Under the pieces are notes generated by a model, which was not told where the DNA came from, searched no databases, and saw only the letters and a list, made by a program, of their open reading frames with translations. The position numbers were made by a program, and so were the translations under genes. A stretch of 64,000 nucleotides of DNA from Aquimarina rhabdastrellae (GTDB lineage Bacteria > Bacteroidota > Bacteroidia > Flavobacteriales > Flavobacteriaceae): positions 868,001 to 932,000 of the forward strand of contig CANDNT010000001.1 of the NCBI GenBank assembly GCA_947387485.1, given 5' to 3'. Below, one piece after another: positions 1 to 64,000 of this stretch; position 1 is the first letter of the stretch, and the number at the start of each line of letters is the position of its first letter.

Positions 1-3000
1 AAAGCTTCTTCTTCTACAAAAGTAAAGCTGAGATCAAACTGGGAAGCCCCTCTATCCAATTCATAAGATTCTATTACAACTCCTTCCAAATTATCTCTGT
101 ATGCTGATATCGTCTCAAGTTGAGATTGATTTTGCAAAACTACCATCACATCAAATAATACTGAACGTGAGGTGTCCCGCTTTAAACCTAGCTTCCCTAC
201 AAGATCATCAAAAGGATACAATTGATGCTCATAAGCTTCTAAGAGTGTTTGTTTTTGTTGTTGTAAAAGATCGGCAAAACTGAATCCTTCAGAGATCCCG
301 GTACGAATCGCTAATGTATTTAAATAAAGTCCTATCTGATCCTCCAAATCCGGATGCTCCCTTCCTGCAACGGGAGTGCCTAAGATAATATCTCTCTGAC
401 CCGTATACCTGTACAATAGTGCATTAATCCCCGACATCAAGGTCATAAACAAAGTAACTCCTTGATCTTGTGAAAAAGCTTTTATTTTTTGGGTAAAATC
501 CTCTGAAAAACGATGCGTCAGTGTCTTTCCATTATATGTCTGTATTAAGGGACGTTTCTTAAAACTTGGCAGCTCTAAAACCGGTAAGTCTCCCGAAAGG
601 TTTTTTAACCAATAAGCCTCAGAAGTCTTATACGCTTCTCCTTTCAATTCCGATCGCAACCAAACTGCATAATCCTTGTACTGTAACTCCAAAGGATCTG
701 TCAGTACTTCTCCACCTTTCAACAAATTGTTATAGCCTCTTACTACCTCGGACATGATCAGCTCCATAGACCAACCATCCCCTATAATGTGGTGCAGTAC
801 GAAAGAAAATAAATGAGTGTCCTCACTTAGTTTCAATAGGCTCGCCTTCAATAAAGGTCCTTTGCTTAAATCGAATACCTGCAAATGTTCATGTCTTAAA
901 AAGGTATCTGTCACTTCCTTGCTTTTCCCTTCAAAATCCTGAAAAGCTATATCAAAATCCAACGTTTGAAAGTCCTTTATGTATTGTTCTATTTCTCCCT
1001 CTCCATTTGCCTTGAAGCAAGTCCTTAAAATCTCATGCCTATTCACCAATATCTTAATAGCTTCCTTAAACTTGTCTATATCCAGGCTACCATGGAGTTT
1101 TATGACACCTGGCATATTGTAGGCTGAGCTCCCTTCGTCCAATTGGCTCAATACCCACAATCGGTGCTGTGATGGCGTTAGCGGATAGGATTGGGATTCT
1201 GGTGCTTTTGGAATTAACTTATAACCATCCTTTTTTAGGTTACTGCTTATTTGAGAAATGGTTGGACTCTGGAAAAAATCTTTATAACTAATACTCCCGT
1301 TAAGTTTCTTATAAATGTGGTTTATGATCTGACCTATCATCAGACTATGACCTCCCAATTCAAAAAAGTTATCTTCTATTCCAACCTTATCAACTCCTAA
1401 AACTTCTTGCCATATCCATACCAGTTCTTCTTCTGTTTTATTTCGGGGGGCAACATAATCTGAAGTCCCTTCATAATCCATGGATAAACCTTCTAGCAAA
1501 TTCCTGTCTATCTTTCCATTTGGAGTTAAAGGCATACTTTCTATAGCCTGAAAATGGTTGGGAACCATATAACCTGGTAACTTGATCTTTAAGAAAGCTT
1601 TTAAATCCTCAATAACTATAGGTGAATCTTCAAGGTAATAAGTTACCAAAGCCTCTCCTCCTTGGTTTTTCTTTAATACAGTTGTCACTTGTGAAACTTT
1701 ATCTGAAAAGGATAAAATTGTGTTATCTATCTCACCCAACTCGATACGATAACCTCGGAGTTTTACCTGGTTATCTTTTCTTCCCAAAAATTCTATCTTC
1801 CCATTAGGCAGCCATTTTACGAGATCCCCCGTTTTATACACCAATTCTCCGTCTTTATAAGGGTTTGCTATAAATTTCTCCCTTGTCAGTTCTGGACGGT
1901 TCAAATAACCTCTTGATACCCCTACTCCTGAAATATGTAATTCCCCTATAACACCTATAGGTTGCAGCTGTAAATCTTTTGATAAAACATAAACAGAGGT
2001 ATTAGCCAAAGGAATACCTATGGGCAACAAGTCTGTTTCATAATCTTTTGTTTCAAACTTATGTATTAAAGAAGTGACCGTTGTTTCTGTCGGACCATAT
2101 TCATTATAAAAATCAGCTACATCTGCCATCTTCCTTGCTAGTCCTATATCACAAAACTCCCCTCCAGAAATTATCCTCTTAAGAGTAGTACAGCGACCCA
2201 GACCTTCTAACTTCTTTAAATAATTAGGGGTTGCATGTAAATGTGTAACTCCATATTGATTCAGTATTCTTGGTAGTTGATCTGTATTAAGTATTTGGCT
2301 TTCTGATGCTACTACTAAACCTGCTCCATTTAATAAGCCTAAAAATATTTGCTCTATTGATGCATCAAAAGCAAAATTAGAGAACAACAATATCACCTCA
2401 TTCTGAACAATCTCAAAACGTCTTGATTGATCCTGAATCAAATTTATCACTGAAGCGTGCTCTACCATAACTCCTTTGGGGTATCCTGTAGATCCAGAGG
2501 TGTAAATTATGTAAGCCAAATTCGAGGAGGTATTGATCTTATCTAAATTTTCCTTAGAAAATCTTTCTCGAACTTTTTCAAATCGTGTTAACTCATCACT
2601 ATCAACTATTACTTTACTTTTGCTATCATTTTCGATATATTTTATTCTTTCTTCGGGATATGTAGTATCAATCGGTAGGTAAGCTGCTCCCGATTTTAAA
2701 ACTGCCAGAACAGAAATTATCAAATACTCATCTCTGTCAAATTTAATTCCAATAAGATCCTCAGGTACAACCTTATATATTTCCCTGAGATAGTATGCGA
2801 GCTGATTAGATTGCTCATTTAACTCCTTATAGGTAATGCTATTTTTTTCAAATTGGACTGCTATAGCCTCTGGTGTTTTTTTAACCTGTTCCTCAAATAA
2901 ATCTATAATGGTTTTTTCAGAAGTAAACACTTCTTCGGTATCATTAAAGGCATATAGCAATTGATTCTCTTCCTCTTTGGTCAAAAGTGCCAATGTACCT

Positions 3001-4517
3001 ATTGAAACTTCATCTTCTCCATCAACAATACTATGAGTTATTCTTTCAAAGTGTGTAATCAAACGCTCAATAAAACTGGATTCGTAGATATCGGTATTAT
3101 ACCTTACTACAAGATCATAACTCTTTTCTGTTTTTGAAAAAGTAAATTCAAGGTCAAATTTACTTACCGTTTCCTGATCTAAATTATAGATGCGAGTTTG
3201 CAGATTTCCAATTTGGTGTTCTTTCTCAGGTAGTTTTTCCTGTTCTTCAAGACTAACTAATACATCAAATAAAGGATTACGGCTTGTATCTCTTTGACTT
3301 ACAACTTTCTCTACAATTTCATCATAAGGAAATGATTGATACTTATAAGCATCTAATGTAGTTTTTCTAAGTTTTGATAATACATTTTTAAAATTATCTT
3401 CTTTCCCTAATTGAGTTCTTAACGGCAATGTATTAACAAAAAGGCCTATTTGGTTTAGTAAATCAGGATGTTCTCTACCTGCAATCGGTGTTCCAATCAC
3501 CAAATCATTTTGACCTGAATATCTATGGAGTAAGATTTTTATAATGGACAGAAAGCCCATGAAAAGTGTACTTTTCTGAGATGTACATATTCCACTCAGT
3601 TTATTAACATCATCTTCATTTAGAGTTTTTTTAATAAGTGCACCAGAATAAGTCTTGATCGTTGGTCTGGTTTTATTAGTGGGTAATTCCAAAATCGGGA
3701 TCTCTCCTTCAAACTGCTGAATCCAATAGGTTTCCTGTTCTTTTCTTTTATCTTTTTCAAGAAGACTTTTCTGCCAATATGTATAATCTTTATATTGAAT
3801 AGCTAAAGGAGTCAGTGGATTAGGTAAGTCATTAAGATATGCTTCATAAATACTAAAAACTTCTTTGGTTATCACCTCCATTGACCAACCATCGCTAATT
3901 ATGTGGTGCATAACACAAACAAAAATATGTTTATCTTCAGCTATCTTTAGTATTGTTACCTTTATCAAAGGGCCTTTTGACAGGTCAAATGCATACTCTT
4001 TTTCTATCTGAATAATTGCCTCAATTACATTCTTATCTTCAAGAGTAACATCAGTATACTCCAATTTAAAATTGGTTTCTGTATGAGGTAATATTATCTG
4101 TTTTACTTCACCATTACTATCTTCTTTAAATATAGTTCTTAATGCTTCGTGACGTTCTATAAGCGCTATAAAAACCTTTTCGAGAATATCAATATTCAGT
4201 TTCCCATTCAGTTCTAATACACTGGGCATATTATATGAAGATATTCCCTTTTCTAATTGATCTAGAAACCATAAACGTCCTTGAGCTGATGATACCGTAT
4301 ACATATCATTTTTTGGAGCCTTTGGTATGGTAACTACCTCTTCTGATGGAACTGGCTTATAAGACGTAATAAATTTTATCAGATTTTCTTTATTCTGTTT
4401 TATTTCTTCTAATAAACCCTTTTTCATTGCACCTTTTGGCGCCTGAATATCTAACCTTCCATCTATGACATCAATGTATATATCTAAACTGTTAAGTTTT
4501 CCTAATAGTTCTTTCAT
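1..4517 (-). CDS. Nonribosomal peptide synthetase, TubC-C-A-T-C..., C-terminus beyond window
   Basis: This multimodular peptide synthetase starts at the ATG at 4517 and stays open to the window edge, giving about 1505 residues here. Residues 1-51 match a TubC-type N-terminal docking domain, with a GRL...APKGA core followed by a helix of the LLEEIKQNK type. A condensation domain follows, with HHIISDGWS near residue 203. The adenylation domain has YTSGSTG near 670, and a carrier domain has GGHSLM near 1054. A second condensation domain has HHIIGDGWS near 1240 and runs off the window. Read by eye, the ten A-domain specificity residues are D-A-E-H-I-G-E-V-T-K, which I cannot assign to an amino acid. 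The gene lies 147 bases downstream of the other synthetase on the same strand, so it should continue that assembly line. Synthetase identity is certain; the substrate is not. Confidence 0.95.
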   Translation of the reverse strand, partial: MKELLGKLNSLDIYIDVIDGRLDIQAPKGAMKKGLLEEIKQNKENLIKFITSYKPVPSEEVVTIPKAPKNDMYTVSSAQGRLWFLDQLEKGISSYNMPSVLELNGKLNIDILEKVFIALIERHEALRTIFKEDSNGEVKQIILPHTETNFKLEYTDVTLEDKNVIEAIIQIEKEYAFDLSKGPLIKVTILKIAEDKHIFVCVMHHIISDGWSMEVITKEVFSIYEAYLNDLPNPLTPLAIQYKDYTYWQKSLLEKDKRKEQETYWIQQFEGEIPILELPTNKTRPTIKTYSGALIKKTLNEDDVNKLSGICTSQKSTLFMGFLSIIKILLHRYSGQNDLVIGTPIAGREHPDLLNQIGLFVNTLPLRTQLGKEDNFKNVLSKLRKTTLDAYKYQSFPYDEIVEKVVSQRDTSRNPLFDVLVSLEEQEKLPEKEHQIGNLQTRIYNLDQETVSKFDLEFTFSKTEKSYDLVVRYNTDIYESSFIERLITHFERITHSIVDGEDEVSIGTLALLTKEEENQLLYAFNDTEEVFTSEKTIIDLFEEQVKKTPEAIAVQFEKNSITYKELNEQSNQLAYYLREIYKVVPEDLIGIKFDRDEYLIISVLAVLKSGAAYLPIDTTYPEERIKYIENDSKSKVIVDSDELTRFEKVRERFSKENLDKINTSSNLAYIIYTSGSTGYPKGVMVEHASVINLIQDQSRRFEIVQNEVILLFSNFAFDASIEQIFLGLLNGAGLVVASESQILNTDQLPRILNQYGVTHLHATPNYLKKLEGLGRCTTLKRIISGGEFCDIGLARKMADVADFYNEYGPTETTVTSLIHKFETKDYETDLLPIGIPLANTSVYVLSKDLQLQPIGVIGELHISGVGVSRGYLNRPELTREKFIANPYKDGELVYKTGDLVKWLPNGKIEFLGRKDNQVKLRGYRIELGEIDNTILSFSDKVSQVTTVLKKNQGGEALVTYYLEDSPIVIEDLKAFLKIKLPGYMVPNHFQAIESMPLTPNGKIDRNLLEGLSMDYEGTSDYVAPRNKTEEELVWIWQEVLGVDKVGIEDNFFELGGHSLMIGQIINHIYKKLNGSISYKDFFQSPTISQISSNLKKDGYKLIPKAPESQSYPLTPSQHRLWVLSQLDEGSSAYNMPGVIKLHGSLDIDKFKEAIKILVNRHEILRTCFKANGEGEIEQYIKDFQTLDFDIAFQDFEGKSKEVTDTFLRHEHLQVFDLSKGPLLKASLLKLSEDTHLFSFVLHHIIGDGWSMELIMSEVVRGYNNLLKGGEVLTDPLELQYKDYAVWLRSELKGEAYKTSEAYWLKNLSGDLPVLELPSFKKRPLIQTYNGKTLTHRFSEDFTQKIKAFSQDQGVTLFMTLMSGINALLYRYTGQRDIILGTPVAGREHPDLEDQIGLYLNTLAIRTGISEGFSFADLLQQQKQTLLEAYEHQLYPFDDLVGKLGLKRDTSRSVLFDVMVVLQNQSQLETISAYRDNLEGVVIESYELDRGASQFDLSFTFVEEEA

Positions 4518-4664
4518 AAGGTAATGTGAAATAGTAGTGAAAATACTTTCTCTAAAATGCTACTTACCGTAACATTATGATTATTTATAGGTTAATGATA
4601 ATGTCCCGATTTGCAGGAAAAAATTAAATAATGTAATGTGTAATTATTTCTGGAAGTAAAACGG
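4518..4664 (-). other. Intercistronic gap between NRPS genes with a hairpin
   Basis: The 147-base gap holds a near-perfect inverted repeat: 4572-4583 pairs with 4593-4604 at 11 of 12 positions around a 9-base loop. No T-tract follows it on the minus strand, so it does not look like a terminator. It may influence mRNA stability or the ratio of the two synthetases; that is inference. Confidence 0.4.
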
Positions 4665-7600
4665 CTAAATAGAGAACTTTTCCATCTCTATTTCACCTTC
4701 TTCTTCAGTCTTTTTGCTTCTATTTTTAAGAATTAGAAGATTGTTTTCGATAAGTGTTGCTTGTTCTTCCAAAATTGAACTTCTCAGCAGGTCATTTATC
4801 GATATTTTAATTTCAAATTGTTTATGGATCATACCTGCTATTTTAGTGGCGCTTAGACTATTCCCTCCTATCTCAAAAAAATCTTCCAGTACACCTATTT
4901 TGTTCACATCTAATACCGCTTTCCAAATGGACACTAATTTCTCTTCTATCTCATTTCTAGGCGAAATATACTCTACAGTAGAAGCTTGCGGTTCATGAAT
5001 GTAGTTTAATAACTTTTTCCTATCAACTTTTCCGTTGGATGTCAAAGGAAATTCGGGAATTGGTATAATGGTGTTTGGAACCATATATGAAGGCAGCTTC
5101 TTTTTAAGCTCTGTCACAACCATTCGTGCATCTATACCTTCTTCATTCGGTATCACATAAGCTACCAAAAAAGCTTCTTCTTCATTTTTCCTTTTGGCAA
5201 CCACAACAACTTCTTTAATCTCTTGTATTTGGTTTATGTGAGCCTCGATTTCTCCTAATTCAATCCTGTATCCTCTTATCTTTACCTGATAATCGTTACG
5301 ACCCAAAAACTCAATTTCGCCATCAGCATTCCATTTTCCTATATCTCCTGTTTTATAAATTACCTCATTTTCTAAAAAAGGGCTTTCAATAAAACGATCT
5401 TTTGTTAGCTGTTCATTTCCATAATATCCTTTGGCCAACCCTTTACCTCCTATATATAGGGATCCTACAACTCCTATAGGGACTTTGTTCAAAAATTCAT
5501 CTACTATATAAAATGAAGTATTGTTTATGGGTGATCCAATATTTGAAGCATCTGTGGGATGTTCTATTCTTTTCACACTTGACCATATTGTCGTTTCGGT
5601 AGGTCCATACATATTCCAAACTTCAGCAGAAGTATTGATTAATTTTTCTGCCAAAGATTTACTTAACAGATCACCTCCACAAAGAACTTTCAGTTCTTTA
5701 CTTCCTTTCCACCCTGCGTGAAACAACAATTGATAAAATCCAGGTGTTGCTTGCATCACTGTAGGTTTAACTCCTTCCAGTTTTTGAAGAATCGTATTAG
5801 GGTCTGATAATGTTTTCTGATCTACTATGAAAACTGAACCTCCTGTAATCAGGGGAGCAAAAAACTCCAATATGGATATATCAAAAGAATATGTTGTTAC
5901 AGAAAATAGTACATCTTTTTCATTCAAACCTGGTCTTTGTTGCATACTAAGCAGAAAATTCAACAGAGACTGGTGTCCTATTTCTACTCCTTTTGGCGTT
6001 CCTGTTGATCCCGAGGTATATATAATATAAGCGGAATCTTTTGGAGATATATTAGGTATATCTTTTGGTTTTGTTTTCGAAGCTTGTTTCAGAAGTTTTT
6101 CTAAAGAAAGTATCGTTGCATTAGTTTCTAGATCAAACTCTTCTTTTTGATCCCCAATAATCAATTCTACTTTACTATCATTTATGATATGTCGAAGCCT
6201 TTCTACCGGAAATGTAGGATCCAATGGGATATATGATCTTCCTACCTTTAGGATACCTAATAAAACAGGAAGTACAAATGCAGATCTATCCAATACTACT
6301 GCAATTGGTGATTTATCCTCCTGATGATTAACCATCAAACAGGAAGTTATTTTATCGGATAATTCATTAAGTTCTTTGTAAGTAAACTGGTTAACTCCAT
6401 CGTAAACGGCGAGTTTCTCAGGTTTTTTATCTACCTGGCCTTTGAATACATCTAAAAAGGTTAGAGACTCTTCTCCCGTGACTAATGTATTATTAAACCT
6501 ATCCAGCTCTAATTCCTCGGTAGTTGTCAGGTAATCAATACTATTAATTTGTTTTTCAGGATTGGTTAAAACTTCTTTAAGAATGTTTTCCAAATGGATA
6601 TACATTCTATCCATCAGTGTTTTATTATAAATATCTGTATTGTACTCTATTGTTAAGGTCAAAGCATCTGATTCTACAAATTTGAAACTGATATCAAACT
6701 TTGAAGTAGTGTTAATGTATTTGTATGGACTAAAATCCAGTCCAGTCAACTCTTTTTGATTGTTTATTGTATGTAATTGTTTCTGGCTTTGTAAAATGAT
6801 CAATACATCGAAGAGTACGGAGCGGCTTACATCTCTTTGCAATTTTAATTTACCGATCAATTCATCCAAAGGATAATGTTGATGATCGTATGCTCCAATT
6901 AGCTCATTTTTTTGATATTGCAAGAATTCCCAAAAGCTATTTTGTGGATCTATCTTTGTACGTATAGGCAAGGTATTCAAATATGCTCCAATCTGGTGTT
7001 CCAGATCGGGATGCTCTCGTCCCGCAACAGGAGTTCCTGTTATCAAATCTTTTTGTCCGCTATGTTTATGTAATAAAATATGAACTCCAGCCATAAGAAC
7101 CATAAACAACGTTACATCGTTGTTTTGTGTAAACTTTATTAGCTCTGATTTTAGCGTATCCGGAAAATGATATTCTAGTTCCTTTCCGTTAAATATCTGA
7201 TTTACTGGACGTGGTTTGGCACTGGGCAAATTAAGAACCGGTAATTCACCTTTGAAGCACTCCAACCAGTATTTTTCAGATTCTTTATACTTCTTGCTCT
7301 TCAGTTCATTGTTTAACCATACCGAATAATCCTTGTACTGAACTTTTATCTCAGGAAGTTCTGGTTTTTGGTTCTGAACAAGTGCATTATAACTTTTTAT
7401 AATTTCAGATATTAATACTTCTATAGACCATCCATCACCGATGATATGATGTAGCGATAGTAAAAATATATATTCATTTTCTCCAGAAGTGATTATAGAA
7501 GAGGATAACAATGGTGCTTGTTCCAGATCAAACAGAATCTCATTTTTCTGTTTACAAACAGCTTCTATGGCTTCTTCTACATTGTCTTGATCGCTTACAT

Positions 7601-10600
7601 CCTCTTTGTCTATCTGAAAATCAACATCTTCAAAAGGAGTTACATATTGCATAATCTCTCCTTTCTCATCCATTTTGAAACAAGTCCTTAAGATTTCGTG
7701 GCGTTTCAATAACGTATTGAATACTTCTTCAAAAGCTGTAACATCTAAATTTCCTTTGATAGTAACTGCAGCAGGCATATTATATGCCAGAGCGCCTCCT
7801 TCCAACTGGCTTAATATCCAAATTCTTTTTTGTGTTGGCGTTAGAGGATATGAAGTAGCAATTGGAGCTGTTGATATTGGTACATAATCACTTTCCAGCA
7901 AATTATGACTCAATGTTTTTATGTTTGGATACTTAAAAAAGTCCTGAAATGATATTCGTTTTCCAAGCTTTTTGTATATCGCATTAATCACTTGAACCAT
8001 GAGCAGACTATGCCCTCCTTTTTCAAAGAAGTTATCGGTTATCCCTATTTTTTGAACTCCCAATATTTCTTCCCAGATTTCTGCAAGAATAGATTGGATC
8101 TTATTTTCCGGAGCAATATATTCTTTTGTATCTGATAACCCCAACTCAATAGGATTCGGAAGTGATTTTTTATCCACCTTTCCGTTACTTGTTAATGGGA
8201 AAGCTGATAGGTTTATAAAATATAAAGGAATCATATAATGAGGTAGATATCTACTCATATACTCTTTCAATTCTGAAATTTCCTCTGGGTTTTCTCCTAT
8301 AAAATAAGCACATATCCTTTTCTCTGTTTCTTTAGTATGTACTATTACAATTGCATCCTGAATATTAGGATGCTCTACTAAAACCCTTTCTATCTCCTGT
8401 AATTCTATTCGATAACCTCTTATTTTTATTTGATCATCGTTTCTACCCACATAAATAATACTTCCATCATCTTTCCAATAAGAAATATCCCCCGTTTTAT
8501 ATAAACGTTGATTATCTTTAAACGGACTATGGATAAATCTTTTTTCGGTTTCTTCAGGAAGATTTATATACCCTATTCCCAAATTCTCTCCTCCTATGTA
8601 AAGTTCTCCTTTTATACCTATAGGCACCGGTAGTAATTGGGAATCGAGAATGTATATATCTGTGTTAGAAATAGGATACCCGATCGGAGCATAAGGTGTA
8701 ATATTTCCTGCTTCTTCGGACATCGTATAATAAGTAACCACATGTGTTTCTGATGGTCCGTAATGGTTATGAAGTTTAATCTTTGGATACTTTGCTAAGA
8801 AATCATGCAATGCCTGATTAATTGTCAACTGTTCTCCAGAGGATATTATATGTTTTATTTTATGATTTTCTAAGTGATTTAATCCATTATTAGTAAAAAA
8901 GTTACTTAACGCAGAAAAAGGAAATGAAAGAACTTCAATTTTATGATCAACGATATAAGATGCTAACCCAGAAAAATCTAAGCGGAGTTCCTCTTCCAAA
9001 ACAAACAATTGTCCTCCACTACATAATACAAACCAGCTATCTTGCAGAGACATATCAAAACTAAACGAGGCATACTGTAAAAATCTTAAGCCAGTCTCAA
9101 TTCCTGATTTTTCAATATCCCACTGAATTAGATTACTTAGCATTCGATGAGTTTGTATAACTCCTTTAGGGTTTCCTGTTGACCCTGAAGTATATACTAC
9201 AAACGACTTATCTTCTAGTTTGTTTGTTTTTTCGGGATTGGAAACAGCATATTTTGTTAGTTGTAAATCATCTAAATATACAAAGTGATTAAACACTATT
9301 TCATCTTCTTGCAATAGATCATTTTTAGTCAATACCAAATCCATTGATGCATCCTCAAGGATAAAATTAATGCGATTCAGCGGGTATTGATGTTCAACAG
9401 GTACGTAACACGCTCCCGATTTCATAACACCTATCATCGTAATTATACTATCTACAGATCTTTCTAACATCACTCCTATATTAGATTCTTTGGTAACCTG
9501 TTTTTTTTCTCTCAGATAGTGTGCAAGCTGATTACTCTTATCATTTATTTCATTATATGTATATGCTACACCTCTAAAAACTACAGCAATTGCATCTGGA
9601 GTTTTCTCAACTTGTTCTTCAAATAAACTTATTACTGTTTGTTCTTTCTTTGCTGTACTTGTTGAATTGAAACTCGTTATTAACTGTTCCGCTTCTTTTG
9701 TATTAAGGTAATTTACTTCTTCAATTGGTGTATCTGGTTCATCAATACATCGTATAAGCACGTTTTCCAAATGAGAGAACATTCTGTTTATCAATCTGGA
9801 ATCATAAATATCTGTATTGAACTCTATAGTTAGTTCTAATCCTTCGTTTTCGACAAAAATAAAACTTACATCAAACTGAGAAGTTCTTCTTTCAAATGGG
9901 TAATTACTTATCTCAATCCCTTTAATATGATTTGTATTGTTAATGTTGGTTAGTTGCTCCTGATTTTGTAATACAACTAATACATCAAACAACAAGGAAC
10001 GACTGGAATCCGGTTTGGTATTGAGTTGACCTGCCAGATGATCAAATGGGAAACCTTGGTGTTCATATGCGCCTAACAATATTTCTTTCTGGCAGGCAAC
10101 CATATCAGAAAAACTATCTTTTCTATTGATTTTAGTACGTAATGCCAATGTATTAAGGTATAGGCCTATTTGGTTCTCCAGATCAACATGTTTTCTTCCT
10201 GCAATAGGTGTACCCAAAATAATATCCTTTTGCCCGGTATATCGATACAAAAGAGTATTAATTCCTGCCATTAAAGTCATAAATAATGTAGCATCATTAT
10301 TTATAGAAAAAGCTTTTAACTTATTTAAAAAAGATTCAGAAAAGTTTTGCGTAATTCTTTTTCCATTATATGTCTTTATTAATGGTCTTGTTGTAAAGCT
10401 TGGTAATTCAAGTACAGGTAATTCTCCTTCGAGTTGTTTTAACCAATAATCTTTTTGTTTTACAAATTCTTCTTTTTGTAATTCTTTACTTAACCATACA
10501 GCATAATCCTTATATTGAATCGATAATCCCGGTAGTTTAAGAGTTTCTCTATTGATTAAACTATTATATATTTCAATAATTTCTGATATTAATAACCTGG

Positions 10601-13439
10601 TTGACCAACCATCACCAATAATATGGTGTATTGATAAGAGAAACACAAACACCTTATCTTCGGTTTTTATCAAAGAAGCCCGAAACAATAGTTCTTTCTC
10701 TAAATCAAAAGATATACTATTGAAACGTTCTAAGTAATTATCAACTAATTGTTTCTTATCACTTTCAAAGCTAAAATCTTTACTTTCTATTCTAAAATTT
10801 ACATTCTCAAAATCTTTAACATGCTGTCTTACTTCGCCATTCTCATTCGTTTTAAAATTTGTTCTCAAAACCTCATGGCGTTCAATTACTTTATTAAAAG
10901 ATTCCTCAAATAATACAAAATCAATTTCACCATTAACCTTTACCGCAGTTGGCATATTATAGGCTAATGATCCTTCTTCTAATTGACTTAATATCCATAA
11001 TCTGTTTTGAGAAGGTGTTAATGGATATGATATGGATTCTGATGCCTGTGGTATAGCAACATATTCTTTTTTACCCATTTTTTTGACATTCCCTCTAATC
11101 GTTGGTTCTTCAAAAAACTCTTTATATGCTACCCCTCTGTTTAAAGTTTTATGCATCTTTTCTATCACCTGAGAAACCATGAGACTGTGTCCTCCCAAAT
11201 GGAAAAAGTTATCCTCTACTCCTACCTTTTCTACACTCAATACCTCCTGCCAAATGTTAACCAACACTTTTTCTGTTTCATTTTTTGGTGCTATATATTC
11301 CGTAGTAATCCGGCGATTTAATGTAAGCTTCTCTAAAGCTTTCCTATCAATTTTACCATTAGGAGTTAATGGCATTTTTTCTAAAGCTATTAAATAACCT
11401 GGAATCATATAACCTGGCAATCTGATATCTAAGAAGCTTTTAATAGACTCTGTATCTATAGGTGTTTTTGTAACATAGTACGCCACCAAAAATTCATTCT
11501 TTTCCGAACTATGTACTACGGTTATAGCTTGTACAATTTCTTCAGAAAATGAAAGAATACTCTTTTCTATCTCCCCTAGTTCTATGCGATATCCACGTAG
11601 CTTTACCTGGTGATCATTTCTACCTAAAAATTCGATATTTCCATCAGGAGTCCACTTTGCCATATCTCCTGTATCATACATCTTCTTATTTTCCTGATAC
11701 GGATTCGTTATAAATTTCTTCGAAGTTAGTTCAGAACGATTAAGATAACCTTTGGCAATACCATCACCCGAAATATATAATTCCCCTGGAATTCCGATGG
11801 GTAACAACTGCATACATTCATCCAATATATACACTTGCGTGTTAGAAACAGGAATCCCCACAGGAATGGATGTAACGTATTCTTTTTTAGGATCTAACTT
11901 ATAAACCGTACTGTAAGTAGTGTCTTCTGAAGGTCCGTATAAATTACGTGTTTCTATACCAAGGCTATTCAACGTATTGGCTATATCCACAGGAAAAGGT
12001 TCTCCTGCTAAATTGATAATACTTACATTGGATAAAGAGTAACCATTTTCTATAATATTCCGGATACTGGAGGGCACCGTATTAATGAGTACTTTTTTAT
12101 GGTGTTGTAAAGCATCTCCTATTTCTAATGCGTTATCCAGTATCCGTATGCTCTTCCCTATTGATAACGGGAAGAACATTTCGAAAACAGAAAGATCAAA
12201 ACAATACGAAGTTGATGCAAATACAACGTCAAATTTTTGCTCATCAAATTCGTTTTGAGCCCAATTCAATAGTGCTATAGCATTTTGGTGGGTTATCATA
12301 ACCCCTTTAGGAACACCTGTGGTACCTGATGTATAAATTATGTAGGCAACATCAGTCGAGTCTATCTCAATATCTAAATTACTTTTAGAATACCGTTCCT
12401 GATTTGTCTCAAACCGATTGAATTGTTCTTCATCAATGATATATGTACATTTACTATCATTTTCTATAAACCGAATACGTTCTTCAGGATAATCAATGTC
12501 AATTGGCACATAGGTAGCATTCAATTTGAGTGCAGCCAGTATTGCTACTATAATCTTTTCGTTTCTTGGTAATTTAATCCCTAAATGATCTCCTCTCTTA
12601 ACATTTTGTTTTTCAACTATAAAATTTGCTAATTGATTTACTTCTTGATTAAGTTCTTCATAGGTATACTGTACTTTCTCATATTGTACAGCTATTTCTT
12701 GAGGTGTTTTTTTTACTTGTTTTTCAAGAACACTTATTAGTGTATCATTTTTATCATAAGGATAGTTATTATCATTAAAACTTGTTAAAAACATGTTTTT
12801 TTCTTCCTCTGATATTATTGGTAGTATATCAATATTCTTATTTAAAGAACTATCCAAGTTGATCAACCACTCTTTAAAATTAGCTAAAAAGTGTTTAGCC
12901 AAACTTTCTGAAATAAAAGATTTTGAGTAATGAAGAGTAATATTTAAATTAACTTTTGTTTTTTCAATACCTATTGAAAAGTCAAATAATTCTTTATTGT
13001 ATGTTAACTGATTATAAATGAAACCAATCGAACTATATTTTTCAAACTCATTATTAAAAAAATAATTGCTGTCGATATTATTGTAGACTTCTAATGTTTC
13101 TTTTTTTATTTCATTTAAATACTCCTTTAATCCTTTTCCTTGAATCGTTTCTACATTATATAGTATTGGAGTTTCTTTTCCTTTTACTTCTTCTTTAGAA
13201 TATATTATATCTGAGTGTAATTTATATCGCTGTAAAAGAGAACTAAACAAGGTTAATAGTATTGTTTGTTCTGCCATTTTATTATTACCACTCAAACTTT
13301 CAAAATACCAAAGCTCATCACTAAAAATAGATATAGATTGAGAAAAAATCTCACTTTGATCTTTTCTATTTATCATTAATCTATTTTTAAGTTTACTTTT
13401 CCAATAATTGGTAACAATCTTATTTTTTATATTACTCAT
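4665..13439 (-). CDS. Nonribosomal peptide synthetase, three modules, predicted loading module plus two extensions
   Basis: A 2924-residue synthetase. Residues 1 to about 210 resemble only the C-terminal half of a condensation domain and lack HHxxxDG, which suits a loading module. Module 1: A domain (YTSGTTG near 366) and carrier (GGHSLM near 750). Module 2: condensation (HHIIGDG near 937), A (YTSGSTG near 1416), carrier (GGHSLL near 1808). Module 3: condensation (HHIIGDG near 1996), A (YTSGSTG near 2474), carrier (GGNSLS near 2858). Specificity residues read as D-L-F-N-N-A-L-T-Y-K (the known Ala pattern), D-M-Q-S-I-S-H-V-V-K (close to the Pro pattern DVQxIAHVVK but altered) and D-I-L-Q-L-G-M-I-W-K (a known Gly pattern). 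No epimerase or thioesterase is present. The acidic tail ending EIEMEKFSI could dock onto the TubC domain of the next protein. Substrate calls are inference from remembered codes. Confidence 0.97.
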   Translation of the reverse strand: MSNIKNKIVTNYWKSKLKNRLMINRKDQSEIFSQSISIFSDELWYFESLSGNNKMAEQTILLTLFSSLLQRYKLHSDIIYSKEEVKGKETPILYNVETIQGKGLKEYLNEIKKETLEVYNNIDSNYFFNNEFEKYSSIGFIYNQLTYNKELFDFSIGIEKTKVNLNITLHYSKSFISESLAKHFLANFKEWLINLDSSLNKNIDILPIISEEEKNMFLTSFNDNNYPYDKNDTLISVLEKQVKKTPQEIAVQYEKVQYTYEELNQEVNQLANFIVEKQNVKRGDHLGIKLPRNEKIIVAILAALKLNATYVPIDIDYPEERIRFIENDSKCTYIIDEEQFNRFETNQERYSKSNLDIEIDSTDVAYIIYTSGTTGVPKGVMITHQNAIALLNWAQNEFDEQKFDVVFASTSYCFDLSVFEMFFPLSIGKSIRILDNALEIGDALQHHKKVLINTVPSSIRNIIENGYSLSNVSIINLAGEPFPVDIANTLNSLGIETRNLYGPSEDTTYSTVYKLDPKKEYVTSIPVGIPVSNTQVYILDECMQLLPIGIPGELYISGDGIAKGYLNRSELTSKKFITNPYQENKKMYDTGDMAKWTPDGNIEFLGRNDHQVKLRGYRIELGEIEKSILSFSEEIVQAITVVHSSEKNEFLVAYYVTKTPIDTESIKSFLDIRLPGYMIPGYLIALEKMPLTPNGKIDRKALEKLTLNRRITTEYIAPKNETEKVLVNIWQEVLSVEKVGVEDNFFHLGGHSLMVSQVIEKMHKTLNRGVAYKEFFEEPTIRGNVKKMGKKEYVAIPQASESISYPLTPSQNRLWILSQLEEGSLAYNMPTAVKVNGEIDFVLFEESFNKVIERHEVLRTNFKTNENGEVRQHVKDFENVNFRIESKDFSFESDKKQLVDNYLERFNSISFDLEKELLFRASLIKTEDKVFVFLLSIHHIIGDGWSTRLLISEIIEIYNSLINRETLKLPGLSIQYKDYAVWLSKELQKEEFVKQKDYWLKQLEGELPVLELPSFTTRPLIKTYNGKRITQNFSESFLNKLKAFSINNDATLFMTLMAGINTLLYRYTGQKDIILGTPIAGRKHVDLENQIGLYLNTLALRTKINRKDSFSDMVACQKEILLGAYEHQGFPFDHLAGQLNTKPDSSRSLLFDVLVVLQNQEQLTNINNTNHIKGIEISNYPFERRTSQFDVSFIFVENEGLELTIEFNTDIYDSRLINRMFSHLENVLIRCIDEPDTPIEEVNYLNTKEAEQLITSFNSTSTAKKEQTVISLFEEQVEKTPDAIAVVFRGVAYTYNEINDKSNQLAHYLREKKQVTKESNIGVMLERSVDSIITMIGVMKSGACYVPVEHQYPLNRINFILEDASMDLVLTKNDLLQEDEIVFNHFVYLDDLQLTKYAVSNPEKTNKLEDKSFVVYTSGSTGNPKGVIQTHRMLSNLIQWDIEKSGIETGLRFLQYASFSFDMSLQDSWFVLCSGGQLFVLEEELRLDFSGLASYIVDHKIEVLSFPFSALSNFFTNNGLNHLENHKIKHIISSGEQLTINQALHDFLAKYPKIKLHNHYGPSETHVVTYYTMSEEAGNITPYAPIGYPISNTDIYILDSQLLPVPIGIKGELYIGGENLGIGYINLPEETEKRFIHSPFKDNQRLYKTGDISYWKDDGSIIYVGRNDDQIKIRGYRIELQEIERVLVEHPNIQDAIVIVHTKETEKRICAYFIGENPEEISELKEYMSRYLPHYMIPLYFINLSAFPLTSNGKVDKKSLPNPIELGLSDTKEYIAPENKIQSILAEIWEEILGVQKIGITDNFFEKGGHSLLMVQVINAIYKKLGKRISFQDFFKYPNIKTLSHNLLESDYVPISTAPIATSYPLTPTQKRIWILSQLEGGALAYNMPAAVTIKGNLDVTAFEEVFNTLLKRHEILRTCFKMDEKGEIMQYVTPFEDVDFQIDKEDVSDQDNVEEAIEAVCKQKNEILFDLEQAPLLSSSIITSGENEYIFLLSLHHIIGDGWSIEVLISEIIKSYNALVQNQKPELPEIKVQYKDYSVWLNNELKSKKYKESEKYWLECFKGELPVLNLPSAKPRPVNQIFNGKELEYHFPDTLKSELIKFTQNNDVTLFMVLMAGVHILLHKHSGQKDLITGTPVAGREHPDLEHQIGAYLNTLPIRTKIDPQNSFWEFLQYQKNELIGAYDHQHYPLDELIGKLKLQRDVSRSVLFDVLIILQSQKQLHTINNQKELTGLDFSPYKYINTTSKFDISFKFVESDALTLTIEYNTDIYNKTLMDRMYIHLENILKEVLTNPEKQINSIDYLTTTEELELDRFNNTLVTGEESLTFLDVFKGQVDKKPEKLAVYDGVNQFTYKELNELSDKITSCLMVNHQEDKSPIAVVLDRSAFVLPVLLGILKVGRSYIPLDPTFPVERLRHIINDSKVELIIGDQKEEFDLETNATILSLEKLLKQASKTKPKDIPNISPKDSAYIIYTSGSTGTPKGVEIGHQSLLNFLLSMQQRPGLNEKDVLFSVTTYSFDISILEFFAPLITGGSVFIVDQKTLSDPNTILQKLEGVKPTVMQATPGFYQLLFHAGWKGSKELKVLCGGDLLSKSLAEKLINTSAEVWNMYGPTETTIWSSVKRIEHPTDASNIGSPINNTSFYIVDEFLNKVPIGVVGSLYIGGKGLAKGYYGNEQLTKDRFIESPFLENEVIYKTGDIGKWNADGEIEFLGRNDYQVKIRGYRIELGEIEAHINQIQEIKEVVVVAKRKNEEEAFLVAYVIPNEEGIDARMVVTELKKKLPSYMVPNTIIPIPEFPLTSNGKVDRKKLLNYIHEPQASTVEYISPRNEIEEKLVSIWKAVLDVNKIGVLEDFFEIGGNSLSATKIAGMIHKQFEIKISINDLLRSSILEEQATLIENNLLILKNRSKKTEEEGEIEMEKFSI

Positions 13440-13976
13440 TATAATGATCGATTATTATATAGCTCTCAGAGAATTGAGATACATTGTTCGGAAAGTTCTA
13501 TCCAATGAAATTACATTTAATTAAAATCACTGACTATGAATCTTAATTAAAAAAAGTATCCATATTATATCTATCAGTAAATACAATATGTACTATCATT
13601 CTTATTACTTAAAAGTATACGTAATTTTAAAATGTAATATGAATATTATATATTATTTCGTTAGTGCCTACAGTAAGTGGATTTAACAACAATTAAAATA
13701 CATTGAACAATTTAAAAGTGAAATAATATTAAAGAGTAGTAATTTATAATTTTAAGTAGTTTTTTGATAAGGCTTCGCCTCCTAGACTCACATAGTCTAT
13801 TTTTGTAAGATTTGGATATAAACCTCAATAAAAATAAGATTTACTCTTCTTCTTACAGCTAATATACAAATAAGATCATTATTTACATGTAGTTTAAAGT
13901 TAAAAAAATGTTAACTAAACCGTGGTGATTAATGCTTATTTTTGATTTTAATATGAAAATCTTAAAAACATAGAAA
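13440..13976. other. Intergenic region upstream of the NRPS operon
   Basis: These 537 bases lie between the NRPS start and the stop of the yifB-like gene, both on the minus strand. I see no convincing TAnnTTTG box on the minus strand and no gene. A short inverted repeat at 13783-13799 (TAGACT/AGTCTA, 5-base loop) is followed by TTTTTG on the plus strand, but it is only 6 bp. The NRPS promoter presumably lies here. Confidence 0.4.
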
Positions 13977-15515
13977 CTATCCCAACCATCCTTCTCTATC
14001 TAAACTTCTATATTGAATGGCTTCTGCTATATGATGTTCTATGATATTTTTTTCTTCATCTAAATCAGCAATAGTTCTAGCTACTTTAAGTATGCGATCA
14101 TATGCTCTAGCTGACAAATTTAAACGCTCCATTGCTGTTTTAAGTAATACCTTTGATTTTTCATCTAATTGACAAAAAGTGCGTATTTGGCGTACTCCCA
14201 TTTGAGCATTATAATGAATATTAGGTAACTCTTTAAAACGTTCTGTTTGAAAAATTCTAGCTTTTGTAACTCTTTCTCTAATAGCTACACTAGATTCTCC
14301 TTTACGTTCTTCACTCAGTTTTTCAAAAGGAACCGGTGTTACTTCTATATGTATATCAATTCTATCTAAAAGAGGTCCTGATATTTTACTCAAATATCGT
14401 TGCATTTCTGCTGGTGAAGATGTCACAGGAGACTCTGGATCATTAAAATATCCTCCCGGACTGGGATTCATACTAGCTACTAACATAAAACTCGAAGGAT
14501 ATGTAACTGTAAATCGTGCTCTAGAAATAGTTACTTCTCTATCTTCTAATGGTTGTCGCATTACTTCTAGTACACTTCGTTTGAATTCTGGTAATTCATC
14601 TAGAAATAAAACTCCATTATGAGATAAAGATATTTCTCCTGGTTGAGGATAAGCTCCTCCTCCTACTAAAGCTACATCTGATATCGTATGGTGAGGTGAT
14701 CTAAAAGGACGTTGTGTCATCAATCCTAAATGCTCTTTAATTCTTCCTGCAACACTATGTATTTTTGTTGTTTCTAATGCTTCATGTAAAGACATAGGAG
14801 GCAAAATAGATGGTAATCGTTTTGCTAGCATAGTTTTTCCTGCTCCTGGTGGTCCTATTAAAATAATATTATGTCCGCCTGCCGCGGCTATTTCCATACA
14901 GCGTTTAATACTTTCTTGTCCTTTTACATCTGCAAAATCATATTCTGGAAAATTTAAATTTTCATAAAACGTTTTTCTAGTATCTACTTCGGTTCTTATA
15001 AGGGTATCTGTTTCTTCAAAAAAATTGATTACTTCTTTTATATTATCTATCCCATACACTTCAAGGCCATCTACAATAGCTGCTTCTTTTGCATTTTGTT
15101 TAGGTAATATAAATCCTTTAAAACCTTCTTCTCTAGCTTTAATTGCAATGGGTAAGGCTCCTTTTATTGGTTGTAAACTACCATCTAAGGACAATTCTCC
15201 CATAATTAAATACTCCATAACACGTTCAGCTTTAATCTGTGAAGAAGCTGCCAAAATACCTATAGCTAATGTTAAATCATATGCACTACCCTCTTTACGT
15301 AAATCAGCAGGTGCCATATTAATTGTTATTTTTTTTCCCGGTATTTTATATCCATTATTTTGTAATGCAGCCGCAATACGATAATTACTCTCTTTTATTG
15401 CATTATCCGGTAATCCTACAAGATGATATCCTATTCCTTTATTTACATTAACTTCAACAATTATAGTTGTTGCTTCTACTCCAAACACAGCACTGCCGTA
15501 TACTTTTACCAGCAT
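13977..15515 (-). CDS. yifB: YifB/ComM-family Mg-chelatase-like AAA+ ATPase
   Basis: A 512-residue protein of the usual length for YifB/ComM. The N-terminal third is the ChlI/Lon-protease-like fold (opening MLVKVYGSAVFGVEA, with GLPDNAIKES). It is followed by an AAA+ module with Walker A GPPGAGKT near residue 219, Walker B-type LFLDELPEF, and the GGGAYPQPGEISLSHNGVL segment typical of Mg-chelatase-like ATPases. The C-terminal part (SARAYDRILKVARTIADL) is the family lid domain. In naturally transformable bacteria ComM is a helicase that promotes branch migration during DNA uptake; in others the role is less clear. It has no evident operon partners. Family assignment is secure; a role in competence here is inference. 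Confidence 0.95.
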   Translation of the reverse strand: MLVKVYGSAVFGVEATTIIVEVNVNKGIGYHLVGLPDNAIKESNYRIAAALQNNGYKIPGKKITINMAPADLRKEGSAYDLTLAIGILAASSQIKAERVMEYLIMGELSLDGSLQPIKGALPIAIKAREEGFKGFILPKQNAKEAAIVDGLEVYGIDNIKEVINFFEETDTLIRTEVDTRKTFYENLNFPEYDFADVKGQESIKRCMEIAAAGGHNIILIGPPGAGKTMLAKRLPSILPPMSLHEALETTKIHSVAGRIKEHLGLMTQRPFRSPHHTISDVALVGGGAYPQPGEISLSHNGVLFLDELPEFKRSVLEVMRQPLEDREVTISRARFTVTYPSSFMLVASMNPSPGGYFNDPESPVTSSPAEMQRYLSKISGPLLDRIDIHIEVTPVPFEKLSEERKGESSVAIRERVTKARIFQTERFKELPNIHYNAQMGVRQIRTFCQLDEKSKVLLKTAMERLNLSARAYDRILKVARTIADLDEEKNIIEHHIAEAIQYRSLDREGWLG

Positions 15516-15823
15516 ATTTTTCTTTTAAATATACGTAAAATGAACGAAGTCATCTTGTTATAATGGGTCAATCTCAAAAACTATGAGTAAATTATCTTTA
15601 TAAAGATCGAATAAAGAATAATCATTTTTGAATATTGATTTGTTTATTCTAAAGCATATCAATCATCCAATTTTCACAGTTTGATCTTTCTGTTTTAAGT
15701 TATTCAATTAATTGCAAAAACTATAACAAGTCTTCTTAGCCTATTACAAACTCTTATCTTCATAAAAAAAACCTGATATCTTATCGACATCAGGTTTCCT
15801 TGAATTAAAAACACATATCAAAA
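15516..15823. other. Intergenic region between yifB-like gene and aspartokinase
   Basis: About 308 AT-rich bases. The only structure I can support is the aspartokinase terminator at its left-hand end. The promoter of the yifB-like gene should lie near 15516-15600, but I see no clear box. Confidence 0.5.
15764..15797 (-). terminator. Terminator of aspartokinase gene
   Basis: A 12-bp stem (15769-15780 with 15786-15797, one G-U pair) has a 5-base loop. On the minus strand it is followed by a run of eight T residues, just past the aspartokinase stop. Confidence 0.85.
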
Positions 15824-17155
15824 TCAGGTCACCAATTCTTCTTTCTCATAGCAAAAAAGTTTTTGGTTTAAAAACCTCAAGGTATTGACTTTATCTTCTG
15901 TTTCGACTAGGATCGAAATATTATTATTACTTCCTCCATAAGAAATCATACGTACTGGTATATAGTTAAGTACTTCAAATAACTTATGTGCTTCTTGATC
16001 TGCAATTACTCCTTCTCCCACTACACAAATGATACTATGATTTCTTTCTACAGTAACTTCGGCATAGTTTTCAATTTCTCTAACAATCTCTGGTAAATGC
16101 CTATCGTTATCAATAGTCAAAGATATGGCAATCTCTGATGTTGTAATCATATCTATAGCTGTTTGATAATTGTCAAAGACTTCAAATATTCTTCTTAAAT
16201 ATCCATGCGCCATCAACATCCTATTAGATTTGATTTTTATTGCTGTAATATTATCTTTCGCAGAAATTGCTTTCAAACCTTTTCTTCCATATTGATTAGA
16301 GATTATAGTTCCTTCTGCGACAGGGTTAAATGTATTTTTTAGCAGTACTGGTATTCCTTTTTGAGTCACAGGAGACACCGTTTGAGGATGCAAAATTTTT
16401 GCTCCAAAATATGCTAATTCAGCTGCTTCATCATATGTTAGGTGTGAAATCCTACGAGTATTCTCTACATATCTCGGGTCATTATTATGAAATCCATCAA
16501 TATCTGTCCATATTTGAACTTCTTCTGCTTCTATAGCTGCTCCTATTATCGTAGCCGTATAATCGCTTCCTCCTCTTTTTAAATGACCAATCTTTCCTTT
16601 TATATCTCTACATACAAATCCTTGAGTCACATAAATATCTACTCTTTCCTGATTTAATATCTCATCTAATAATGTGCTCACTTTTTCAATATTAGGAGCT
16701 TCTACGCTATCAATATGCATAAAGTTTTTAGCATCAAGCAGTCTATTCGATATACTGTTTGTAGTAAGCAATGCAGAAAAAATATACGTCAATAATGTTT
16801 CTCCGTATGTTACCAACTTAGAATATATTTCTTCTGTATCTTCATTTGTTGTAATTACATACATAGCTGCAATACATTCTTTTATATACTGTATATGGTT
16901 TTCTTGTTGAGTCCTATCTTCAAATAAAGTCTTTATAACTTCTATATGTTTGGATTCAAGCGTATTTAATATATTTTTTATACCTTTTTTATCATTAGAA
17001 GCTGTTTTTTCTGTTAACTTAACCAATAAATCAGTTACCCCAGACATTGCTGATAATACGACTACCTTTTGTTGTCCATCATTAACAATCTCTTTTACCT
17101 TAAGTAAATTTTCTGGTGATCCTACAGATGTACCTCCAAACTTTAAAACTTTCAT
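15824..17155 (-). CDS. lysC: Aspartate kinase, monofunctional
   Basis: A 443-residue aspartate kinase, which phosphorylates L-aspartate in the first step toward lysine (diaminopimelate), threonine, methionine and isoleucine. The N-terminus carries the kinase motif KFGGTSVGSPENL. The middle has the signatures KRGGSDYTATIIGAA and WTDIDGFHNNDPR. From about residue 295 to the end lie tandem ACT-type regulatory segments, expected to bind the feedback inhibitor. The length fits a stand-alone kinase; no homoserine dehydrogenase domain is fused. A divergently transcribed gene begins 122 bases away and encodes another ACT-like protein. The start is the ATG at 17155, directly before the conserved motif. 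Confidence 0.95.
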   Translation of the reverse strand: MKVLKFGGTSVGSPENLLKVKEIVNDGQQKVVVLSAMSGVTDLLVKLTEKTASNDKKGIKNILNTLESKHIEVIKTLFEDRTQQENHIQYIKECIAAMYVITTNEDTEEIYSKLVTYGETLLTYIFSALLTTNSISNRLLDAKNFMHIDSVEAPNIEKVSTLLDEILNQERVDIYVTQGFVCRDIKGKIGHLKRGGSDYTATIIGAAIEAEEVQIWTDIDGFHNNDPRYVENTRRISHLTYDEAAELAYFGAKILHPQTVSPVTQKGIPVLLKNTFNPVAEGTIISNQYGRKGLKAISAKDNITAIKIKSNRMLMAHGYLRRIFEVFDNYQTAIDMITTSEIAISLTIDNDRHLPEIVREIENYAEVTVERNHSIICVVGEGVIADQEAHKLFEVLNYIPVRMISYGGSNNNISILVETEDKVNTLRFLNQKLFCYEKEELVT

Positions 17156-17245
17156 CTTCTTTATATGAATTATATTATCTCATTCATTACTGGTGCATAG
17201 TTAGTTATTTTAAAACTTAGGATAAATATTTTAGTATTTTTTGTA

Positions 17246-17253
17246 TACATTTG
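17246..17253 (+). promoter_or_regulatory. Candidate -7 box for the ACT-like protein gene
   Basis: TACATTTG fits the Bacteroidota -7 consensus TAnnTTTG and lies 25 bases before the start codon. No clear TTG is found at the usual -33 distance, so the call is weak. Confidence 0.35.
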
Positions 17254-17277
17254 TACATAATGTTAAATATATAACAA

Positions 17278-17931
17278 ATGAAGACGATTACGGATTGTGT
17301 TAATTCTATTATCAAACATCATCCTTTTTTAGAAGAAGCACTCTCAAAAAATATCATCAATTATAGAGCTTTGGCAGATGATTTGCTTCCTCAAGTTGAA
17401 GAAGAGATGCGTAAACCTGTAAAAGCAGGTTCTATAGTAATGGCTCTACGCAGGTACTATCCACAACGTAATCACGCCACGTTACAAAACTCTAATTTGC
17501 GAAATCTGGGCGATATTGTTGTTCGTTCTGGAATTACAGAATACACCTTTTTAAATTCAAAAACAATACTTAATAGTCAGTCTAATTTACTTGAAGCTGT
17601 AAAAGATATTACAGGTGCTTATTTTACTTATTCTAGTAATTTTCAAGAGAGTAATATTTTGGTATCTAATTCACTTAAAGAAATTGTAGAACAACATTTT
17701 AAAAATGAAACTCGTATTTCTGTAATGAGTGATCTTTCTTCTATTTCTTTAGCCTTACCAGAGGATAATTCAAAAACAGTAGGTTTATATTTTTATCTAT
17801 TTAAATTACTTGCTTATCAAGGGATTCCAGTTTTTGAAGTTATTTCAACTTCAAATTATTTTACATTATTCCTTGAAAAAGAATATGTAAATGATGCTTT
17901 TTTATTGATGAACGAAATCAAAAATCGTTAG
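17278..17931 (+). CDS. Conserved hypothetical protein with C-terminal ACT-like domain
   Basis: A 217-residue soluble protein with no signal peptide or membrane segment. I do not recognise it as a named family. The N-terminal half (IIKHHPFLEEAL, then a helix containing KPVKAGSIVMALRRY) looks helical and could be a small DNA- or protein-binding domain. Residues of about 135-217 have the pattern of an ACT domain: a beta strand ISVMSDLSSISLALP, then a helix, then GIPVFEVISTSNYFTLFLE. It is divergent from the aspartokinase gene, whose regulatory region is also ACT-based, so a regulatory role in amino-acid metabolism is plausible. That role is inference from fold resemblance and neighbourhood. Confidence 0.75.
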   Translation: MKTITDCVNSIIKHHPFLEEALSKNIINYRALADDLLPQVEEEMRKPVKAGSIVMALRRYYPQRNHATLQNSNLRNLGDIVVRSGITEYTFLNSKTILNSQSNLLEAVKDITGAYFTYSSNFQESNILVSNSLKEIVEQHFKNETRISVMSDLSSISLALPEDNSKTVGLYFYLFKLLAYQGIPVFEVISTSNYFTLFLEKEYVNDAFLLMNEIKNR

Positions 17932-17963
17932 ATTTATTATACTACATAATTATAGTAGCTAAA

Positions 17964-17995
17964 AAAAGGGATTTCTTTTTATAGAAATCCCTTTT
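17964..17995. terminator. Bidirectional terminator
   Basis: A perfect 13-bp stem (17964-17976 with 17983-17995), flanked by A-rich and T-rich ends, sits between convergent genes ending at 17931 and 18021. Confidence 0.9.
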
Positions 17996-18020
17996 GATTT
18001 TATTTATGAATCTGGATAAA

Positions 18021-20108
18021 TTACCAAATTCTTACTCTCTTTTCTGGAGCTAAATACATTTTATCTCCTTCTTTAATATCAAACGCTTTATAGAAAGCAT
18101 CAACATTTAATAATGGTTGGATTGCTCTTACATCTCCTGGAGAGTGAGGATCAGTTTTAATTTGCGTTCTTAATGCATTATCTCTAATCTTAGTTCTCCA
18201 AACTGTAGTCCAAGACATAAAGAAACGTTGCTCTCCTGTGAATCCGTCAATCTTTTCTGGTTGTCCATTTTCTGCATAATGCATTTGTAAACCATCATAT
18301 GCTCCTAATACACCACCTAAATCTCCAATATTTTCACCTAATGTAAATTTACCGTTGATGTATACACTATCTAATACTTCGATAGCACTATATTGTTCTG
18401 CTAAAGCATTTCCTCTTTCAGTAAATTTATTTAAATCATCTTCTGTCCACCAGTTCTTAAGATTTCCATTAGCATCAAAACGTGCTCCAGAATCATCAAA
18501 AGCATGAGAAATTTCATGTCCAATTACAGCTCCAATTCCTCCATAATTAACAGCTTCATCTGCTGTATAGTTATAGAAAGGTGGTTGTAAAATCGCTGCT
18601 GGGAATACGATTTCGTTAAATAATGGATTAAAATATGCATTAACCGTTTGAGGAGACATTCCCCATTTTGACTTATCTACTGGCTCTCCTATTTCTTTTA
18701 AGTTTTTCTTGTAACTCCATCTAGAGATAGCAACTGTATTGTCAAAATAAGAGTTTCCTTTCTTAATAGCTAATCCAGAATAATCTTCCCATTTATCTGG
18801 GTATCCAATTTTAACTGTAAACTTATCTAGTTTTTCGATAGCTTTCGTCTTAGTTTCAGCACTCATCCACTCTAAAGACTCTATGCGCTTTTGATAAGCT
18901 TTGATCACATTACCGATCATTTTCTCTGCTTTAGCTTTTGCTTCTGGTGGGAACTTCTCGTCAACATATAATTGTCCGATAGCTTCTCCTACAGATCCAT
19001 TTACTGTTGCTAATGCACGCTCTCTTAATGGTCTTTGTGCTAAAGCTCCATTTAAAGTTTTACTATAAAAATCCCAGTTTGCTGTATCTAACTCTGAAGA
19101 TAAAATACTCGCTGCACTATTTAAAGTTGACCAACGTACTAAAGTTTTTATATCATCAATAGAAGTTTCTGTTAATACCTTTTGTAACGCTACCATATAT
19201 TTTGGTTGTGTTACAATAAGTGTATCTAATTGCTTTTCTACTCCTATATCTTTTATAAATTTTCCCCAGTTAATCGCTGGAGTCATTTTTGATAATTCCT
19301 CTAGTGATCTAGGATTATTCATATTACGAGTATCTCTACGCTGTACTTTATCCAATCTTGGCTCTGCTAATTTAGTTTCTATAGCCAAAATTGTTTCTGC
19401 ACTTTTACGAGCGTCAGCTTCTGTATCTCCTATGAACTGTAGCATTCTTGTGATGTGATCTACATACTGTCCTCTAATTTCTTTAGACTTATCATCTTGG
19501 TCTAAGTAGTAATCACGATCAGGTAATCCTAATCCTCCTGCACCTACATAAGCTGCATTGATACTACTATCATTTAAATCTGCAAATGATGAAATTCCTG
19601 CAAATGGAGCAGATGCAGCTGCATCAGTTGCTAATAAATCTTGAAGTTCTGCTAGATTTTTTACCGCTGCAATTTTTTCTAAAACAGGTTTTAATGGTGC
19701 TATTCCTGCTTTATTTCTTGAAACCGTATCCAAAATAGATTCAAAGATCATCAAAGCTTTCGATTGATCAGTTCCTTCAGCATATTTTCCACTAGCTTTT
19801 GCTTTATCCAAAATAGCTAAAACATCGTCATCTGTTTGCTTACGTAATACTCCAAATCCACCCCATCTAGTTCTATCTTCAGGGATTTCTGTATTCTTCA
19901 TCCAATTACCGTTAACGTAATTGTAAAAATCATTTTTAGGACTCACAGTGGTATCCATATTTTCTAATACGATACCAGGAATCTTTTTTACTTCAGCTAC
20001 TGTCTCTCCTTCTTGAGCAGCATCTTCTTTTTTAGCTTCATTTTTACAAGCTACAAAAGCCAATGCACAAACAGCAACGATTGATAACTTTTTTGTATAA
20101 AAACTCAT
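18021..20108 (-). CDS. M13-family zinc metallopeptidase lipoprotein (PepO/neprilysin-like)
   Basis: A 695-residue peptidase of the M13 (neprilysin/PepO) family. The zinc-binding HEISH is near residue 528 (in IGHEISHAFDDSGARFD). The third zinc ligand lies in GENIGDLGG downstream, and the substrate-binding NAYFNPLFNEIVFPAAIL segment precedes it. The N-terminus is a lipoprotein signal with a Cys at the end of LAFVAC, so the enzyme is probably anchored in an envelope membrane. The length matches the family and both M13 subdomains are present (M13_N from about 50 to 430, catalytic domain after). It likely degrades oligopeptides in the periplasm or at the surface. It stands alone, with its own terminator. 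Confidence 0.95.
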   Translation of the reverse strand: MSFYTKKLSIVAVCALAFVACKNEAKKEDAAQEGETVAEVKKIPGIVLENMDTTVSPKNDFYNYVNGNWMKNTEIPEDRTRWGGFGVLRKQTDDDVLAILDKAKASGKYAEGTDQSKALMIFESILDTVSRNKAGIAPLKPVLEKIAAVKNLAELQDLLATDAAASAPFAGISSFADLNDSSINAAYVGAGGLGLPDRDYYLDQDDKSKEIRGQYVDHITRMLQFIGDTEADARKSAETILAIETKLAEPRLDKVQRRDTRNMNNPRSLEELSKMTPAINWGKFIKDIGVEKQLDTLIVTQPKYMVALQKVLTETSIDDIKTLVRWSTLNSAASILSSELDTANWDFYSKTLNGALAQRPLRERALATVNGSVGEAIGQLYVDEKFPPEAKAKAEKMIGNVIKAYQKRIESLEWMSAETKTKAIEKLDKFTVKIGYPDKWEDYSGLAIKKGNSYFDNTVAISRWSYKKNLKEIGEPVDKSKWGMSPQTVNAYFNPLFNEIVFPAAILQPPFYNYTADEAVNYGGIGAVIGHEISHAFDDSGARFDANGNLKNWWTEDDLNKFTERGNALAEQYSAIEVLDSVYINGKFTLGENIGDLGGVLGAYDGLQMHYAENGQPEKIDGFTGEQRFFMSWTTVWRTKIRDNALRTQIKTDPHSPGDVRAIQPLLNVDAFYKAFDIKEGDKMYLAPEKRVRIW

Positions 20109-20262
20109 TGTTATAAATTAAGATTAGTTTGATAGTCTATTTGACGACTCAAATAAAGAATTTGTTACACAGATTAGCAAAATATTCTCATATTTTTTCA
20201 TTTTCAACCTGTAAAAAGCTGAAAAATTAACATTCTACATATTAAATTTTGCGCTATTACTA

Positions 20263-20718
20263 TTATTTTAATAATCTTGAGTCAAAGCTATATGCTTCAA
20301 TTTCTTTAAGTTTTAATTTATTAAAGTTAGGATGAAGTGGATTAATTAATACATTTTGTTCTCTAGGTACAATAATACTTGGTACAACTAAGCCCAAAGA
20401 ATTATTATTTTCTATCCAATCCTCTGTAATTTCATGTAATGTAGTTGGTGGTGGTATTTGATTCCATTCTTTAGGTAATAAGCTTGTATCTAAAACAGAA
20501 ACTTCTTTGTCTGGAATTTCTAATATCGCCATAGCCATATCATCTGGAAAATAGGCAGGAGGTAAATGTGCCAATACCTCTAGAGTAGATAATGCAACCG
20601 TAGTACTGGTATATAATATTGCTGTCCCTTTACGATTCCATCGTCCGCCAACAGTTTTTGCTCCTATACCTGTTAAATCCTTTATAAATGTATCTTTTGC
20701 TATTCTATATAATTGCAT
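20263..20718 (-). CDS. RES-domain toxin of an Xre/RES toxin-antitoxin pair
   Basis: A 151-residue RES-domain protein. The family is named for conserved Arg, Glu and Ser, all visible here: Arg in GGRWNRKGTAILYTS, Glu in STLEVLAHLP, and Ser in VVPSIIVPREQNVLINP. Characterised members degrade NAD+ or ADP-ribosylate a host enzyme and so arrest growth. The start codon overlaps the antitoxin stop by one base (TAATG), which indicates translational coupling. All catalytic-type residues are present, so the toxin should be intact. Which of the two activities applies cannot be read from sequence by eye. Confidence 0.93.
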   Translation of the reverse strand: MQLYRIAKDTFIKDLTGIGAKTVGGRWNRKGTAILYTSTTVALSTLEVLAHLPPAYFPDDMAMAILEIPDKEVSVLDTSLLPKEWNQIPPPTTLHEITEDWIENNNSLGLVVPSIIVPREQNVLINPLHPNFNKLKLKEIEAYSFDSRLLK

Positions 20719-21170
20719 TATGCAAAAATTCCATGTTCTATACGTATGAGTTCTTCATTTAATAATTGAAACCCAAATGTAGTATCTAATAAATCTTTAG
20801 GTCTTTTACTTGCCAACGCTACGCTAGGATATTCCATCCATTTTTTGAATCTATCTAAATCTCCAAATACATTTTCTCCTTTTGCATAAAGTTTTGCCAA
20901 TTGAATTGCCTTAGAACTTGTCTCTATATTTAATACTTTATTTAATTCATATCTCTGTATTGTACGTTCTGAAATATGTAGTACCATAGCCAATTCTTTT
21001 ATATCAAAATCAATTGTTTTGGCCAAGTGTAATAAGGTTTTCTTAGTGATTCCATGACGTGATAATTCTATAAAATCATATATATTCTGTAAAGGTGTAT
21101 CTATATCTAAATATCTAAGAATTCCTTTATTATTACTAGCATCAAAGCCTAAGGGTGTAACAGCTGTCAT
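20718..21170 (-). CDS. Xre/ParS-type antitoxin (DUF2384 toxin-binding domain)
   Basis: A 150-residue antitoxin, upstream of and coupled to the RES toxin. Residues of about 37-80 form a helix-turn-helix of the Xre-like antitoxin N-terminal type (LAMVLHISERTIQRYE). Residues 97-150 are a DUF2384/ParS toxin-binding domain with GENVFGDLDRFKKWME and the Pro-rich turn before LLDTTFGF. Such antitoxins cover the toxin active site with the C-terminal domain and bind their own promoter. The promoter region carries three copies of a TGTCATT motif, which suits autoregulation. Confidence 0.93.
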   Translation of the reverse strand: MTAVTPLGFDASNNKGILRYLDIDTPLQNIYDFIELSRHGITKKTLLHLAKTIDFDIKELAMVLHISERTIQRYELNKVLNIETSSKAIQLAKLYAKGENVFGDLDRFKKWMEYPSVALASKRPKDLLDTTFGFQLLNEELIRIEHGIFA

Positions 21171-21237
21171 TACTCAAAGTATCTAATTAAATATTACATA
21201 ATGACAAATATACAAAATTTAACGACAACTGTCATTT
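21165..21237 (-). promoter_or_regulatory. Toxin-antitoxin promoter with three TGTCATT operator-like motifs
   Basis: On the minus strand a TATATTTG box (21205-21212) matches the TAnnTTTG -7 consensus, 34 bases before the antitoxin ATG. The heptamer TGTCATT/AATGACA occurs at 21165-21171, 21200-21206 and 21230-21236, in alternating orientation; the middle copy overlaps the -7 box. This is the layout expected of an autoregulatory operator. Binding by the antitoxin is inference. Confidence 0.45.
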
Positions 21238-21239
21238 TT

Positions 21240-23588
21240 TTATTCAAAAATCGCATCCAGTTGCGGACTAACTTTCTCTAAGCGAGCTTCCATTGATCTA
21301 ATTGCGATTGTTGACAAGTATCTTCCTAAAGGCAATATAGGCTTAATCAATGAATCTTTTTTAGTTTTTAACTCACTTTTATTGATTTTATGATATGGGT
21401 TAATTGCTGTTTCTTTAAGTGCTATCTCGTATTCATTTCCTAACCTATTAATAACTTCTTTTGTATGTCCATATCTCACATTAGATAGTGTAGCTAGCGG
21501 TGCTCCTAATTGTGTTTCTGTTTTAGATATTCGTTCTCCTTCATCATTAGTAATTAAAAGGTTAACAATTTTTATCTTTCCTTTAAGTGCTAGATACGAT
21601 TCATTAATTATTCTATTAAAAACGTTTGCCACACTTAAAGAAACTCTTCCTCCTACATTATCATAATATCCTGCATCTGCATACTGATCAGTATCTATTC
21701 TACCTTTACTATTAATTTTATCTATTTCTCCTACTGGAGTTACAAATGGAAAACTAGCATTGATACGCATTGCTGTTGATAACGCTATAGATTTATTATT
21801 ATGGCTTTCTTGTATATGAGAAATAAAATCTGTCACTCCTGCAAAGGTATTAACATGATCATATTTTACTGGGCTAATAACATTATAACTCCCTGTTTGT
21901 GTATGTGTAGTATTAATTAATAATAAAGGAGATATGTTTTTATCTATAGTAGCATTGTTAATTTTATCTATTTCTTTTTTGTAAAAGCCCAAATATTCTT
22001 TCTCTAGCAATCCTTGTGTACACCCTTTACACGAAAAATATTCTTTATGTGCTCTATTCCATTGTTCTTCTAATAATCTCCCTCGATCATTAAAACTAGA
22101 AATATTCGTAATATTTTTAAATAAATCTCTCCCTAGTAACGCTAATAGTGATGTAGATAAAAAATTGTGCTTATAAATTTCACTTGCTTTATACTTTAAT
22201 TCGTGATGATTTATACTTTCTTTATTGTCGAACGATAATTTTGCTGTTCTATTTTCATTCTTAGCTGTTTGTACTTCTGCAAAAAACATAGCATTTCCTA
22301 CACTTCCTCCAGAAGCTCCTGTAAGCGACAGTAAATGATCTTCAAAATAGGCTCCTTTTGTAGTTTCATATAAATAACTATGTACCAAAAAAGACCATAA
22401 TCCTGCTCTAGACCCTCCACCTTGAGCAGAAACTAATACTACTGGAAACTGTCCTTTATGATTTTTTATCTTTTCTTCTCTTTCTTCTATCCATGTATGT
22501 AGATAATCTTCTATCAAAGGTCGTTCGACTTTACTTTCTAATAATGGTAATTGATAATGAATAAATGATGAACTTGTAGAAAAAAACCTTCCTAAAAAAA
22601 GGCATGTTATAGCTACTATAGTCAATAAAGGTATTTTAATTTTCTTTCCTAGTAAAATCAGGAAAAAGGCAACCATATAAAGACTTATAAATACAATTAA
22701 AATAATCGATAACGGATTAAAAGAACTAGCTAAATTGGGAGCTAAATTTAACACTACATAAATAAAGAAAATAATAATACCCGAAGAAATGATTAATCCA
22801 TAAAACCATTTTTCTGATAACGAATTTAATACTTTTCTACTGTTAAAGGCTAATGTAAAAAAGGTTAATGCCAAAGCTGAATTTGACAAAAATAAATTTC
22901 CTAAATCTTTTTCTGCTTGTGTATTTAATGTTCCTAATGATACAATAAATAATAGTAAGCCTAGTAACACTGAGAGTATAATAAGATCCGTATGTGGCAT
23001 CTTATTGAGCTTCTTCTTGAATTTCACATACAATCCTGGTTCTGTCAATATCAATAAAAAAGCAATACATCCTAATAAAACTTTATTAGGATTAAGGTAT
23101 TCTGTATAAATGTTCTCTAATTCAAAAAGTTTCATTCCCTGCAAAATACCTAATGCAGAGATAAGTAATAATAAAGTAGCTAATATACGTGGTATAACTT
23201 TTCTTAAATGTATTTTTAAATCATACGAATATTTTAAGCCTATATTTTGAAAACGATAATGCTGATTAGGGATAAATCCTATTACATTTTTGGCACTGAT
23301 CTCTTTATAATTATGAAAGTAAAAATACTTAGGAGTATTCCATATTAAAAAAGCAGCTATAGTTAATAAACTAAAATATAAAGGTACTTCTAATAAAAAA
23401 GCATCTGCTTGATTCAAGATCAATAATAAATCCATTGTTTGTGGAAAATGCCATAGTGTTACATATATCATTACCACAAATAATACACTAATTAAATTAT
23501 AGGCTAGTTCATTGAGTAATAGTTTAAACCACATACTCAATTTTTGACACCATATTAGTCCTTTTTCAGATAGCTTTTTTAGTACCAT
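21240..23588 (-). CDS. Membrane protein with C-terminal patatin-like hydrolase domain
   Basis: A 782-residue protein. The first 360 or so residues hold multiple hydrophobic segments (for example LISVLFVVMIYVTL, ILATLLLLISALGIL, LTIVAITCLFLGRFF), probably 8-10 membrane spans. The rest is a patatin-like serine hydrolase: the oxyanion-type loop GGGSRAG is near residue 388, the nucleophile elbow GASGGS near 423, and the catalytic Asp of the dyad probably lies in YADAGYYDN near 635 (DAG instead of the commoner DGG). Patatins cleave acyl chains from lipids, so a membrane-lipid substrate is likely. The gene ends 70 bases before the toxin-antitoxin pair on the same strand, but that pair has its own promoter-like motifs. 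The physiological role is unknown. Confidence 0.85.
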   Translation of the reverse strand: MVLKKLSEKGLIWCQKLSMWFKLLLNELAYNLISVLFVVMIYVTLWHFPQTMDLLLILNQADAFLLEVPLYFSLLTIAAFLIWNTPKYFYFHNYKEISAKNVIGFIPNQHYRFQNIGLKYSYDLKIHLRKVIPRILATLLLLISALGILQGMKLFELENIYTEYLNPNKVLLGCIAFLLILTEPGLYVKFKKKLNKMPHTDLIILSVLLGLLLFIVSLGTLNTQAEKDLGNLFLSNSALALTFFTLAFNSRKVLNSLSEKWFYGLIISSGIIIFFIYVVLNLAPNLASSFNPLSIILIVFISLYMVAFFLILLGKKIKIPLLTIVAITCLFLGRFFSTSSSFIHYQLPLLESKVERPLIEDYLHTWIEEREEKIKNHKGQFPVVLVSAQGGGSRAGLWSFLVHSYLYETTKGAYFEDHLLSLTGASGGSVGNAMFFAEVQTAKNENRTAKLSFDNKESINHHELKYKASEIYKHNFLSTSLLALLGRDLFKNITNISSFNDRGRLLEEQWNRAHKEYFSCKGCTQGLLEKEYLGFYKKEIDKINNATIDKNISPLLLINTTHTQTGSYNVISPVKYDHVNTFAGVTDFISHIQESHNNKSIALSTAMRINASFPFVTPVGEIDKINSKGRIDTDQYADAGYYDNVGGRVSLSVANVFNRIINESYLALKGKIKIVNLLITNDEGERISKTETQLGAPLATLSNVRYGHTKEVINRLGNEYEIALKETAINPYHKINKSELKTKKDSLIKPILPLGRYLSTIAIRSMEARLEKVSPQLDAIFE

Positions 23589-23918
23589 ATTCTTTTTAAT
23601 ACCTATTATTATACAAATGTAATAGATAAAAATACTAGTCTTTTACTTTATAGTAAGTTATTCTAAAACATTTTTGTTCTCAAATTACTGCATTTGTTAA
23701 AAAAAAACAAAAGTTATCAATCCCTTGAAAACACAGGGTATTTCATTCATTAAATGCATCTTTTTCACCATAAATGATTAAAATCATTTTTATTATTCTT
23801 AAAATTTTAAGAATCTTTTTGTATCTTGTCTATGATATTAAAACCCACACCGATAAAACAAACCATACTTGAGTAAGTATAATCTTACAAAACAGTTTAA
23901 CCCTAAAAACTGGAGATT
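23589..23918. promoter_or_regulatory. Divergent intergenic region with two perfect palindromes
   Basis: These 330 bases separate the divergent patatin-like gene and a small secreted-protein gene. Two perfect dyads lie five bases apart: AAATGATTAAAATCATTT (23772-23789) and ATTCTTAAAATTTTAAGAAT (23795-23814), the second followed by CTTTTT. They could be regulator sites or RNA hairpins. On the minus strand TACATTTG (23614-23621) is a candidate -7 box for the patatin-like gene. Confidence 0.45.
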
Positions 23919-24452
23919 ATGAAATTAAAATTATTTTTCCTCACATTACTTTTAACTAACATACTTGTTGCAAATATCAAAGTTGATGTTTCTAGTAAAC
24001 TTATCTATGTAACTGAAGATACTGTCATTGACGGTTTAGATCAAAATACAGACGAAGGAGTCATTTTTGTAACGCTGAGCATGCATATAGAAAAAGGAGC
24101 TCGTGTCAAAGTACGTAACGCTTGTCTTATTATTCAAGGAAGCTTAACTGGTACAGGATTTATAGATGTAGATGAATCTGCTACTGTTACCCTAGAAGGT
24201 GACGAAGAAGGTAGAATTACTTTTCTTAATCGATTTCTAGCCGATGACACTTGTCAACAAGATACCGACAAAAAAATATTAAAAAACATTAAGGACGTAC
24301 CTCAAGGATTAAATTATAGTCTATATAATATGTCTGGAAGATTACTAGATAAAGGACAAATAGATGATTATATTCAAAACTATAGAGATCCTAAAAAATA
24401 TTTTATCAAAGTAGAAGGCTATCGCTTAAAGAAAATTATATTTAAAGGATAA
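23919..24452 (+). CDS. Small secreted protein with T9SS-like C-terminal segment
   Basis: A 177-residue protein that I do not recognise as a named family. Residues 1-19 are a signal peptide (MKLKLFFLTLLLTNILVAN). The middle part alternates short strands and Gly turns (VTEDTVIDGLD, HIEKGARVKVRNACLIIQG, SLTGTGFIDVDESATVTL), which suggests a small beta-solenoid-like fold. The end (LYNMSGRLLDKGQID, then YFIKVEGYRLKKIIFKG) resembles the C-terminal strands of T9SS type A sorting domains, though the PNP motif usually found at their start is absent. It has its own terminator. Secretion is likely; function is unknown. Confidence 0.8.
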   Translation: MKLKLFFLTLLLTNILVANIKVDVSSKLIYVTEDTVIDGLDQNTDEGVIFVTLSMHIEKGARVKVRNACLIIQGSLTGTGFIDVDESATVTLEGDEEGRITFLNRFLADDTCQQDTDKKILKNIKDVPQGLNYSLYNMSGRLLDKGQIDDYIQNYRDPKKYFIKVEGYRLKKIIFKG

Positions 24453-24504
24453 CAATTATAATATATTAAACAACAAAAATAGTAAGGACCTTTACACTAA
24501 ACTT

Positions 24505-24539
24505 CCACAGTAAAATGTATTTTACTGTGGCTTTTTTTA
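24505..24539 (+). terminator. Terminator of the small secreted-protein gene
   Basis: A perfect 12-bp stem (24505-24516 with 24519-24530; the effective loop is larger) is followed by C and seven T residues. Confidence 0.9.
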
Positions 24540-24566
24540 TATCCTAATATCATGAATAAATCTATT

Positions 24567-24606
24567 ATAAAAATAAAAAGCCTTAGGATGGTTAATCTCT
24601 AAGACT
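24567..24606 (-). terminator. Probable terminator of the pfkA-gap-kinase operon
   Basis: On the minus strand AGTCTTAG pairs with CTAAGGCT (one G-U), followed by TTTTTATTTTTAT. It lies 40 bases past the stop of the BadF-type kinase gene. Confidence 0.6.
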
Positions 24607-24645
24607 CTTTACACTAAACAAAAAAACTCTCTTTTTTTAATGTTT

Positions 24646-25503
24646 TTATTTGGTTAAAATTTTATTACGGTAATATTCTATTAATCCGTCTATTGGTCTT
24701 CTTATAATTTTTCCGATAGAAAGATGGTATGGCCATGCTGCCGCTTTTATAATATCTTCACTAAAATGTGCAATAGATCCAATAAAGTGAACAGGAACAT
24801 TTTGTGCCTCAGGAAAGCATAATACTCGAGTTTCCATAAACTCTTGCATTCCTTCGGTTATAATTTTATAAAAATATCCATTACGTTCACTGGTAAATAT
24901 AAACTCTGCAAATGATGCTAGATAGGTATTGGGATTCTCTTTTTTATATAAATTCTCTTTGATCACGTCTGAATTTAAATTAAAACGTTTCTCAAATTCT
25001 ACAGCTACATCTTGAGGCATTCTATGATAGAAATAATCTCGTATTAAACGCTTTCCAAAATAGTTCCCACTAGCTTCATCCATTAAGATATATCCTAAAG
25101 AATCTACTGCCATATGAATCTCTTTTCCATCATAATAACAGCTATTCGACCCAGTACCTAAAATACAAACGATTCCTGGTTCTGTAGTTGCTGCAAATAC
25201 AGCCGCTACCATATCTTCTCTTACTGAAACCTCTTTTGCATTAGAAAAAAATTCTTTTATAATTTTCTCTAGTACTAAAGTTGGTTTTTTTGTTCCACAT
25301 CCAGCTCCATAAAAATGAATCGTTTCAATTTTATCTTTGTATGCTGTTAATTCTTCGTTTTGCGAAATACGATCCCTAAGCATTTGTTCTCCAAAAACAG
25401 CTGGATTTAATCCTCCTGTTCGTGTTTTAAATACTATTTCACCTGCTTGATCAAGTAATATCCAATCACATTTGGTTGAACCTCCATCGCTTATTAAAAT
25501 CAT
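24646..25503 (-). CDS. BadF/BadG/NagK-type sugar kinase (N-acetylglucosamine kinase-like)
   Basis: A 285-residue kinase of the ASKHA fold. The phosphate-1 motif is at the N-terminus (SDGGSTKCDWILLD), the phosphate-2 motif is GTGSNSCYYDG near residue 120, and the adenosine segment is VHFIGSIAHFSEDII near 240. The family includes eukaryotic-type N-acetylglucosamine kinases and BadF/BadG ATPases; at this short length, and beside glycolytic genes, a GlcNAc kinase is the better fit. It would phosphorylate amino sugars from peptidoglycan turnover or chitin. It is the third gene of a likely operon with pfkA and gap, separated from gap by 72 bases containing a hairpin. The substrate is inference. Confidence 0.8.
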   Translation of the reverse strand: MILISDGGSTKCDWILLDQAGEIVFKTRTGGLNPAVFGEQMLRDRISQNEELTAYKDKIETIHFYGAGCGTKKPTLVLEKIIKEFFSNAKEVSVREDMVAAVFAATTEPGIVCILGTGSNSCYYDGKEIHMAVDSLGYILMDEASGNYFGKRLIRDYFYHRMPQDVAVEFEKRFNLNSDVIKENLYKKENPNTYLASFAEFIFTSERNGYFYKIITEGMQEFMETRVLCFPEAQNVPVHFIGSIAHFSEDIIKAAAWPYHLSIGKIIRRPIDGLIEYYRNKILTK

Positions 25504-25528
25504 GATTTTGTGTATTTAGGTTAGTAAG

Positions 25529-25567
25529 AGAAAGCCTCAACATTTAAATCAAACCTTGAGGCTTTGT
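25529..25567 (-). other. Hairpin between gap and the downstream kinase gene
   Basis: AAAGCCTCAA (25531-25540) pairs perfectly with TTGAGGCTTT (25556-25565). Only a short, broken T-tract (CTTTCTCTT) follows on the minus strand, so it may act as a leaky terminator or mRNA-stabilising stem that lowers expression of the kinase relative to gap. Confidence 0.55.
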
Positions 25568-25575
25568 ATAGCGTA

Positions 25576-26598
<1,023 letters not shown>

Positions 26599-26604
26599 CT
26601 AAAT

Positions 26605-27591
26605 TTATATTGAAGTTATATCCGAAACTCGAATCAAGTCTTGATCCAACTCTCTTTCTTTTGTCAGTGCCACTTCTAAACCAACTGACGTAATTTTTTT
26701 ATTTACAATTCCGATCATAACATTACTTTCTCCTTTAAGCAAAGCATCAACTGCTCCTACTCCAAGTTTGCTACCTAATACACGATCATAACAACTAGGT
26801 GCTCCTCCTCTTTGAATATGCCCTAAAACAGAAACTCTTACTTCATAATCTTTAAGGTTCTCTTCGACATAGCTACCTAATTCAAAAATATTTTTTCCAG
26901 ATTTATCACCTTCTGCAACAACAATAATACTCGAAGTTTTTCCTGATTGTTTACTTCTTTTAAGTGATTCTAGTAAACGTTCTACTCCTAAATTTTGTTC
27001 TGGAATTAAGATCTCTTCTGCTCCTGCTCCGATTCCTGCATTTAAAGCAATATCACCAGCATCTCTTCCCATTACTTCTATCAAAAATAAACGGTTATGT
27101 GAACTTGCAGTATCTCTTATTTTATCTATAGCATCCACTACAGTGTTTAATGCTGTATCGTATCCAATAGTATAATCTGTACCATTAATATCATTATCTA
27201 TAGTTGCAGGAATACCTACTACAGGAAAGTTATATTCTGCATAGAGTTTTGTAGCTCCAGTAAAGCTTCCGTCTCCACCTATAACTATTAATGCATCTAT
27301 ATTTGCATTCTTAAGGTTTTGATATGCTTTTGCTCTACCCTCTTCTGTACGAAACTCTTGAGATCTTGCTGATTTTAAAAATGTTCCTCCTTTATTAATT
27401 ATGTTACGAACAGATCTTGCATTTAATTCTTCTATATCATTCCCGATCAATCCTTCGTATCCTTTATAAATACCAAAACATTTAAGCTCATAAAAGCTAC
27501 ATGCTCTTACAACTGCTCTAATTGCAGCATTCATTCCTGGTGCATCTCCACCAGAAGTTAATACTCCTATATTTTTTATATCCTTAATCAT
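26605..27591 (-). CDS. pfkA: ATP-dependent 6-phosphofructokinase
   Basis: A 328-residue phosphofructokinase, which phosphorylates fructose 6-phosphate to the 1,6-bisphosphate in the committed step of glycolysis. Signatures are the nucleotide loop VLTSGGDAPGMNAAIR, the Mg/ATP loop GGDGSFTGA, the catalytic TIDNDINGTDYTIGYDTA, and RGGAPSCYDRVLG for sugar phosphate. The Gly in GGDGS favours ATP over pyrophosphate. The frame is open to an ATG at 27669, but I chose the ATG at 27591 because the extra 26 residues are hydrophobic and low-complexity, and the shorter start gives the family's usual N-terminus. It is the first gene of the pfkA-gap-kinase operon. Confidence 0.97.
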   Translation of the reverse strand: MIKDIKNIGVLTSGGDAPGMNAAIRAVVRACSFYELKCFGIYKGYEGLIGNDIEELNARSVRNIINKGGTFLKSARSQEFRTEEGRAKAYQNLKNANIDALIVIGGDGSFTGATKLYAEYNFPVVGIPATIDNDINGTDYTIGYDTALNTVVDAIDKIRDTASSHNRLFLIEVMGRDAGDIALNAGIGAGAEEILIPEQNLGVERLLESLKRSKQSGKTSSIIVVAEGDKSGKNIFELGSYVEENLKDYEVRVSVLGHIQRGGAPSCYDRVLGSKLGVGAVDALLKGESNVMIGIVNKKITSVGLEVALTKERELDQDLIRVSDITSI

Positions 27592-27833
27592 CAATATCAA
27601 ATCTATCGTAATTGATCTTAATAACCTAATTCGTAAAAAAACTAAAACGTTTTCGGTTAATAAATTCAATAGTTAAAGGTAAAAAGTGGTCTATTTTATC
27701 ATATTCTCAAAAGATTGCGGCTTAATTTATTTAGAATAAAATTTTATCCTATTATTTAAAAAGTGTTATGTATTATGTACTATACATTATTAAACAGATA
27801 TTAATAATCAAATTATATCATATTTATAAGCCA

Positions 27834-27866
27834 ACAAAAAGCCATCAATGTAAAATTGATGGCTTG
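27834..27866 (-). terminator. Terminator of the alpha-oxoamine synthase gene
   Basis: A perfect 11-bp stem (27839-27849 with 27855-27865) has a 5-base loop and is followed on the minus strand by a T-run. Confidence 0.9.
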
Positions 27867-27892
27867 AAAAGATATTTATATAATGATGAGAT

Positions 27893-29152
27893 TTATTCTC
27901 CCATTGCTGCTGTTAAAGCCGCAGACATTCGCTTATACGTTCCATTTTCTAAACGTTCTCTAATTGCAGAGAAAGCTTCTAATGTTTCTTCTACATCTTT
28001 TAAAGTATGTGTTGCTGTAGGAATTAATCTTAATAAGATCAATCCTTTTGGTATTACTGGATATACTACTATCGAACAGAATACTCCATGGTTTTCTCTT
28101 AAATCCTTTACTAATGCCATAGCTTCAGGAATACTACCTTTAAGGTATACTGGTGTCACACAACTCTGCGTAGTTCCAAGATCAAATCCTCTGTCTTTTA
28201 ATCCGTTTTGTAAAGCTCTTACATTCTCCCATAGTTTTTCTCTTAACTCAGGCATTGTACGGATCATATCCAAACGTTTTAATGCTCCTACAACCAATTG
28301 CATTTGCAATGATTTAGCAAACATTTGAGAACGTAAATTATATTTTAAATAATCAATGATTTCTTTATCTGCAGCGATAAAAGCTCCTGTACTTGCCATA
28401 GATTTTGCAAAAGTTGCAAAATATACATCAATTTTGTCTTGTACTCCTTGCTCTTCTCCTGCTCCTGCTCCTGTTTTACCTAAAGTACCAAAACCGTGAG
28501 CATCATCTACAAATAATCTAAAATTATATTTTTCTTTTAAAGCAGCTATTTCTTTTAATCTACCTTGCTCACCTCTCATACCGAAAACACCTTCTGAGAT
28601 CAATAAAATACCTCCTCCAGTTTTTTCTGCCATTTTTGTAGCACGCATCAAATTCTTTTCGATACTTTCAAGATCATTATGCTTATATGTAAAACGTTTT
28701 CCTTGGTGTAAACGTACTCCATCAATAATACAAGCATGAGCATCTACATCATAAACGATTACATCATCTTTTGATACTAAAGCATCTATAGTAGATACCA
28801 TTCCTTGATATCCAAAATTTAAAAGATATGCAGCTTCTTTATGTACAAATTCGGCTAATTCATCCTGTAATTGCTCGTGTAAGTCAGTATGACCACTCAT
28901 CATTCGAGCCCCCATAGGATAAGCAGATCCGTATGTAGCTGCCGCAGCTGCATCAACTTCTCTAACTTCTTCTCTATTAGCTAACCCTAGATAGTCATTA
29001 ATACTCCAAGTAATTACTTCTCTTCCTTGAAACTTCATTCTATTTGATATAGGTCCTTCTAGTTTAGGAAACACGAAATATCCTTCTGCTTGATCAGCCC
29101 ATTTCCCTAAAGGTCCTTTGTCTTTGTATATCTTATCAAATAAATCTCTCAT
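27893..29152 (-). CDS. Alpha-oxoamine synthase, probable cysteate (or serine) fatty-acyl transferase
   Basis: A 419-residue PLP enzyme of the alpha-oxoamine synthase group (KBL, BioF, SPT). Visible features are SINDYLGLAN, SGHTDLHEQLQDELAEF, the cofactor-stacking DVDAHACIIDGVRLH, and VDDAHGFGTLGKTGAGAGEE. The Schiff-base Lys should be in YFATFAKSMASTGAF. It would condense an acyl thioester with an amino acid, releasing CO2, to start a sphingoid-like base. Related Flavobacterium enzymes use cysteate to make capnine, the base of sulfonolipids; serine (serine palmitoyltransferase) is the alternative. The upstream gene encodes a cysteine-synthase-family enzyme that could supply cysteate, which favours capnine. 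The family is secure; the substrate is inference. Confidence 0.9.
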   Translation of the reverse strand: MRDLFDKIYKDKGPLGKWADQAEGYFVFPKLEGPISNRMKFQGREVITWSINDYLGLANREEVREVDAAAAATYGSAYPMGARMMSGHTDLHEQLQDELAEFVHKEAAYLLNFGYQGMVSTIDALVSKDDVIVYDVDAHACIIDGVRLHQGKRFTYKHNDLESIEKNLMRATKMAEKTGGGILLISEGVFGMRGEQGRLKEIAALKEKYNFRLFVDDAHGFGTLGKTGAGAGEEQGVQDKIDVYFATFAKSMASTGAFIAADKEIIDYLKYNLRSQMFAKSLQMQLVVGALKRLDMIRTMPELREKLWENVRALQNGLKDRGFDLGTTQSCVTPVYLKGSIPEAMALVKDLRENHGVFCSIVVYPVIPKGLILLRLIPTATHTLKDVEETLEAFSAIRERLENGTYKRMSAALTAAMGE

Positions 29153-29241
29153 CTATCTTAAATTTGTATCTTAATAAGTTTGCGAAAATAAAGAAAAATG
29201 ATGGGATGACATAATTATATTGAAATGTTCTCCCTATTCAT

Positions 29242-29277
29242 AAAAAGAAAGCATCTGTTTTTTATAAATCAGATGCC
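29242..29277 (-). terminator. Terminator of the cysteine-synthase-family gene
   Basis: A 7-bp GC-containing stem (29251-29257 with 29270-29276) has a 12-base loop and is followed on the minus strand by TTTCTTTTT. Confidence 0.75.
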
Positions 29278-29298
29278 TTCATATTGTATTTCTTTTAA

Positions 29299-30339
29299 TT
29301 ATTTTACGAATTGTACTCGAGTTGCGTCTATTTCGTTTTTGCTATCTACAAATCCTTGTTCTAGCATCCATTCGTCACTAAAGACCTTACTCATGTATCT
29401 TGATCCATGATCTGGAAGTATCACGACTACATTACTGTTTTCGTCAAATTCTCCTTGTGCTGCCATTTGTTTTATCCCCTGTATTGCTGCACCACTAGTA
29501 TATCCTAAAAACAAACCTTCTGTTCTAGCTAATTCTCTAGCTGTGTGAGCACTTTCCTCATCACTAACTTTTTCAAACTTATCTATTACATCAAAATCTG
29601 TTGCTGTAGGAATCAAGTTTTTTCCTAATCCTTCTATACGATATGGATAGATCTCATTAGAATCAAACTCTCTTGTTTCATGATATTTTTTAAGAACAGA
29701 TCCAAAAGCATCAATTCCTAATATTTTAATATCTTTATTTTGTTCTTTTAAATATCTAGCTGTACCTGATATTGTACCTCCAGTACCACTACAAGCTACA
29801 AAGTGTGTAAGCTGTCCTTTTGTCTGTTTCCAGATTTCTGGCCCTGTAGAATTATAATGAGCATCCATATTTAACTCATTAAAATACTGATTGATATATA
29901 CAGAACCTTTAATTTCTTCGTGTAATCGTTTAGCTACTTGATAATACGATCTAGGATCATCTGCACTTACATGTGCTGGGCAAACATAAACTTTAGCCCC
30001 CATACTTTTAAGCATAGAGATTTTGTCCTTTGATGATTTAGAACTTACTGCAAGAATACAATCATAGCCTTTAATAACGCTTACCATAGCAATACTAAAT
30101 CCTGTGTTACCACTGGTCGTTTCAATGATAGTATCTCCTGGTTTAAGTATTCCTTTACGTTCTGCTTCTTCTATGATATGCAGTGCAATTCGATCTTTTG
30201 TAGAATGCCCTGGGTTAAACGATTCAATTTTAGCGTAGTAATTACCGGGTAAGCCTTCTATAATTTTATTTAATTTTATAAGTGGTGTATCACCTATAAG
30301 CTCCAATACATTATTATAAGCCTCTATCTGTTCTCTCAT
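29299..30339 (-). CDS. Cysteine synthase-family PLP enzyme, possible cysteate synthase
   Basis: A 346-residue fold-type II PLP enzyme of the cysteine synthase/cystathionine beta-synthase family. The PLP Lys is in [12 protein letters not shown] near residue 48, the substrate loop is [12 protein letters not shown], and the phosphate-binding Gly loop is [16 protein letters not shown]. In ordinary OAS sulfhydrylases the Lys loop reads NPxxSVKDR; here it is GHSTKDR. The protein has no C-terminal CBS domains. Possible reactions are cysteine formation from O-acetylserine and sulfide, or cysteate formation from O-phosphoserine and sulfite. The immediately downstream alpha-oxoamine synthase makes the second attractive, as the two enzymes would form the capnine entry pathway. 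The specific substrate is inference. Confidence 0.88.
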
Positions 30340-30430
30340 AAGGTTATGTTTTTCATCTGTCCTTGAGCTAATAGGTTGGGGAACCCAAAAACAGTTATAA
30401 AACGTTGCGAATTTACATTATTTTTTTTAA

Positions 30431-32575
30431 TTATTCAGTAATCCCTTCTAGATCTAATAAAAAAGCATATTCTTCTGCTACTTCTTTTAGCGCTTCAAAT
30501 CTTCCTGAAGCTCCTCCATGCCCTGCTTCCATATTAGTATGCAAAAGTAGTTTATGATCATCTAATTTTAACTCTCTTAATTTAGCCACCCACTTTGCAG
30601 GTTCCCAATATTGCACTTGAGAGTCATGCAATCCTGTTGTTATTAGTATATTAGGATAAACTTGCGCTTTTACATTATCATATGGTGAATATGATTTCAT
30701 ATATTCATAGTATGTTTTATCATTAGGATTTCCCCATTCATCATACTCTCCTGTAGTTAACGGAATGCTATCATCTAGCATTGTTGTTACTACATCAACA
30801 AAAGGTACTCCTGCAACTATACCATTATACAATTCTGGTGCCATATTCATTACAGTCCCCATTAATAATCCTCCTGCAGATCCTCCCATTGCATACAAAT
30901 GTTCTGGAGTAGTATATCCTTGGGCTATTAAAAACTTTGAACAGTCAATAAAGTCTGTAAATGTATTTTTCTTTTTTAATAGTTTTCCATCTTCATACCA
31001 TTGTCTCCCTAAATATTCACTTCCTCTTATATGAGCTATTGCATAAACAAAACCTCTGTCTAATAAGCTTAATCTAGATGTAGAAAAATAAGGGTCAATA
31101 GTTACTCCATAAGATCCATATCCATATTGTAATACTGGATTTGCACCATCTTTTTTAAGTCCTTTGCGATATACTATCGAAATCGGAATTTGAGTTCCAT
31201 CTGTTGCTGTAGCCCAAATTCTTTCTGATACATAGTTTGCTTTATCAAAATTTCCTCCTAAAACTTCTTGCTCCTTTTTGATTTCTTTAGTTTTTGCCTC
31301 CATATCAAAATCAATAACAGAACTAGGCGTAGTTAAAGCATTGTATCCATATCTTAAAATCTTGGAATCAAAATCTGGATTAGTTCCTACATATGCTGTA
31401 TAAGTCTCACTGTCAAATGGTAAATAGTAATCTGCTTTACCATCCCATCGTTTGATATTGATTTTATTTAAACCATTAGAACGTTCGCTTATGACTAAAT
31501 ACTCTTTAAAAATATCTATATCTTCTAATAAAACATCTTCTCTGTGAGGTATTAAGTCTTTCCAATTTTCTTTGGCAGTTTTATTTTCTGCCGTTTTCAT
31601 TAGCTTAAAATTAGTAGCTCCATCTGCATTTGTTAAGATATAGAAGTTGTCTTCATAATGTGCTATACCATATTCTAACCCTCTTGTTCTTTCTTGAAAT
31701 ATTTCAAATGTTCCTGTAGGATTATCTGCTTTTAATATTCTATACTCAGACGTTAATGTACTACTTGAACCTATTACTAAATATTTTCTTGATTTTGTTT
31801 TATATACAAATGTATTGAAGGTATCGTCTTCTTCATGAAATACTAAAACATCTTGTGTAACAGGAGTTCCAATTGTATGTCTATAAATTTTATCAGATCT
31901 TAAAGTTTCTGCATCTTTACGGGTATAGAATAATGTTTTTCCATCTGCAGCCCATGTACTCGATCCCGTTGCATTTTCTATAGTTTCTGGATAAATCTCT
32001 CCTGTAACTAAATTCTTAATTCTTATGGTATATTGTCTTCTACTTACAGTATCTACTCCATAAGCTGCCAAAGTATTGTCTGGGCTTATGTTAAGACCTG
32101 TAAGTTTAAAATATTCGTATCCTTTTGCTTCTTCATTACAGTCAAATAAAATTTCTTCTTCTGCCTCTAATGTTTCTTTCTTTCTAGAATATATAGGATA
32201 ATCTTTCCCTTTTTCAAATCGTGTGATATACCAATATCCATTATACTTATAAGGTACAGAAGCATCATCTTCTTTGATTCGTGATTTCATTTCTTCAAAA
32301 AGACTTTTTTGAAAATCCTTAGTATGAGCTGTCATTCTATCATTGTACTCATTCTCTTCTCTTAGGTAATTTAAAACCTCTTCATCTTCTCTTTGGTTTA
32401 ACCAAAAATAATTATCTACACGCACATCTCCGTGCTTTTCTAATTGTTTAGGCTTTTTTACTGCTGTAGGAATTTGTGTTTCTGTATTCAATGGTTTGTC
32501 TTTTGTTTTTGAATTAGTATTGCACGAAACGGCAAAAATAAAAGATAATATATAGATAAAACTAAAACTTTTCAT
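30431..32575 (-). CDS. Prolyl oligopeptidase family (S9A/oligopeptidase B-like) lipoprotein
   Basis: A 714-residue serine peptidase. The N-terminus is a lipoprotein signal ending FAVSC. The first two thirds form the beta-propeller that gates access, and the C-terminal third is an alpha/beta hydrolase. The nucleophile Ser is in MGGSAGG near residue 567, the Asp in GLHDSQVQYWEP near 651, and the His in MEAGHGGASGRF near 687. The family's QYGYGSYG segment is also present. These peptidases cleave short peptides after Pro or after basic residues; the oligopeptidase B branch seems closer by its C-terminal motifs, but that is a judgement by eye. It ends 91 bases before the cysteine-synthase-family gene on the same strand; a functional link is not evident. 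Confidence 0.95.
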   Translation of the reverse strand: MKSFSFIYILSFIFAVSCNTNSKTKDKPLNTETQIPTAVKKPKQLEKHGDVRVDNYFWLNQREDEEVLNYLREENEYNDRMTAHTKDFQKSLFEEMKSRIKEDDASVPYKYNGYWYITRFEKGKDYPIYSRKKETLEAEEEILFDCNEEAKGYEYFKLTGLNISPDNTLAAYGVDTVSRRQYTIRIKNLVTGEIYPETIENATGSSTWAADGKTLFYTRKDAETLRSDKIYRHTIGTPVTQDVLVFHEEDDTFNTFVYKTKSRKYLVIGSSSTLTSEYRILKADNPTGTFEIFQERTRGLEYGIAHYEDNFYILTNADGATNFKLMKTAENKTAKENWKDLIPHREDVLLEDIDIFKEYLVISERSNGLNKINIKRWDGKADYYLPFDSETYTAYVGTNPDFDSKILRYGYNALTTPSSVIDFDMEAKTKEIKKEQEVLGGNFDKANYVSERIWATATDGTQIPISIVYRKGLKKDGANPVLQYGYGSYGVTIDPYFSTSRLSLLDRGFVYAIAHIRGSEYLGRQWYEDGKLLKKKNTFTDFIDCSKFLIAQGYTTPEHLYAMGGSAGGLLMGTVMNMAPELYNGIVAGVPFVDVVTTMLDDSIPLTTGEYDEWGNPNDKTYYEYMKSYSPYDNVKAQVYPNILITTGLHDSQVQYWEPAKWVAKLRELKLDDHKLLLHTNMEAGHGGASGRFEALKEVAEEYAFLLDLEGITE

Positions 32576-32608
32576 AATAATACTATAGTTTATTACTTAC
32601 CAAAATAG

Positions 32609-32616
32609 TAATTTTG
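32609..32616 (+). promoter_or_regulatory. Candidate -7 box for the YbaB/EbfC gene
   Basis: TAATTTTG fits TAnnTTTG, 30 bases before the start codon, in the gap between divergent genes. No good -33 TTG is seen. Confidence 0.35.
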
Positions 32617-32646
32617 TAATCAATAATATCTAAAATCTTATATCAA

Positions 32647-32970
32647 ATGTTTGGAGACATGATGGGTATGATGGGGAAACTCAAAGAAGCTCAACAAAAA
32701 GTAGAGGATACAAAAAAACGCTTGAACACTGTTTTAATTGACGAAAACAGCTCTGATAATTTATTAAAAGTTACTGTTACTGCAAATAGAGAAATCAAAT
32801 CTTTAAGTATTGCAGATGAACTTCTTGAAGATAAAGAGCAACTTGAGGATTATTTAATTCTTACACTTAACAAAGCTATTGCTAAGGCTACTCAAATTAA
32901 TGAGTCAGAACTTGCTGCTGCTGCAAAAGATGGTATGCCTAATATCCCTGGATTGGATATGTTTAAATAA
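32647..32970 (+). CDS. ybaB: YbaB/EbfC-family nucleoid-associated protein
   Basis: A 107-residue member of the YbaB/EbfC family of small dimeric DNA-binding nucleoid proteins. The Met-rich start [20 protein letters not shown] is the family's long N-terminal helix. It is followed by three strands ([19 protein letters not shown]) and a C-terminal helix, ending with the [13 protein letters not shown]-type tail seen in Bacteroidota members. In many bacteria it sits beside dnaX and recR; here it stands alone, divergent from the peptidase lipoprotein gene and followed by its own terminator. Confidence 0.95.
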
Positions 32971-33007
32971 GTTCATTATTGTATCATTTTATTATGTGCA
33001 ATTCTAT

Positions 33008-33036
33008 AGTGGTAATCAAAAATTACCACTTTTTTA
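33008..33036 (+). terminator. Terminator of the YbaB/EbfC gene
   Basis: A 9-bp stem AGTGGTAAT/ATTACCACT has a 5-base loop and is followed by five T residues. Confidence 0.9.
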
Positions 33037-33146
33037 TGCTTAAAATCTTACAAAAGTTACCGTTCTAATCAAAAATCTCTTCTCTTCTCTATTATTTTTT
33101 TAGAATTATGTATATTTTTAACTATACTTAAACAAAAAAGAGAATC

Positions 33147-33467
33147 ATGTTTGAACTAAAAAATAAAGAAGGAGAAAAATTTCATTTTACACTTAAGGCT
33201 AAAAATGGTCAAGTAATTTTATCTAGCGAAGTATATAATAGTAAAGCTGCCGCTAAAAATGGGATTGCTTCTGTACAAAAAAACTGTGAAGATGATGTTC
33301 GCTACGAACGTAAAACAGCTACTAATGGTAAGTTTTATTTCAATTTAAAAGCTACTAATGGTCAAGTTATAGGAAGTAGTCAAATGTATGCTTCTGAATC
33401 AGGAATGGAAAATGGAATACGTTCTGTAAAAGAAAATGCTCCTAATGCCGAAACCAAAGAAATATAA
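33147..33467 (+). CDS. YegP/DUF1508-family protein with two repeats
   Basis: A 106-residue cytoplasmic protein made of two tandem DUF1508 (YegP) repeats. The first runs about residues 10-55 (FHFTLKAKNGQVILSSEVY, then KNGIASVQKN). The second runs about 60-104 (KFYFNLKATNGQVIGSSQMY, then ENGIRSVKEN). Each repeat folds as a short beta sheet plus a helix. The family is widespread but its biochemical function is not established. It has its own terminator immediately after the stop. Confidence 0.93.
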   Translation: MFELKNKEGEKFHFTLKAKNGQVILSSEVYNSKAAAKNGIASVQKNCEDDVRYERKTATNGKFYFNLKATNGQVIGSSQMYASESGMENGIRSVKENAPNAETKEI

Positions 33468-33495
33468 AAAGCTGCTGCAATAGCAGCTTTTTTTT
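33466..33495. terminator. Bidirectional terminator overlapping two gene ends
   Basis: A stem AAAAGCTGCT/AGCAGCTTTT with a 5-base loop and T-runs on both sides directly abuts the plus-strand stop (33465-33467) and the minus-strand stop (33494-33496). Confidence 0.88.
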
Positions 33496-33976
33496 AAGCC
33501 TTTTTATTAGCCATTAATTTTTCAAAATATTGATATAATTCACCTTTTGTAATTTGAGCGCCTTCTCTAATTAATGCAAATTTATCTGCATTTTTATCTT
33601 CATTATATTCTTTATTGGCATTAAAAAACTCAACACTATCATCTAGTAAATTATTACGTAACCAATCATATCCTCCTTGAGTTGTTACATCTATATCTTC
33701 TTTACTTACTCGTATAGCAATTAGTCTCATTTTTTCCTCTCCTAAGTGAAATAAATGTATTTGTTGTTTTGAGAAATGCTCTAAATAAACAACTTTATTT
33801 AAAACGCCTTCCCATACTAAATCACTAAAAACATCTATTTCTTCTTCTGCAACCTCTGGTTTATTCTTTTTGATATCCTCCCACTCTTTTCCTGTAATAG
33901 ATTGAGTTGCCAAAAAGTTAATAAACTCTTGATGCATTTCTTCCAATTGTTCTTTTGTAAGTCTTTGGTATTTCAT
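33494..33976 (-). CDS. DUF6495-like conserved protein
   Basis: A 160-residue soluble acidic protein resembling a Flavobacteriia-conserved family that I recall as DUF6495. The N-terminal MKYQRLTKEQLEEMHQEFIN and the block EEIDVFSDLVWEGVL are characteristic. It has no signal peptide or membrane span, and the content looks mainly helical. No biochemical role is known to me. It stands between two terminators and is likely monocistronic. The family name is from memory and should be treated as tentative. Confidence 0.8.
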   Translation of the reverse strand: MKYQRLTKEQLEEMHQEFINFLATQSITGKEWEDIKKNKPEVAEEEIDVFSDLVWEGVLNKVVYLEHFSKQQIHLFHLGEEKMRLIAIRVSKEDIDVTTQGGYDWLRNNLLDDSVEFFNANKEYNEDKNADKFALIREGAQITKGELYQYFEKLMANKKA

Positions 33977-34043
33977 ACTGATCTTATCGTCAAAATTGCG
34001 TGCAAAAATACGTATAATCCGCTTTATAAATTCATTTTATCTA

Positions 34044-34076
34044 TAAAAAAAGATGAACCTAAAAATCGGTTCACCT
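34044..34076 (-). terminator. Terminator of the Oar-like receptor gene
   Basis: A 9-bp stem (34051-34059 with 34068-34076, one G-U) is followed on the minus strand by a run of seven T residues, 27 bases past the receptor stop. Confidence 0.8.
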
Positions 34077-34102
34077 TTTCTTCATTTATATAAACCTTAA
34101 TT

Positions 34103-37100
34103 TTAGAAAATATATCGTAATCCTACTTGTGCTTGCCATCTAGAATCTAAACTAAAATCATTTGCAAAAGTCTTACGTTGAGATACATCAAAAGTATAGG
34201 TAGGCACATTATTATCATCTACAGAAACTCCCAAAATTTGATCATTTACAGGTCTTTCTATCACTCCCCAATCTGAGTTTAAAAGATTCCCGAAGTTTAA
34301 AATATCTATACTCAATTGTATTGTATTTGTTCTATTTGCAGATACATTAAAATTATAATCTTGAGTAAGTTTAACATCCCAACGCCCTCTCCATGGACTT
34401 AGGATAGCATATTTTTCGGCATAGTTACCTCTACGATCTCTTAAATAATCATCTTGTTCTATAAATGCTTCAAAAGCTGCACGTTGTGCCTCTTGTTCTG
34501 CTCCTGATCCAGTAAAGTTATATGTAACTAGTTCTTCTTGTGTAGGTATGTATAATAAATCATTAAGACTTGAACCATCATTATTAATATCTCCAGAATA
34601 TATATAGTTAAATCTTCCGCCTTGAGCGTATTCATAAAAAGCACCTAATGAGGTTTTCCATTGTTTACGTTTACCATAATGAAAAATTTTGTTTAATTGC
34701 CCTACAATACGATGTTTATCACCATATCTAGAAGTTGTACTCACCGCTTGATTTACATTACCTAATGCAGGATTACGTTCATAAGCATCACTAGAGATTT
34801 CTGCATCTAGCGAACTAGCATCTTCTGCTTCTAAGAAATTATAAGCTATACTCGCATACAATCCATTATTAAATCGCTTTTGTAATTTTACAGACCAATT
34901 AAATGAATATCCTATATCTGTATTAGTAAATACATACGCATTTGTCGTTCCCCCAAACTCGTTTACTGCCCTATCTGTATCTAAATAAATAGGTCGATCA
35001 TCTACTCCTTCTAGTTGTCCACTAGGCGTGCGTAATCCATAATTACGGACCATCTGGGAATTAATATCTTCTGTATAAATCACATCTGTTGATATTGCAT
35101 ATCCATTTTTGAATTTATAATCTATACCTAGGCTGTTTCTCCATACTTGAGGAAATTCAAAATCTGGTGCTGTAGTTGTATAAAAGAAAAAATTAGGATT
35201 AGCTACTTGGTTTCCTATCCAAACAAAAGGTAATCGTCCAGTAAAAATTCCTGTTCCTCCACGCACTTGAAACGTTTTATCTCCTTTTACATCCCAATTA
35301 AATCCTAAACGTGGTGATACTAATAATTTACGTGTAGGTAAATCTAAGCTATTGAGTTGTGTTTCATTTCCATTTTCGTCATAATAGGCAATCTCTGGTT
35401 GATAATTCCCGTCTGGAAATGTTCCACCTGCTGCTCTTTCTATATTTTCTCTAATTTTTGTCTCTGTATCAAAATATAATGGTTGATCTATTCTTAATCC
35501 ATATGTCAATGTAAACCTATCATGCATTCTCCATTTATCTTGTGCATAAAAAGCTAACTGCCCTACATTAGTCTCTGCTAGTGCCCATGAATTATTTGCA
35601 TTATTTTGATCAAAAACTTGTTGTGCATTCAATAATGCTGCCGCTATCGTACCATTATCAATAGCTTCTTCAAAACTGTTTCCTGTAGGATTTGTTGCAT
35701 CTCTTCTCACACTATCAAAAACATCAAAAAAGGTACTTATTGGTCCTAAGCCTTGTGTATCATCTCCACCAAAATCGTATACCCCTAAATTAAATGAATT
35801 ATCAAATTCGAATCGCTCAAAAGATCCACCTAAAGTAATAGTGTGATTTCCTGAAACTATGTTTAAGTTATTCGTTATTTGATATACATCTTGATCAAGT
35901 TTGTTGTTTATAGAAAATGGTTCGTGCCCAGCAACAATATAACGCACTCCATTTTGCTGAATATTTATTGGTGGTGCAGGAGCAGAAAATGGATCTCTAC
36001 TATCTTTAAACTTAGTATATCCTATTTGTAATTTATTAGTGATATTACTTCTAAAATTAGAGTTCAATTCAACTAAGAACGAATTGATTTTATTGTTTAT
36101 TCTATATCCAGAATTTCTAAATTGTAATGTAGTTAAATCTGGTCCTCTACGTCCTATTGCTTCTGGGTTAGCCGGTAAATCTCTTGAAGCATCCAAAAAA
36201 TTATAAATTAAAGCTAATCGATGATTATCATTAATATTCCAATCTAATTTCAATAAACCCTTAGAAGATTCTGTAATATGCGTGTACCCTTCATAAGGTC
36301 CTGTTTGATATCCTAAATTTGCTAATTGATCTGAGACAAAGTCTAAATCAGAAGCCAAAACTCTAGATACATTAGTACCTGTCACTCCTGAACGAGCTGC
36401 CAAAAAATTTGATCCTAAATCTTCTCGATCATCTCGTTCAAAATTAGCAAAGACAAATAATTTATTTTTTATAATTGGTCCTCCTACACTAACTCCATAC
36501 TGCGCTTGATTCAAATCGGGCACAATAATATCGTCATTACCTACTTTATCTCCTGTTAAGTCTTGATTACGATAAAATCCATAAACAGTTCCTTTCCAAT
36601 TATTTGTCCCACTCTTTGTTACTGCATTTACAGAAGCTCCTGTAAAACCAGCCTGTGTAACATCATAAGGAGCTAGTGAAACCTGAATTTGCTCTATAGC
36701 ATCCAAGCTAATTGGTTGTGCATTGGTTTGTCCTCCTGGTGTTGCAGCATCTAACCCAAACGGATTGTTAAAAATAGAACCGTCTAAACTAAAATTATTG
36801 AATTGATCATTACGACCTCCAAATGATCCATTACTTGACGCAGTGGGTTCTAATCTGTAAAAATCTGCTGCCGATCGTGTAATTGTAGGTAATGCTTTTA
36901 ATTCTCTACTTCCAATACTGGTTTCTGCACCTGTACGCTCACTATTAAAAGCCGAGTTTTTATTGGTTGTAATAACTACTTCATCTAGTTCATTACTATC
37001 TGCTTTTAATACTATTGTAGCATTAAATGTTTGTCCTAATTGTAAATTGATATCGCTTATGGTTTGTGTTTTAAATCCCACATAACTCACAATCAATTGA

Positions 37101-37327
37101 TATGGACCTCCTACTCTAAGATTAATTAGGTTAAATCGTCCGTCAAAATTTGTAACACTTCCATAAGAAGTTCCTGTAGGGGTATGAACAGCTCTCACTG
37201 TTGCTCCAGGAAGTAATTGATTGGCATCATCATATACAACTCCTTCCATGTTTGAAGTAGTGACCTGTGCATGAGAAACTAGACTAATACAGCATATTAG
37301 TATTAATTGTACAAATAGTTTTTTCAT
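34103..37327 (-). CDS. Oar-like TonB-dependent receptor with carboxypeptidase-regulatory-like domain
   Basis: A 1074-residue outer-membrane protein. The signal peptide ends at SLVSHAQ near residue 21. Residues of about 27-110 are a carboxypeptidase-regulatory-like beta sandwich (MEGVVYDDANQLLPGATV, FDGRFNLINLRVGGPY, VSYVGFKTQTI). A plug domain follows (ELDEVVITTNK, then SLDAIEQIQVSLAPYDV and GASVNAVTKSGTNNWKGT). The remainder is a 22-strand-type barrel ending LDSRWQAQVGLRYIF. The G-x-NAVTKSGTN plug segment is typical of Oar-like receptors rather than SusC. No SusD partner lies beside it, so a role outside glycan uptake, for example peptide or protein transport, is more likely; the ligand is unknown. 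Confidence 0.93.
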   Translation of the reverse strand: MKKLFVQLILICCISLVSHAQVTTSNMEGVVYDDANQLLPGATVRAVHTPTGTSYGSVTNFDGRFNLINLRVGGPYQLIVSYVGFKTQTISDINLQLGQTFNATIVLKADSNELDEVVITTNKNSAFNSERTGAETSIGSRELKALPTITRSAADFYRLEPTASSNGSFGGRNDQFNNFSLDGSIFNNPFGLDAATPGGQTNAQPISLDAIEQIQVSLAPYDVTQAGFTGASVNAVTKSGTNNWKGTVYGFYRNQDLTGDKVGNDDIIVPDLNQAQYGVSVGGPIIKNKLFVFANFERDDREDLGSNFLAARSGVTGTNVSRVLASDLDFVSDQLANLGYQTGPYEGYTHITESSKGLLKLDWNINDNHRLALIYNFLDASRDLPANPEAIGRRGPDLTTLQFRNSGYRINNKINSFLVELNSNFRSNITNKLQIGYTKFKDSRDPFSAPAPPINIQQNGVRYIVAGHEPFSINNKLDQDVYQITNNLNIVSGNHTITLGGSFERFEFDNSFNLGVYDFGGDDTQGLGPISTFFDVFDSVRRDATNPTGNSFEEAIDNGTIAAALLNAQQVFDQNNANNSWALAETNVGQLAFYAQDKWRMHDRFTLTYGLRIDQPLYFDTETKIRENIERAAGGTFPDGNYQPEIAYYDENGNETQLNSLDLPTRKLLVSPRLGFNWDVKGDKTFQVRGGTGIFTGRLPFVWIGNQVANPNFFFYTTTAPDFEFPQVWRNSLGIDYKFKNGYAISTDVIYTEDINSQMVRNYGLRTPSGQLEGVDDRPIYLDTDRAVNEFGGTTNAYVFTNTDIGYSFNWSVKLQKRFNNGLYASIAYNFLEAEDASSLDAEISSDAYERNPALGNVNQAVSTTSRYGDKHRIVGQLNKIFHYGKRKQWKTSLGAFYEYAQGGRFNYIYSGDINNDGSSLNDLLYIPTQEELVTYNFTGSGAEQEAQRAAFEAFIEQDDYLRDRRGNYAEKYAILSPWRGRWDVKLTQDYNFNVSANRTNTIQLSIDILNFGNLLNSDWGVIERPVNDQILGVSVDDNNVPTYTFDVSQRKTFANDFSLDSRWQAQVGLRYIF

Positions 37328-37849
37328 TGTGTAATATTGTAATTTTTATGATTTGATGCTAAGATACTAGAAAAACTAGAGTCTCTTTTTTTCAATAACT
37401 ACGTTTAATGCACTCTTATCGCAAAAAAAACATCATCACAAATCAGGATAGCTTCATTAAGTTTTCTTTTTCATTTATATTCTCTTAATTTCTTATAACA
37501 TTATCTTAATTCTATGTTAAAATAAAACTCGTTTTTTAATCAAATTAAATTTGAAACATACTAACATTAATTGCTTTAGTTAAAGTGAGTAAGTATAAAT
37601 CGTAATGTAGCTTGCGTCACAAAGTGATCTGCATCATCTTACATTCCTTTTAATCCTATTAGATTTGCCATCGAAATGATTTCATTTCTACACATTATAA
37701 TAATATACCCAATAATTGCTATGGCTATACAACACCAGTTCATTCTGTTTCCCCTGTTTTATATTTTTTAGCAATTATAGAATACCTTTTACAGTATTCA
37801 TTTGTAGTCTATCTATATTGTCCTTTGCCCTAAAAAAATCTATCACTAA
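37328..37849. other. Intergenic region upstream of the Oar-like receptor
   Basis: Together with the terminator beside it this forms a 582-base gap. I see no open frame, strong repeat, RNA gene or clear promoter box in it. The Oar-like receptor promoter must lie at its left end. Confidence 0.5.
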
Positions 37850-37891
37850 CAAAATAAGGGCAATGTAGATGACTACACTGCCCTTATTTTA
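37850..37891 (-). terminator. Terminator of the TlpA-like lipoprotein gene
   Basis: An 18-bp stem (37851-37868 with 37873-37890, one G-U) has a 4-base loop. It lies 20 bases past the stop; the 3' arm on the minus strand ends TTATTTTG. Confidence 0.85.
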
Positions 37892-37909
37892 TTTTTGTTA
37901 AATATCCTA

Positions 37910-39133
37910 TTATTCAGCCATAAGCTCTTCCATAAAGCTTTCAAACTCTTCTTTAAATTCTGTATATTTTTTCCCTGTAGCAGGTCCATTAAATCCTGTA
38001 TGAATCTTTCTTACTGTACCTTTTTTATCTATAAAAATAGATGTAGGATATGAAATAATATGGTTCAACATTGGTAATTTTTGCTGTGCTTCTTCCTTGT
38101 CGGTAGAACCATATTGAGCTAATAATACAGGATATTCAACTTTTAATTTCTTCTTTAAACGATCGATGGCTTTAAATGCTTTTTCTGATGTTTTTGCATT
38201 TTCAAAAGCTAACGCAACAAATTCGAAAGGTTTTCCTTTATTTCTACTAAAATAGTCAACATAATACTTAGTTTCATCCATACAATTAGGACACCAAGTT
38301 CCCATAATCTGTATTACTTTTACTTTATTTTCAAATTGAGGATCAGAAAGAGAAACTCTTTTTCCGCTTGCATCTGGAAACGAAAAATTCAACGTTTTAA
38401 ATCCTTCTTTTAAATACGTTAAACTATTAGCCGAAGGCAATTCGTAAGCATCATTTCTTTTTGCTGAAAAAGGTTCTTTCCAATGGTTTCCAGAATAGAA
38501 ATAACCATCTATGATACTATCAGAAACTTTGGCTGTAAATAAAAAGGCATGACCACCATCAAAAGTTGATAATTTTAACTCATCACCATCCACAACTCCT
38601 TCTAAATAACGATAATCTCCTGTAGTTGTTCTAAAAGTCCCCGTTACTTTATCTCCTGCTTGTTTAAATATCCCTTTGGCTATATATCTATCTTTTTCAC
38701 TGTCTTTACTAAAAACTGTTTCCCAGTTTCCTGTAATATTAAATTTTGCCTTTTTATTTAGTACAAATCGCTTATCTACACCATACTCTGCTTTAAAAGG
38801 AACATTTCTACCTACATTTTTTTTGATAAAACTTCCCGAAAAATTCATATCATCCTGAATTTTTGCTACAATATACCCTTCAAAAACTGGCATATAAATG
38901 CGAATTGAATCATTACTAATAGTTACTTCATCTACATAAATCTCTTCTTCTGCATTGTAAATTTTTATTTTCTTTTGCTCATCTACTGTAAAAATAAACG
39001 GTAAACTCTTTTCGTCCATAACAGCCAACTCGGCTCTCCATGTTCCCGATTTAATCGTCAATTCTTTTTTATTTGTTTCACTTTTACAAGCTAACATCAA
39101 AAGCGCTAACAAAAATACTCCTAAATTTTTCAT
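37910..39133 (-). CDS. TlpA-family thioredoxin-like lipoprotein
   Basis: A 407-residue periplasmic redox lipoprotein. The lipoprotein signal is MKNLGVFLLALLMLAC. The frame is open to a GTG at 39154, but the ATG at 39133 places the signal at the very start, so I chose it. The first 240 or so residues are beta-rich, with no motif I recognise. The C-terminal 150 residues are a TlpA/thioredoxin fold with the redox pair in GTWCPNCMDE near residue 279 and the cis-Pro in SYPTSIFID. It probably reduces disulfides or delivers reductant in the envelope. The exact partner is unknown. Confidence 0.9.
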   Translation of the reverse strand: MKNLGVFLLALLMLACKSETNKKELTIKSGTWRAELAVMDEKSLPFIFTVDEQKKIKIYNAEEEIYVDEVTISNDSIRIYMPVFEGYIVAKIQDDMNFSGSFIKKNVGRNVPFKAEYGVDKRFVLNKKAKFNITGNWETVFSKDSEKDRYIAKGIFKQAGDKVTGTFRTTTGDYRYLEGVVDGDELKLSTFDGGHAFLFTAKVSDSIIDGYFYSGNHWKEPFSAKRNDAYELPSANSLTYLKEGFKTLNFSFPDASGKRVSLSDPQFENKVKVIQIMGTWCPNCMDETKYYVDYFSRNKGKPFEFVALAFENAKTSEKAFKAIDRLKKKLKVEYPVLLAQYGSTDKEEAQQKLPMLNHIISYPTSIFIDKKGTVRKIHTGFNGPATGKKYTEFKEEFESFMEELMAE

Positions 39134-39334
39134 AACTAATTCTCTATAATTCACTTATCAAGTCTGTCTTTCTTGTCGTTCCTTTCACTTAAAACAAAAA
39201 AATCAAATCTTAAAATAGGCATCAAAAGATTATATTCTAATAATTCTATTAATCTAAAAAGCAAAAAGTGCTATTTGAAAGAAAAACTAAAGCGATAAAG
39301 TTACTTCTTTTTTAAATAATGAAATGGCATTTAT

Positions 39335-39342
39335 TATATTTG
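39335..39342 (+). promoter_or_regulatory. Candidate -7 box for pheT
   Basis: TATATTTG matches TAnnTTTG exactly, 27 bases before the pheT start codon. The -33 region is T-rich but lacks a clear TTG. Confidence 0.4.
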
Positions 39343-39369
39343 CGATTCATAAAATATTAAGAAGTATAC

Positions 39370-41796
39370 ATGAAGATTTCATATAACTGGCTGAAACAAT
39401 TTATTAAGTTAGACTGGGATGCTGAAAAAACGAGTGAATTGCTTACCGATCTTGGTTTAGAGGTTGAAGGAATAGCTCCTTATCAAAGTGTAAAAGGTGG
39501 TTTAGAAGGTGTAGTTGTAGGACACGTATTGAGTTGTGAACAACACCCTAATGCAGACAAACTTAAAGTTACCAAAGTTGATTTGGGTGGAGAGACACCA
39601 GTTCAAATTGTTTGTGGAGCGCCTAATGTTGCTGCAGGTCAAAAAGTTCCTGTTGCTACTATAGGAACTACGTTATATGATGAAAATGGTGAAGCTTGGA
39701 AAATCAAGAAAGGAAAAATACGAGGTGAAGAAAGCCACGGTATGATCTGTGCCGAAGATGAACTAGGTTTAGGAAAAGGTCATGATGGTATCATGGTTCT
39801 TGACGAAACTATTGCTGTAGGTACTAAAGCTTCTGAAATTTTTGATATAGAAAATGATACTGTTTTTGAAATCGGATTAACACCTAATCGTGCCGATGCT
39901 ATGAGTCACTGGGGTACTGCTCGTGATCTTAAAGCTGGATTAAAACAAAAAGAACTTTCGTTTGAGCTTATTACACCTTCTGTAAGTAGTTTTCATGTCG
40001 AAAATAGATTACATAAAATAGATATTGATGTTAAAGATAGTATTCTTGCTCCTCGTTATTGTGGTGTAACTATCTCTGATATCAAGGTAGCTGAATCTCC
40101 TGCTTGGTTACAACACCGTTTAAAAGCTATAGGTTTAGCCCCAAAAAATAATGTAGTTGATGTTACTAATTATGTTTTACATGAATTAGGGCAACCTCTT
40201 CATGCTTTTGATGCAAAACATATTTCTGGAAATAAAATTGAAGTAAAAACAGTTGCTCAAGGAACAAAATTTACTACACTTGACGAAGTTGAACGCGAGT
40301 TACATGCTGAAGATTTAATGATCTGTGATGCAGAAAAACCACTTTGTATTGCTGGTGTTTTTGGAGGTCTTAACTCTGGTGTAACAGAACAAACTACTTC
40401 TATTTTCTTAGAAAGTGCTTATTTTAATCCTGTAAGTGTACGTAAAACAGCAAAACGTCATGGATTAAATACAGATGCTTCTTTTAGATTTGAGCGTGGA
40501 ATCGATCCTAATGTAACAGAATATGCGCTTAAACGTGCTGCTCTTTTAATTCAGGAATTAGCTGGTGGACATATTTCTAGTGATATAACTGATTTATACC
40601 CTAAAAAAATTGAGGATTTTCAAGTATTCTTATCTTTTGAAAATGCTACAAAACTAATTGGTGAAGAGTTACCAAGAGAAACAATTAAGAGTATTCTTTC
40701 TTCTCTTGAAATCAAAGTTAATAATGTTACAGAAACTGGTATTGGTCTTACTATACCTGCTTATCGTAATGATGTACAACGTGAAGCTGATGTTATCGAA
40801 GAAATTTTACGTGTGTATGGATATAACAATATCAAGTTTACAGAAAAACTAAATGCTTCTATTTCTTCTGTTAATAAATTTGAAGATTATAAAGTACAGA
40901 ATGTAATTGCTAATCAACTTATTGGTCAAGGATTTAATGAGATGATGGCAAACTCACTTACTACTCCTAATTATATTAATTTAAGTGATCAACTTAAAGA
41001 AGAGCATAATGTAAATATCTTGAATCCTTTAAGTCAAGATTTATCGGTTATGCGTCAATCTTTACTTTTTTCTGGTCTAGAAGCTATTGCTTATAACAGT
41101 AATCGCAAACGTTCTGACTTAAAATTCTTTGAATTTGGAAAAACATATCACCAGTATGAGAACGAACGTGTAGAGAACAAACACTTAAGTGTTTTTGTTA
41201 CAGGAAATAGATCAAAAGAGAGTTGGAATACACCATTAAAACAAAGTGATTTCTTTTATTTAAAAGGTATTTTAATTGCTATTTTAGATCGTTTAGGATT
41301 AAAAGGACTTAAATCTAGCCCTATTAAAAATGATGTTTTTGCTGAAGGTATGGTATTAAGCTTAGGTAAAACTAAAATGGTAGAATTTGGTATTGTCAAA
41401 AGAACAATTCTAAAATCTTTTAGTATTAGTCAAGAAGTTCTTTTTGCTGATTTCAACTGGGATAATATTATTGAGTTTGCTAAACGTAATAAAATTAAGT
41501 TTAAGGACATTCCTAAATTCCCAGAAGTAAGACGTGATTTTGCCTTATTGCTAGAAGACAAAGTAACGTTTGAAGAAGTTCATACTATAGCAAAACAAAC
41601 AGAGAAGAAATTACTTAAAAATGTAGATTTATTTGACGTTTATCAAGGAGATAATTTACCTGACGGTAAAAAATCTTATGCTGTAAGTTTCATTTTACAA
41701 GATGAAAACAAAACTCTTACAGATAAACAGATTGATAAAATCATGAATAAATTACAGCAAAATTTTGAATCAAAGTTAGGTGCCGAATTACGCTAA
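39370..41796 (+). CDS. pheT: Phenylalanine-tRNA ligase beta subunit
   Basis: An 808-residue PheRS beta chain, full length for the bacterial type. It pairs with PheS (not in this window) to charge tRNA-Phe. In order: an N-terminal segment MKISYNWLKQFI; an EMAP/tRNA-binding fold of about residues 40-150 (GHVLSCEQHPNADKLKV); the B3/B4 editing domain (residues of about 210-390, ending GLNTDASFRFERGIDP); the B5 domain (AYRNDVQREADVIEEILRVY); a catalytic-like core; and the C-terminal FDX-ACB anticodon-binding domain (KFPEVRRDFALLL). No frameshift is seen. It is followed by a strong terminator. Confidence 0.98.
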   Translation: MKISYNWLKQFIKLDWDAEKTSELLTDLGLEVEGIAPYQSVKGGLEGVVVGHVLSCEQHPNADKLKVTKVDLGGETPVQIVCGAPNVAAGQKVPVATIGTTLYDENGEAWKIKKGKIRGEESHGMICAEDELGLGKGHDGIMVLDETIAVGTKASEIFDIENDTVFEIGLTPNRADAMSHWGTARDLKAGLKQKELSFELITPSVSSFHVENRLHKIDIDVKDSILAPRYCGVTISDIKVAESPAWLQHRLKAIGLAPKNNVVDVTNYVLHELGQPLHAFDAKHISGNKIEVKTVAQGTKFTTLDEVERELHAEDLMICDAEKPLCIAGVFGGLNSGVTEQTTSIFLESAYFNPVSVRKTAKRHGLNTDASFRFERGIDPNVTEYALKRAALLIQELAGGHISSDITDLYPKKIEDFQVFLSFENATKLIGEELPRETIKSILSSLEIKVNNVTETGIGLTIPAYRNDVQREADVIEEILRVYGYNNIKFTEKLNASISSVNKFEDYKVQNVIANQLIGQGFNEMMANSLTTPNYINLSDQLKEEHNVNILNPLSQDLSVMRQSLLFSGLEAIAYNSNRKRSDLKFFEFGKTYHQYENERVENKHLSVFVTGNRSKESWNTPLKQSDFFYLKGILIAILDRLGLKGLKSSPIKNDVFAEGMVLSLGKTKMVEFGIVKRTILKSFSISQEVLFADFNWDNIIEFAKRNKIKFKDIPKFPEVRRDFALLLEDKVTFEEVHTIAKQTEKKLLKNVDLFDVYQGDNLPDGKKSYAVSFILQDENKTLTDKQIDKIMNKLQQNFESKLGAELR

Positions 41797-41829
41797 TATA
41801 TAGTCGTTTTTCTATCCAATTGAATATAC

Positions 41830-41866
41830 AAAGGAGTGTGATTTATAATTAATCACACTCCTTTTA
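41830..41866 (+). terminator. Terminator of pheT
   Basis: A perfect 14-bp stem (41830-41843 with 41851-41864) with a 7-base loop ends in a T-run. Confidence 0.9.
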
Positions 41867-41916
41867 CTATTCTGAAATTATGTTTATCTTAGAATTATTA
41901 TTATAAAATACAATTT

Positions 41917-42153
41917 ATGAATTTATTTCCCGAAAGTGATTATGAACGTGTATACACAGGAAGTTTAATTAATGTGCAATTTCTTCAGAATGTATTACAA
42001 GATAGTGGTATTAACTCTCTTACCAGAGATGATTTTGAATCTGGATTAAGAGGAGGTTTTGGAGGTGGTCTTCCTAACCAAATACAGTTATTTGTAAAAA
42101 AGACAGATGCAGAAAATGCATTACCTATAATCGAAAAGAGTTTGGCTAATTAA
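41917..42153 (+). CDS. DUF2007-family small protein
   Basis: A 78-residue protein of the DUF2007 family, annotated elsewhere as putative signal-transducing protein. The pattern is typical: VYTGSLINVQFLQNVLQDSGI, then a Gly-rich turn (GLRGGFGGGLP), a strand IQLFVKKTDAENA and a final helix. The fold is expected to be ferredoxin-like and resembles PII-type signalling proteins only in topology. The molecular role is unknown. A small membrane-protein gene follows after 30 bases, so the two are probably cotranscribed. Confidence 0.9.
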   Translation: MNLFPESDYERVYTGSLINVQFLQNVLQDSGINSLTRDDFESGLRGGFGGGLPNQIQLFVKKTDAENALPIIEKSLAN

Positions 42154-42183
42154 ATCTACTCATCATAAAACCTAAATATACCT

Positions 42184-42384
42184 ATGGACTCTAATTCTCA
42201 AAATAAAAAATCGTGGAATCTTATTATTGGAATTACTCTTGTTCTTTTTGGATCACTTAGATTGTACAACAAATTTCAACAAGAAGATCCTTCTATGATA
42301 AGGATAATACTTACTATAGGTTTTATTGGATATGGTGGATTCTTGATTTATAATCATTTCTCAAACTCAGATACAGATCAATAG
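42184..42384 (+). CDS. Small membrane protein, two transmembrane segments
   Basis: A 66-residue hypothetical protein. It has a polar N-terminus (MDSNSQNKKSWN), a first hydrophobic helix (LIIGITLVLFGSLRLY), a short charged loop (KFQQEDPSM), a second helix (IRIILTIGFIGYGGFLIY) and a polar tail. It shares a transcript with the DUF2007 gene upstream and precedes a strong bidirectional terminator. I do not recognise the family. Confidence 0.8.
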   Translation: MDSNSQNKKSWNLIIGITLVLFGSLRLYNKFQQEDPSMIRIILTIGFIGYGGFLIYNHFSNSDTDQ

Positions 42385-42403
42385 AAAGAATCTTATTCTA
42401 TCA

Positions 42404-42443
42404 TAAAAAAAGAGCGCGTAATTGAATTACGCGCTCTTTTTTT
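42404..42443. terminator. Strong bidirectional terminator
   Basis: A 13-bp stem (42411-42423 with 42425-42437) containing GAGCGCG, flanked by seven A and seven T residues, lies between convergent gene ends at 42384 and 42465. Confidence 0.92.
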
Positions 42444-42464
42444 ATGATATCGAAATGCCTCTTA

Positions 42465-44087
<1,623 letters not shown>

Positions 44088-44118
44088 TTATATTAATATG
44101 TTTTTTTTTGGATTTGCG

Positions 44119-44146
44119 CAAAAGTATAAAATATGCGTAACATCAA
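44119..44146 (-). promoter_or_regulatory. Promoter of the ABC-F gene
   Basis: On the minus strand TTG (44144-44146), 17 bases, then TACTTTTG (44119-44126) fits the Bacteroidota -33/-7 pattern. The box lies 31 bases before the ABC-F ATG. Confidence 0.5.
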
Positions 44147-44269
44147 GAAACATTCTCTCTTTTATTATATAATTAACGTATCATTAACTCCGCTACTTCT
44201 TTCTTACTCATATTTTTGTTTACTTTCAATAAAAGTCTTATTATGGCGTTTGGGTATATTGGCAATACT

Positions 44270-45688
44270 ATGAAAATATTTTTACATGTATTTACAGTTT
44301 TATTCTTCGGAATATTATTTCAAAGCTGTAAAAAAGCTGAATTAGATCATAATAATAAGGGAAAGGTCTATATCGGTGGAGAAATTGTAAATCCAGAAAC
44401 CGATCATGTCATCTTCTATATTAATGAGGATAAAGGTGATACTATATATCTGGATAAATACAATAGATTTTCTTTTAAAGTAAATTCACTTAAAGAAGGA
44501 TTATACAACTTTAAACACAATAGAGAATATCAATTGATATATCTACAAAGTAAAGATAGTATCCTACTTAGATTAAACACACTTGAATTTGACGAATCTC
44601 TCGTTTTTACTGGAAATGGTGCAGAAAAGAACAATTTCTTAATTAATACCTTTTTAATTAATGAAAATGAACGCTCTTTATTGAGAAAGCATGCTAAACT
44701 AGCACCTGAGCTTTTTAAAAAGAAACAAGATTCTATGCTTCAAGACAGACTTACCATGTTTAATCGTTTTGTAAAGAAATACGATTTTGATCTTAATACT
44801 ATAAAAGTCTTGAGGTCTTCTTTTTTATATGATTTTTATGCAAGACACGAAATGTATTTAAGGAGACATTATGGTTCTATCACAGATATTGATGCTATTT
44901 TAACGAATATGCCTAAAAACTTTTATGTTTATCGCGAAAAAGTAAATTTTAACGATACTGTTTTAAATAGATTATATGCCTATAATAGATTTTTAAATAA
45001 CTATATTTTTAATGATTCTTTTATTTATGAATCAAAGCATCCAGCGATAAAAAAGCATCGCTACATGAAAGTATTACATCGACTTGATTTTATTGATAGT
45101 TTGATTCAAAAACCTGCTATCAAAGATCCTATTCTTAAAAATACTGCTTATGATTATATAAAAGAAAGCCATCCAGCAAAATATTCTAAAATTGTTTTAA
45201 ATCGTTTTCTAAAACAATGTAGTAATAATGAATTTAAAAATGATTTAAGAAAAGTTGCCTATACTGCAAATGGTCTTACTCCTAATAACGAATTACCAGA
45301 ACAAAAAGTAATAGCGCTAAATGATTCTATTATATCTCTTAATTCACTATTACATAAACCTATTAATGTAGTTTATTTTTGGTCGGTAAGTTTTCCTTCT
45401 CATTTTAAACGACTACATACCAAAGTAGCACACTTAAGAAAAAAATATCCTCATGTTAACTTTATTGCCATAAATATAGATAACAAACAAAATCAAAATT
45501 GGAAACACGCTGTTAAAAGGTATAATTATGATCCTCAATTTGAGTATGCATTTGATAACATAAAATGTTCTATAGAGGATCTTTTGATTTACAATCTTGA
45601 TAAAGTGGTTGTGGTTGAAAACGATGGTAATATTATAGATTCAAATGCAAAATTTTCTGTTCATTTAGAAAAATTATTGCAGCAATAA
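44270..45688 (+). CDS. Thioredoxin-fold lipoprotein without CxxC
   Basis: A 472-residue lipoprotein. The frame is open from 44216, but the ATG at 44270 gives a proper lipoprotein signal (MKIFLHVFTVLFFGILFQSC), so I chose it. The N-terminal 100 residues resemble the beta-sandwich DUF4369-like domain often found in Bacteroidota thioredoxin lipoproteins (GKVYIGGEIVNP, GDTIYLDKYNRFSFKV). A long helical, Lys-rich middle follows. The last 120 residues look like a TlpA/thioredoxin fold (PINVVYFWSVSFPSHFKRLH, then FIAINID). The usual CxxC is replaced by a segment with no Cys, so disulfide chemistry is unlikely. It may have become a binding or structural protein. Confidence 0.8.
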   Translation: MKIFLHVFTVLFFGILFQSCKKAELDHNNKGKVYIGGEIVNPETDHVIFYINEDKGDTIYLDKYNRFSFKVNSLKEGLYNFKHNREYQLIYLQSKDSILLRLNTLEFDESLVFTGNGAEKNNFLINTFLINENERSLLRKHAKLAPELFKKKQDSMLQDRLTMFNRFVKKYDFDLNTIKVLRSSFLYDFYARHEMYLRRHYGSITDIDAILTNMPKNFYVYREKVNFNDTVLNRLYAYNRFLNNYIFNDSFIYESKHPAIKKHRYMKVLHRLDFIDSLIQKPAIKDPILKNTAYDYIKESHPAKYSKIVLNRFLKQCSNNEFKNDLRKVAYTANGLTPNNELPEQKVIALNDSIISLNSLLHKPINVVYFWSVSFPSHFKRLHTKVAHLRKKYPHVNFIAINIDNKQNQNWKHAVKRYNYDPQFEYAFDNIKCSIEDLLIYNLDKVVVVENDGNIIDSNAKFSVHLEKLLQQ

Positions 45689-45830
45689 TTTACTCCTAAT
45701 CTTAACATTTTATAGACTAGTTATTTTATAACTAAATGTGTTTCCTTATCGCTATGCTTTTGACTTGTTTTTATTATGTTAAAACATCACGATTAATTTT
45801 ATTACTTTTATAAAAATCAAACACATCATC

Positions 45831-46334
45831 ATGCAAATCGAAACATACAAGCTTAAAGGTTGGGAAGATAAAGAAACAGGTCTACTCATTGCCGAAAATG
45901 AAGATTGGATTCTTGTTAAACACATCCCAATTGACTATCAAATAGATGGTTATAAATTATATGCTAAGCAATTTGTTAAAAAACGAAAACCTCATAAGGA
46001 TCAAGAGCTAATTAAACGTGTTTTAGAATTAAAACAAATAGCCATAACTCCTCCTACTTCTTTTGCTTTTACGGCTATAGCAGAACTATTAAAATGGAGC
46101 GAGACTACTTATGGTTTTTTCGAATTTCAAGAGAAAAAACAATCAGAATTATTTTATGGTAAACTCCATCATTTACATGAAAATACATTTATGATAGATC
46201 AAGTTTTGGCAGATGGTACTTTAGAAAAAGCTTATGCTTATGACTTCTCGCTGTCAAAAATTCGTTCGATTAATTTTGAATCTGATTACTTTGAATCTCT
46301 ACGTTTATTAATGTACGATGTTAATAACGAATAA
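45831..46334 (+). CDS. Hypothetical protein
   Basis: A 167-residue soluble protein, predicted cytoplasmic, with no signal peptide. I do not recognise the family. Beta strands dominate the first half (GLLIAENEDWILVKHIPID, LYAKQFVKKRK). The second half has alternating strands and helices (AFTAIAELLKWSE, FYGKLHHLHENTFMIDQVL). Two repeat-like segments, around residues 20-50 and 110-145, suggest small SH3-like barrels. The preceding 142-base gap is AT-rich with no clear box; the next gene starts 104 bases later on the same strand. Confidence 0.75.
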   Translation: MQIETYKLKGWEDKETGLLIAENEDWILVKHIPIDYQIDGYKLYAKQFVKKRKPHKDQELIKRVLELKQIAITPPTSFAFTAIAELLKWSETTYGFFEFQEKKQSELFYGKLHHLHENTFMIDQVLADGTLEKAYAYDFSLSKIRSINFESDYFESLRLLMYDVNNE

Positions 46335-46438
46335 TGTAGGTTCATAAACTTTTGCTATTCTTATTTTATTATTACAGCTATCCCTTATACGGATACAATT
46401 TATATTATTACATATTCATTATTAAGTACCCTAATCAC

Positions 46439-47476
46439 ATGAAATCATTATTATTACCTCAAAGACAAATCATTCTATTTTTATTTTTAAATTTCTTTAT
46501 CTTTTTTAGTAGTTATGCTCAACATACTTTTTCTATTGTTGCTATAGATCCAGCTACTGGTCAAATAGGTAGCGCAGGTGCTACTTGTTTAGATAGTGTC
46601 GATCTCAACGGTGAAGAAGGTGCTTTAGTTATTAGTGACATTATTTTAGGTAAAGGAGCTATTCATACTCAAGCGGCATGGTCTCCTACCAATCAAAATG
46701 CTGCCAGAAACCGAATGTTGAACCATAATGAAACACCTCAACAAATTATCGATTGGCTCGTAGCAAATGATCCTGCTTCTGGTTCTATTAATTCTAGGCA
46801 ATATAACATTGTCTCTCTTAATGGGCAAAGCGCTGGATATACAGGAAGTAGTGCTCACAATGAAAAAGGACATCGTATAGGAACAAACTATGCTATTGCA
46901 GGAAACATTCTTATCAGTACTCAAGTATTAGACGATATGGAAACTGCGTTTTTAAATACCTCTGGAGATTTGGCTACCAAACTTATGGCTGTAATGCAAG
47001 CTGCAAAAAGACCTGGTGCAGATGCTCGATGTACTTCTGAAGGAGTTAGTTCTCGTTCTGCTTTTATTAGAGTAGCTCAACCATCTGATACGGATAGTTC
47101 TTATGGTAATTTATGGTTAGATATAAATATTAGTGCTACACCTTTTGGTGTAGAGCCTATAGATGAGTTACAAACAGCTTATGATGCTTTTATAGCTACA
47201 TTAAGTACTAGAGAAATTTCAGATAACCCTGTTACTATTTTCCCTAATCCAGCAAAAAATATACTGAATATTTCAAACATTGCAAAGACTTCTATAAATA
47301 CTCTTGAAATCTATACTATTACTGGTAAGAAAGTTTTTTCTACATCCATATCTGCTAATAAGAAACTAAATTCAATTGATCTATCTACATTATCAAATGG
47401 TTTATATCTCGTTAAATTCATGCAAAAGAATACTACTGCTCATGTAGAAAAATTAATCATTAATAAACAATTTTAA
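46439..47476 (+). CDS. Secreted DUF1028 protein with T9SS type A sorting domain
   Basis: A 345-residue exported protein. The frame is open from 46352, but the ATG at 46439 gives a clean signal peptide ending SSYAQ, which was preferred. The DUF1028 domain starts at HTFSIVAIDPATGQIGSAGA and has the Ntn-hydrolase-like fold with GADARCTSEGVSSRSAFIRV. Residues after about 260 are a T9SS type A sorting domain (VTIFPNPAKNILNISN, LEIYTITGKKVFS, LSNGLYLVKF), so the protein is delivered to the surface or medium. DUF1028 members are proposed hydrolases of unknown substrate. A hairpin terminator follows immediately. Confidence 0.92.
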   Translation: MKSLLLPQRQIILFLFLNFFIFFSSYAQHTFSIVAIDPATGQIGSAGATCLDSVDLNGEEGALVISDIILGKGAIHTQAAWSPTNQNAARNRMLNHNETPQQIIDWLVANDPASGSINSRQYNIVSLNGQSAGYTGSSAHNEKGHRIGTNYAIAGNILISTQVLDDMETAFLNTSGDLATKLMAVMQAAKRPGADARCTSEGVSSRSAFIRVAQPSDTDSSYGNLWLDINISATPFGVEPIDELQTAYDAFIATLSTREISDNPVTIFPNPAKNILNISNIAKTSINTLEIYTITGKKVFSTSISANKKLNSIDLSTLSNGLYLVKFMQKNTTAHVEKLIINKQF

Positions 47477-47485
47477 TTTCGAAAT

Positions 47486-47526
47486 AAAGAAAAGGAGTAG
47501 TAAGTTAACTTGCTACTCCTTTTCTT
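47486..47526. terminator. Bidirectional terminator
   Basis: A long stem (AAGAAAAGGAGTAGTAAG with its complement, one G-U) and a 4-base loop separate convergent genes ending at 47476 and 47531. Confidence 0.9.
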
Positions 47527-47530
47527 AAAT

Positions 47531-48415
47531 TTATCTTTTATTTATCTTATCTATAAGTAATTCACATTTTGCTATATAGCCATAATCGCCACTTGAACTT
47601 TTCTTTGCCATCGCCAAAGATTGTTCTACAAACTTTTTGGCAGTTTTATAGTCTTTTTGAGTATATGCTAATTCTGCTCTATAATATACATACCAAAAAG
47701 CATTAGGTCGTAATGCTATGGCTTTATCAAACCATTCTTTGGCTAGATTAAGATTTTTGTTTTTATGATAATAAAACTGAGCTGCATCAAAATATGTAGC
47801 TGCTTTTATTTCTCCTTCTGCATTGATGATTTTATCTTCTATCTCTTTAAAAGTTAAAGCATCACTATCTACAAAAACAGGTAACACTATTTTTGTATTT
47901 TCCCATTTGATAATTAAATCTCCTCCATTAGCATGAAAATTTTCTGTACTTATACTTAAAGTTTCTTGTGTATCATTTAAGCTGTGAACTGGCGATTTAA
48001 ATCTAATAAAATCATCTTTTGAATCATATCCTCCTGCACCCCATAACTTAGCATTTTTATGAATAATTATCGTCCATTCTTTTTGCCCTGGGATAGTATA
48101 TAAAGCATATAAACCTGCTGGTAACTTATTTCCTGCGATGGTAACATCTTTATCAAAACTTAATTTTGTTGAAGCATTAGCACCAGTACGCCACACTTTT
48201 CCGTAAGGGATTAATCCTCCAAAAATAGGTCTATCTTTTTTACTTGGTCTTCCGTAATCCAAAGTTAATTTGGCTAATCCTATTTGCTGTTCTACTTTAA
48301 TCCTAGGACTAAGACTTGCCTTTGCAATTTGAGCTTGAACGGTTGTTAAACTCATAAAGAACAACAATATCATTCCTCTTAAAGCAATGCGTTTATATAC
48401 TCTTATTTTTTTCAT
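47531..48415 (-). CDS. DUF2911 protein with C-terminal TPR-like helices
   Basis: A 294-residue exported protein. The signal peptide ends near TTVQAQ. The DUF2911 domain of about residues 30-190 has the characteristic YGRPSKKDRPIFGGLIPYGKVWRTGANASTKL block, of which only part is needed to recognise it (RPIFGGLIPYGKVWRTGANA). The last 90 residues are TPR-like helical pairs (AAQFYYHKNKNLNLAKEWFD, YRAELAYTQKDYKTAKKFV). The family is common in Bacteroidota and has no established function. It lies 90 bases downstream of the threonine aldolase gene and may be the end of the four-gene run starting at 52510. Confidence 0.92.
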   Translation of the reverse strand: MKKIRVYKRIALRGMILLFFMSLTTVQAQIAKASLSPRIKVEQQIGLAKLTLDYGRPSKKDRPIFGGLIPYGKVWRTGANASTKLSFDKDVTIAGNKLPAGLYALYTIPGQKEWTIIIHKNAKLWGAGGYDSKDDFIRFKSPVHSLNDTQETLSISTENFHANGGDLIIKWENTKIVLPVFVDSDALTFKEIEDKIINAEGEIKAATYFDAAQFYYHKNKNLNLAKEWFDKAIALRPNAFWYVYYRAELAYTQKDYKTAKKFVEQSLAMAKKSSSGDYGYIAKCELLIDKINKR

Positions 48416-48505
48416 AATTGTAAGTTATTTAAAAGGTATGTCGTAGGATTATTAATTTCATTTTACTATTTTGAAATAATTAACATATTTGAGGTTTCCT
48501 ATAAT

Positions 48506-49519
48506 CTAGAAACCTTTTAAAATACTGATCAATCGCTCATGCATTTCATCTGTATAGTCCAAATGTGTTACAAAACGTAACTTCCCTTGTCCCATTCCAT
48601 AAAAATGAACATCCTTTTTTGCCATTTCTGTTATAAATTCTTCCTCTTTTTTATCTGTAGAAAAAATAACAATATTGGTATCTATTGGTTCTACATTAGT
48701 CACAAAAGATAATGTTTCTAATACCTTTCCTATTTCTTTGGCTTTTTTATGATCTTCTGCTAGTCGTTCTATATTATTTTCTATTGCATAAATTCCAGCA
48801 GCAGCCATATATCCTACCTGTCGCATTCCTCCACCTAATACTTTACGCACTCGTATAGCATTTTCCATATATTTAGCATCACCTATCAAAACTGACCCCA
48901 TAGGTGTTCCTAACCCTTTACTCAAACATACAGAAATGGTATCAAATTGCGCTCCATATTGCTTAGTACTTTCGCCTCTGGCAACTAATGCATTCCATAA
49001 GCGTGCACCATCTAAATGAAATCCTAAATTATGAGTATCACATACTTTGCGAATCTTTTTTATTTCATCAAAATCATAGCAAGCTCCGCCTCCTTTATTG
49101 GTCGTATTTTCAAGACATACTAAACTCGTTAATGGACTATGATAAAAATCTGGAGGATTAATAGAAGCTTCGACTTGAGCTGCTGTAATCATTCCTCTAC
49201 GTCCATCTATTAACTTACAAGATACTCCGCTATTAAATGAAACTCCTCCTCCTTCATAATTATATACATGTGCATATTTATCTGCTATCAATTGCTCTCC
49301 TGGTTGCGTATGTAACTTAATAGCTGCCTGATTAGCCATACTACCCGAAGGAAAAAATAAAGCTTGATCTTTACCAAAAAGATTAGCTATCTTTTCTTCT
49401 AACGCATTTGTTGTTGGGTCTTCTTTATATACATCATCACCTACCTCTGCCTGTACTATTGCTTCAAGCATTTCTGGTGTAGGTTTAGTTATTGTATCAC
49501 TTCTTAAATCTATTTTCAC
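48506..49519 (-). CDS. Threonine aldolase (low-specificity, PLP-dependent)
   Basis: A 337-residue fold-type I PLP enzyme. It cleaves L-threonine or allo-threonine to glycine and acetaldehyde. Signatures: IDLRSDTITKPTPEML at the start, GDDVYKEDPTTNALE, FPSGSMANQAAI, the Asp/Lys pair HLDGARLWNA and CLSKGLGTPMGSVL with the Schiff-base Lys near residue 198. The length matches the family. It lies 55 bases downstream of the RDD gene and 90 bases upstream of the DUF2911 gene, all on the same strand. Stereospecificity cannot be read by eye. Confidence 0.95.
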   Translation of the reverse strand: MKIDLRSDTITKPTPEMLEAIVQAEVGDDVYKEDPTTNALEEKIANLFGKDQALFFPSGSMANQAAIKLHTQPGEQLIADKYAHVYNYEGGGVSFNSGVSCKLIDGRRGMITAAQVEASINPPDFYHSPLTSLVCLENTTNKGGGACYDFDEIKKIRKVCDTHNLGFHLDGARLWNALVARGESTKQYGAQFDTISVCLSKGLGTPMGSVLIGDAKYMENAIRVRKVLGGGMRQVGYMAAAGIYAIENNIERLAEDHKKAKEIGKVLETLSFVTNVEPIDTNIVIFSTDKKEEEFITEMAKKDVHFYGMGQGKLRFVTHLDYTDEMHERLISILKGF

Positions 49520-49574
49520 AGGTATTCTCTACTTTTTTATTATATATTATTACAGTTTATTAATTATACTGTAG

Positions 49575-50024
49575 TTATTTTATTAGTGTATTCATTTTTA
49601 CTACAATGGTTCCTGCCCATAAATCACCTAATCTTTGATGTTTTTCTGTATTCTTTATAGTTAATATTCCTACTAATCCAAAGAACCATATATCCAATTG
49701 ATCTAACATATGTCTTTTTAAAGATTCTGTAAAAGTTAAATTTCTATTTTTACCACTATCCGGAATTACTTTCAATCCCACCAAAGAATTTCCTATTGTT
49801 CCGCCCATACCACTTTCTAATCCTACTATTAATACTACCCATATAGTTATTGGTATTATCACAAGTACTCCACTCAATTCATACTCCCCTTCATTATTCG
49901 GCGTACCAAATATAAAAATCGATAAAAATACGAGTAGATAAATAATACTATAATCAATAATTCCGGCTAAGATCCGTCTACTTATATTTGGTTTGGTTAT
50001 TATTTTTTGCTCCAATTGTCTCAC
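49575..50024 (-). CDS. RDD-family membrane protein
   Basis: A 149-residue integral membrane protein of the RDD family. The name-giving region is visible as RRILAGIIDYSIIYLLVF, with the Arg and Asp in the first span, and the second hallmark is LVGLKVIPDSGKNRNLTF followed by ESLKRHMLDQLD. Three to four membrane spans are likely. Members are sometimes proposed as transporters or assembly factors; the role here is unknown. It is tightly packed between the metalloprotease (44 bases) and threonine aldolase (55 bases), which suggests one transcript. Confidence 0.93.
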   Translation of the reverse strand: MRQLEQKIITKPNISRRILAGIIDYSIIYLLVFLSIFIFGTPNNEGEYELSGVLVIIPITIWVVLIVGLESGMGGTIGNSLVGLKVIPDSGKNRNLTFTESLKRHMLDQLDIWFFGLVGILTIKNTEKHQRLGDLWAGTIVVKMNTLIK

Positions 50025-50068
50025 TTTTATTTTATCACCATCGCTAACAAAAGTCTTTTCTTCTGCTA

Positions 50069-52510
50069 TTAATAATTATTTAGTTCACAAACACCACTAC
50101 CAATTGGTGATCCATCAGGTATTTTTGGAGATCTTTTTAATTTAAAATCCTCTGGTTTCTTTTCAAATGTCTTAATTTGATTGATATAATATGTTGTATA
50201 TATTTCGTTTACACCTTCACCTTTGTTAGACTTTAACCATTGTGCTAATTCGTTGATCTTATAATTAGCAATAGCTCTTACTTGTGCATAGCTATTTTCT
50301 TGTGTTGCTAAGTTCATCAAGTATTTTAAAACATTTGTATTTATAGCATGTCGAACTTCGTTTAAATACGAATCTTTATAGGATTGTTTAAAACTTGTTT
50401 TTAATAATTCGTCTATGACCGTTATTAAATCTAATTGTTTTGTATCCATACTTTTTTGTTGTACTAAACGTGATGCACGCTCTGGATGTAACAACAAGCC
50501 TAATGTCATTTCGCTAGCTGTTACTGCAGCACTCAATGCATCAAAACCAACTCCTGTAACTCCTTTAAATGATTCTCTCGAACGGCTATAACCATAAGCT
50601 CTAGGTGGAAATAAGCTTAATTTTTCTTTAGGTATTGCCAATGTTTCAGCCTTTAGTGTATTCAATACCGCTTCTAGCGCTTCTTTTTGTTGTTTTTGAT
50701 CTACAATACTTACTATCTCTTGTTGACTTCCTTTGGTTGCATAATTGTAATTTAATCCTCCTATTAATTTTATAGCAGCCTCTGTTTGATACCTATGAAA
50801 GAAATATAGTGGTACAAAAACATCTTCTAATGTCGAGTATGTTTCATTACTTCTGATATTATCTTGAGAAAAGTTTGTTATAGCATGTGATCTCACTTTT
50901 AAAAGTCGATTCAACTCTTCGCTTGCATTCGTTCCATTATCCCAAAGATGTGCTATAGCATTTGCTCCTCCTCTAGGTCGAGCGTCACTATCGGTAATAA
51001 AACGCATTCCTGCTTTATAGGCATCATCTAATATTCTATTTAAGGCTGCTTTTTCGTTCCCTTTTTTTCCGAAATCACTATAACTATAAGCTACAGATAC
51101 TTTATCCCATGCGCCAATTTTATCATCGTAAGCACCAGAAAGTTCTATCTTGTTATTCTTTAATTGTACCAAAGGATGTGGATAATCCATTACAGAAGCT
51201 CTATCATGTGCACTTGCAGCAAAATTATGAGCAAAACCTAAAGTGTGTCCGATTTCATGAGCAGATAATTGTCTAATTCTAGCCAAGGCCATTTCTAACA
51301 TAGGTTGGTAATTTGCATCGCTCTTTGCAAATGGCTGATTTAATAATGCTTGAGCAATCAAGAAATCTTGTCTAATCCTTAAACTCCCTAAACTCACATG
51401 TCCTTTTAAAATTTCCCCTGTTCTAGGATCTATTACACTAGCCCCATAACTCCATCCTCTAGTAGAGCGATGTACCCATTGAATTACATTATATCTCAAA
51501 TCCATAGGGTCAGCATCTTCTGGTAACATCTTGATTTGAAAAGCATCTTTAAACCCAATCGCTTCATATGCTTGATTCCACCATGCTCCTCCTTCTAATA
51601 AAGCTGAACGTACTGGTTCTGGTGTTCCTGGATCTAAATAATATACAATAGGTTCTTTGGCTTCACTTACAGCCTCCTTAGGATTTTTCTTTTCTAAGCG
51701 ATGTCTAGTGATGTATCTTTTTACTATAGGTTCTTGTACAGGTGTAGCATAATCGAGATACGAAATAAATAACGCACCACTTCTAGGATCAAATTCACGC
51801 TTTTGGTATTTATTATCTGGTAATTCTACAAAAGAATGATGTGTAATAACCGAAACTAACTTAGCATTAGGCGTTACTGATCTTATATTATATCCTTTAG
51901 GTTTCCCTTTAAATGTCAATAAGGCTTCGAACTCCACATTTTTAGGAAAAGCTTTTATTTTTTCTAAACTCAAAGCGCTCTTTGAAGCATCAATACTATA
52001 ATTACCTTCTCCTCGTTGCTGTAAACGATCTGCTACTCCATGTGCATCTTGCATTAAAAACGGAGTAAAATCTATGATGAAGGTATTGTTTTTTTCTTCT
52101 AAAATTTTAAATCCAAAAAGTACTGATTTTGCAAAAGCTTGCTCAATACTTTTCTTTTCTAAAGTGTTATCTGTATTAGCTCTGTATCGCTTATTAGGTT
52201 GTATCAATAATAGTTTATTACCAGCTCTTTCAAACTTTACAATAACACCATCTCCTATTTGCCCCCTATCTAATCCTATATCATTTGATCCTACACCGCT
52301 TGCAAGGGAATACACATACAAAAACTCTGTACCTAACTTATCTACTTCTAAGTAGATTTTATCTTCTTTTTGACTATAGTGAAAGTCAAAATAGCCTTCA
52401 TATTTTTGTAATTCTCCTTTTTGCTTCAAAAATTGAGCTTGTAATATATGGCATATTAATAGTGTACAAACTAAAACTACTGCCCTTTTATTCAATAATT
52501 TAAATTTCAT
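50069..52510 (-). CDS. Zinc-dependent metalloprotease (DUF5117/DUF5118 type)
   Basis: An 813-residue secreted metalloprotease. The signal peptide ends near HILQAQ. The N-terminal 200 residues are the DUF5118/DUF5117 beta-rich region (YEGYFDFHYSQKEDKIYLEV). The catalytic domain has the extended metzincin motif HEIGHTLGFAHNF near residue 416 (HExxHxxGxxH), which supplies three His ligands and the catalytic Glu. The conserved Met-turn position follows in SVMDYPHPLV. The C-terminal helical region (LLLHPERASRLVQQK) is typical. Probably periplasmic; the substrate is unknown. It is the first gene of a four-gene minus-strand run. Confidence 0.93.
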   Translation of the reverse strand: MKFKLLNKRAVVLVCTLLICHILQAQFLKQKGELQKYEGYFDFHYSQKEDKIYLEVDKLGTEFLYVYSLASGVGSNDIGLDRGQIGDGVIVKFERAGNKLLLIQPNKRYRANTDNTLEKKSIEQAFAKSVLFGFKILEEKNNTFIIDFTPFLMQDAHGVADRLQQRGEGNYSIDASKSALSLEKIKAFPKNVEFEALLTFKGKPKGYNIRSVTPNAKLVSVITHHSFVELPDNKYQKREFDPRSGALFISYLDYATPVQEPIVKRYITRHRLEKKNPKEAVSEAKEPIVYYLDPGTPEPVRSALLEGGAWWNQAYEAIGFKDAFQIKMLPEDADPMDLRYNVIQWVHRSTRGWSYGASVIDPRTGEILKGHVSLGSLRIRQDFLIAQALLNQPFAKSDANYQPMLEMALARIRQLSAHEIGHTLGFAHNFAASAHDRASVMDYPHPLVQLKNNKIELSGAYDDKIGAWDKVSVAYSYSDFGKKGNEKAALNRILDDAYKAGMRFITDSDARPRGGANAIAHLWDNGTNASEELNRLLKVRSHAITNFSQDNIRSNETYSTLEDVFVPLYFFHRYQTEAAIKLIGGLNYNYATKGSQQEIVSIVDQKQQKEALEAVLNTLKAETLAIPKEKLSLFPPRAYGYSRSRESFKGVTGVGFDALSAAVTASEMTLGLLLHPERASRLVQQKSMDTKQLDLITVIDELLKTSFKQSYKDSYLNEVRHAINTNVLKYLMNLATQENSYAQVRAIANYKINELAQWLKSNKGEGVNEIYTTYYINQIKTFEKKPEDFKLKRSPKIPDGSPIGSGVCELNNY

Positions 52511-52607
52511 AAGAATTGCCTTCTACAGGTATTTTTTGGTTTTATCTACTAGTGCTTTAAAACTATAAAAATATCCCTAATTTATTTCCTACTGAATTGT
52601 TAAATCC

Positions 52608-52615
52608 TATTTTTG
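52608..52615 (+). promoter_or_regulatory. Candidate -7 box for prfB
   Basis: TATTTTTG fits TAnnTTTG and lies 17 bases before the prfB ATG, giving a very short leader. There is no good -33 element. Low confidence. Confidence 0.3.
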
Positions 52616-52632
52616 CTAAAAACTAATTTTAT

Positions 52633-53737
52633 ATGATTAATACAGAGATTTTAAATGATCTTAGAGAGCGCCTGGTTGTGTTAAGGAGGTATCTTTGACA
52701 TTGATGCCAAGCTTATAGAAATATCTAACGAAGAAGAAAAAACCTTTGCTCCAGATTTTTGGGATAATGCAAAAAAAGCTGAGGAAATTTTACGTGCTCT
52801 AAATGCACAAAAAAAATGGGTCTCTGATTATGATCAGAGCGTTGCCCTAGTAGATGACCTAGAAGTTACTTATGAATTTCATAAAGAAGGAGAAGTAACA
52901 GATGAAGAATTAAACAAGCTTTATCAAAGTACACTCGAAGTTATTGAACATCTTGAGTTTAAAAACATGCTTAGAGAAGAAGGAGATCGTTTAAGTGCTG
53001 TTTTACAAATTACTGCTGGTGCTGGTGGTACAGAAAGCTGTGATTGGGCTGCAATGCTTATGCGTATGTATCTTATGTGGGCAGAAAAACAAGGTTTCAA
53101 AATTAAAGAGTTAAACTATCAAGCTGGTGATGTAGCTGGTATAAAAACAGTTACTCTAGAAATTGAAGGAGATTATGCTTTTGGATGGTTAAAAGGTGAA
53201 AATGGTGTACATAGATTGGTACGAATTTCTCCTTTTGATAGTAATGCAAAACGCCATACTTCTTTTGCTTCTGTTTATGTTTATCCTCTTGCCGATGATA
53301 GTATCGAAGTTGATATTAATCCATCTGATTACGAAATCATCACTTCTAGATCTAGTGGTGCTGGTGGACAAAATGTAAACAAAGTAGAAACAAAGGTACA
53401 ATTAACTCACTTTCCTACCGGAATTCAAATTTCTTGTTCTGATTCTAGATCACAGCACGATAATCGAGAAAAAGCATTACAGATGCTTAAATCTCAGTTA
53501 TACGAAATTGAGCTTAAGAAACAGCAAGCGCAACGTGACGAAATTGAAGCTTCTAAAATGAAAATTGAATGGGGTTCTCAAATACGTAACTATGTAATGC
53601 ATCCATACAAATTAGTAAAGGATGTACGTACTGCCGAAGAAACAGCTAATGTTGATGCGGTTATCGACGGAAATATAAGTCCTTTCTTAAAAGCATACCT
53701 TATGATGATGGGACAAAAAAATGAAGACTCTTTATAA
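52633..53737 (+). CDS. prfB: Peptide chain release factor 2 with programmed +1 frameshift
   Basis: This gene reads as join(52633..52695, 52697..53737), 367 residues, the usual RF2 length. The first frame encodes 21 codons ending in CTT, then an in-frame TGA at 52696-52698. The frameshift site AGGAGGTATCTTTGAC has a strong internal Shine-Dalgarno element upstream of CTT-TGA-C, and slipping one base gives GAC ATT GAT GCC, continuing in the long frame. RF2 reads UGA and UAA, so low RF2 raises frameshifting, which is autoregulation. In the main frame the stop-recognition tripeptide SPF ([12 protein letters not shown]) and the catalytic GGQ ([11 protein letters not shown]) are present. An ORF caller starting at 52967 would miss the N-terminal third. 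Confidence 0.97.
52681..52699 (+). promoter_or_regulatory. prfB: Programmed +1 ribosomal frameshift signal of prfB
   Basis: A Shine-Dalgarno-like AGGAGGT (52684-52690) sits three bases before the slippery CTT-T, followed by the stop TGA and C. This arrangement is conserved across bacterial prfB genes. Confidence 0.95.
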
Positions 53738-53748
53738 AATATATGCTT

Positions 53749-54093
53749 ATGAAAATCTATCACAATCCTAGATGTAGCAAATCGAGACAATGTTTGGCTA
53801 TCGTCGAAGAAAAAGTTCCTGAAACCGAAATTGAAATTGTAAAATATCTAGACACTCCCTTATCTGAAACACAATTAAAAGAGATCATTGGGTTATTAGG
53901 TATAAAGCCAATAGAATTGGTTAGAAAAAATGAAAAAATCTGGAAAGAGCACTATAAAACACTAACACTTACTGATGATGAAGTGATAAAAGCTATGTGT
54001 GAACATCCTAAATTAATAGAGCGTCCTATTGTTATTCATGATAATAAAGCAATTATTGGTCGACCTCCAGAAAAAGTTTTGGATATTCTTTAA
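53749..54093 (+). CDS. ArsC-family (arsenate reductase-like/Spx-like) protein
   Basis: A 114-residue thioredoxin-fold protein of the ArsC/Spx/YffB family. The start motif MKIYHNPRCSKSRQCLAI has the key Cys near residue 9 and a second Cys near 15. The pattern PIELVRKNEKIWKEHY and the tail RPIVIHDNKAIIGRPPEKVL are typical of glutaredoxin-dependent ArsC-like proteins. An upstream in-frame ATG (53743) exists, but the start at 53749 gives the family's N-terminus. It lies 11 bases after prfB, likely on the same transcript. No arsenic-resistance genes are nearby, so a general thiol role is equally possible. Confidence 0.9.
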   Translation: MKIYHNPRCSKSRQCLAIVEEKVPETEIEIVKYLDTPLSETQLKEIIGLLGIKPIELVRKNEKIWKEHYKTLTLTDDEVIKAMCEHPKLIERPIVIHDNKAIIGRPPEKVLDIL

Positions 54094-54117
54094 CGTACCG
54101 TTCTTTTTTAAAATATC

Positions 54118-54152
54118 AAAAGCGGTTGTGAGTTAATTCACAACCGCTTTTA
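54118..54152. terminator. Bidirectional terminator
   Basis: A perfect 14-bp stem AAAAGCGGTTGTGA/TCACAACCGCTTTT with a 6-base loop lies between convergent genes ending at 54093 and 54180. Confidence 0.92.
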
Positions 54153-54179
54153 TATTATTCTTCAATAGCGAATTATTCG

Positions 54180-57104
54180 TTATTCTATTACAATACGCTT
54201 ATTAAGTCCTGATTTACCATTTCCTAACTTAACGATATATACACCAGATGGTGCATAAGACATATCTAAATCATAGTTATAACTACCATTCTCATTATCT
54301 AATCTATAATGTAATAGTTTTTGTCCTAACATATTGTAAACATTCAAGTTTAATCTTTCTTTAATCTCTGTTGTATTTAAGTTGATTTTAAACTGTTTGT
54401 TTCCTGTATTTATTACTGTAAAATCTGCATCTTCTAATAATAAATCTTCTATACTTAAAACTGCACCTTGACTACAGAATTTAAGTCCCCAGCTTAGTAA
54501 TTCTCCTCCATCACCATTAAAATCATCCGAAATTGATAATGTCCAATCTCCTACTGGTGAAACTCCTGTTAACGTACTTAAATCTCCTTCTGGTCTAAAT
54601 GTTCCTGTAAAAGGAGCTGTTCCTGATGTAATAGGAGTTGATGCTTGATCATCAAATACAGTATTTGTATAGTTATCTCCTGGTCCTCCATTATCTGTAG
54701 ATAATTCTACCTCAGTTCCGTTTGGTGCAATTAGTTTAATATCTAAATCTGCTACATAAGTATGTGTAAGGTTAATGCTTACATTAACATCATCTATCAA
54801 TACATCATCGTTTACAGTAATCACAGATGTAGTTACATCACCTGCATCAGGTCCTACATTTTGAGTTTCGTTATTTACATATTCTGCACATGAAAGATTA
54901 CTAATTGTTACAGATATTCCATCATTTGAATTATCTCTATCTCCTACTAAAGAAGTATTAGCTGCTACTTCATATTCACCTAGACTAGATAAATTTACTG
55001 GCGCCGAAAAAGTAAATGTTGTTGTTGTTGCTGAAGCTAAAGTTCCTGTAAAAGTTTCAGTTACTGCTGCTCCACCATTAATTGTGTAAGACACATCAAA
55101 ATTACTTTGCTCTGTTCCTCCAAAATTTTCTAAAACTACTGTTACAGTTTCATCACCTAATCCTTCACCTGAAACAGGGGCTGTAATTTCTATTACTCCT
55201 ATATCGTTTCCAAATAAATTAGTAATTACTTCTGTTGTAGAGTTGTTTGAAGAAACTGCATCGTCTGTTAAGTTTACTGTAGCTACTACAGTGTAAGATC
55301 TACCCTCTTCAGACAAATCTGCTTTTTGAGCAAATGTATATTGACTACTCTGTTCTCCTTCTATCGTTCCTGTAAAAGTTTCTGTTACTGTAGCACCTCC
55401 ATCAATTGTATAAGACACTTCAAAATTAGAAACCGCTTCAGACCCAAAGTTAAATATTGTAATAGTAACATCCTCTTGGTCAGAGTGTACAGGTACATCT
55501 GCTATATCAATACTTACTGCTCCTATATCTTTAGTATCAACTGGCGCAATCTGGAATACCCCTACAACATTAGCTCTTCCTCCTGTTGCCATATATTCAT
55601 TGATAAACCACATTTTTCTATCGTTATTAGGATCTACATCCATTTTTCCATAATCTCCATAACGAAGACCTGGGATATTACCATTACCAGCTGCTACAAG
55701 AGTTTCATTAACTGTCATTGTTCCTAATGGATCGTTAGCAAATCTTCCTGTATAGTATGAACTTACTACAGTATTAGTTGATCCTCCCATACCTGTATAT
55801 CCCATAACTAAGTTTCCGCTAGAATCCATCATCATTCCACCCATCCAAGCATGTTTTCCTTCTGGTGCAGTATAAGTACCTTCTTGATGAATTGTCCAAG
55901 GGTCACCTGCAGCGTTTTGTCTTAATTCGTACCATCTTATTCCTGCACGTTCTCCACCACTTCCAGCATCTACATTTACTACAAAATTAAATATAGCTGA
56001 GTTGTATCCATCAAATTGTCTAAACTGAGCTTGATTCATTACTGTTGCTTGTAAAGCATCAATAGCAATACCACCATTAGGCTGATCTAAGTTTGAAAAA
56101 TCTCCTCCATCAAACACACCTACAAATGGTGTAGTTGTAATTTCTTGTGGTGCAGAAATTGTAGAATTATTTGGTGTTTCAAAATCTACATTTACCGTCC
56201 ATATTTTTATATGATCCTCAGAAATTCCTGAATAAGCATCATCTTGTAAGTATACAATAGAAGCATTTCCTTCTGGAGGAAAATCATAGTTACTTATGTT
56301 AAATGCCTGTGGACTGTAAAATCCACTAGTTGAAATTCCTGGTAAAGGAAAAGCTATAATTGTAGCTGAAGCTTCTCCAGCTAACATTGCTGCTCTATCC
56401 ATTACAAAAATAGCACTAGAAGTTGATGCTGTTGAAGAATTTACATTTGCAGTCATGTAATATCCATCACTCCATACAGACACTTTTTGATAATCATCTA
56501 TATTAGCATATGTATACACATTCCAACTAGTGTTTACTGGATCTTCTTCTGTAGAAACAGCTACTTCTACGTTTCCATTTCTATATAAATATGACATTAC
56601 CCATCTTCTGGCTTGATTATCATACGATATAGTCAAATCACAACATCCTCCTGGTGTAAAAATATTATTTGGAGAAAGTTGATCTGTTAATGCATTACCC
56701 GATTTATCAAATATTCTATATCCAGTATTAAATACTACCACTACATGATCTGGTCCTACTGCCAAAGCTGGATCTGTTGGACTTGAGTTAGAAAATGCAG
56801 CATCAAATACTAATTCAGGAGTTCTTCCTGGAATAGCTCCTTGCAGATATGCATCTTTTTTTGCGAGAATATCATCTCCAGTAGATCCTTTACCTATGAT
56901 CACTTTGTTTTTTGAAGATCTTCCATCTAGAATTTCTCCTTCAAAGTTTTCTGCAGGGATTAAATCTGTTCTTGATGATAATGGAGCTACTACTCGCATT
57001 GAAACTGACTCTGAGGTGTAATTTGGTCGAGCCACATCTTGAGCTTTTGCACCTACGCCCATAAGTAGCATAGTGCAAAAAGCAAAAATTGATTTTTTAA
57101 GCAT
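54180..57104 (-). CDS. Large secreted protein with CARDB repeats, P-domain and T9SS sorting domain
   Basis: A 974-residue exported protein. The signal peptide ends near GVGAKAQ. Residues of about 90-520 form a region with DPALAVGPDHVVVVFNTGYR and repeated Asp/Gly-rich loops, resembling a beta-propeller. Residues 521-735 hold two CARDB-like repeats, each with VSYTIDGGATVTETFTGT-type sequence (VSYTINGGAAVTETFTGT in the second). Residues of about 737-876 are a proprotein-convertase P-like domain (LTHTYVADLDIKLIAPNGTE, then SPVGDWTLSISDDF). The last 85 residues are a T9SS type A sorting domain (LNVYNMLGQKLLHY, APSGVYIVKLGNGKSG). It is a surface or secreted protein, probably adhesive or structural; no catalytic triad is seen. 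Confidence 0.9.
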   Translation of the reverse strand: MLKKSIFAFCTMLLMGVGAKAQDVARPNYTSESVSMRVVAPLSSRTDLIPAENFEGEILDGRSSKNKVIIGKGSTGDDILAKKDAYLQGAIPGRTPELVFDAAFSNSSPTDPALAVGPDHVVVVFNTGYRIFDKSGNALTDQLSPNNIFTPGGCCDLTISYDNQARRWVMSYLYRNGNVEVAVSTEEDPVNTSWNVYTYANIDDYQKVSVWSDGYYMTANVNSSTASTSSAIFVMDRAAMLAGEASATIIAFPLPGISTSGFYSPQAFNISNYDFPPEGNASIVYLQDDAYSGISEDHIKIWTVNVDFETPNNSTISAPQEITTTPFVGVFDGGDFSNLDQPNGGIAIDALQATVMNQAQFRQFDGYNSAIFNFVVNVDAGSGGERAGIRWYELRQNAAGDPWTIHQEGTYTAPEGKHAWMGGMMMDSSGNLVMGYTGMGGSTNTVVSSYYTGRFANDPLGTMTVNETLVAAGNGNIPGLRYGDYGKMDVDPNNDRKMWFINEYMATGGRANVVGVFQIAPVDTKDIGAVSIDIADVPVHSDQEDVTITIFNFGSEAVSNFEVSYTIDGGATVTETFTGTIEGEQSSQYTFAQKADLSEEGRSYTVVATVNLTDDAVSSNNSTTEVITNLFGNDIGVIEITAPVSGEGLGDETVTVVLENFGGTEQSNFDVSYTINGGAAVTETFTGTLASATTTTFTFSAPVNLSSLGEYEVAANTSLVGDRDNSNDGISVTISNLSCAEYVNNETQNVGPDAGDVTTSVITVNDDVLIDDVNVSINLTHTYVADLDIKLIAPNGTEVELSTDNGGPGDNYTNTVFDDQASTPITSGTAPFTGTFRPEGDLSTLTGVSPVGDWTLSISDDFNGDGGELLSWGLKFCSQGAVLSIEDLLLEDADFTVINTGNKQFKINLNTTEIKERLNLNVYNMLGQKLLHYRLDNENGSYNYDLDMSYAPSGVYIVKLGNGKSGLNKRIVIE

Positions 57105-57603
57105 GTTTTAAATTTTAAAATGATTGTGTGTGTGTTAATTCATGAACTTTAAAAATGCTACATAAAATGTTTCTTTATATACACTCTTTTAGTTCATTTC
57201 ATACTCAAAAATAATAATTTTAACGAATTAATAATAAAACAGTATCATTTAACGTTTTTTATTTAACATAAAAAGTAAACAACTTCATTTATATCAAATA
57301 AATTAACATAATCACTTCTTTTTTTACAAATAATTAAAACTTATAATAGATAATGACCATATAAGTATAAAAACAAAACATTAACACCTTCTTAAACAAG
57401 ACATTACTCTTTTGCTTTATTAATTATTTTTTAAGCTATTATTATTTCTTTTTTAAAGATTCTCAGCTACTTAAAAATCAACACTATTTTTTTTAAACTT
57501 TTTAAATTTTATTTTTTTTAGTGTTTTATTTAACTTAATATCTAAGTTAGTAGTACTTTTATCCATTATAATACCTTTTAATAACCTCAAAAAATAGAAA
57601 TTG
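57105..57603. other. AT-rich intergenic region between divergent genes
   Basis: These 499 bases between two divergent genes are very AT-rich with long A/T runs. I find no reliable gene, hairpin or promoter box. It must hold the promoters for the T9SS-secreted protein and psd. The minus-strand open frame at 57471-57767 is judged spurious. Confidence 0.5.
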
Positions 57604-58482
57604 ATGGATTCTATTATTTTTATTGATAGAAAAACTGGGGAGAAAATAAAAGAACAAACTCCAAGTTCTAAAATGTTAAGTTTTTTATACGGAACTATTT
57701 TTGGAAAAATTTCTTTACATCTTTTATTTAAACGAAAAATAGTTTCTGTTATTGGGGGGTGGTACATGAATTCAAAAGCTTCTCAAAAAAAGATTGCTCC
57801 TTTTATTTCTCAATATAAAATGGATATGAACGAATACATTTGTCCATCAAATGGTTTTCAAACTTTTAATGATTTCTTTTATAGAAAAATTAAGCCTGAG
57901 GCTAGACCTATTGCTCAAGGTATTGTTTCTCCAGCTGATGGAAAAATTGTAGCCTTTCAGTCCTTAAAAGATGTAAAATCTTTTTTTATAAAAGGCACAA
58001 AATTTACTGTTGATAGTTTTTTAAATAATAATACTCTAGCACAACGTTATAAAGATGGTGCTATGACCATTATAAGATTAGCTCCTGTTGATTATCATAG
58101 ATTTCATTTTCCTGCTACAGGAACTGTTTCTGCTACTACATTAATCAATGGTCATTATTTTTCTGTTTCTCCTCTGGCACTTCGTAAAAGCTTGGATCTA
58201 TTTTGTCAAAATATTAGAACATACAGTACCTTAGAAACAGAAGAACATGGTTCAATTCTTATTTCTGAAGTTGGTGCTACTATGGTAGGTAGTATTATTC
58301 AAACTTATACTGCTGATGCTAAAATCAAAAAAGGTGATGAAAAAGGATACTTTGCCTTTGGTGGATCTACTTTGGTTTTATTTTTTGAAAAAGATACTAT
58401 TCAATTCAATCAAGATATTATAGCTAATACTCAAATGGGATTTGAAACTGTTATTAAAATGGGAGAACAAATCGCTATTTAA
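57604..58482 (+). CDS. psd: Phosphatidylserine decarboxylase proenzyme
   Basis: A 292-residue PSD, which decarboxylates phosphatidylserine to phosphatidylethanolamine at the inner membrane. The self-cleavage site is visible as FGGSTLVLFF near residue 255; cleavage before the Ser would give a large beta chain and a small alpha chain with the pyruvoyl cofactor. Other family marks are SPADGKIVAFQ and APVDYHRFHFPATG, with the His that acts in catalysis. The frame also opens with a TTG at 57601, but the ATG at 57604 is preferred. It is monocistronic, and a terminator lies at 58628. Confidence 0.95.
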   Translation: MDSIIFIDRKTGEKIKEQTPSSKMLSFLYGTIFGKISLHLLFKRKIVSVIGGWYMNSKASQKKIAPFISQYKMDMNEYICPSNGFQTFNDFFYRKIKPEARPIAQGIVSPADGKIVAFQSLKDVKSFFIKGTKFTVDSFLNNNTLAQRYKDGAMTIIRLAPVDYHRFHFPATGTVSATTLINGHYFSVSPLALRKSLDLFCQNIRTYSTLETEEHGSILISEVGATMVGSIIQTYTADAKIKKGDEKGYFAFGGSTLVLFFEKDTIQFNQDIIANTQMGFETVIKMGEQIAI

Positions 58483-58627
58483 TTTTATTCCTTTAATTCG
58501 TTTTTAAAACTATGACATAAATCATATAAAAATATACTAGTTGATCATAGTTTTGTGCTATAATTATATTTTTCAGTATTGTTATTAAATAGCTATTTTT
58601 TTAGCTATTTAATTGTAGTTAATATAT

Positions 58628-58671
58628 AAAGAAGTAAGACCATATCTTATATAGTCTTACTTCTTTTATTT
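58628..58671 (+). terminator. Terminator downstream of psd
   Basis: A perfect 13-bp stem (58628-58640 with 58654-58666) with a 13-base loop is followed by TATTT, just upstream of the pdxH gene. Confidence 0.75.
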
Positions 58672-58740
58672 CAAATGATATTCATCATACCTCATCTTAT
58701 TTCTATCGTTCATATTTACATTTTTAAATTCTTCTCTACT

Positions 58741-59349
58741 ATGCATGATGATATTTTTGATGTAAATCACAATCCAATGCAACATTTTCAGCAATGGTTT
58801 TATAAAGTAGAACAACATAATTCTATAGTAGAAGTTAATACCATGACATTATCTACTATTGGTATTGACGGTTATCCCAAAAATAGAATTGTATTACTCA
58901 AACGTTTTGCTTGGGATGGTTTTACATTTTTTACAAGCTATACTAGCGAAAAAGGAATTGCCATAACTCATCATGATAAAGTAAGTCTTCATTTTGATTG
59001 GAGAAAAGCACATAAGCAAGTTATTATTCAAGGTACAACAACCAAAATAGCTTCAAACTTATCTGATGGTTATTTTGATAGTCGCCCAGAAGGAAGTAAA
59101 CTTGGTGCTTGGGCTTCTAAGCAAAGTGAAACTCTCTCTTCAAAAAAAGTATTAACTTCTCGTCTAGAACACTATAATCGCCAATTTAAAAACAAATCCA
59201 TTCCTCGACCAGAATATTGGGGCGGTTATTTAGTTACTCCTATGGTTATGGAATTTATAGATACATCTTCAGTTCGATCTCATCTTCATGAAAAATATAG
59301 TTTACAAAATGATTATTCATGGAAAAAGGAATCTTTTTATAATTACTAA
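58741..59349 (+). CDS. pdxH: Pyridoxine/pyridoxamine 5'-phosphate oxidase, divergent C-terminus
   Basis: A 202-residue FMN-dependent oxidase that makes pyridoxal 5'-phosphate. Family marks are RIVLLKRFAWDGFTFFT, SLHFDWRKAHKQVIIQG, and SRPEGSKLGAWASKQSE. The C-terminal domain keeps WGGYLVTP and an Arg-x-His pair (in VRSHLHEKY), but the usual FWQGRP stretch reads FIDTSS and the normal ...RLAP ending is replaced by KKESFYNY. I started at the ATG at 58741 because the 22 residues before it are hydrophobic and not family-like. The family is clear; full activity is likely but the altered C-terminus is unusual. Confidence 0.88.
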   Translation: MHDDIFDVNHNPMQHFQQWFYKVEQHNSIVEVNTMTLSTIGIDGYPKNRIVLLKRFAWDGFTFFTSYTSEKGIAITHHDKVSLHFDWRKAHKQVIIQGTTTKIASNLSDGYFDSRPEGSKLGAWASKQSETLSSKKVLTSRLEHYNRQFKNKSIPRPEYWGGYLVTPMVMEFIDTSSVRSHLHEKYSLQNDYSWKKESFYNY

Positions 59350-59363
59350 TGTTTTATATACAT

Positions 59364-59402
59364 AAAAAGACCTTTACTTATTAATAAAGCAAAGGTCTTT
59401 TC
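59364..59402. terminator. Bidirectional terminator
   Basis: A stem AAAAGACCTTT/AAAGGTCTTTT (59365-59375 with 59391-59401) lies between convergent genes ending at 59349 and 59471. Confidence 0.85.
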
Positions 59403-59470
59403 GCTATAGAACTAACCAGTTCATCCCCAAAAATATTTATCTTAAACCATCTTAAAAATCATTAGTGATT

Positions 59471-61777
59471 TTATTGTGGTTGTACGTCAATACTTACAAA
59501 GTTGTATCCTCCTCTTGGATCACCTAACCAAGTAACACCTGGAGCACTATTAATTACTCCTTTACCGAATTGAACATCTTCTATACTACCTACTCTTCTA
59601 ATAGTGGTATTTGAATCTGCTGGCCCCATATTTGGTCCACTTTGTCTTGGTGCTTGATACATCCCAAATCCTACTGCTTCATCTTCTTCTGTACCGGCAT
59701 CAAATAAATAGGTTTGACTACTACTTGACATTCCAGAGAACGGTACACCATCTGCATCAAATAATGCTACTCCGTTATTGTTATAACTAATAAACCAATC
59801 ATTAGTTTGTACTACCATTGTACCAAATCCTAATTTATATTCTTGTCCTTGTGGCACTTGAATTGTAAATGTTAAGCTTTCTCCTGGTCCTACTGGTGCT
59901 GTTTGGTCACTACCTACAACAGGTAATCCTAATCCTTCTAAATAATCGATCGCAACTTGGTTATTACCATCTTCTGCAACTTCTTCTACTCCGCTTGCTG
60001 GTCTAGCATCTTCTCCTTGAGTAAACCATGGATCCTGATTTGTATTAAAAGCATATACTAATCCTGGTGATAGTACACTAATCGCTGTAGCTAATCTTAA
60101 TGGAGCTCCTTGTGAACCTGTTTCATTAAACCAGTTGTATAATTCTGTTGGCACTCCTGCTTCTCCAATTCTTTCTAAACCTACACCTCTATCAGGCTCT
60201 CCTTCTGTAAATAATGGATTATCTTGTGCGTGTAATACTACTAATCCTGGTGTAATAATTCCCATATCAGTTCTTGTAATCTTCAATATAAATTGGCTAT
60301 TAGCAGCATCCCATTCTATTTCAAAACTAGCATATGAACTTACATCTAATGTTTGAATTCTCACTGTATTATCATCATCTGGATCACCAGCAGTCATACC
60401 GTCTGGTTCTGTTGCTATTGTTGAAGGATCTTCTTCTTCTGTTCCTCCATCCCATAAATAGATTTGGCTAGTAATATCTCCTGTGATAGGTTGGTTGCTA
60501 CTATCAAATAAAGTAACTCCTTCTCCATTAGGGGCAAAAAACCAATCATTTGTCATTGCACTCATTGTAGCAAAACTAAGCTTAGCTCCTGGTTGTGCTT
60601 TAAAAGGTATAGAATAACTTGCTCCTGTAGTTGTTAATGGCCCTGGAGAGCTTGCTCCGTCTGGCGTATTAAATACATGAGTTGCTAAATAATTAATCTC
60701 GTTTTTAATTGTTACAACAAAAGTTGTTAAGTTATCCGTTGCTGAGTTTTCACTTCCAAAAGTTGGTGTTTCATCTTGTTCCCAATCTGAAGCACTATCT
60801 CCTTCTCCATCATAAGCGATACTATAGCTTCCTAATGCTACATTAGGTACATATTCTCCAGCTGTCCAAATTCCAGCTCCAACAGCTACGTTTTCTCTAG
60901 CACTTCCTGATGCTCCCCATTGTACAAAATCTATAATTGCATCTGAGCTACCAAAGCTATTATTAGAATATAATCCTAATCCTTCGCTATCTCCTAATTC
61001 ATTCCAGTTTAACACTAAAAATTCTCCAGGAGCTAATTGTTTATTTCCGCTTTCTGGTGTAATATTCTCAATCTGAATATACTGTCCTGGACCTAAACAT
61101 AACCAATATGGATCTAAGTCAACTGTTACGTTTCCTTTATTATATAATTCTATTAATTTATTTTCTCCATAGTTTACTTCATTAAATACGACAGAGCGCA
61201 CTGGTGCCATTAACATATTAGCCGCTCCAAAAGTAGGAGTTGTTGTCTCTGCCCAATTTGCAGCTCCATTACCATCTCCATCAAAAATAATACTGTGATT
61301 ATCACTAGTAACTTCTGGTACAAATTCTCCTGCAGTCCATAATCCTGCTGCTACTGCAACGCTTTCTCTAGGGCTTCCTGCTGCTCCGTATTGAACGAAA
61401 TCTACTATAGCATCTGCATTGGTAAATTCGTTTGTAGCATATAATCCTATTCCACCTTCGGTATCCGGTAAAGACATAGGTAATACTACAAATCCTCCAG
61501 CAGGAACTGTTGTATTTCCACTAATCGGTGTTAAATCTCCTATTCTTTGATAGTTTCCTGGTCCTAAGCATAGCCAAAAATCGTTAAGATCAGCAGCTTC
61601 TTGTCCTTTGTTTAAGATCTCGATTTGATCAGTTCCTCTATATTGTACCTCATTTAATACAACATTTGCAACTTCTCCTTGATCGTCTGGTTGTACTACT
61701 GCTACCGCATCGTCATCATCGCTACAAGAAGCGAGAATTGAAAGTACTGCAAAAGCACTTAACATTGTTTTTTTCAT
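59471..61777 (-). CDS. Lipoprotein with two lamin-tail-like and two spondin-like domains
   Basis: A 768-residue lipoprotein. The frame is open from 61930, but the ATG at 61777 puts the lipoprotein signal (MKKTMLSAFAVLSILASC) at the start. Residues of about 27-185 and 190-340 are two lamin-tail-like domains, nearly duplicates of each other (FWLCLGPGNYQRI and YWLCLGPGQYIQI; GLWTAGEFVP and GIWTAGEYVP). Residues of about 348-475 and 513-712 are spondin-like domains (LSFATMSAMTNDWFFAPNGE and LGFGTMVVQTNDWFISYNNN). All four are binding or adhesive folds without catalytic motifs. The Asp-rich linker after the lipid Cys suggests surface exposure. A Crp/Fnr-type regulator gene lies upstream on the same strand, separated by a terminator. 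Confidence 0.9.
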   Translation of the reverse strand: MKKTMLSAFAVLSILASCSDDDDAVAVVQPDDQGEVANVVLNEVQYRGTDQIEILNKGQEAADLNDFWLCLGPGNYQRIGDLTPISGNTTVPAGGFVVLPMSLPDTEGGIGLYATNEFTNADAIVDFVQYGAAGSPRESVAVAAGLWTAGEFVPEVTSDNHSIIFDGDGNGAANWAETTTPTFGAANMLMAPVRSVVFNEVNYGENKLIELYNKGNVTVDLDPYWLCLGPGQYIQIENITPESGNKQLAPGEFLVLNWNELGDSEGLGLYSNNSFGSSDAIIDFVQWGASGSARENVAVGAGIWTAGEYVPNVALGSYSIAYDGEGDSASDWEQDETPTFGSENSATDNLTTFVVTIKNEINYLATHVFNTPDGASSPGPLTTTGASYSIPFKAQPGAKLSFATMSAMTNDWFFAPNGEGVTLFDSSNQPITGDITSQIYLWDGGTEEEDPSTIATEPDGMTAGDPDDDNTVRIQTLDVSSYASFEIEWDAANSQFILKITRTDMGIITPGLVVLHAQDNPLFTEGEPDRGVGLERIGEAGVPTELYNWFNETGSQGAPLRLATAISVLSPGLVYAFNTNQDPWFTQGEDARPASGVEEVAEDGNNQVAIDYLEGLGLPVVGSDQTAPVGPGESLTFTIQVPQGQEYKLGFGTMVVQTNDWFISYNNNGVALFDADGVPFSGMSSSSQTYLFDAGTEEDEAVGFGMYQAPRQSGPNMGPADSNTTIRRVGSIEDVQFGKGVINSAPGVTWLGDPRGGYNFVSIDVQPQ

Positions 61778-61903
61778 AGTCAATTTTTTATTTTTCTTTT
61801 CAACAAATATATATTTATCCATTACTGAATCACGGTGATAAAAGTTACTTAAGACTGTTAAAAAAATGTTAACTATAAAATTAAAAAATGCTTGTAAGTA
61901 CCA

Positions 61904-61941
61904 TAAAAAAAGGGCATTTGAAAGATTCAAATGCCCTTTTA
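61904..61941 (-). terminator. Terminator of the Crp/Fnr regulator gene
   Basis: A perfect 15-bp stem (61908-61922 with 61926-61940) has a 3-base loop and ends in a T-run on the minus strand, 17 bases past the regulator stop. Confidence 0.9.
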
Positions 61942-61957
61942 TATTTCTTAAATTTTT

Positions 61958-62599
61958 CTATATCTGAACTTGTGTTAGTTCTATATGTCCCTTATGTTGT
62001 ATTAACCAATTTGAAGATTGTAGCTTTTTAGTTATTCTTGAAATGACTTCTCTAGAGGTTCCCAAATCTGAAGCTATTTGTTTATGTGAAATTTGTATTT
62101 CTCTGGTCTTTTTTAGCTTTGCTTTTTTCTTTAAATAACCAATTAATCTATCTTCAATTTTATAACAAACAATCTGTTTTGTCGTATTTAAAAGATCTTC
62201 GTAATTACGTTGAAAATCTTTGAGCACTATACGAGTAAAAGATGGATATTTAATAAACCATTCTTTGACTTTATTAATGGGTAAACACAATACAGAGGTA
62301 TCTTCTTCTGTTTTTGCTGAAAAGCGTACTGGTTCTTGATGAAATAAATGGTTGAAACTTAAAATACAGCTTTGATTTGGATAGATGTAATATAATAAAA
62401 ATTCTACTTCATCTTCTTCGGCATACATTTTAATCAATCCATCTAAAATTATAGGCAAAAAACTTAAATAGCTTCCTTGTCTTACAACGTATTCTCCTTT
62501 TGGCACGTTTTTTATTTCGCCATGAGCTATAATTTCTTTTTTTAAATCAGCTTCAATAAAAGGGAAACATTGTGAAATTTGTAATTTATCAATTGTCAT
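61958..62599 (-). CDS. Crp/Fnr-family transcriptional regulator
   Basis: A 213-residue regulator. Residues of about 25-120 are a cNMP-binding beta-barrel-type domain (VRQGSYLSFLPIILDGLIKM). The C-terminal winged helix has IQISHKQIASDLGTSREVIS, with the recognition helix near residues 175-185. No Cys cluster for an Fe-S sensor is visible, and the barrel lacks the classical cAMP-binding RxA signature, so the effector is unknown. It lies 75 bases downstream of dsbD on the same strand and could be cotranscribed with it. Confidence 0.93.
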   Translation of the reverse strand: MTIDKLQISQCFPFIEADLKKEIIAHGEIKNVPKGEYVVRQGSYLSFLPIILDGLIKMYAEEDEVEFLLYYIYPNQSCILSFNHLFHQEPVRFSAKTEEDTSVLCLPINKVKEWFIKYPSFTRIVLKDFQRNYEDLLNTTKQIVCYKIEDRLIGYLKKKAKLKKTREIQISHKQIASDLGTSREVISRITKKLQSSNWLIQHKGHIELTQVQI

Positions 62600-62673
62600 C
62601 TTTAGGTTAAGTTATTTTTCGTTAATTCAGTCGCTTTTTAACTGATTCCTTACTCTTTTAACCTATTTCTTAA

Positions 62674-64000
62674 TTATTTAAATTTATTAACTCCTTGTTT
62701 TAACCATTGATAAAACTCTTTTGCATCTGGTGTATAACCTACAGGAGATGACAAATTATTTTCATTATGATCAATCATTACATAATATGGCTGTGCATTT
62801 GCTTTATATTTCTTGATCTGAAAATCACTCCATTTATTTCCTATAGTTTTTACTTTTCTTCCTGTAGTTTCAGAAATATATTGTTCTGATTCTGGTAATT
62901 CTTCTTTATAATCCACATATAAAGAAATTAAAACTACATCATTTTTTAATAGTTGTAATACCTTATCTTCTACCCATACATTTTCTTCCATTTTACGACA
63001 GTTTACACAAGCAAATCCTGTAAAATCAATTAACGCAGGTTTTCCTACTTTTTTTGCATAGGTTAATCCTTGTTGATAATCTGTAAATGCTACGATATTA
63101 TGTTCTGCATATTTAGCTCCTTCTGGTAGAGCTTCTTTTGATACTGGATACGAAACACCTATTCCTTGAGGAGATTCACTATAACTTAATGGTGGTGGAA
63201 ATCCACTTATTAATTTTAATGGGGCACCCCATAATCCTGGAATTAAATAAATTGTAAAAACAAATGTTACTATAGCCATAAATAATCTACCTACACTAAT
63301 CTTTTCTATTGGTGAATCATGTGGTAAACGTATTTTTCCTAATAAATAAAATCCTAATATACCAAATACTGCAATCCATATTGCCAAAAACATTTCTCGT
63401 TCTAGCCAGTGTAATTGTAATACTAAATCTGCATTTGATAAGAATTTAAATGCAAATGCTAACTCTAAGAATCCCAATACTACTTTTACTGTATTTAACC
63501 ATCCTCCACTTTTAGGCAACGAATTCATCCATCCTGGAAACATTGCAAAAAGCATAAATGGAATAGCTAAGGCTAAAGAAAATCCTAGCATTCCCATAAT
63601 AGGGGCTATACCTCCTTTTGATGTTGCTTCTACTAGTAAAGTACCTACTATAGGTCCTGTACAACTAAAAGATACTATAGCTAACGCTAGTGCCATAAAA
63701 AAGATCCCTATAATACCTCCTCTATCTGCTTGTCTGTCTACTTTATTTGCCCAAGAATTAGGTAACATAATCTCAAATGCTCCTAAAAATGATGCTGCAA
63801 AAACAATCAATAGAACAAAGAAAATAAGATTGAATCCTACAGAAGTTGATAATTCATTTAAATATTCTGCTCCAAAAATCCTTGTTACTATTCCTCCTAG
63901 TACTACATAGATTAATATAATAAAGAATCCATATAAAAATGCATTGCGAATTCCTACTGCTCTATTTTTGCTCTGTTTTGTAAAGAAACTCACTGTCATT
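62674..64000 (-). CDS. dsbD: DsbD-type thiol:disulfide interchange protein, 5' end beyond window
   Basis: The 3' part of a dsbD-like gene, 441 or more residues; the first in-frame ATG (63999) sits inside a PMTVSFF-type segment of the membrane domain, so the true start lies outside. The membrane part shows the reactive Cys in SFSCTGPIVGTLLV, paired with a Cys presumably in the missing segment. The C-terminal thioredoxin-like domain has GFACVNCRKMEENVW with its CxxC and a cis-Pro region AQPYYVMID. It transfers electrons from cytoplasmic thioredoxin to periplasmic thiol proteins such as the TlpA-like lipoprotein in this window. Full length would normally be 600-700 residues. Confidence 0.93.
   Translation of the reverse strand, partial: MTVSFFTKQSKNRAVGIRNAFLYGFFIILIYVVLGGIVTRIFGAEYLNELSTSVGFNLIFFVLLIVFAASFLGAFEIMLPNSWANKVDRQADRGGIIGIFFMALALAIVSFSCTGPIVGTLLVEATSKGGIAPIMGMLGFSLALAIPFMLFAMFPGWMNSLPKSGGWLNTVKVVLGFLELAFAFKFLSNADLVLQLHWLEREMFLAIWIAVFGILGFYLLGKIRLPHDSPIEKISVGRLFMAIVTFVFTIYLIPGLWGAPLKLISGFPPPLSYSESPQGIGVSYPVSKEALPEGAKYAEHNIVAFTDYQQGLTYAKKVGKPALIDFTGFACVNCRKMEENVWVEDKVLQLLKNDVVLISLYVDYKEELPESEQYISETTGRKVKTIGNKWSDFQIKKYKANAQPYYVMIDHNENNLSSPVGYTPDAKEFYQWLKQGVNKFK

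Follow-up and report, generated by a model that had tools for sequence, protein, structure and literature searches.

A probable lipopeptide assembly line in Aquimarina with a putative acylating initiation subunit encoded at the far end of its operon

Results

Two NRPS genes at the edge of the window

The window analysed here is a stretch of 64,000 nucleotides from Aquimarina rhabdastrellae, corresponding to positions 868001-932000 of contig C1 in a 5.0-Mb genome (G000) that contains 42 Condensation matches in total. Its left end is occupied by two nonribosomal peptide synthetase (NRPS) genes on the minus strand. The first (window 4665-13439) is an open reading frame of 2924 aa with three adenylation (A), three carrier (T) and two complete condensation (C) domains, arranged as Ctr-A1-T1-C2-A2-T2-C3-A3-T3 by Pfam and domain calls, and the Pfam E-values of 6.5e-217 (AMP-binding) and 1e-245 (Condensation) rule out chance. 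Ctr (residues 1-225; 12765-13439) is the C-terminal lobe of a condensation domain without the N-lobe that bears HHxxxDG. It is followed by A1 (11352-12725; code DLFNNALTYK, Ala type), T1 (11082-11264), C2 (9687-11033; motif HHIIGDG), A2 (8178-9620; DMQSISHVVK, a Pro-type ring amino acid), T2 (7905-8087), C3 (6510-7856; again HHIIGDG), A3 (5028-6443; DILQLGMIWK, Gly) and T3 (4755-4937). The codes were derived by alignment at what we take to be the GrsA positions. DILQLGMIWK is given as a Gly code in PMC12283262, where a DMQ-type code is also listed for azetidine carboxylic acid, so that the substrate of A2 need not be proline; the code DLFNNALTYK was not found in the open-access literature searched.

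The 5' part of the next gene (window 1-4517; open reading frame 3-4517) comprises a TubC_N-type N-terminal docking domain (4353-4517, Pfam), C4 (2964-4307), A4 (1512-2894; DAEHIGEVTK), T4 (1242-1424) and C5 (1-1193), which is cut by the window edge; the window part thus holds one complete C, one A and one T domain and part of a second C, and the full protein measures 4232 aa (C1:859819-872517). Altogether, three complete extension C domains and a fourth, cut one lie in the window. The first-pass annotation had described two genes with at least three extension C domains, an Ala code in module 1, a Gly code in module 3 and an unassigned fourth residue; the domain view was borne out, both codes proved exact upon alignment, and A4 remains without assignment. 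Elsewhere in the window (20263-21170, minus strand), a RES-domain gene lies beside an Xre/MbcA/ParS-type antitoxin gene, likely a toxin-antitoxin pair.

The line extends over ~82 kb

From window position 13439 the NRPS line runs leftwards to C1 ~799283, i.e. over ~82 kb, and continues for ~70 kb beyond the window (C1 coordinates hereafter; the line is on the minus strand). The gene with Ctr-A1, A2 and A3 (872665-881439) is followed by the 4232-aa gene, in which A4 is joined by A5 (DAFWLGGTFK), A6 (DILQLGMIWK) and A7 (DLFNNALTYK). The gene at 859815 to 852157 carries A8 (DVQSSSHVVK) and A9 (DILQLGMIWK), the latter with an embedded monooxygenase, and precedes a KS-AT-KR-T gene (847699-852105) and the A10 gene (844129-847494; DILQLGLIWK). 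A carbamoyltransferase, which may act on the hydroxyl group derived from the KR, and a lone C domain come next. Further along lie genes for A11 (DLTKIGHIGK) and A12 (DVWHVSYIDK; 833806-840342), for A13 (DLTKIGHIGK) with an E-type domain (HHLVVDG, FNYLG) and A14 (DLTKIGEVGK; 825629-833563), and for A15 (DIIQLGVIWK), A16 (DPLFIGAIIK) and A17 (DGFFLGVTFK; 815798-824872). A CmlA-type hydroxylase gene separates the latter from the A18 gene (809166-813800; DLTKIGEVGK), which also encodes a degenerate C domain (SHAITDM). Residue names for most of these codes are presumed assignments. DLTKIGEVGK is treated in the Asp/Asn section of PMC12283262.

Between the A18 gene and the last NRPS gene (799283-803752; C-A19-T-C, A19 with DILQLGMIWK) lie genes for an outer-membrane protein, a TauD protein and an ABC transporter. 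We considered the TauD protein as a halogenase, yet it keeps an HNE motif, which we read as the sign of a hydroxylase, the likelier assignment. No thioesterase was found in the window line, whose own end is thus not fixed. Beyond the line, genes for a histidine kinase and a LytTR response regulator (794225-796007; L009) lie beside the cluster and are possibly its regulators.

A condensation C-lobe precedes the Ala module

A1-T1 sits at the N-terminus of its protein without a catalytic C domain, and the C-lobe before it is best read as a relic or an interface rather than a catalyst. Among 66 Aquimarina genomes, full-length Ctr, defined as listed matches running from model position 1 or 2 to 242-244, was found at 11 loci in ten genomes. 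In 11 of 12 clusters compared by gene layout (see below) Ctr is followed by an Ala-type A domain; the exception, A. pacifica, has a Val-type code (DAIWIGGTFK), which counts against the start model proposed below. A first scan of genome contigs with the whole gene as query returned no relative, and a search of the open-access literature for truncated condensation domains in initiation modules found nothing. NRPS genes of other bacteria, including Clostridium, Chengkuizengella and an Aminicenantes bin, contain weak Ctr-like matches (22-28% identity; L053-L058). At another locus (L046), a gene ending in a C domain (10001-16885) is followed by one that opens with a C-lobe remnant before an A domain (16955-20723), the same split of C and C-lobe, but inside a line.

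The last NRPS gene opens with a starter-like C domain

The C-A19-T-C gene, hereafter the Cs gene (Cs-A(Gly)-T-C), is the last NRPS gene of the window operon. In the copies compared, its first C domain begins no more than 20 residues into the open frame, while the other eight C-first NRPS genes of the window line have 72-100 residues ahead of the C domain, counted from the preceding stop. Early starts are also seen in a few C-first proteins outside this line. Within the line, a TubC_N docking domain was present in two of the four C-first elongation proteins given to Pfam (859819 and 840707, not 809166 and 852157). In a structural look-up, the Cs domain matched the RzmA starter C domain at 106 bits (best match 120), and the control, extension domain C2 of the window, did so at 66 bits (best match 246). 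It counts against a starter role that the best structural match of Cs is bacitracin synthase, not the RzmA starter C. In a midpoint-rooted tree of 176 C domains, ten Cs domains formed one clade (0.987), whose sister (1.0) is the first C domain of a separate line at C1:673248-716344. Cs thus combines three marks of a starter C domain: N-terminal position, HHxxxDG (HHIITDG in G000, HHLITDG in G084) and grouping with another line-starting C domain. Its acyl-gate position, placed at +8 relative to the second His by taking RzmA H140 to be that residue, is T in six of seven sequences and A in one. In RzmA, smaller gate residues admit longer chains (PMC7804268), and an acyl chain of medium or greater length would be expected from the Cs sequences. 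The A domain of the Cs gene has a Gly-type code in 12/12 clusters, and the gene probably fits an acylating initiation subunit that would transfer an acyl group to Gly.

In a smaller tree, the second C-type domain of the Cs gene forms its own clade, placed beside the E domains, not within them, and beside the C domains found after such E domains (0.961); the E motif YNYLG was not found in it, and given this position it may have another role. Among plasmid records, the position of the starter C match was checked in three among the best 15 of 563: two lie within 15 bases of the gene start, and most of the third match precedes the annotated start. With its three genes (frames of 7179, 3705 and 3473 aa; L015-L017), the separate line at C1:673248-716344 is the genome's third large NRPS line and closes with a thioesterase.

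Ctr and the Cs gene mostly occur together and in one order

At E 1e-100, the Cs gene was found at 11 loci in 10 of the 66 Aquimarina genomes. Nine genomes, i.e. nine of the ten carriers of each, have both Ctr and the Cs gene (one-sided Fisher p 2.7e-9, uncorrected for relatedness); at most 42 (Ctr) and 26 (Cs gene) candidates were scored per NRPS-rich genome, so misses are possible. Ctr occurs without the Cs gene in G069 only (assembly 55% complete) and the Cs gene without Ctr in G024 only (89% complete). The window genome has two copies of each. Among 397 Flavobacteriaceae, the window genome included, both were found in G000, G249, G271 and G429, and G096 has a Ctr fragment only, with four stops; with at most four and seven candidates scored per genome, absences in this sample are uncertain. 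All five further-examined genomes with Ctr loci have the Cs gene, two of which (A. litoralis, G066, and A. pacifica, G068) were already counted.

Gene layouts were compared across 12 clusters, drawn from Aquimarina, Tenacibaculum and two other genera, with gene labels given mostly by similarity to genes of the window genome or one relative. The set leaves out G010 (Aquimarina sp. RZ0), G067, G069 and G024, which are broken at contig ends or incomplete, G017 and G023, which are without Ctr, and the Tenacibaculum larymnensis and Flavobacterium loci, for which the sequence covered was only ~20 kb. In 11/12 clusters the Cs gene lies downstream of the Ctr gene on the same strand; likewise, it is the last NRPS gene in 11/12, and an ABC transporter gene precedes it in 11/12. 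Its last place, where the terminal module normally stands, counts against a role in initiation. In A. pacifica, however, the order is reversed: the Ctr gene comes downstream of the Cs gene, and a hydrolase gene is all that separates them. Besides, the last elongation gene before the Cs gene already ends in a thioesterase (G000b, G020) or a reductase-type domain (A. sediminis, G032); in G429 a thioesterase lies mid-cluster and the line end is ambiguous. The window genome has a second, shorter line (C4:96720-124766; L018, L019) that reads Ctr-A(Ala)...TE, ABC transporter, Cs-A(Gly)-T-C.

Upstream of the operon, a NusG-like gene (~175 aa) was found in 8/12 clusters and confirmed by Pfam in G020, G026, G032, G066 and, outside the 12, G010; its place directly before a giant operon suggests antitermination. 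We rejected it as a general feature: the gap upstream of the window gene, the part of the window genome that was examined for it, has no NusG-like open reading frame, and the open reading frame at that place in G000b is a DUF4199 gene.

Conserved ends and exchanged middles

The 12 clusters share the same ends but have very different middles. For A. litoralis, the identity of modules A01-A07 to G026 reaches 87-97%, against 48-60% for the window genome; for six of the eight back modules (A09-A12, A14, A15) it is the window genome that is closer, at 80-88%, with G026 at 44-51%. A08 (40-42%) and A13 (47-50%) fit neither. For A16, the A domain of the Cs gene, the top match in the window line reaches 57%, in a comparison that did not include the G026 Cs gene; over its whole length, the A. 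litoralis Cs gene shares 90% identity with the G026 gene and 50% with that of the window genome. Given this split, the Cs gene travels with the front half though it lies behind the back half, in keeping with a role in initiation. The same pattern could have come from swapping only the middle of a G026-like cluster.

A monooxygenase embedded in Gly module 9

The monooxygenase within A9, module 9 by gene order, matches TIGR04020 at 471.9 bits (cut-off 244.45). Its host A domain is of the Gly type, and the module is internal in the window line, not terminal. Such a domain is found in six of the 12 clusters, each time inside a Gly-type A domain and internal, and is absent from the other six; a KS follows directly in 4/6 and after one more module in 2/6. 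In G067, which is not among the 12, the monooxygenase is followed by a hydroxylase gene and a C-A module. Judged by frame length, TIGR04020 is embedded in an NRPS frame in 10/66 Aquimarina genomes; in G010 the monooxygenase has a frame of only 561 aa on another contig. Eight of the ten monooxygenase-bearing genomes have full-length Ctr, and in seven of them both lie on one contig (uncorrected p 3e-7 and 5e-6).

Hydrolases beside the Cs gene

A gene of ~650 aa lies at the Cs gene in 10/12 clusters. A library search in two of them (G020, G066) gave an S33-type (proline iminopeptidase-like) match, and by profile the nearest solved relatives are Hip1/carboxylesterase A-type proteases. A simple hydropathy script placed three to four hydrophobic segments at the C-terminus in all eight complete sequences (those of G271 and G084 are cut by the stretch end and fall outside the eight) and found an N-terminal segment above its threshold in 6/10. 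GxSxG is kept in nine of ten; G271 has AASYG. The S33 hydrolase with its predicted C-terminal membrane helices is likely exported. Full-length S33 genes (>840 bits) occur in nine of the 66 Aquimarina genomes, all Cs-gene carriers, and in none of the 56 non-carriers; one other Aquimarina genome has a partial match of 191 bits. With the six Cs-bearing genomes outside this set, all of which have it, the gene is present in 15/16 carriers, and where visible it adjoins the Cs gene or is separated from it by a small gene or short gap. A comparison with plasmids gave 45 records, none covering 80% of the query.

A search of the window genome found no S33 gene. Past its Cs gene lie instead an S12-type protein (PF00144; SMAK, YAN) and, as second hydrolase, an alpha/beta hydrolase. 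The S12 protein has one N-terminal membrane segment only and is probably exported; it gave three structural matches at E 0.001, none of them named ClbP. A role of this protein as SurE-like trans-cyclase was considered and set aside as less likely, as the N-terminal membrane segment makes export probable.

Discussion

In our best reading, the product is acyl-Gly-Ala-(Pro-type)-Gly-X..., of ~19 residues and one ketide. The 2924-aa gene is probably the second subunit, and we consider it likely that the two window genes encode the second and third subunits of an NRPS-PKS lipopeptide line of ~82 kb that the Cs-A(Gly)-T-C protein initiates. The starter C domain of the latter would acylate Gly, and its C-terminal C domain would join acyl-Gly to the Ala on A1-T1. 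The chain would then be extended by Pro-type, Gly, X, Val, Gly, Ala, Pro-type and Gly, the last with the embedded monooxygenase, by one ketide (KS-AT-KR), and by Gly, Asp, Ser, D-Asp, Asn, Gly, X, Ile/Val and Asn, to end at a C-like domain. Domains, codes, co-occurrence and the gene order in 12 clusters are directly shown; we infer in what order the chain is built, its acylation, which residues it holds and how it is released, a possible loss of the acyl-Gly head to an exported hydrolase, and also that the Ctr and Cs proteins work together.

The first-pass annotation had taken the Ala module for the loading module. With a relic C-lobe before A1 and a separate, starter-like Cs gene that co-occurs with it, this module is probably not the starter, and the N-terminus Ala-(Pro-like)-Gly-X proposed there is probably wrong, the prediction now being acyl-Gly-Ala-(Pro-like)-Gly-X. 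If Ala were loaded by A1-T1 after all, the peptide would begin with a free Ala and the Cs gene would be the last module, its terminal C domain releasing the chain onto an amine. The physical gene order in 11/12 clusters agrees with this, and terminal C domains that release onto amines exist, as described for glidonin (PMC10587159). We nonetheless regard it as improbable: the Cs gene opens, right at the N-terminus, with a C domain of starter-like character, a thioesterase or reductase already ends three related lines before the Cs gene is reached, the A. pacifica Cs gene precedes the Ctr gene, and the C-lobe kept by the Ala module goes without an account. A further alternative concerns the middle of the line, where the embedded luciferase-like monooxygenase could cut the growing chain in two, giving a peptide amide from the front half and a separate piece from the back, or else leave an alpha-hydroxyglycine in place. 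The score against TIGR04020, the host code DILQLGMIWK and the recurrence of the domain in 6/12 clusters, internal each time, are in keeping with cleavage; four Gly domains with MOX share this code and MOX cleaves the Gly carbon backbone according to PMC12283262, and myxothiazol is released in this way (PMC9396620). That precedent, however, acts at the line end, whereas here a KS follows, other such domains are described as hydroxylases (PMC8739492), and 6/12 clusters lack the domain altogether; we hold cleavage to be rather unlikely.

Returning to the Cs protein as initiator, the hydrolase at its gene suggests, by analogy, that a prodrug head may be removed after export. The relevant model is ClbP, a peptidase of the inner membrane whose catalytic domain is periplasmic and whose C-terminus forms three helices (PMC9889268). 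More broadly, and only tentatively, marine Flavobacteriaceae may make lipopeptides with an invariant acyl-Gly-Ala head built from opposite operon ends and with swapped middles, the head masking the product until an exported, membrane-anchored peptidase, mostly of a non-ClbP fold, removes it; the species of the window would have swapped in an S12 enzyme. The chances come closer to even that the hydrolases take no part in product maturation and serve instead for resistance or scavenging, or on other substrates. That none of the three structural matches of the window S12 protein is named ClbP fits such a role, but the distribution of the S33 gene (9/10 Cs-bearing Aquimarina genomes, 0/56 others, 6/6 carriers outside) speaks against it. 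A search of the open-access literature for monooxygenase cleavage together with prodrugs found nothing.

As to novelty, PMC12677607 describes 113 NRPS and 29 hybrid cluster families in 76 Aquimarina strains, with the aquimarins as the only known one. The suggestion of the first-pass annotation that the metabolite may be new still holds as probable. The aquimarins, polyketide-peptide hybrids from the same genus (PMC12677607, PMC9323603), and the anabaenopeptin-type cluster of A. muelleri (PMC9323603) enter this comparison by their descriptions. No Aquimarina lipopeptide with starter condensation was found in the one open-access library searched, and on that limited basis the family is only tentatively taken to be undescribed and its product not known. 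Predictions such as the synAQU set are drawn from Aquimarina clusters (PMC12677607, PMC9323603), and if such clusters are read in physical order, the N-terminus would come out wrong and the acyl group would go unnoticed, a point of importance for synthesis from sequence in this genus. The present work hints at how a little-explored natural-product family could be found and activated, and the combination of a conserved head with interchangeable middles shows module exchange at work in nature, from which NRPS engineering may profit.

Among known systems, the Cs domain resembles the lipoinitiation domains of RzmA and HolA (PMC7804268) in being an N-terminal, starter-like C domain with HHxxxDG and a small gate residue, but differs from them in belonging to a separate protein that also ends in a C domain and whose gene occupies the distal end of the operon, and in being paired with a Gly-type code in 12/12 clusters. 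The monooxygenase module shares TIGR04020 inside a Gly A domain and DILQLGMIWK with myxothiazol-type modules (PMC9396620, PMC12283262), although the one in the window line is internal, mostly with a KS after it in the clusters, and not terminal. In the case of ClbP, it is the arrangement alone that is alike: close to the initiation gene lies the gene of a probably exported serine hydrolase, which in most relatives carries predicted membrane helices at its C-terminus. Its S33 fold in the relatives is not the S12 fold of ClbP, and the S12 protein of the window genome has only its single N-terminal membrane segment. Known N-acyl-D-Asn prodrug systems use a separate acylating initiation protein, and so, putatively, does the present line, yet with a Gly code instead of D-Asn and with no E domain seen in the initiation module. 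The acyl-peptide leader of saframycin represents a parallel case.
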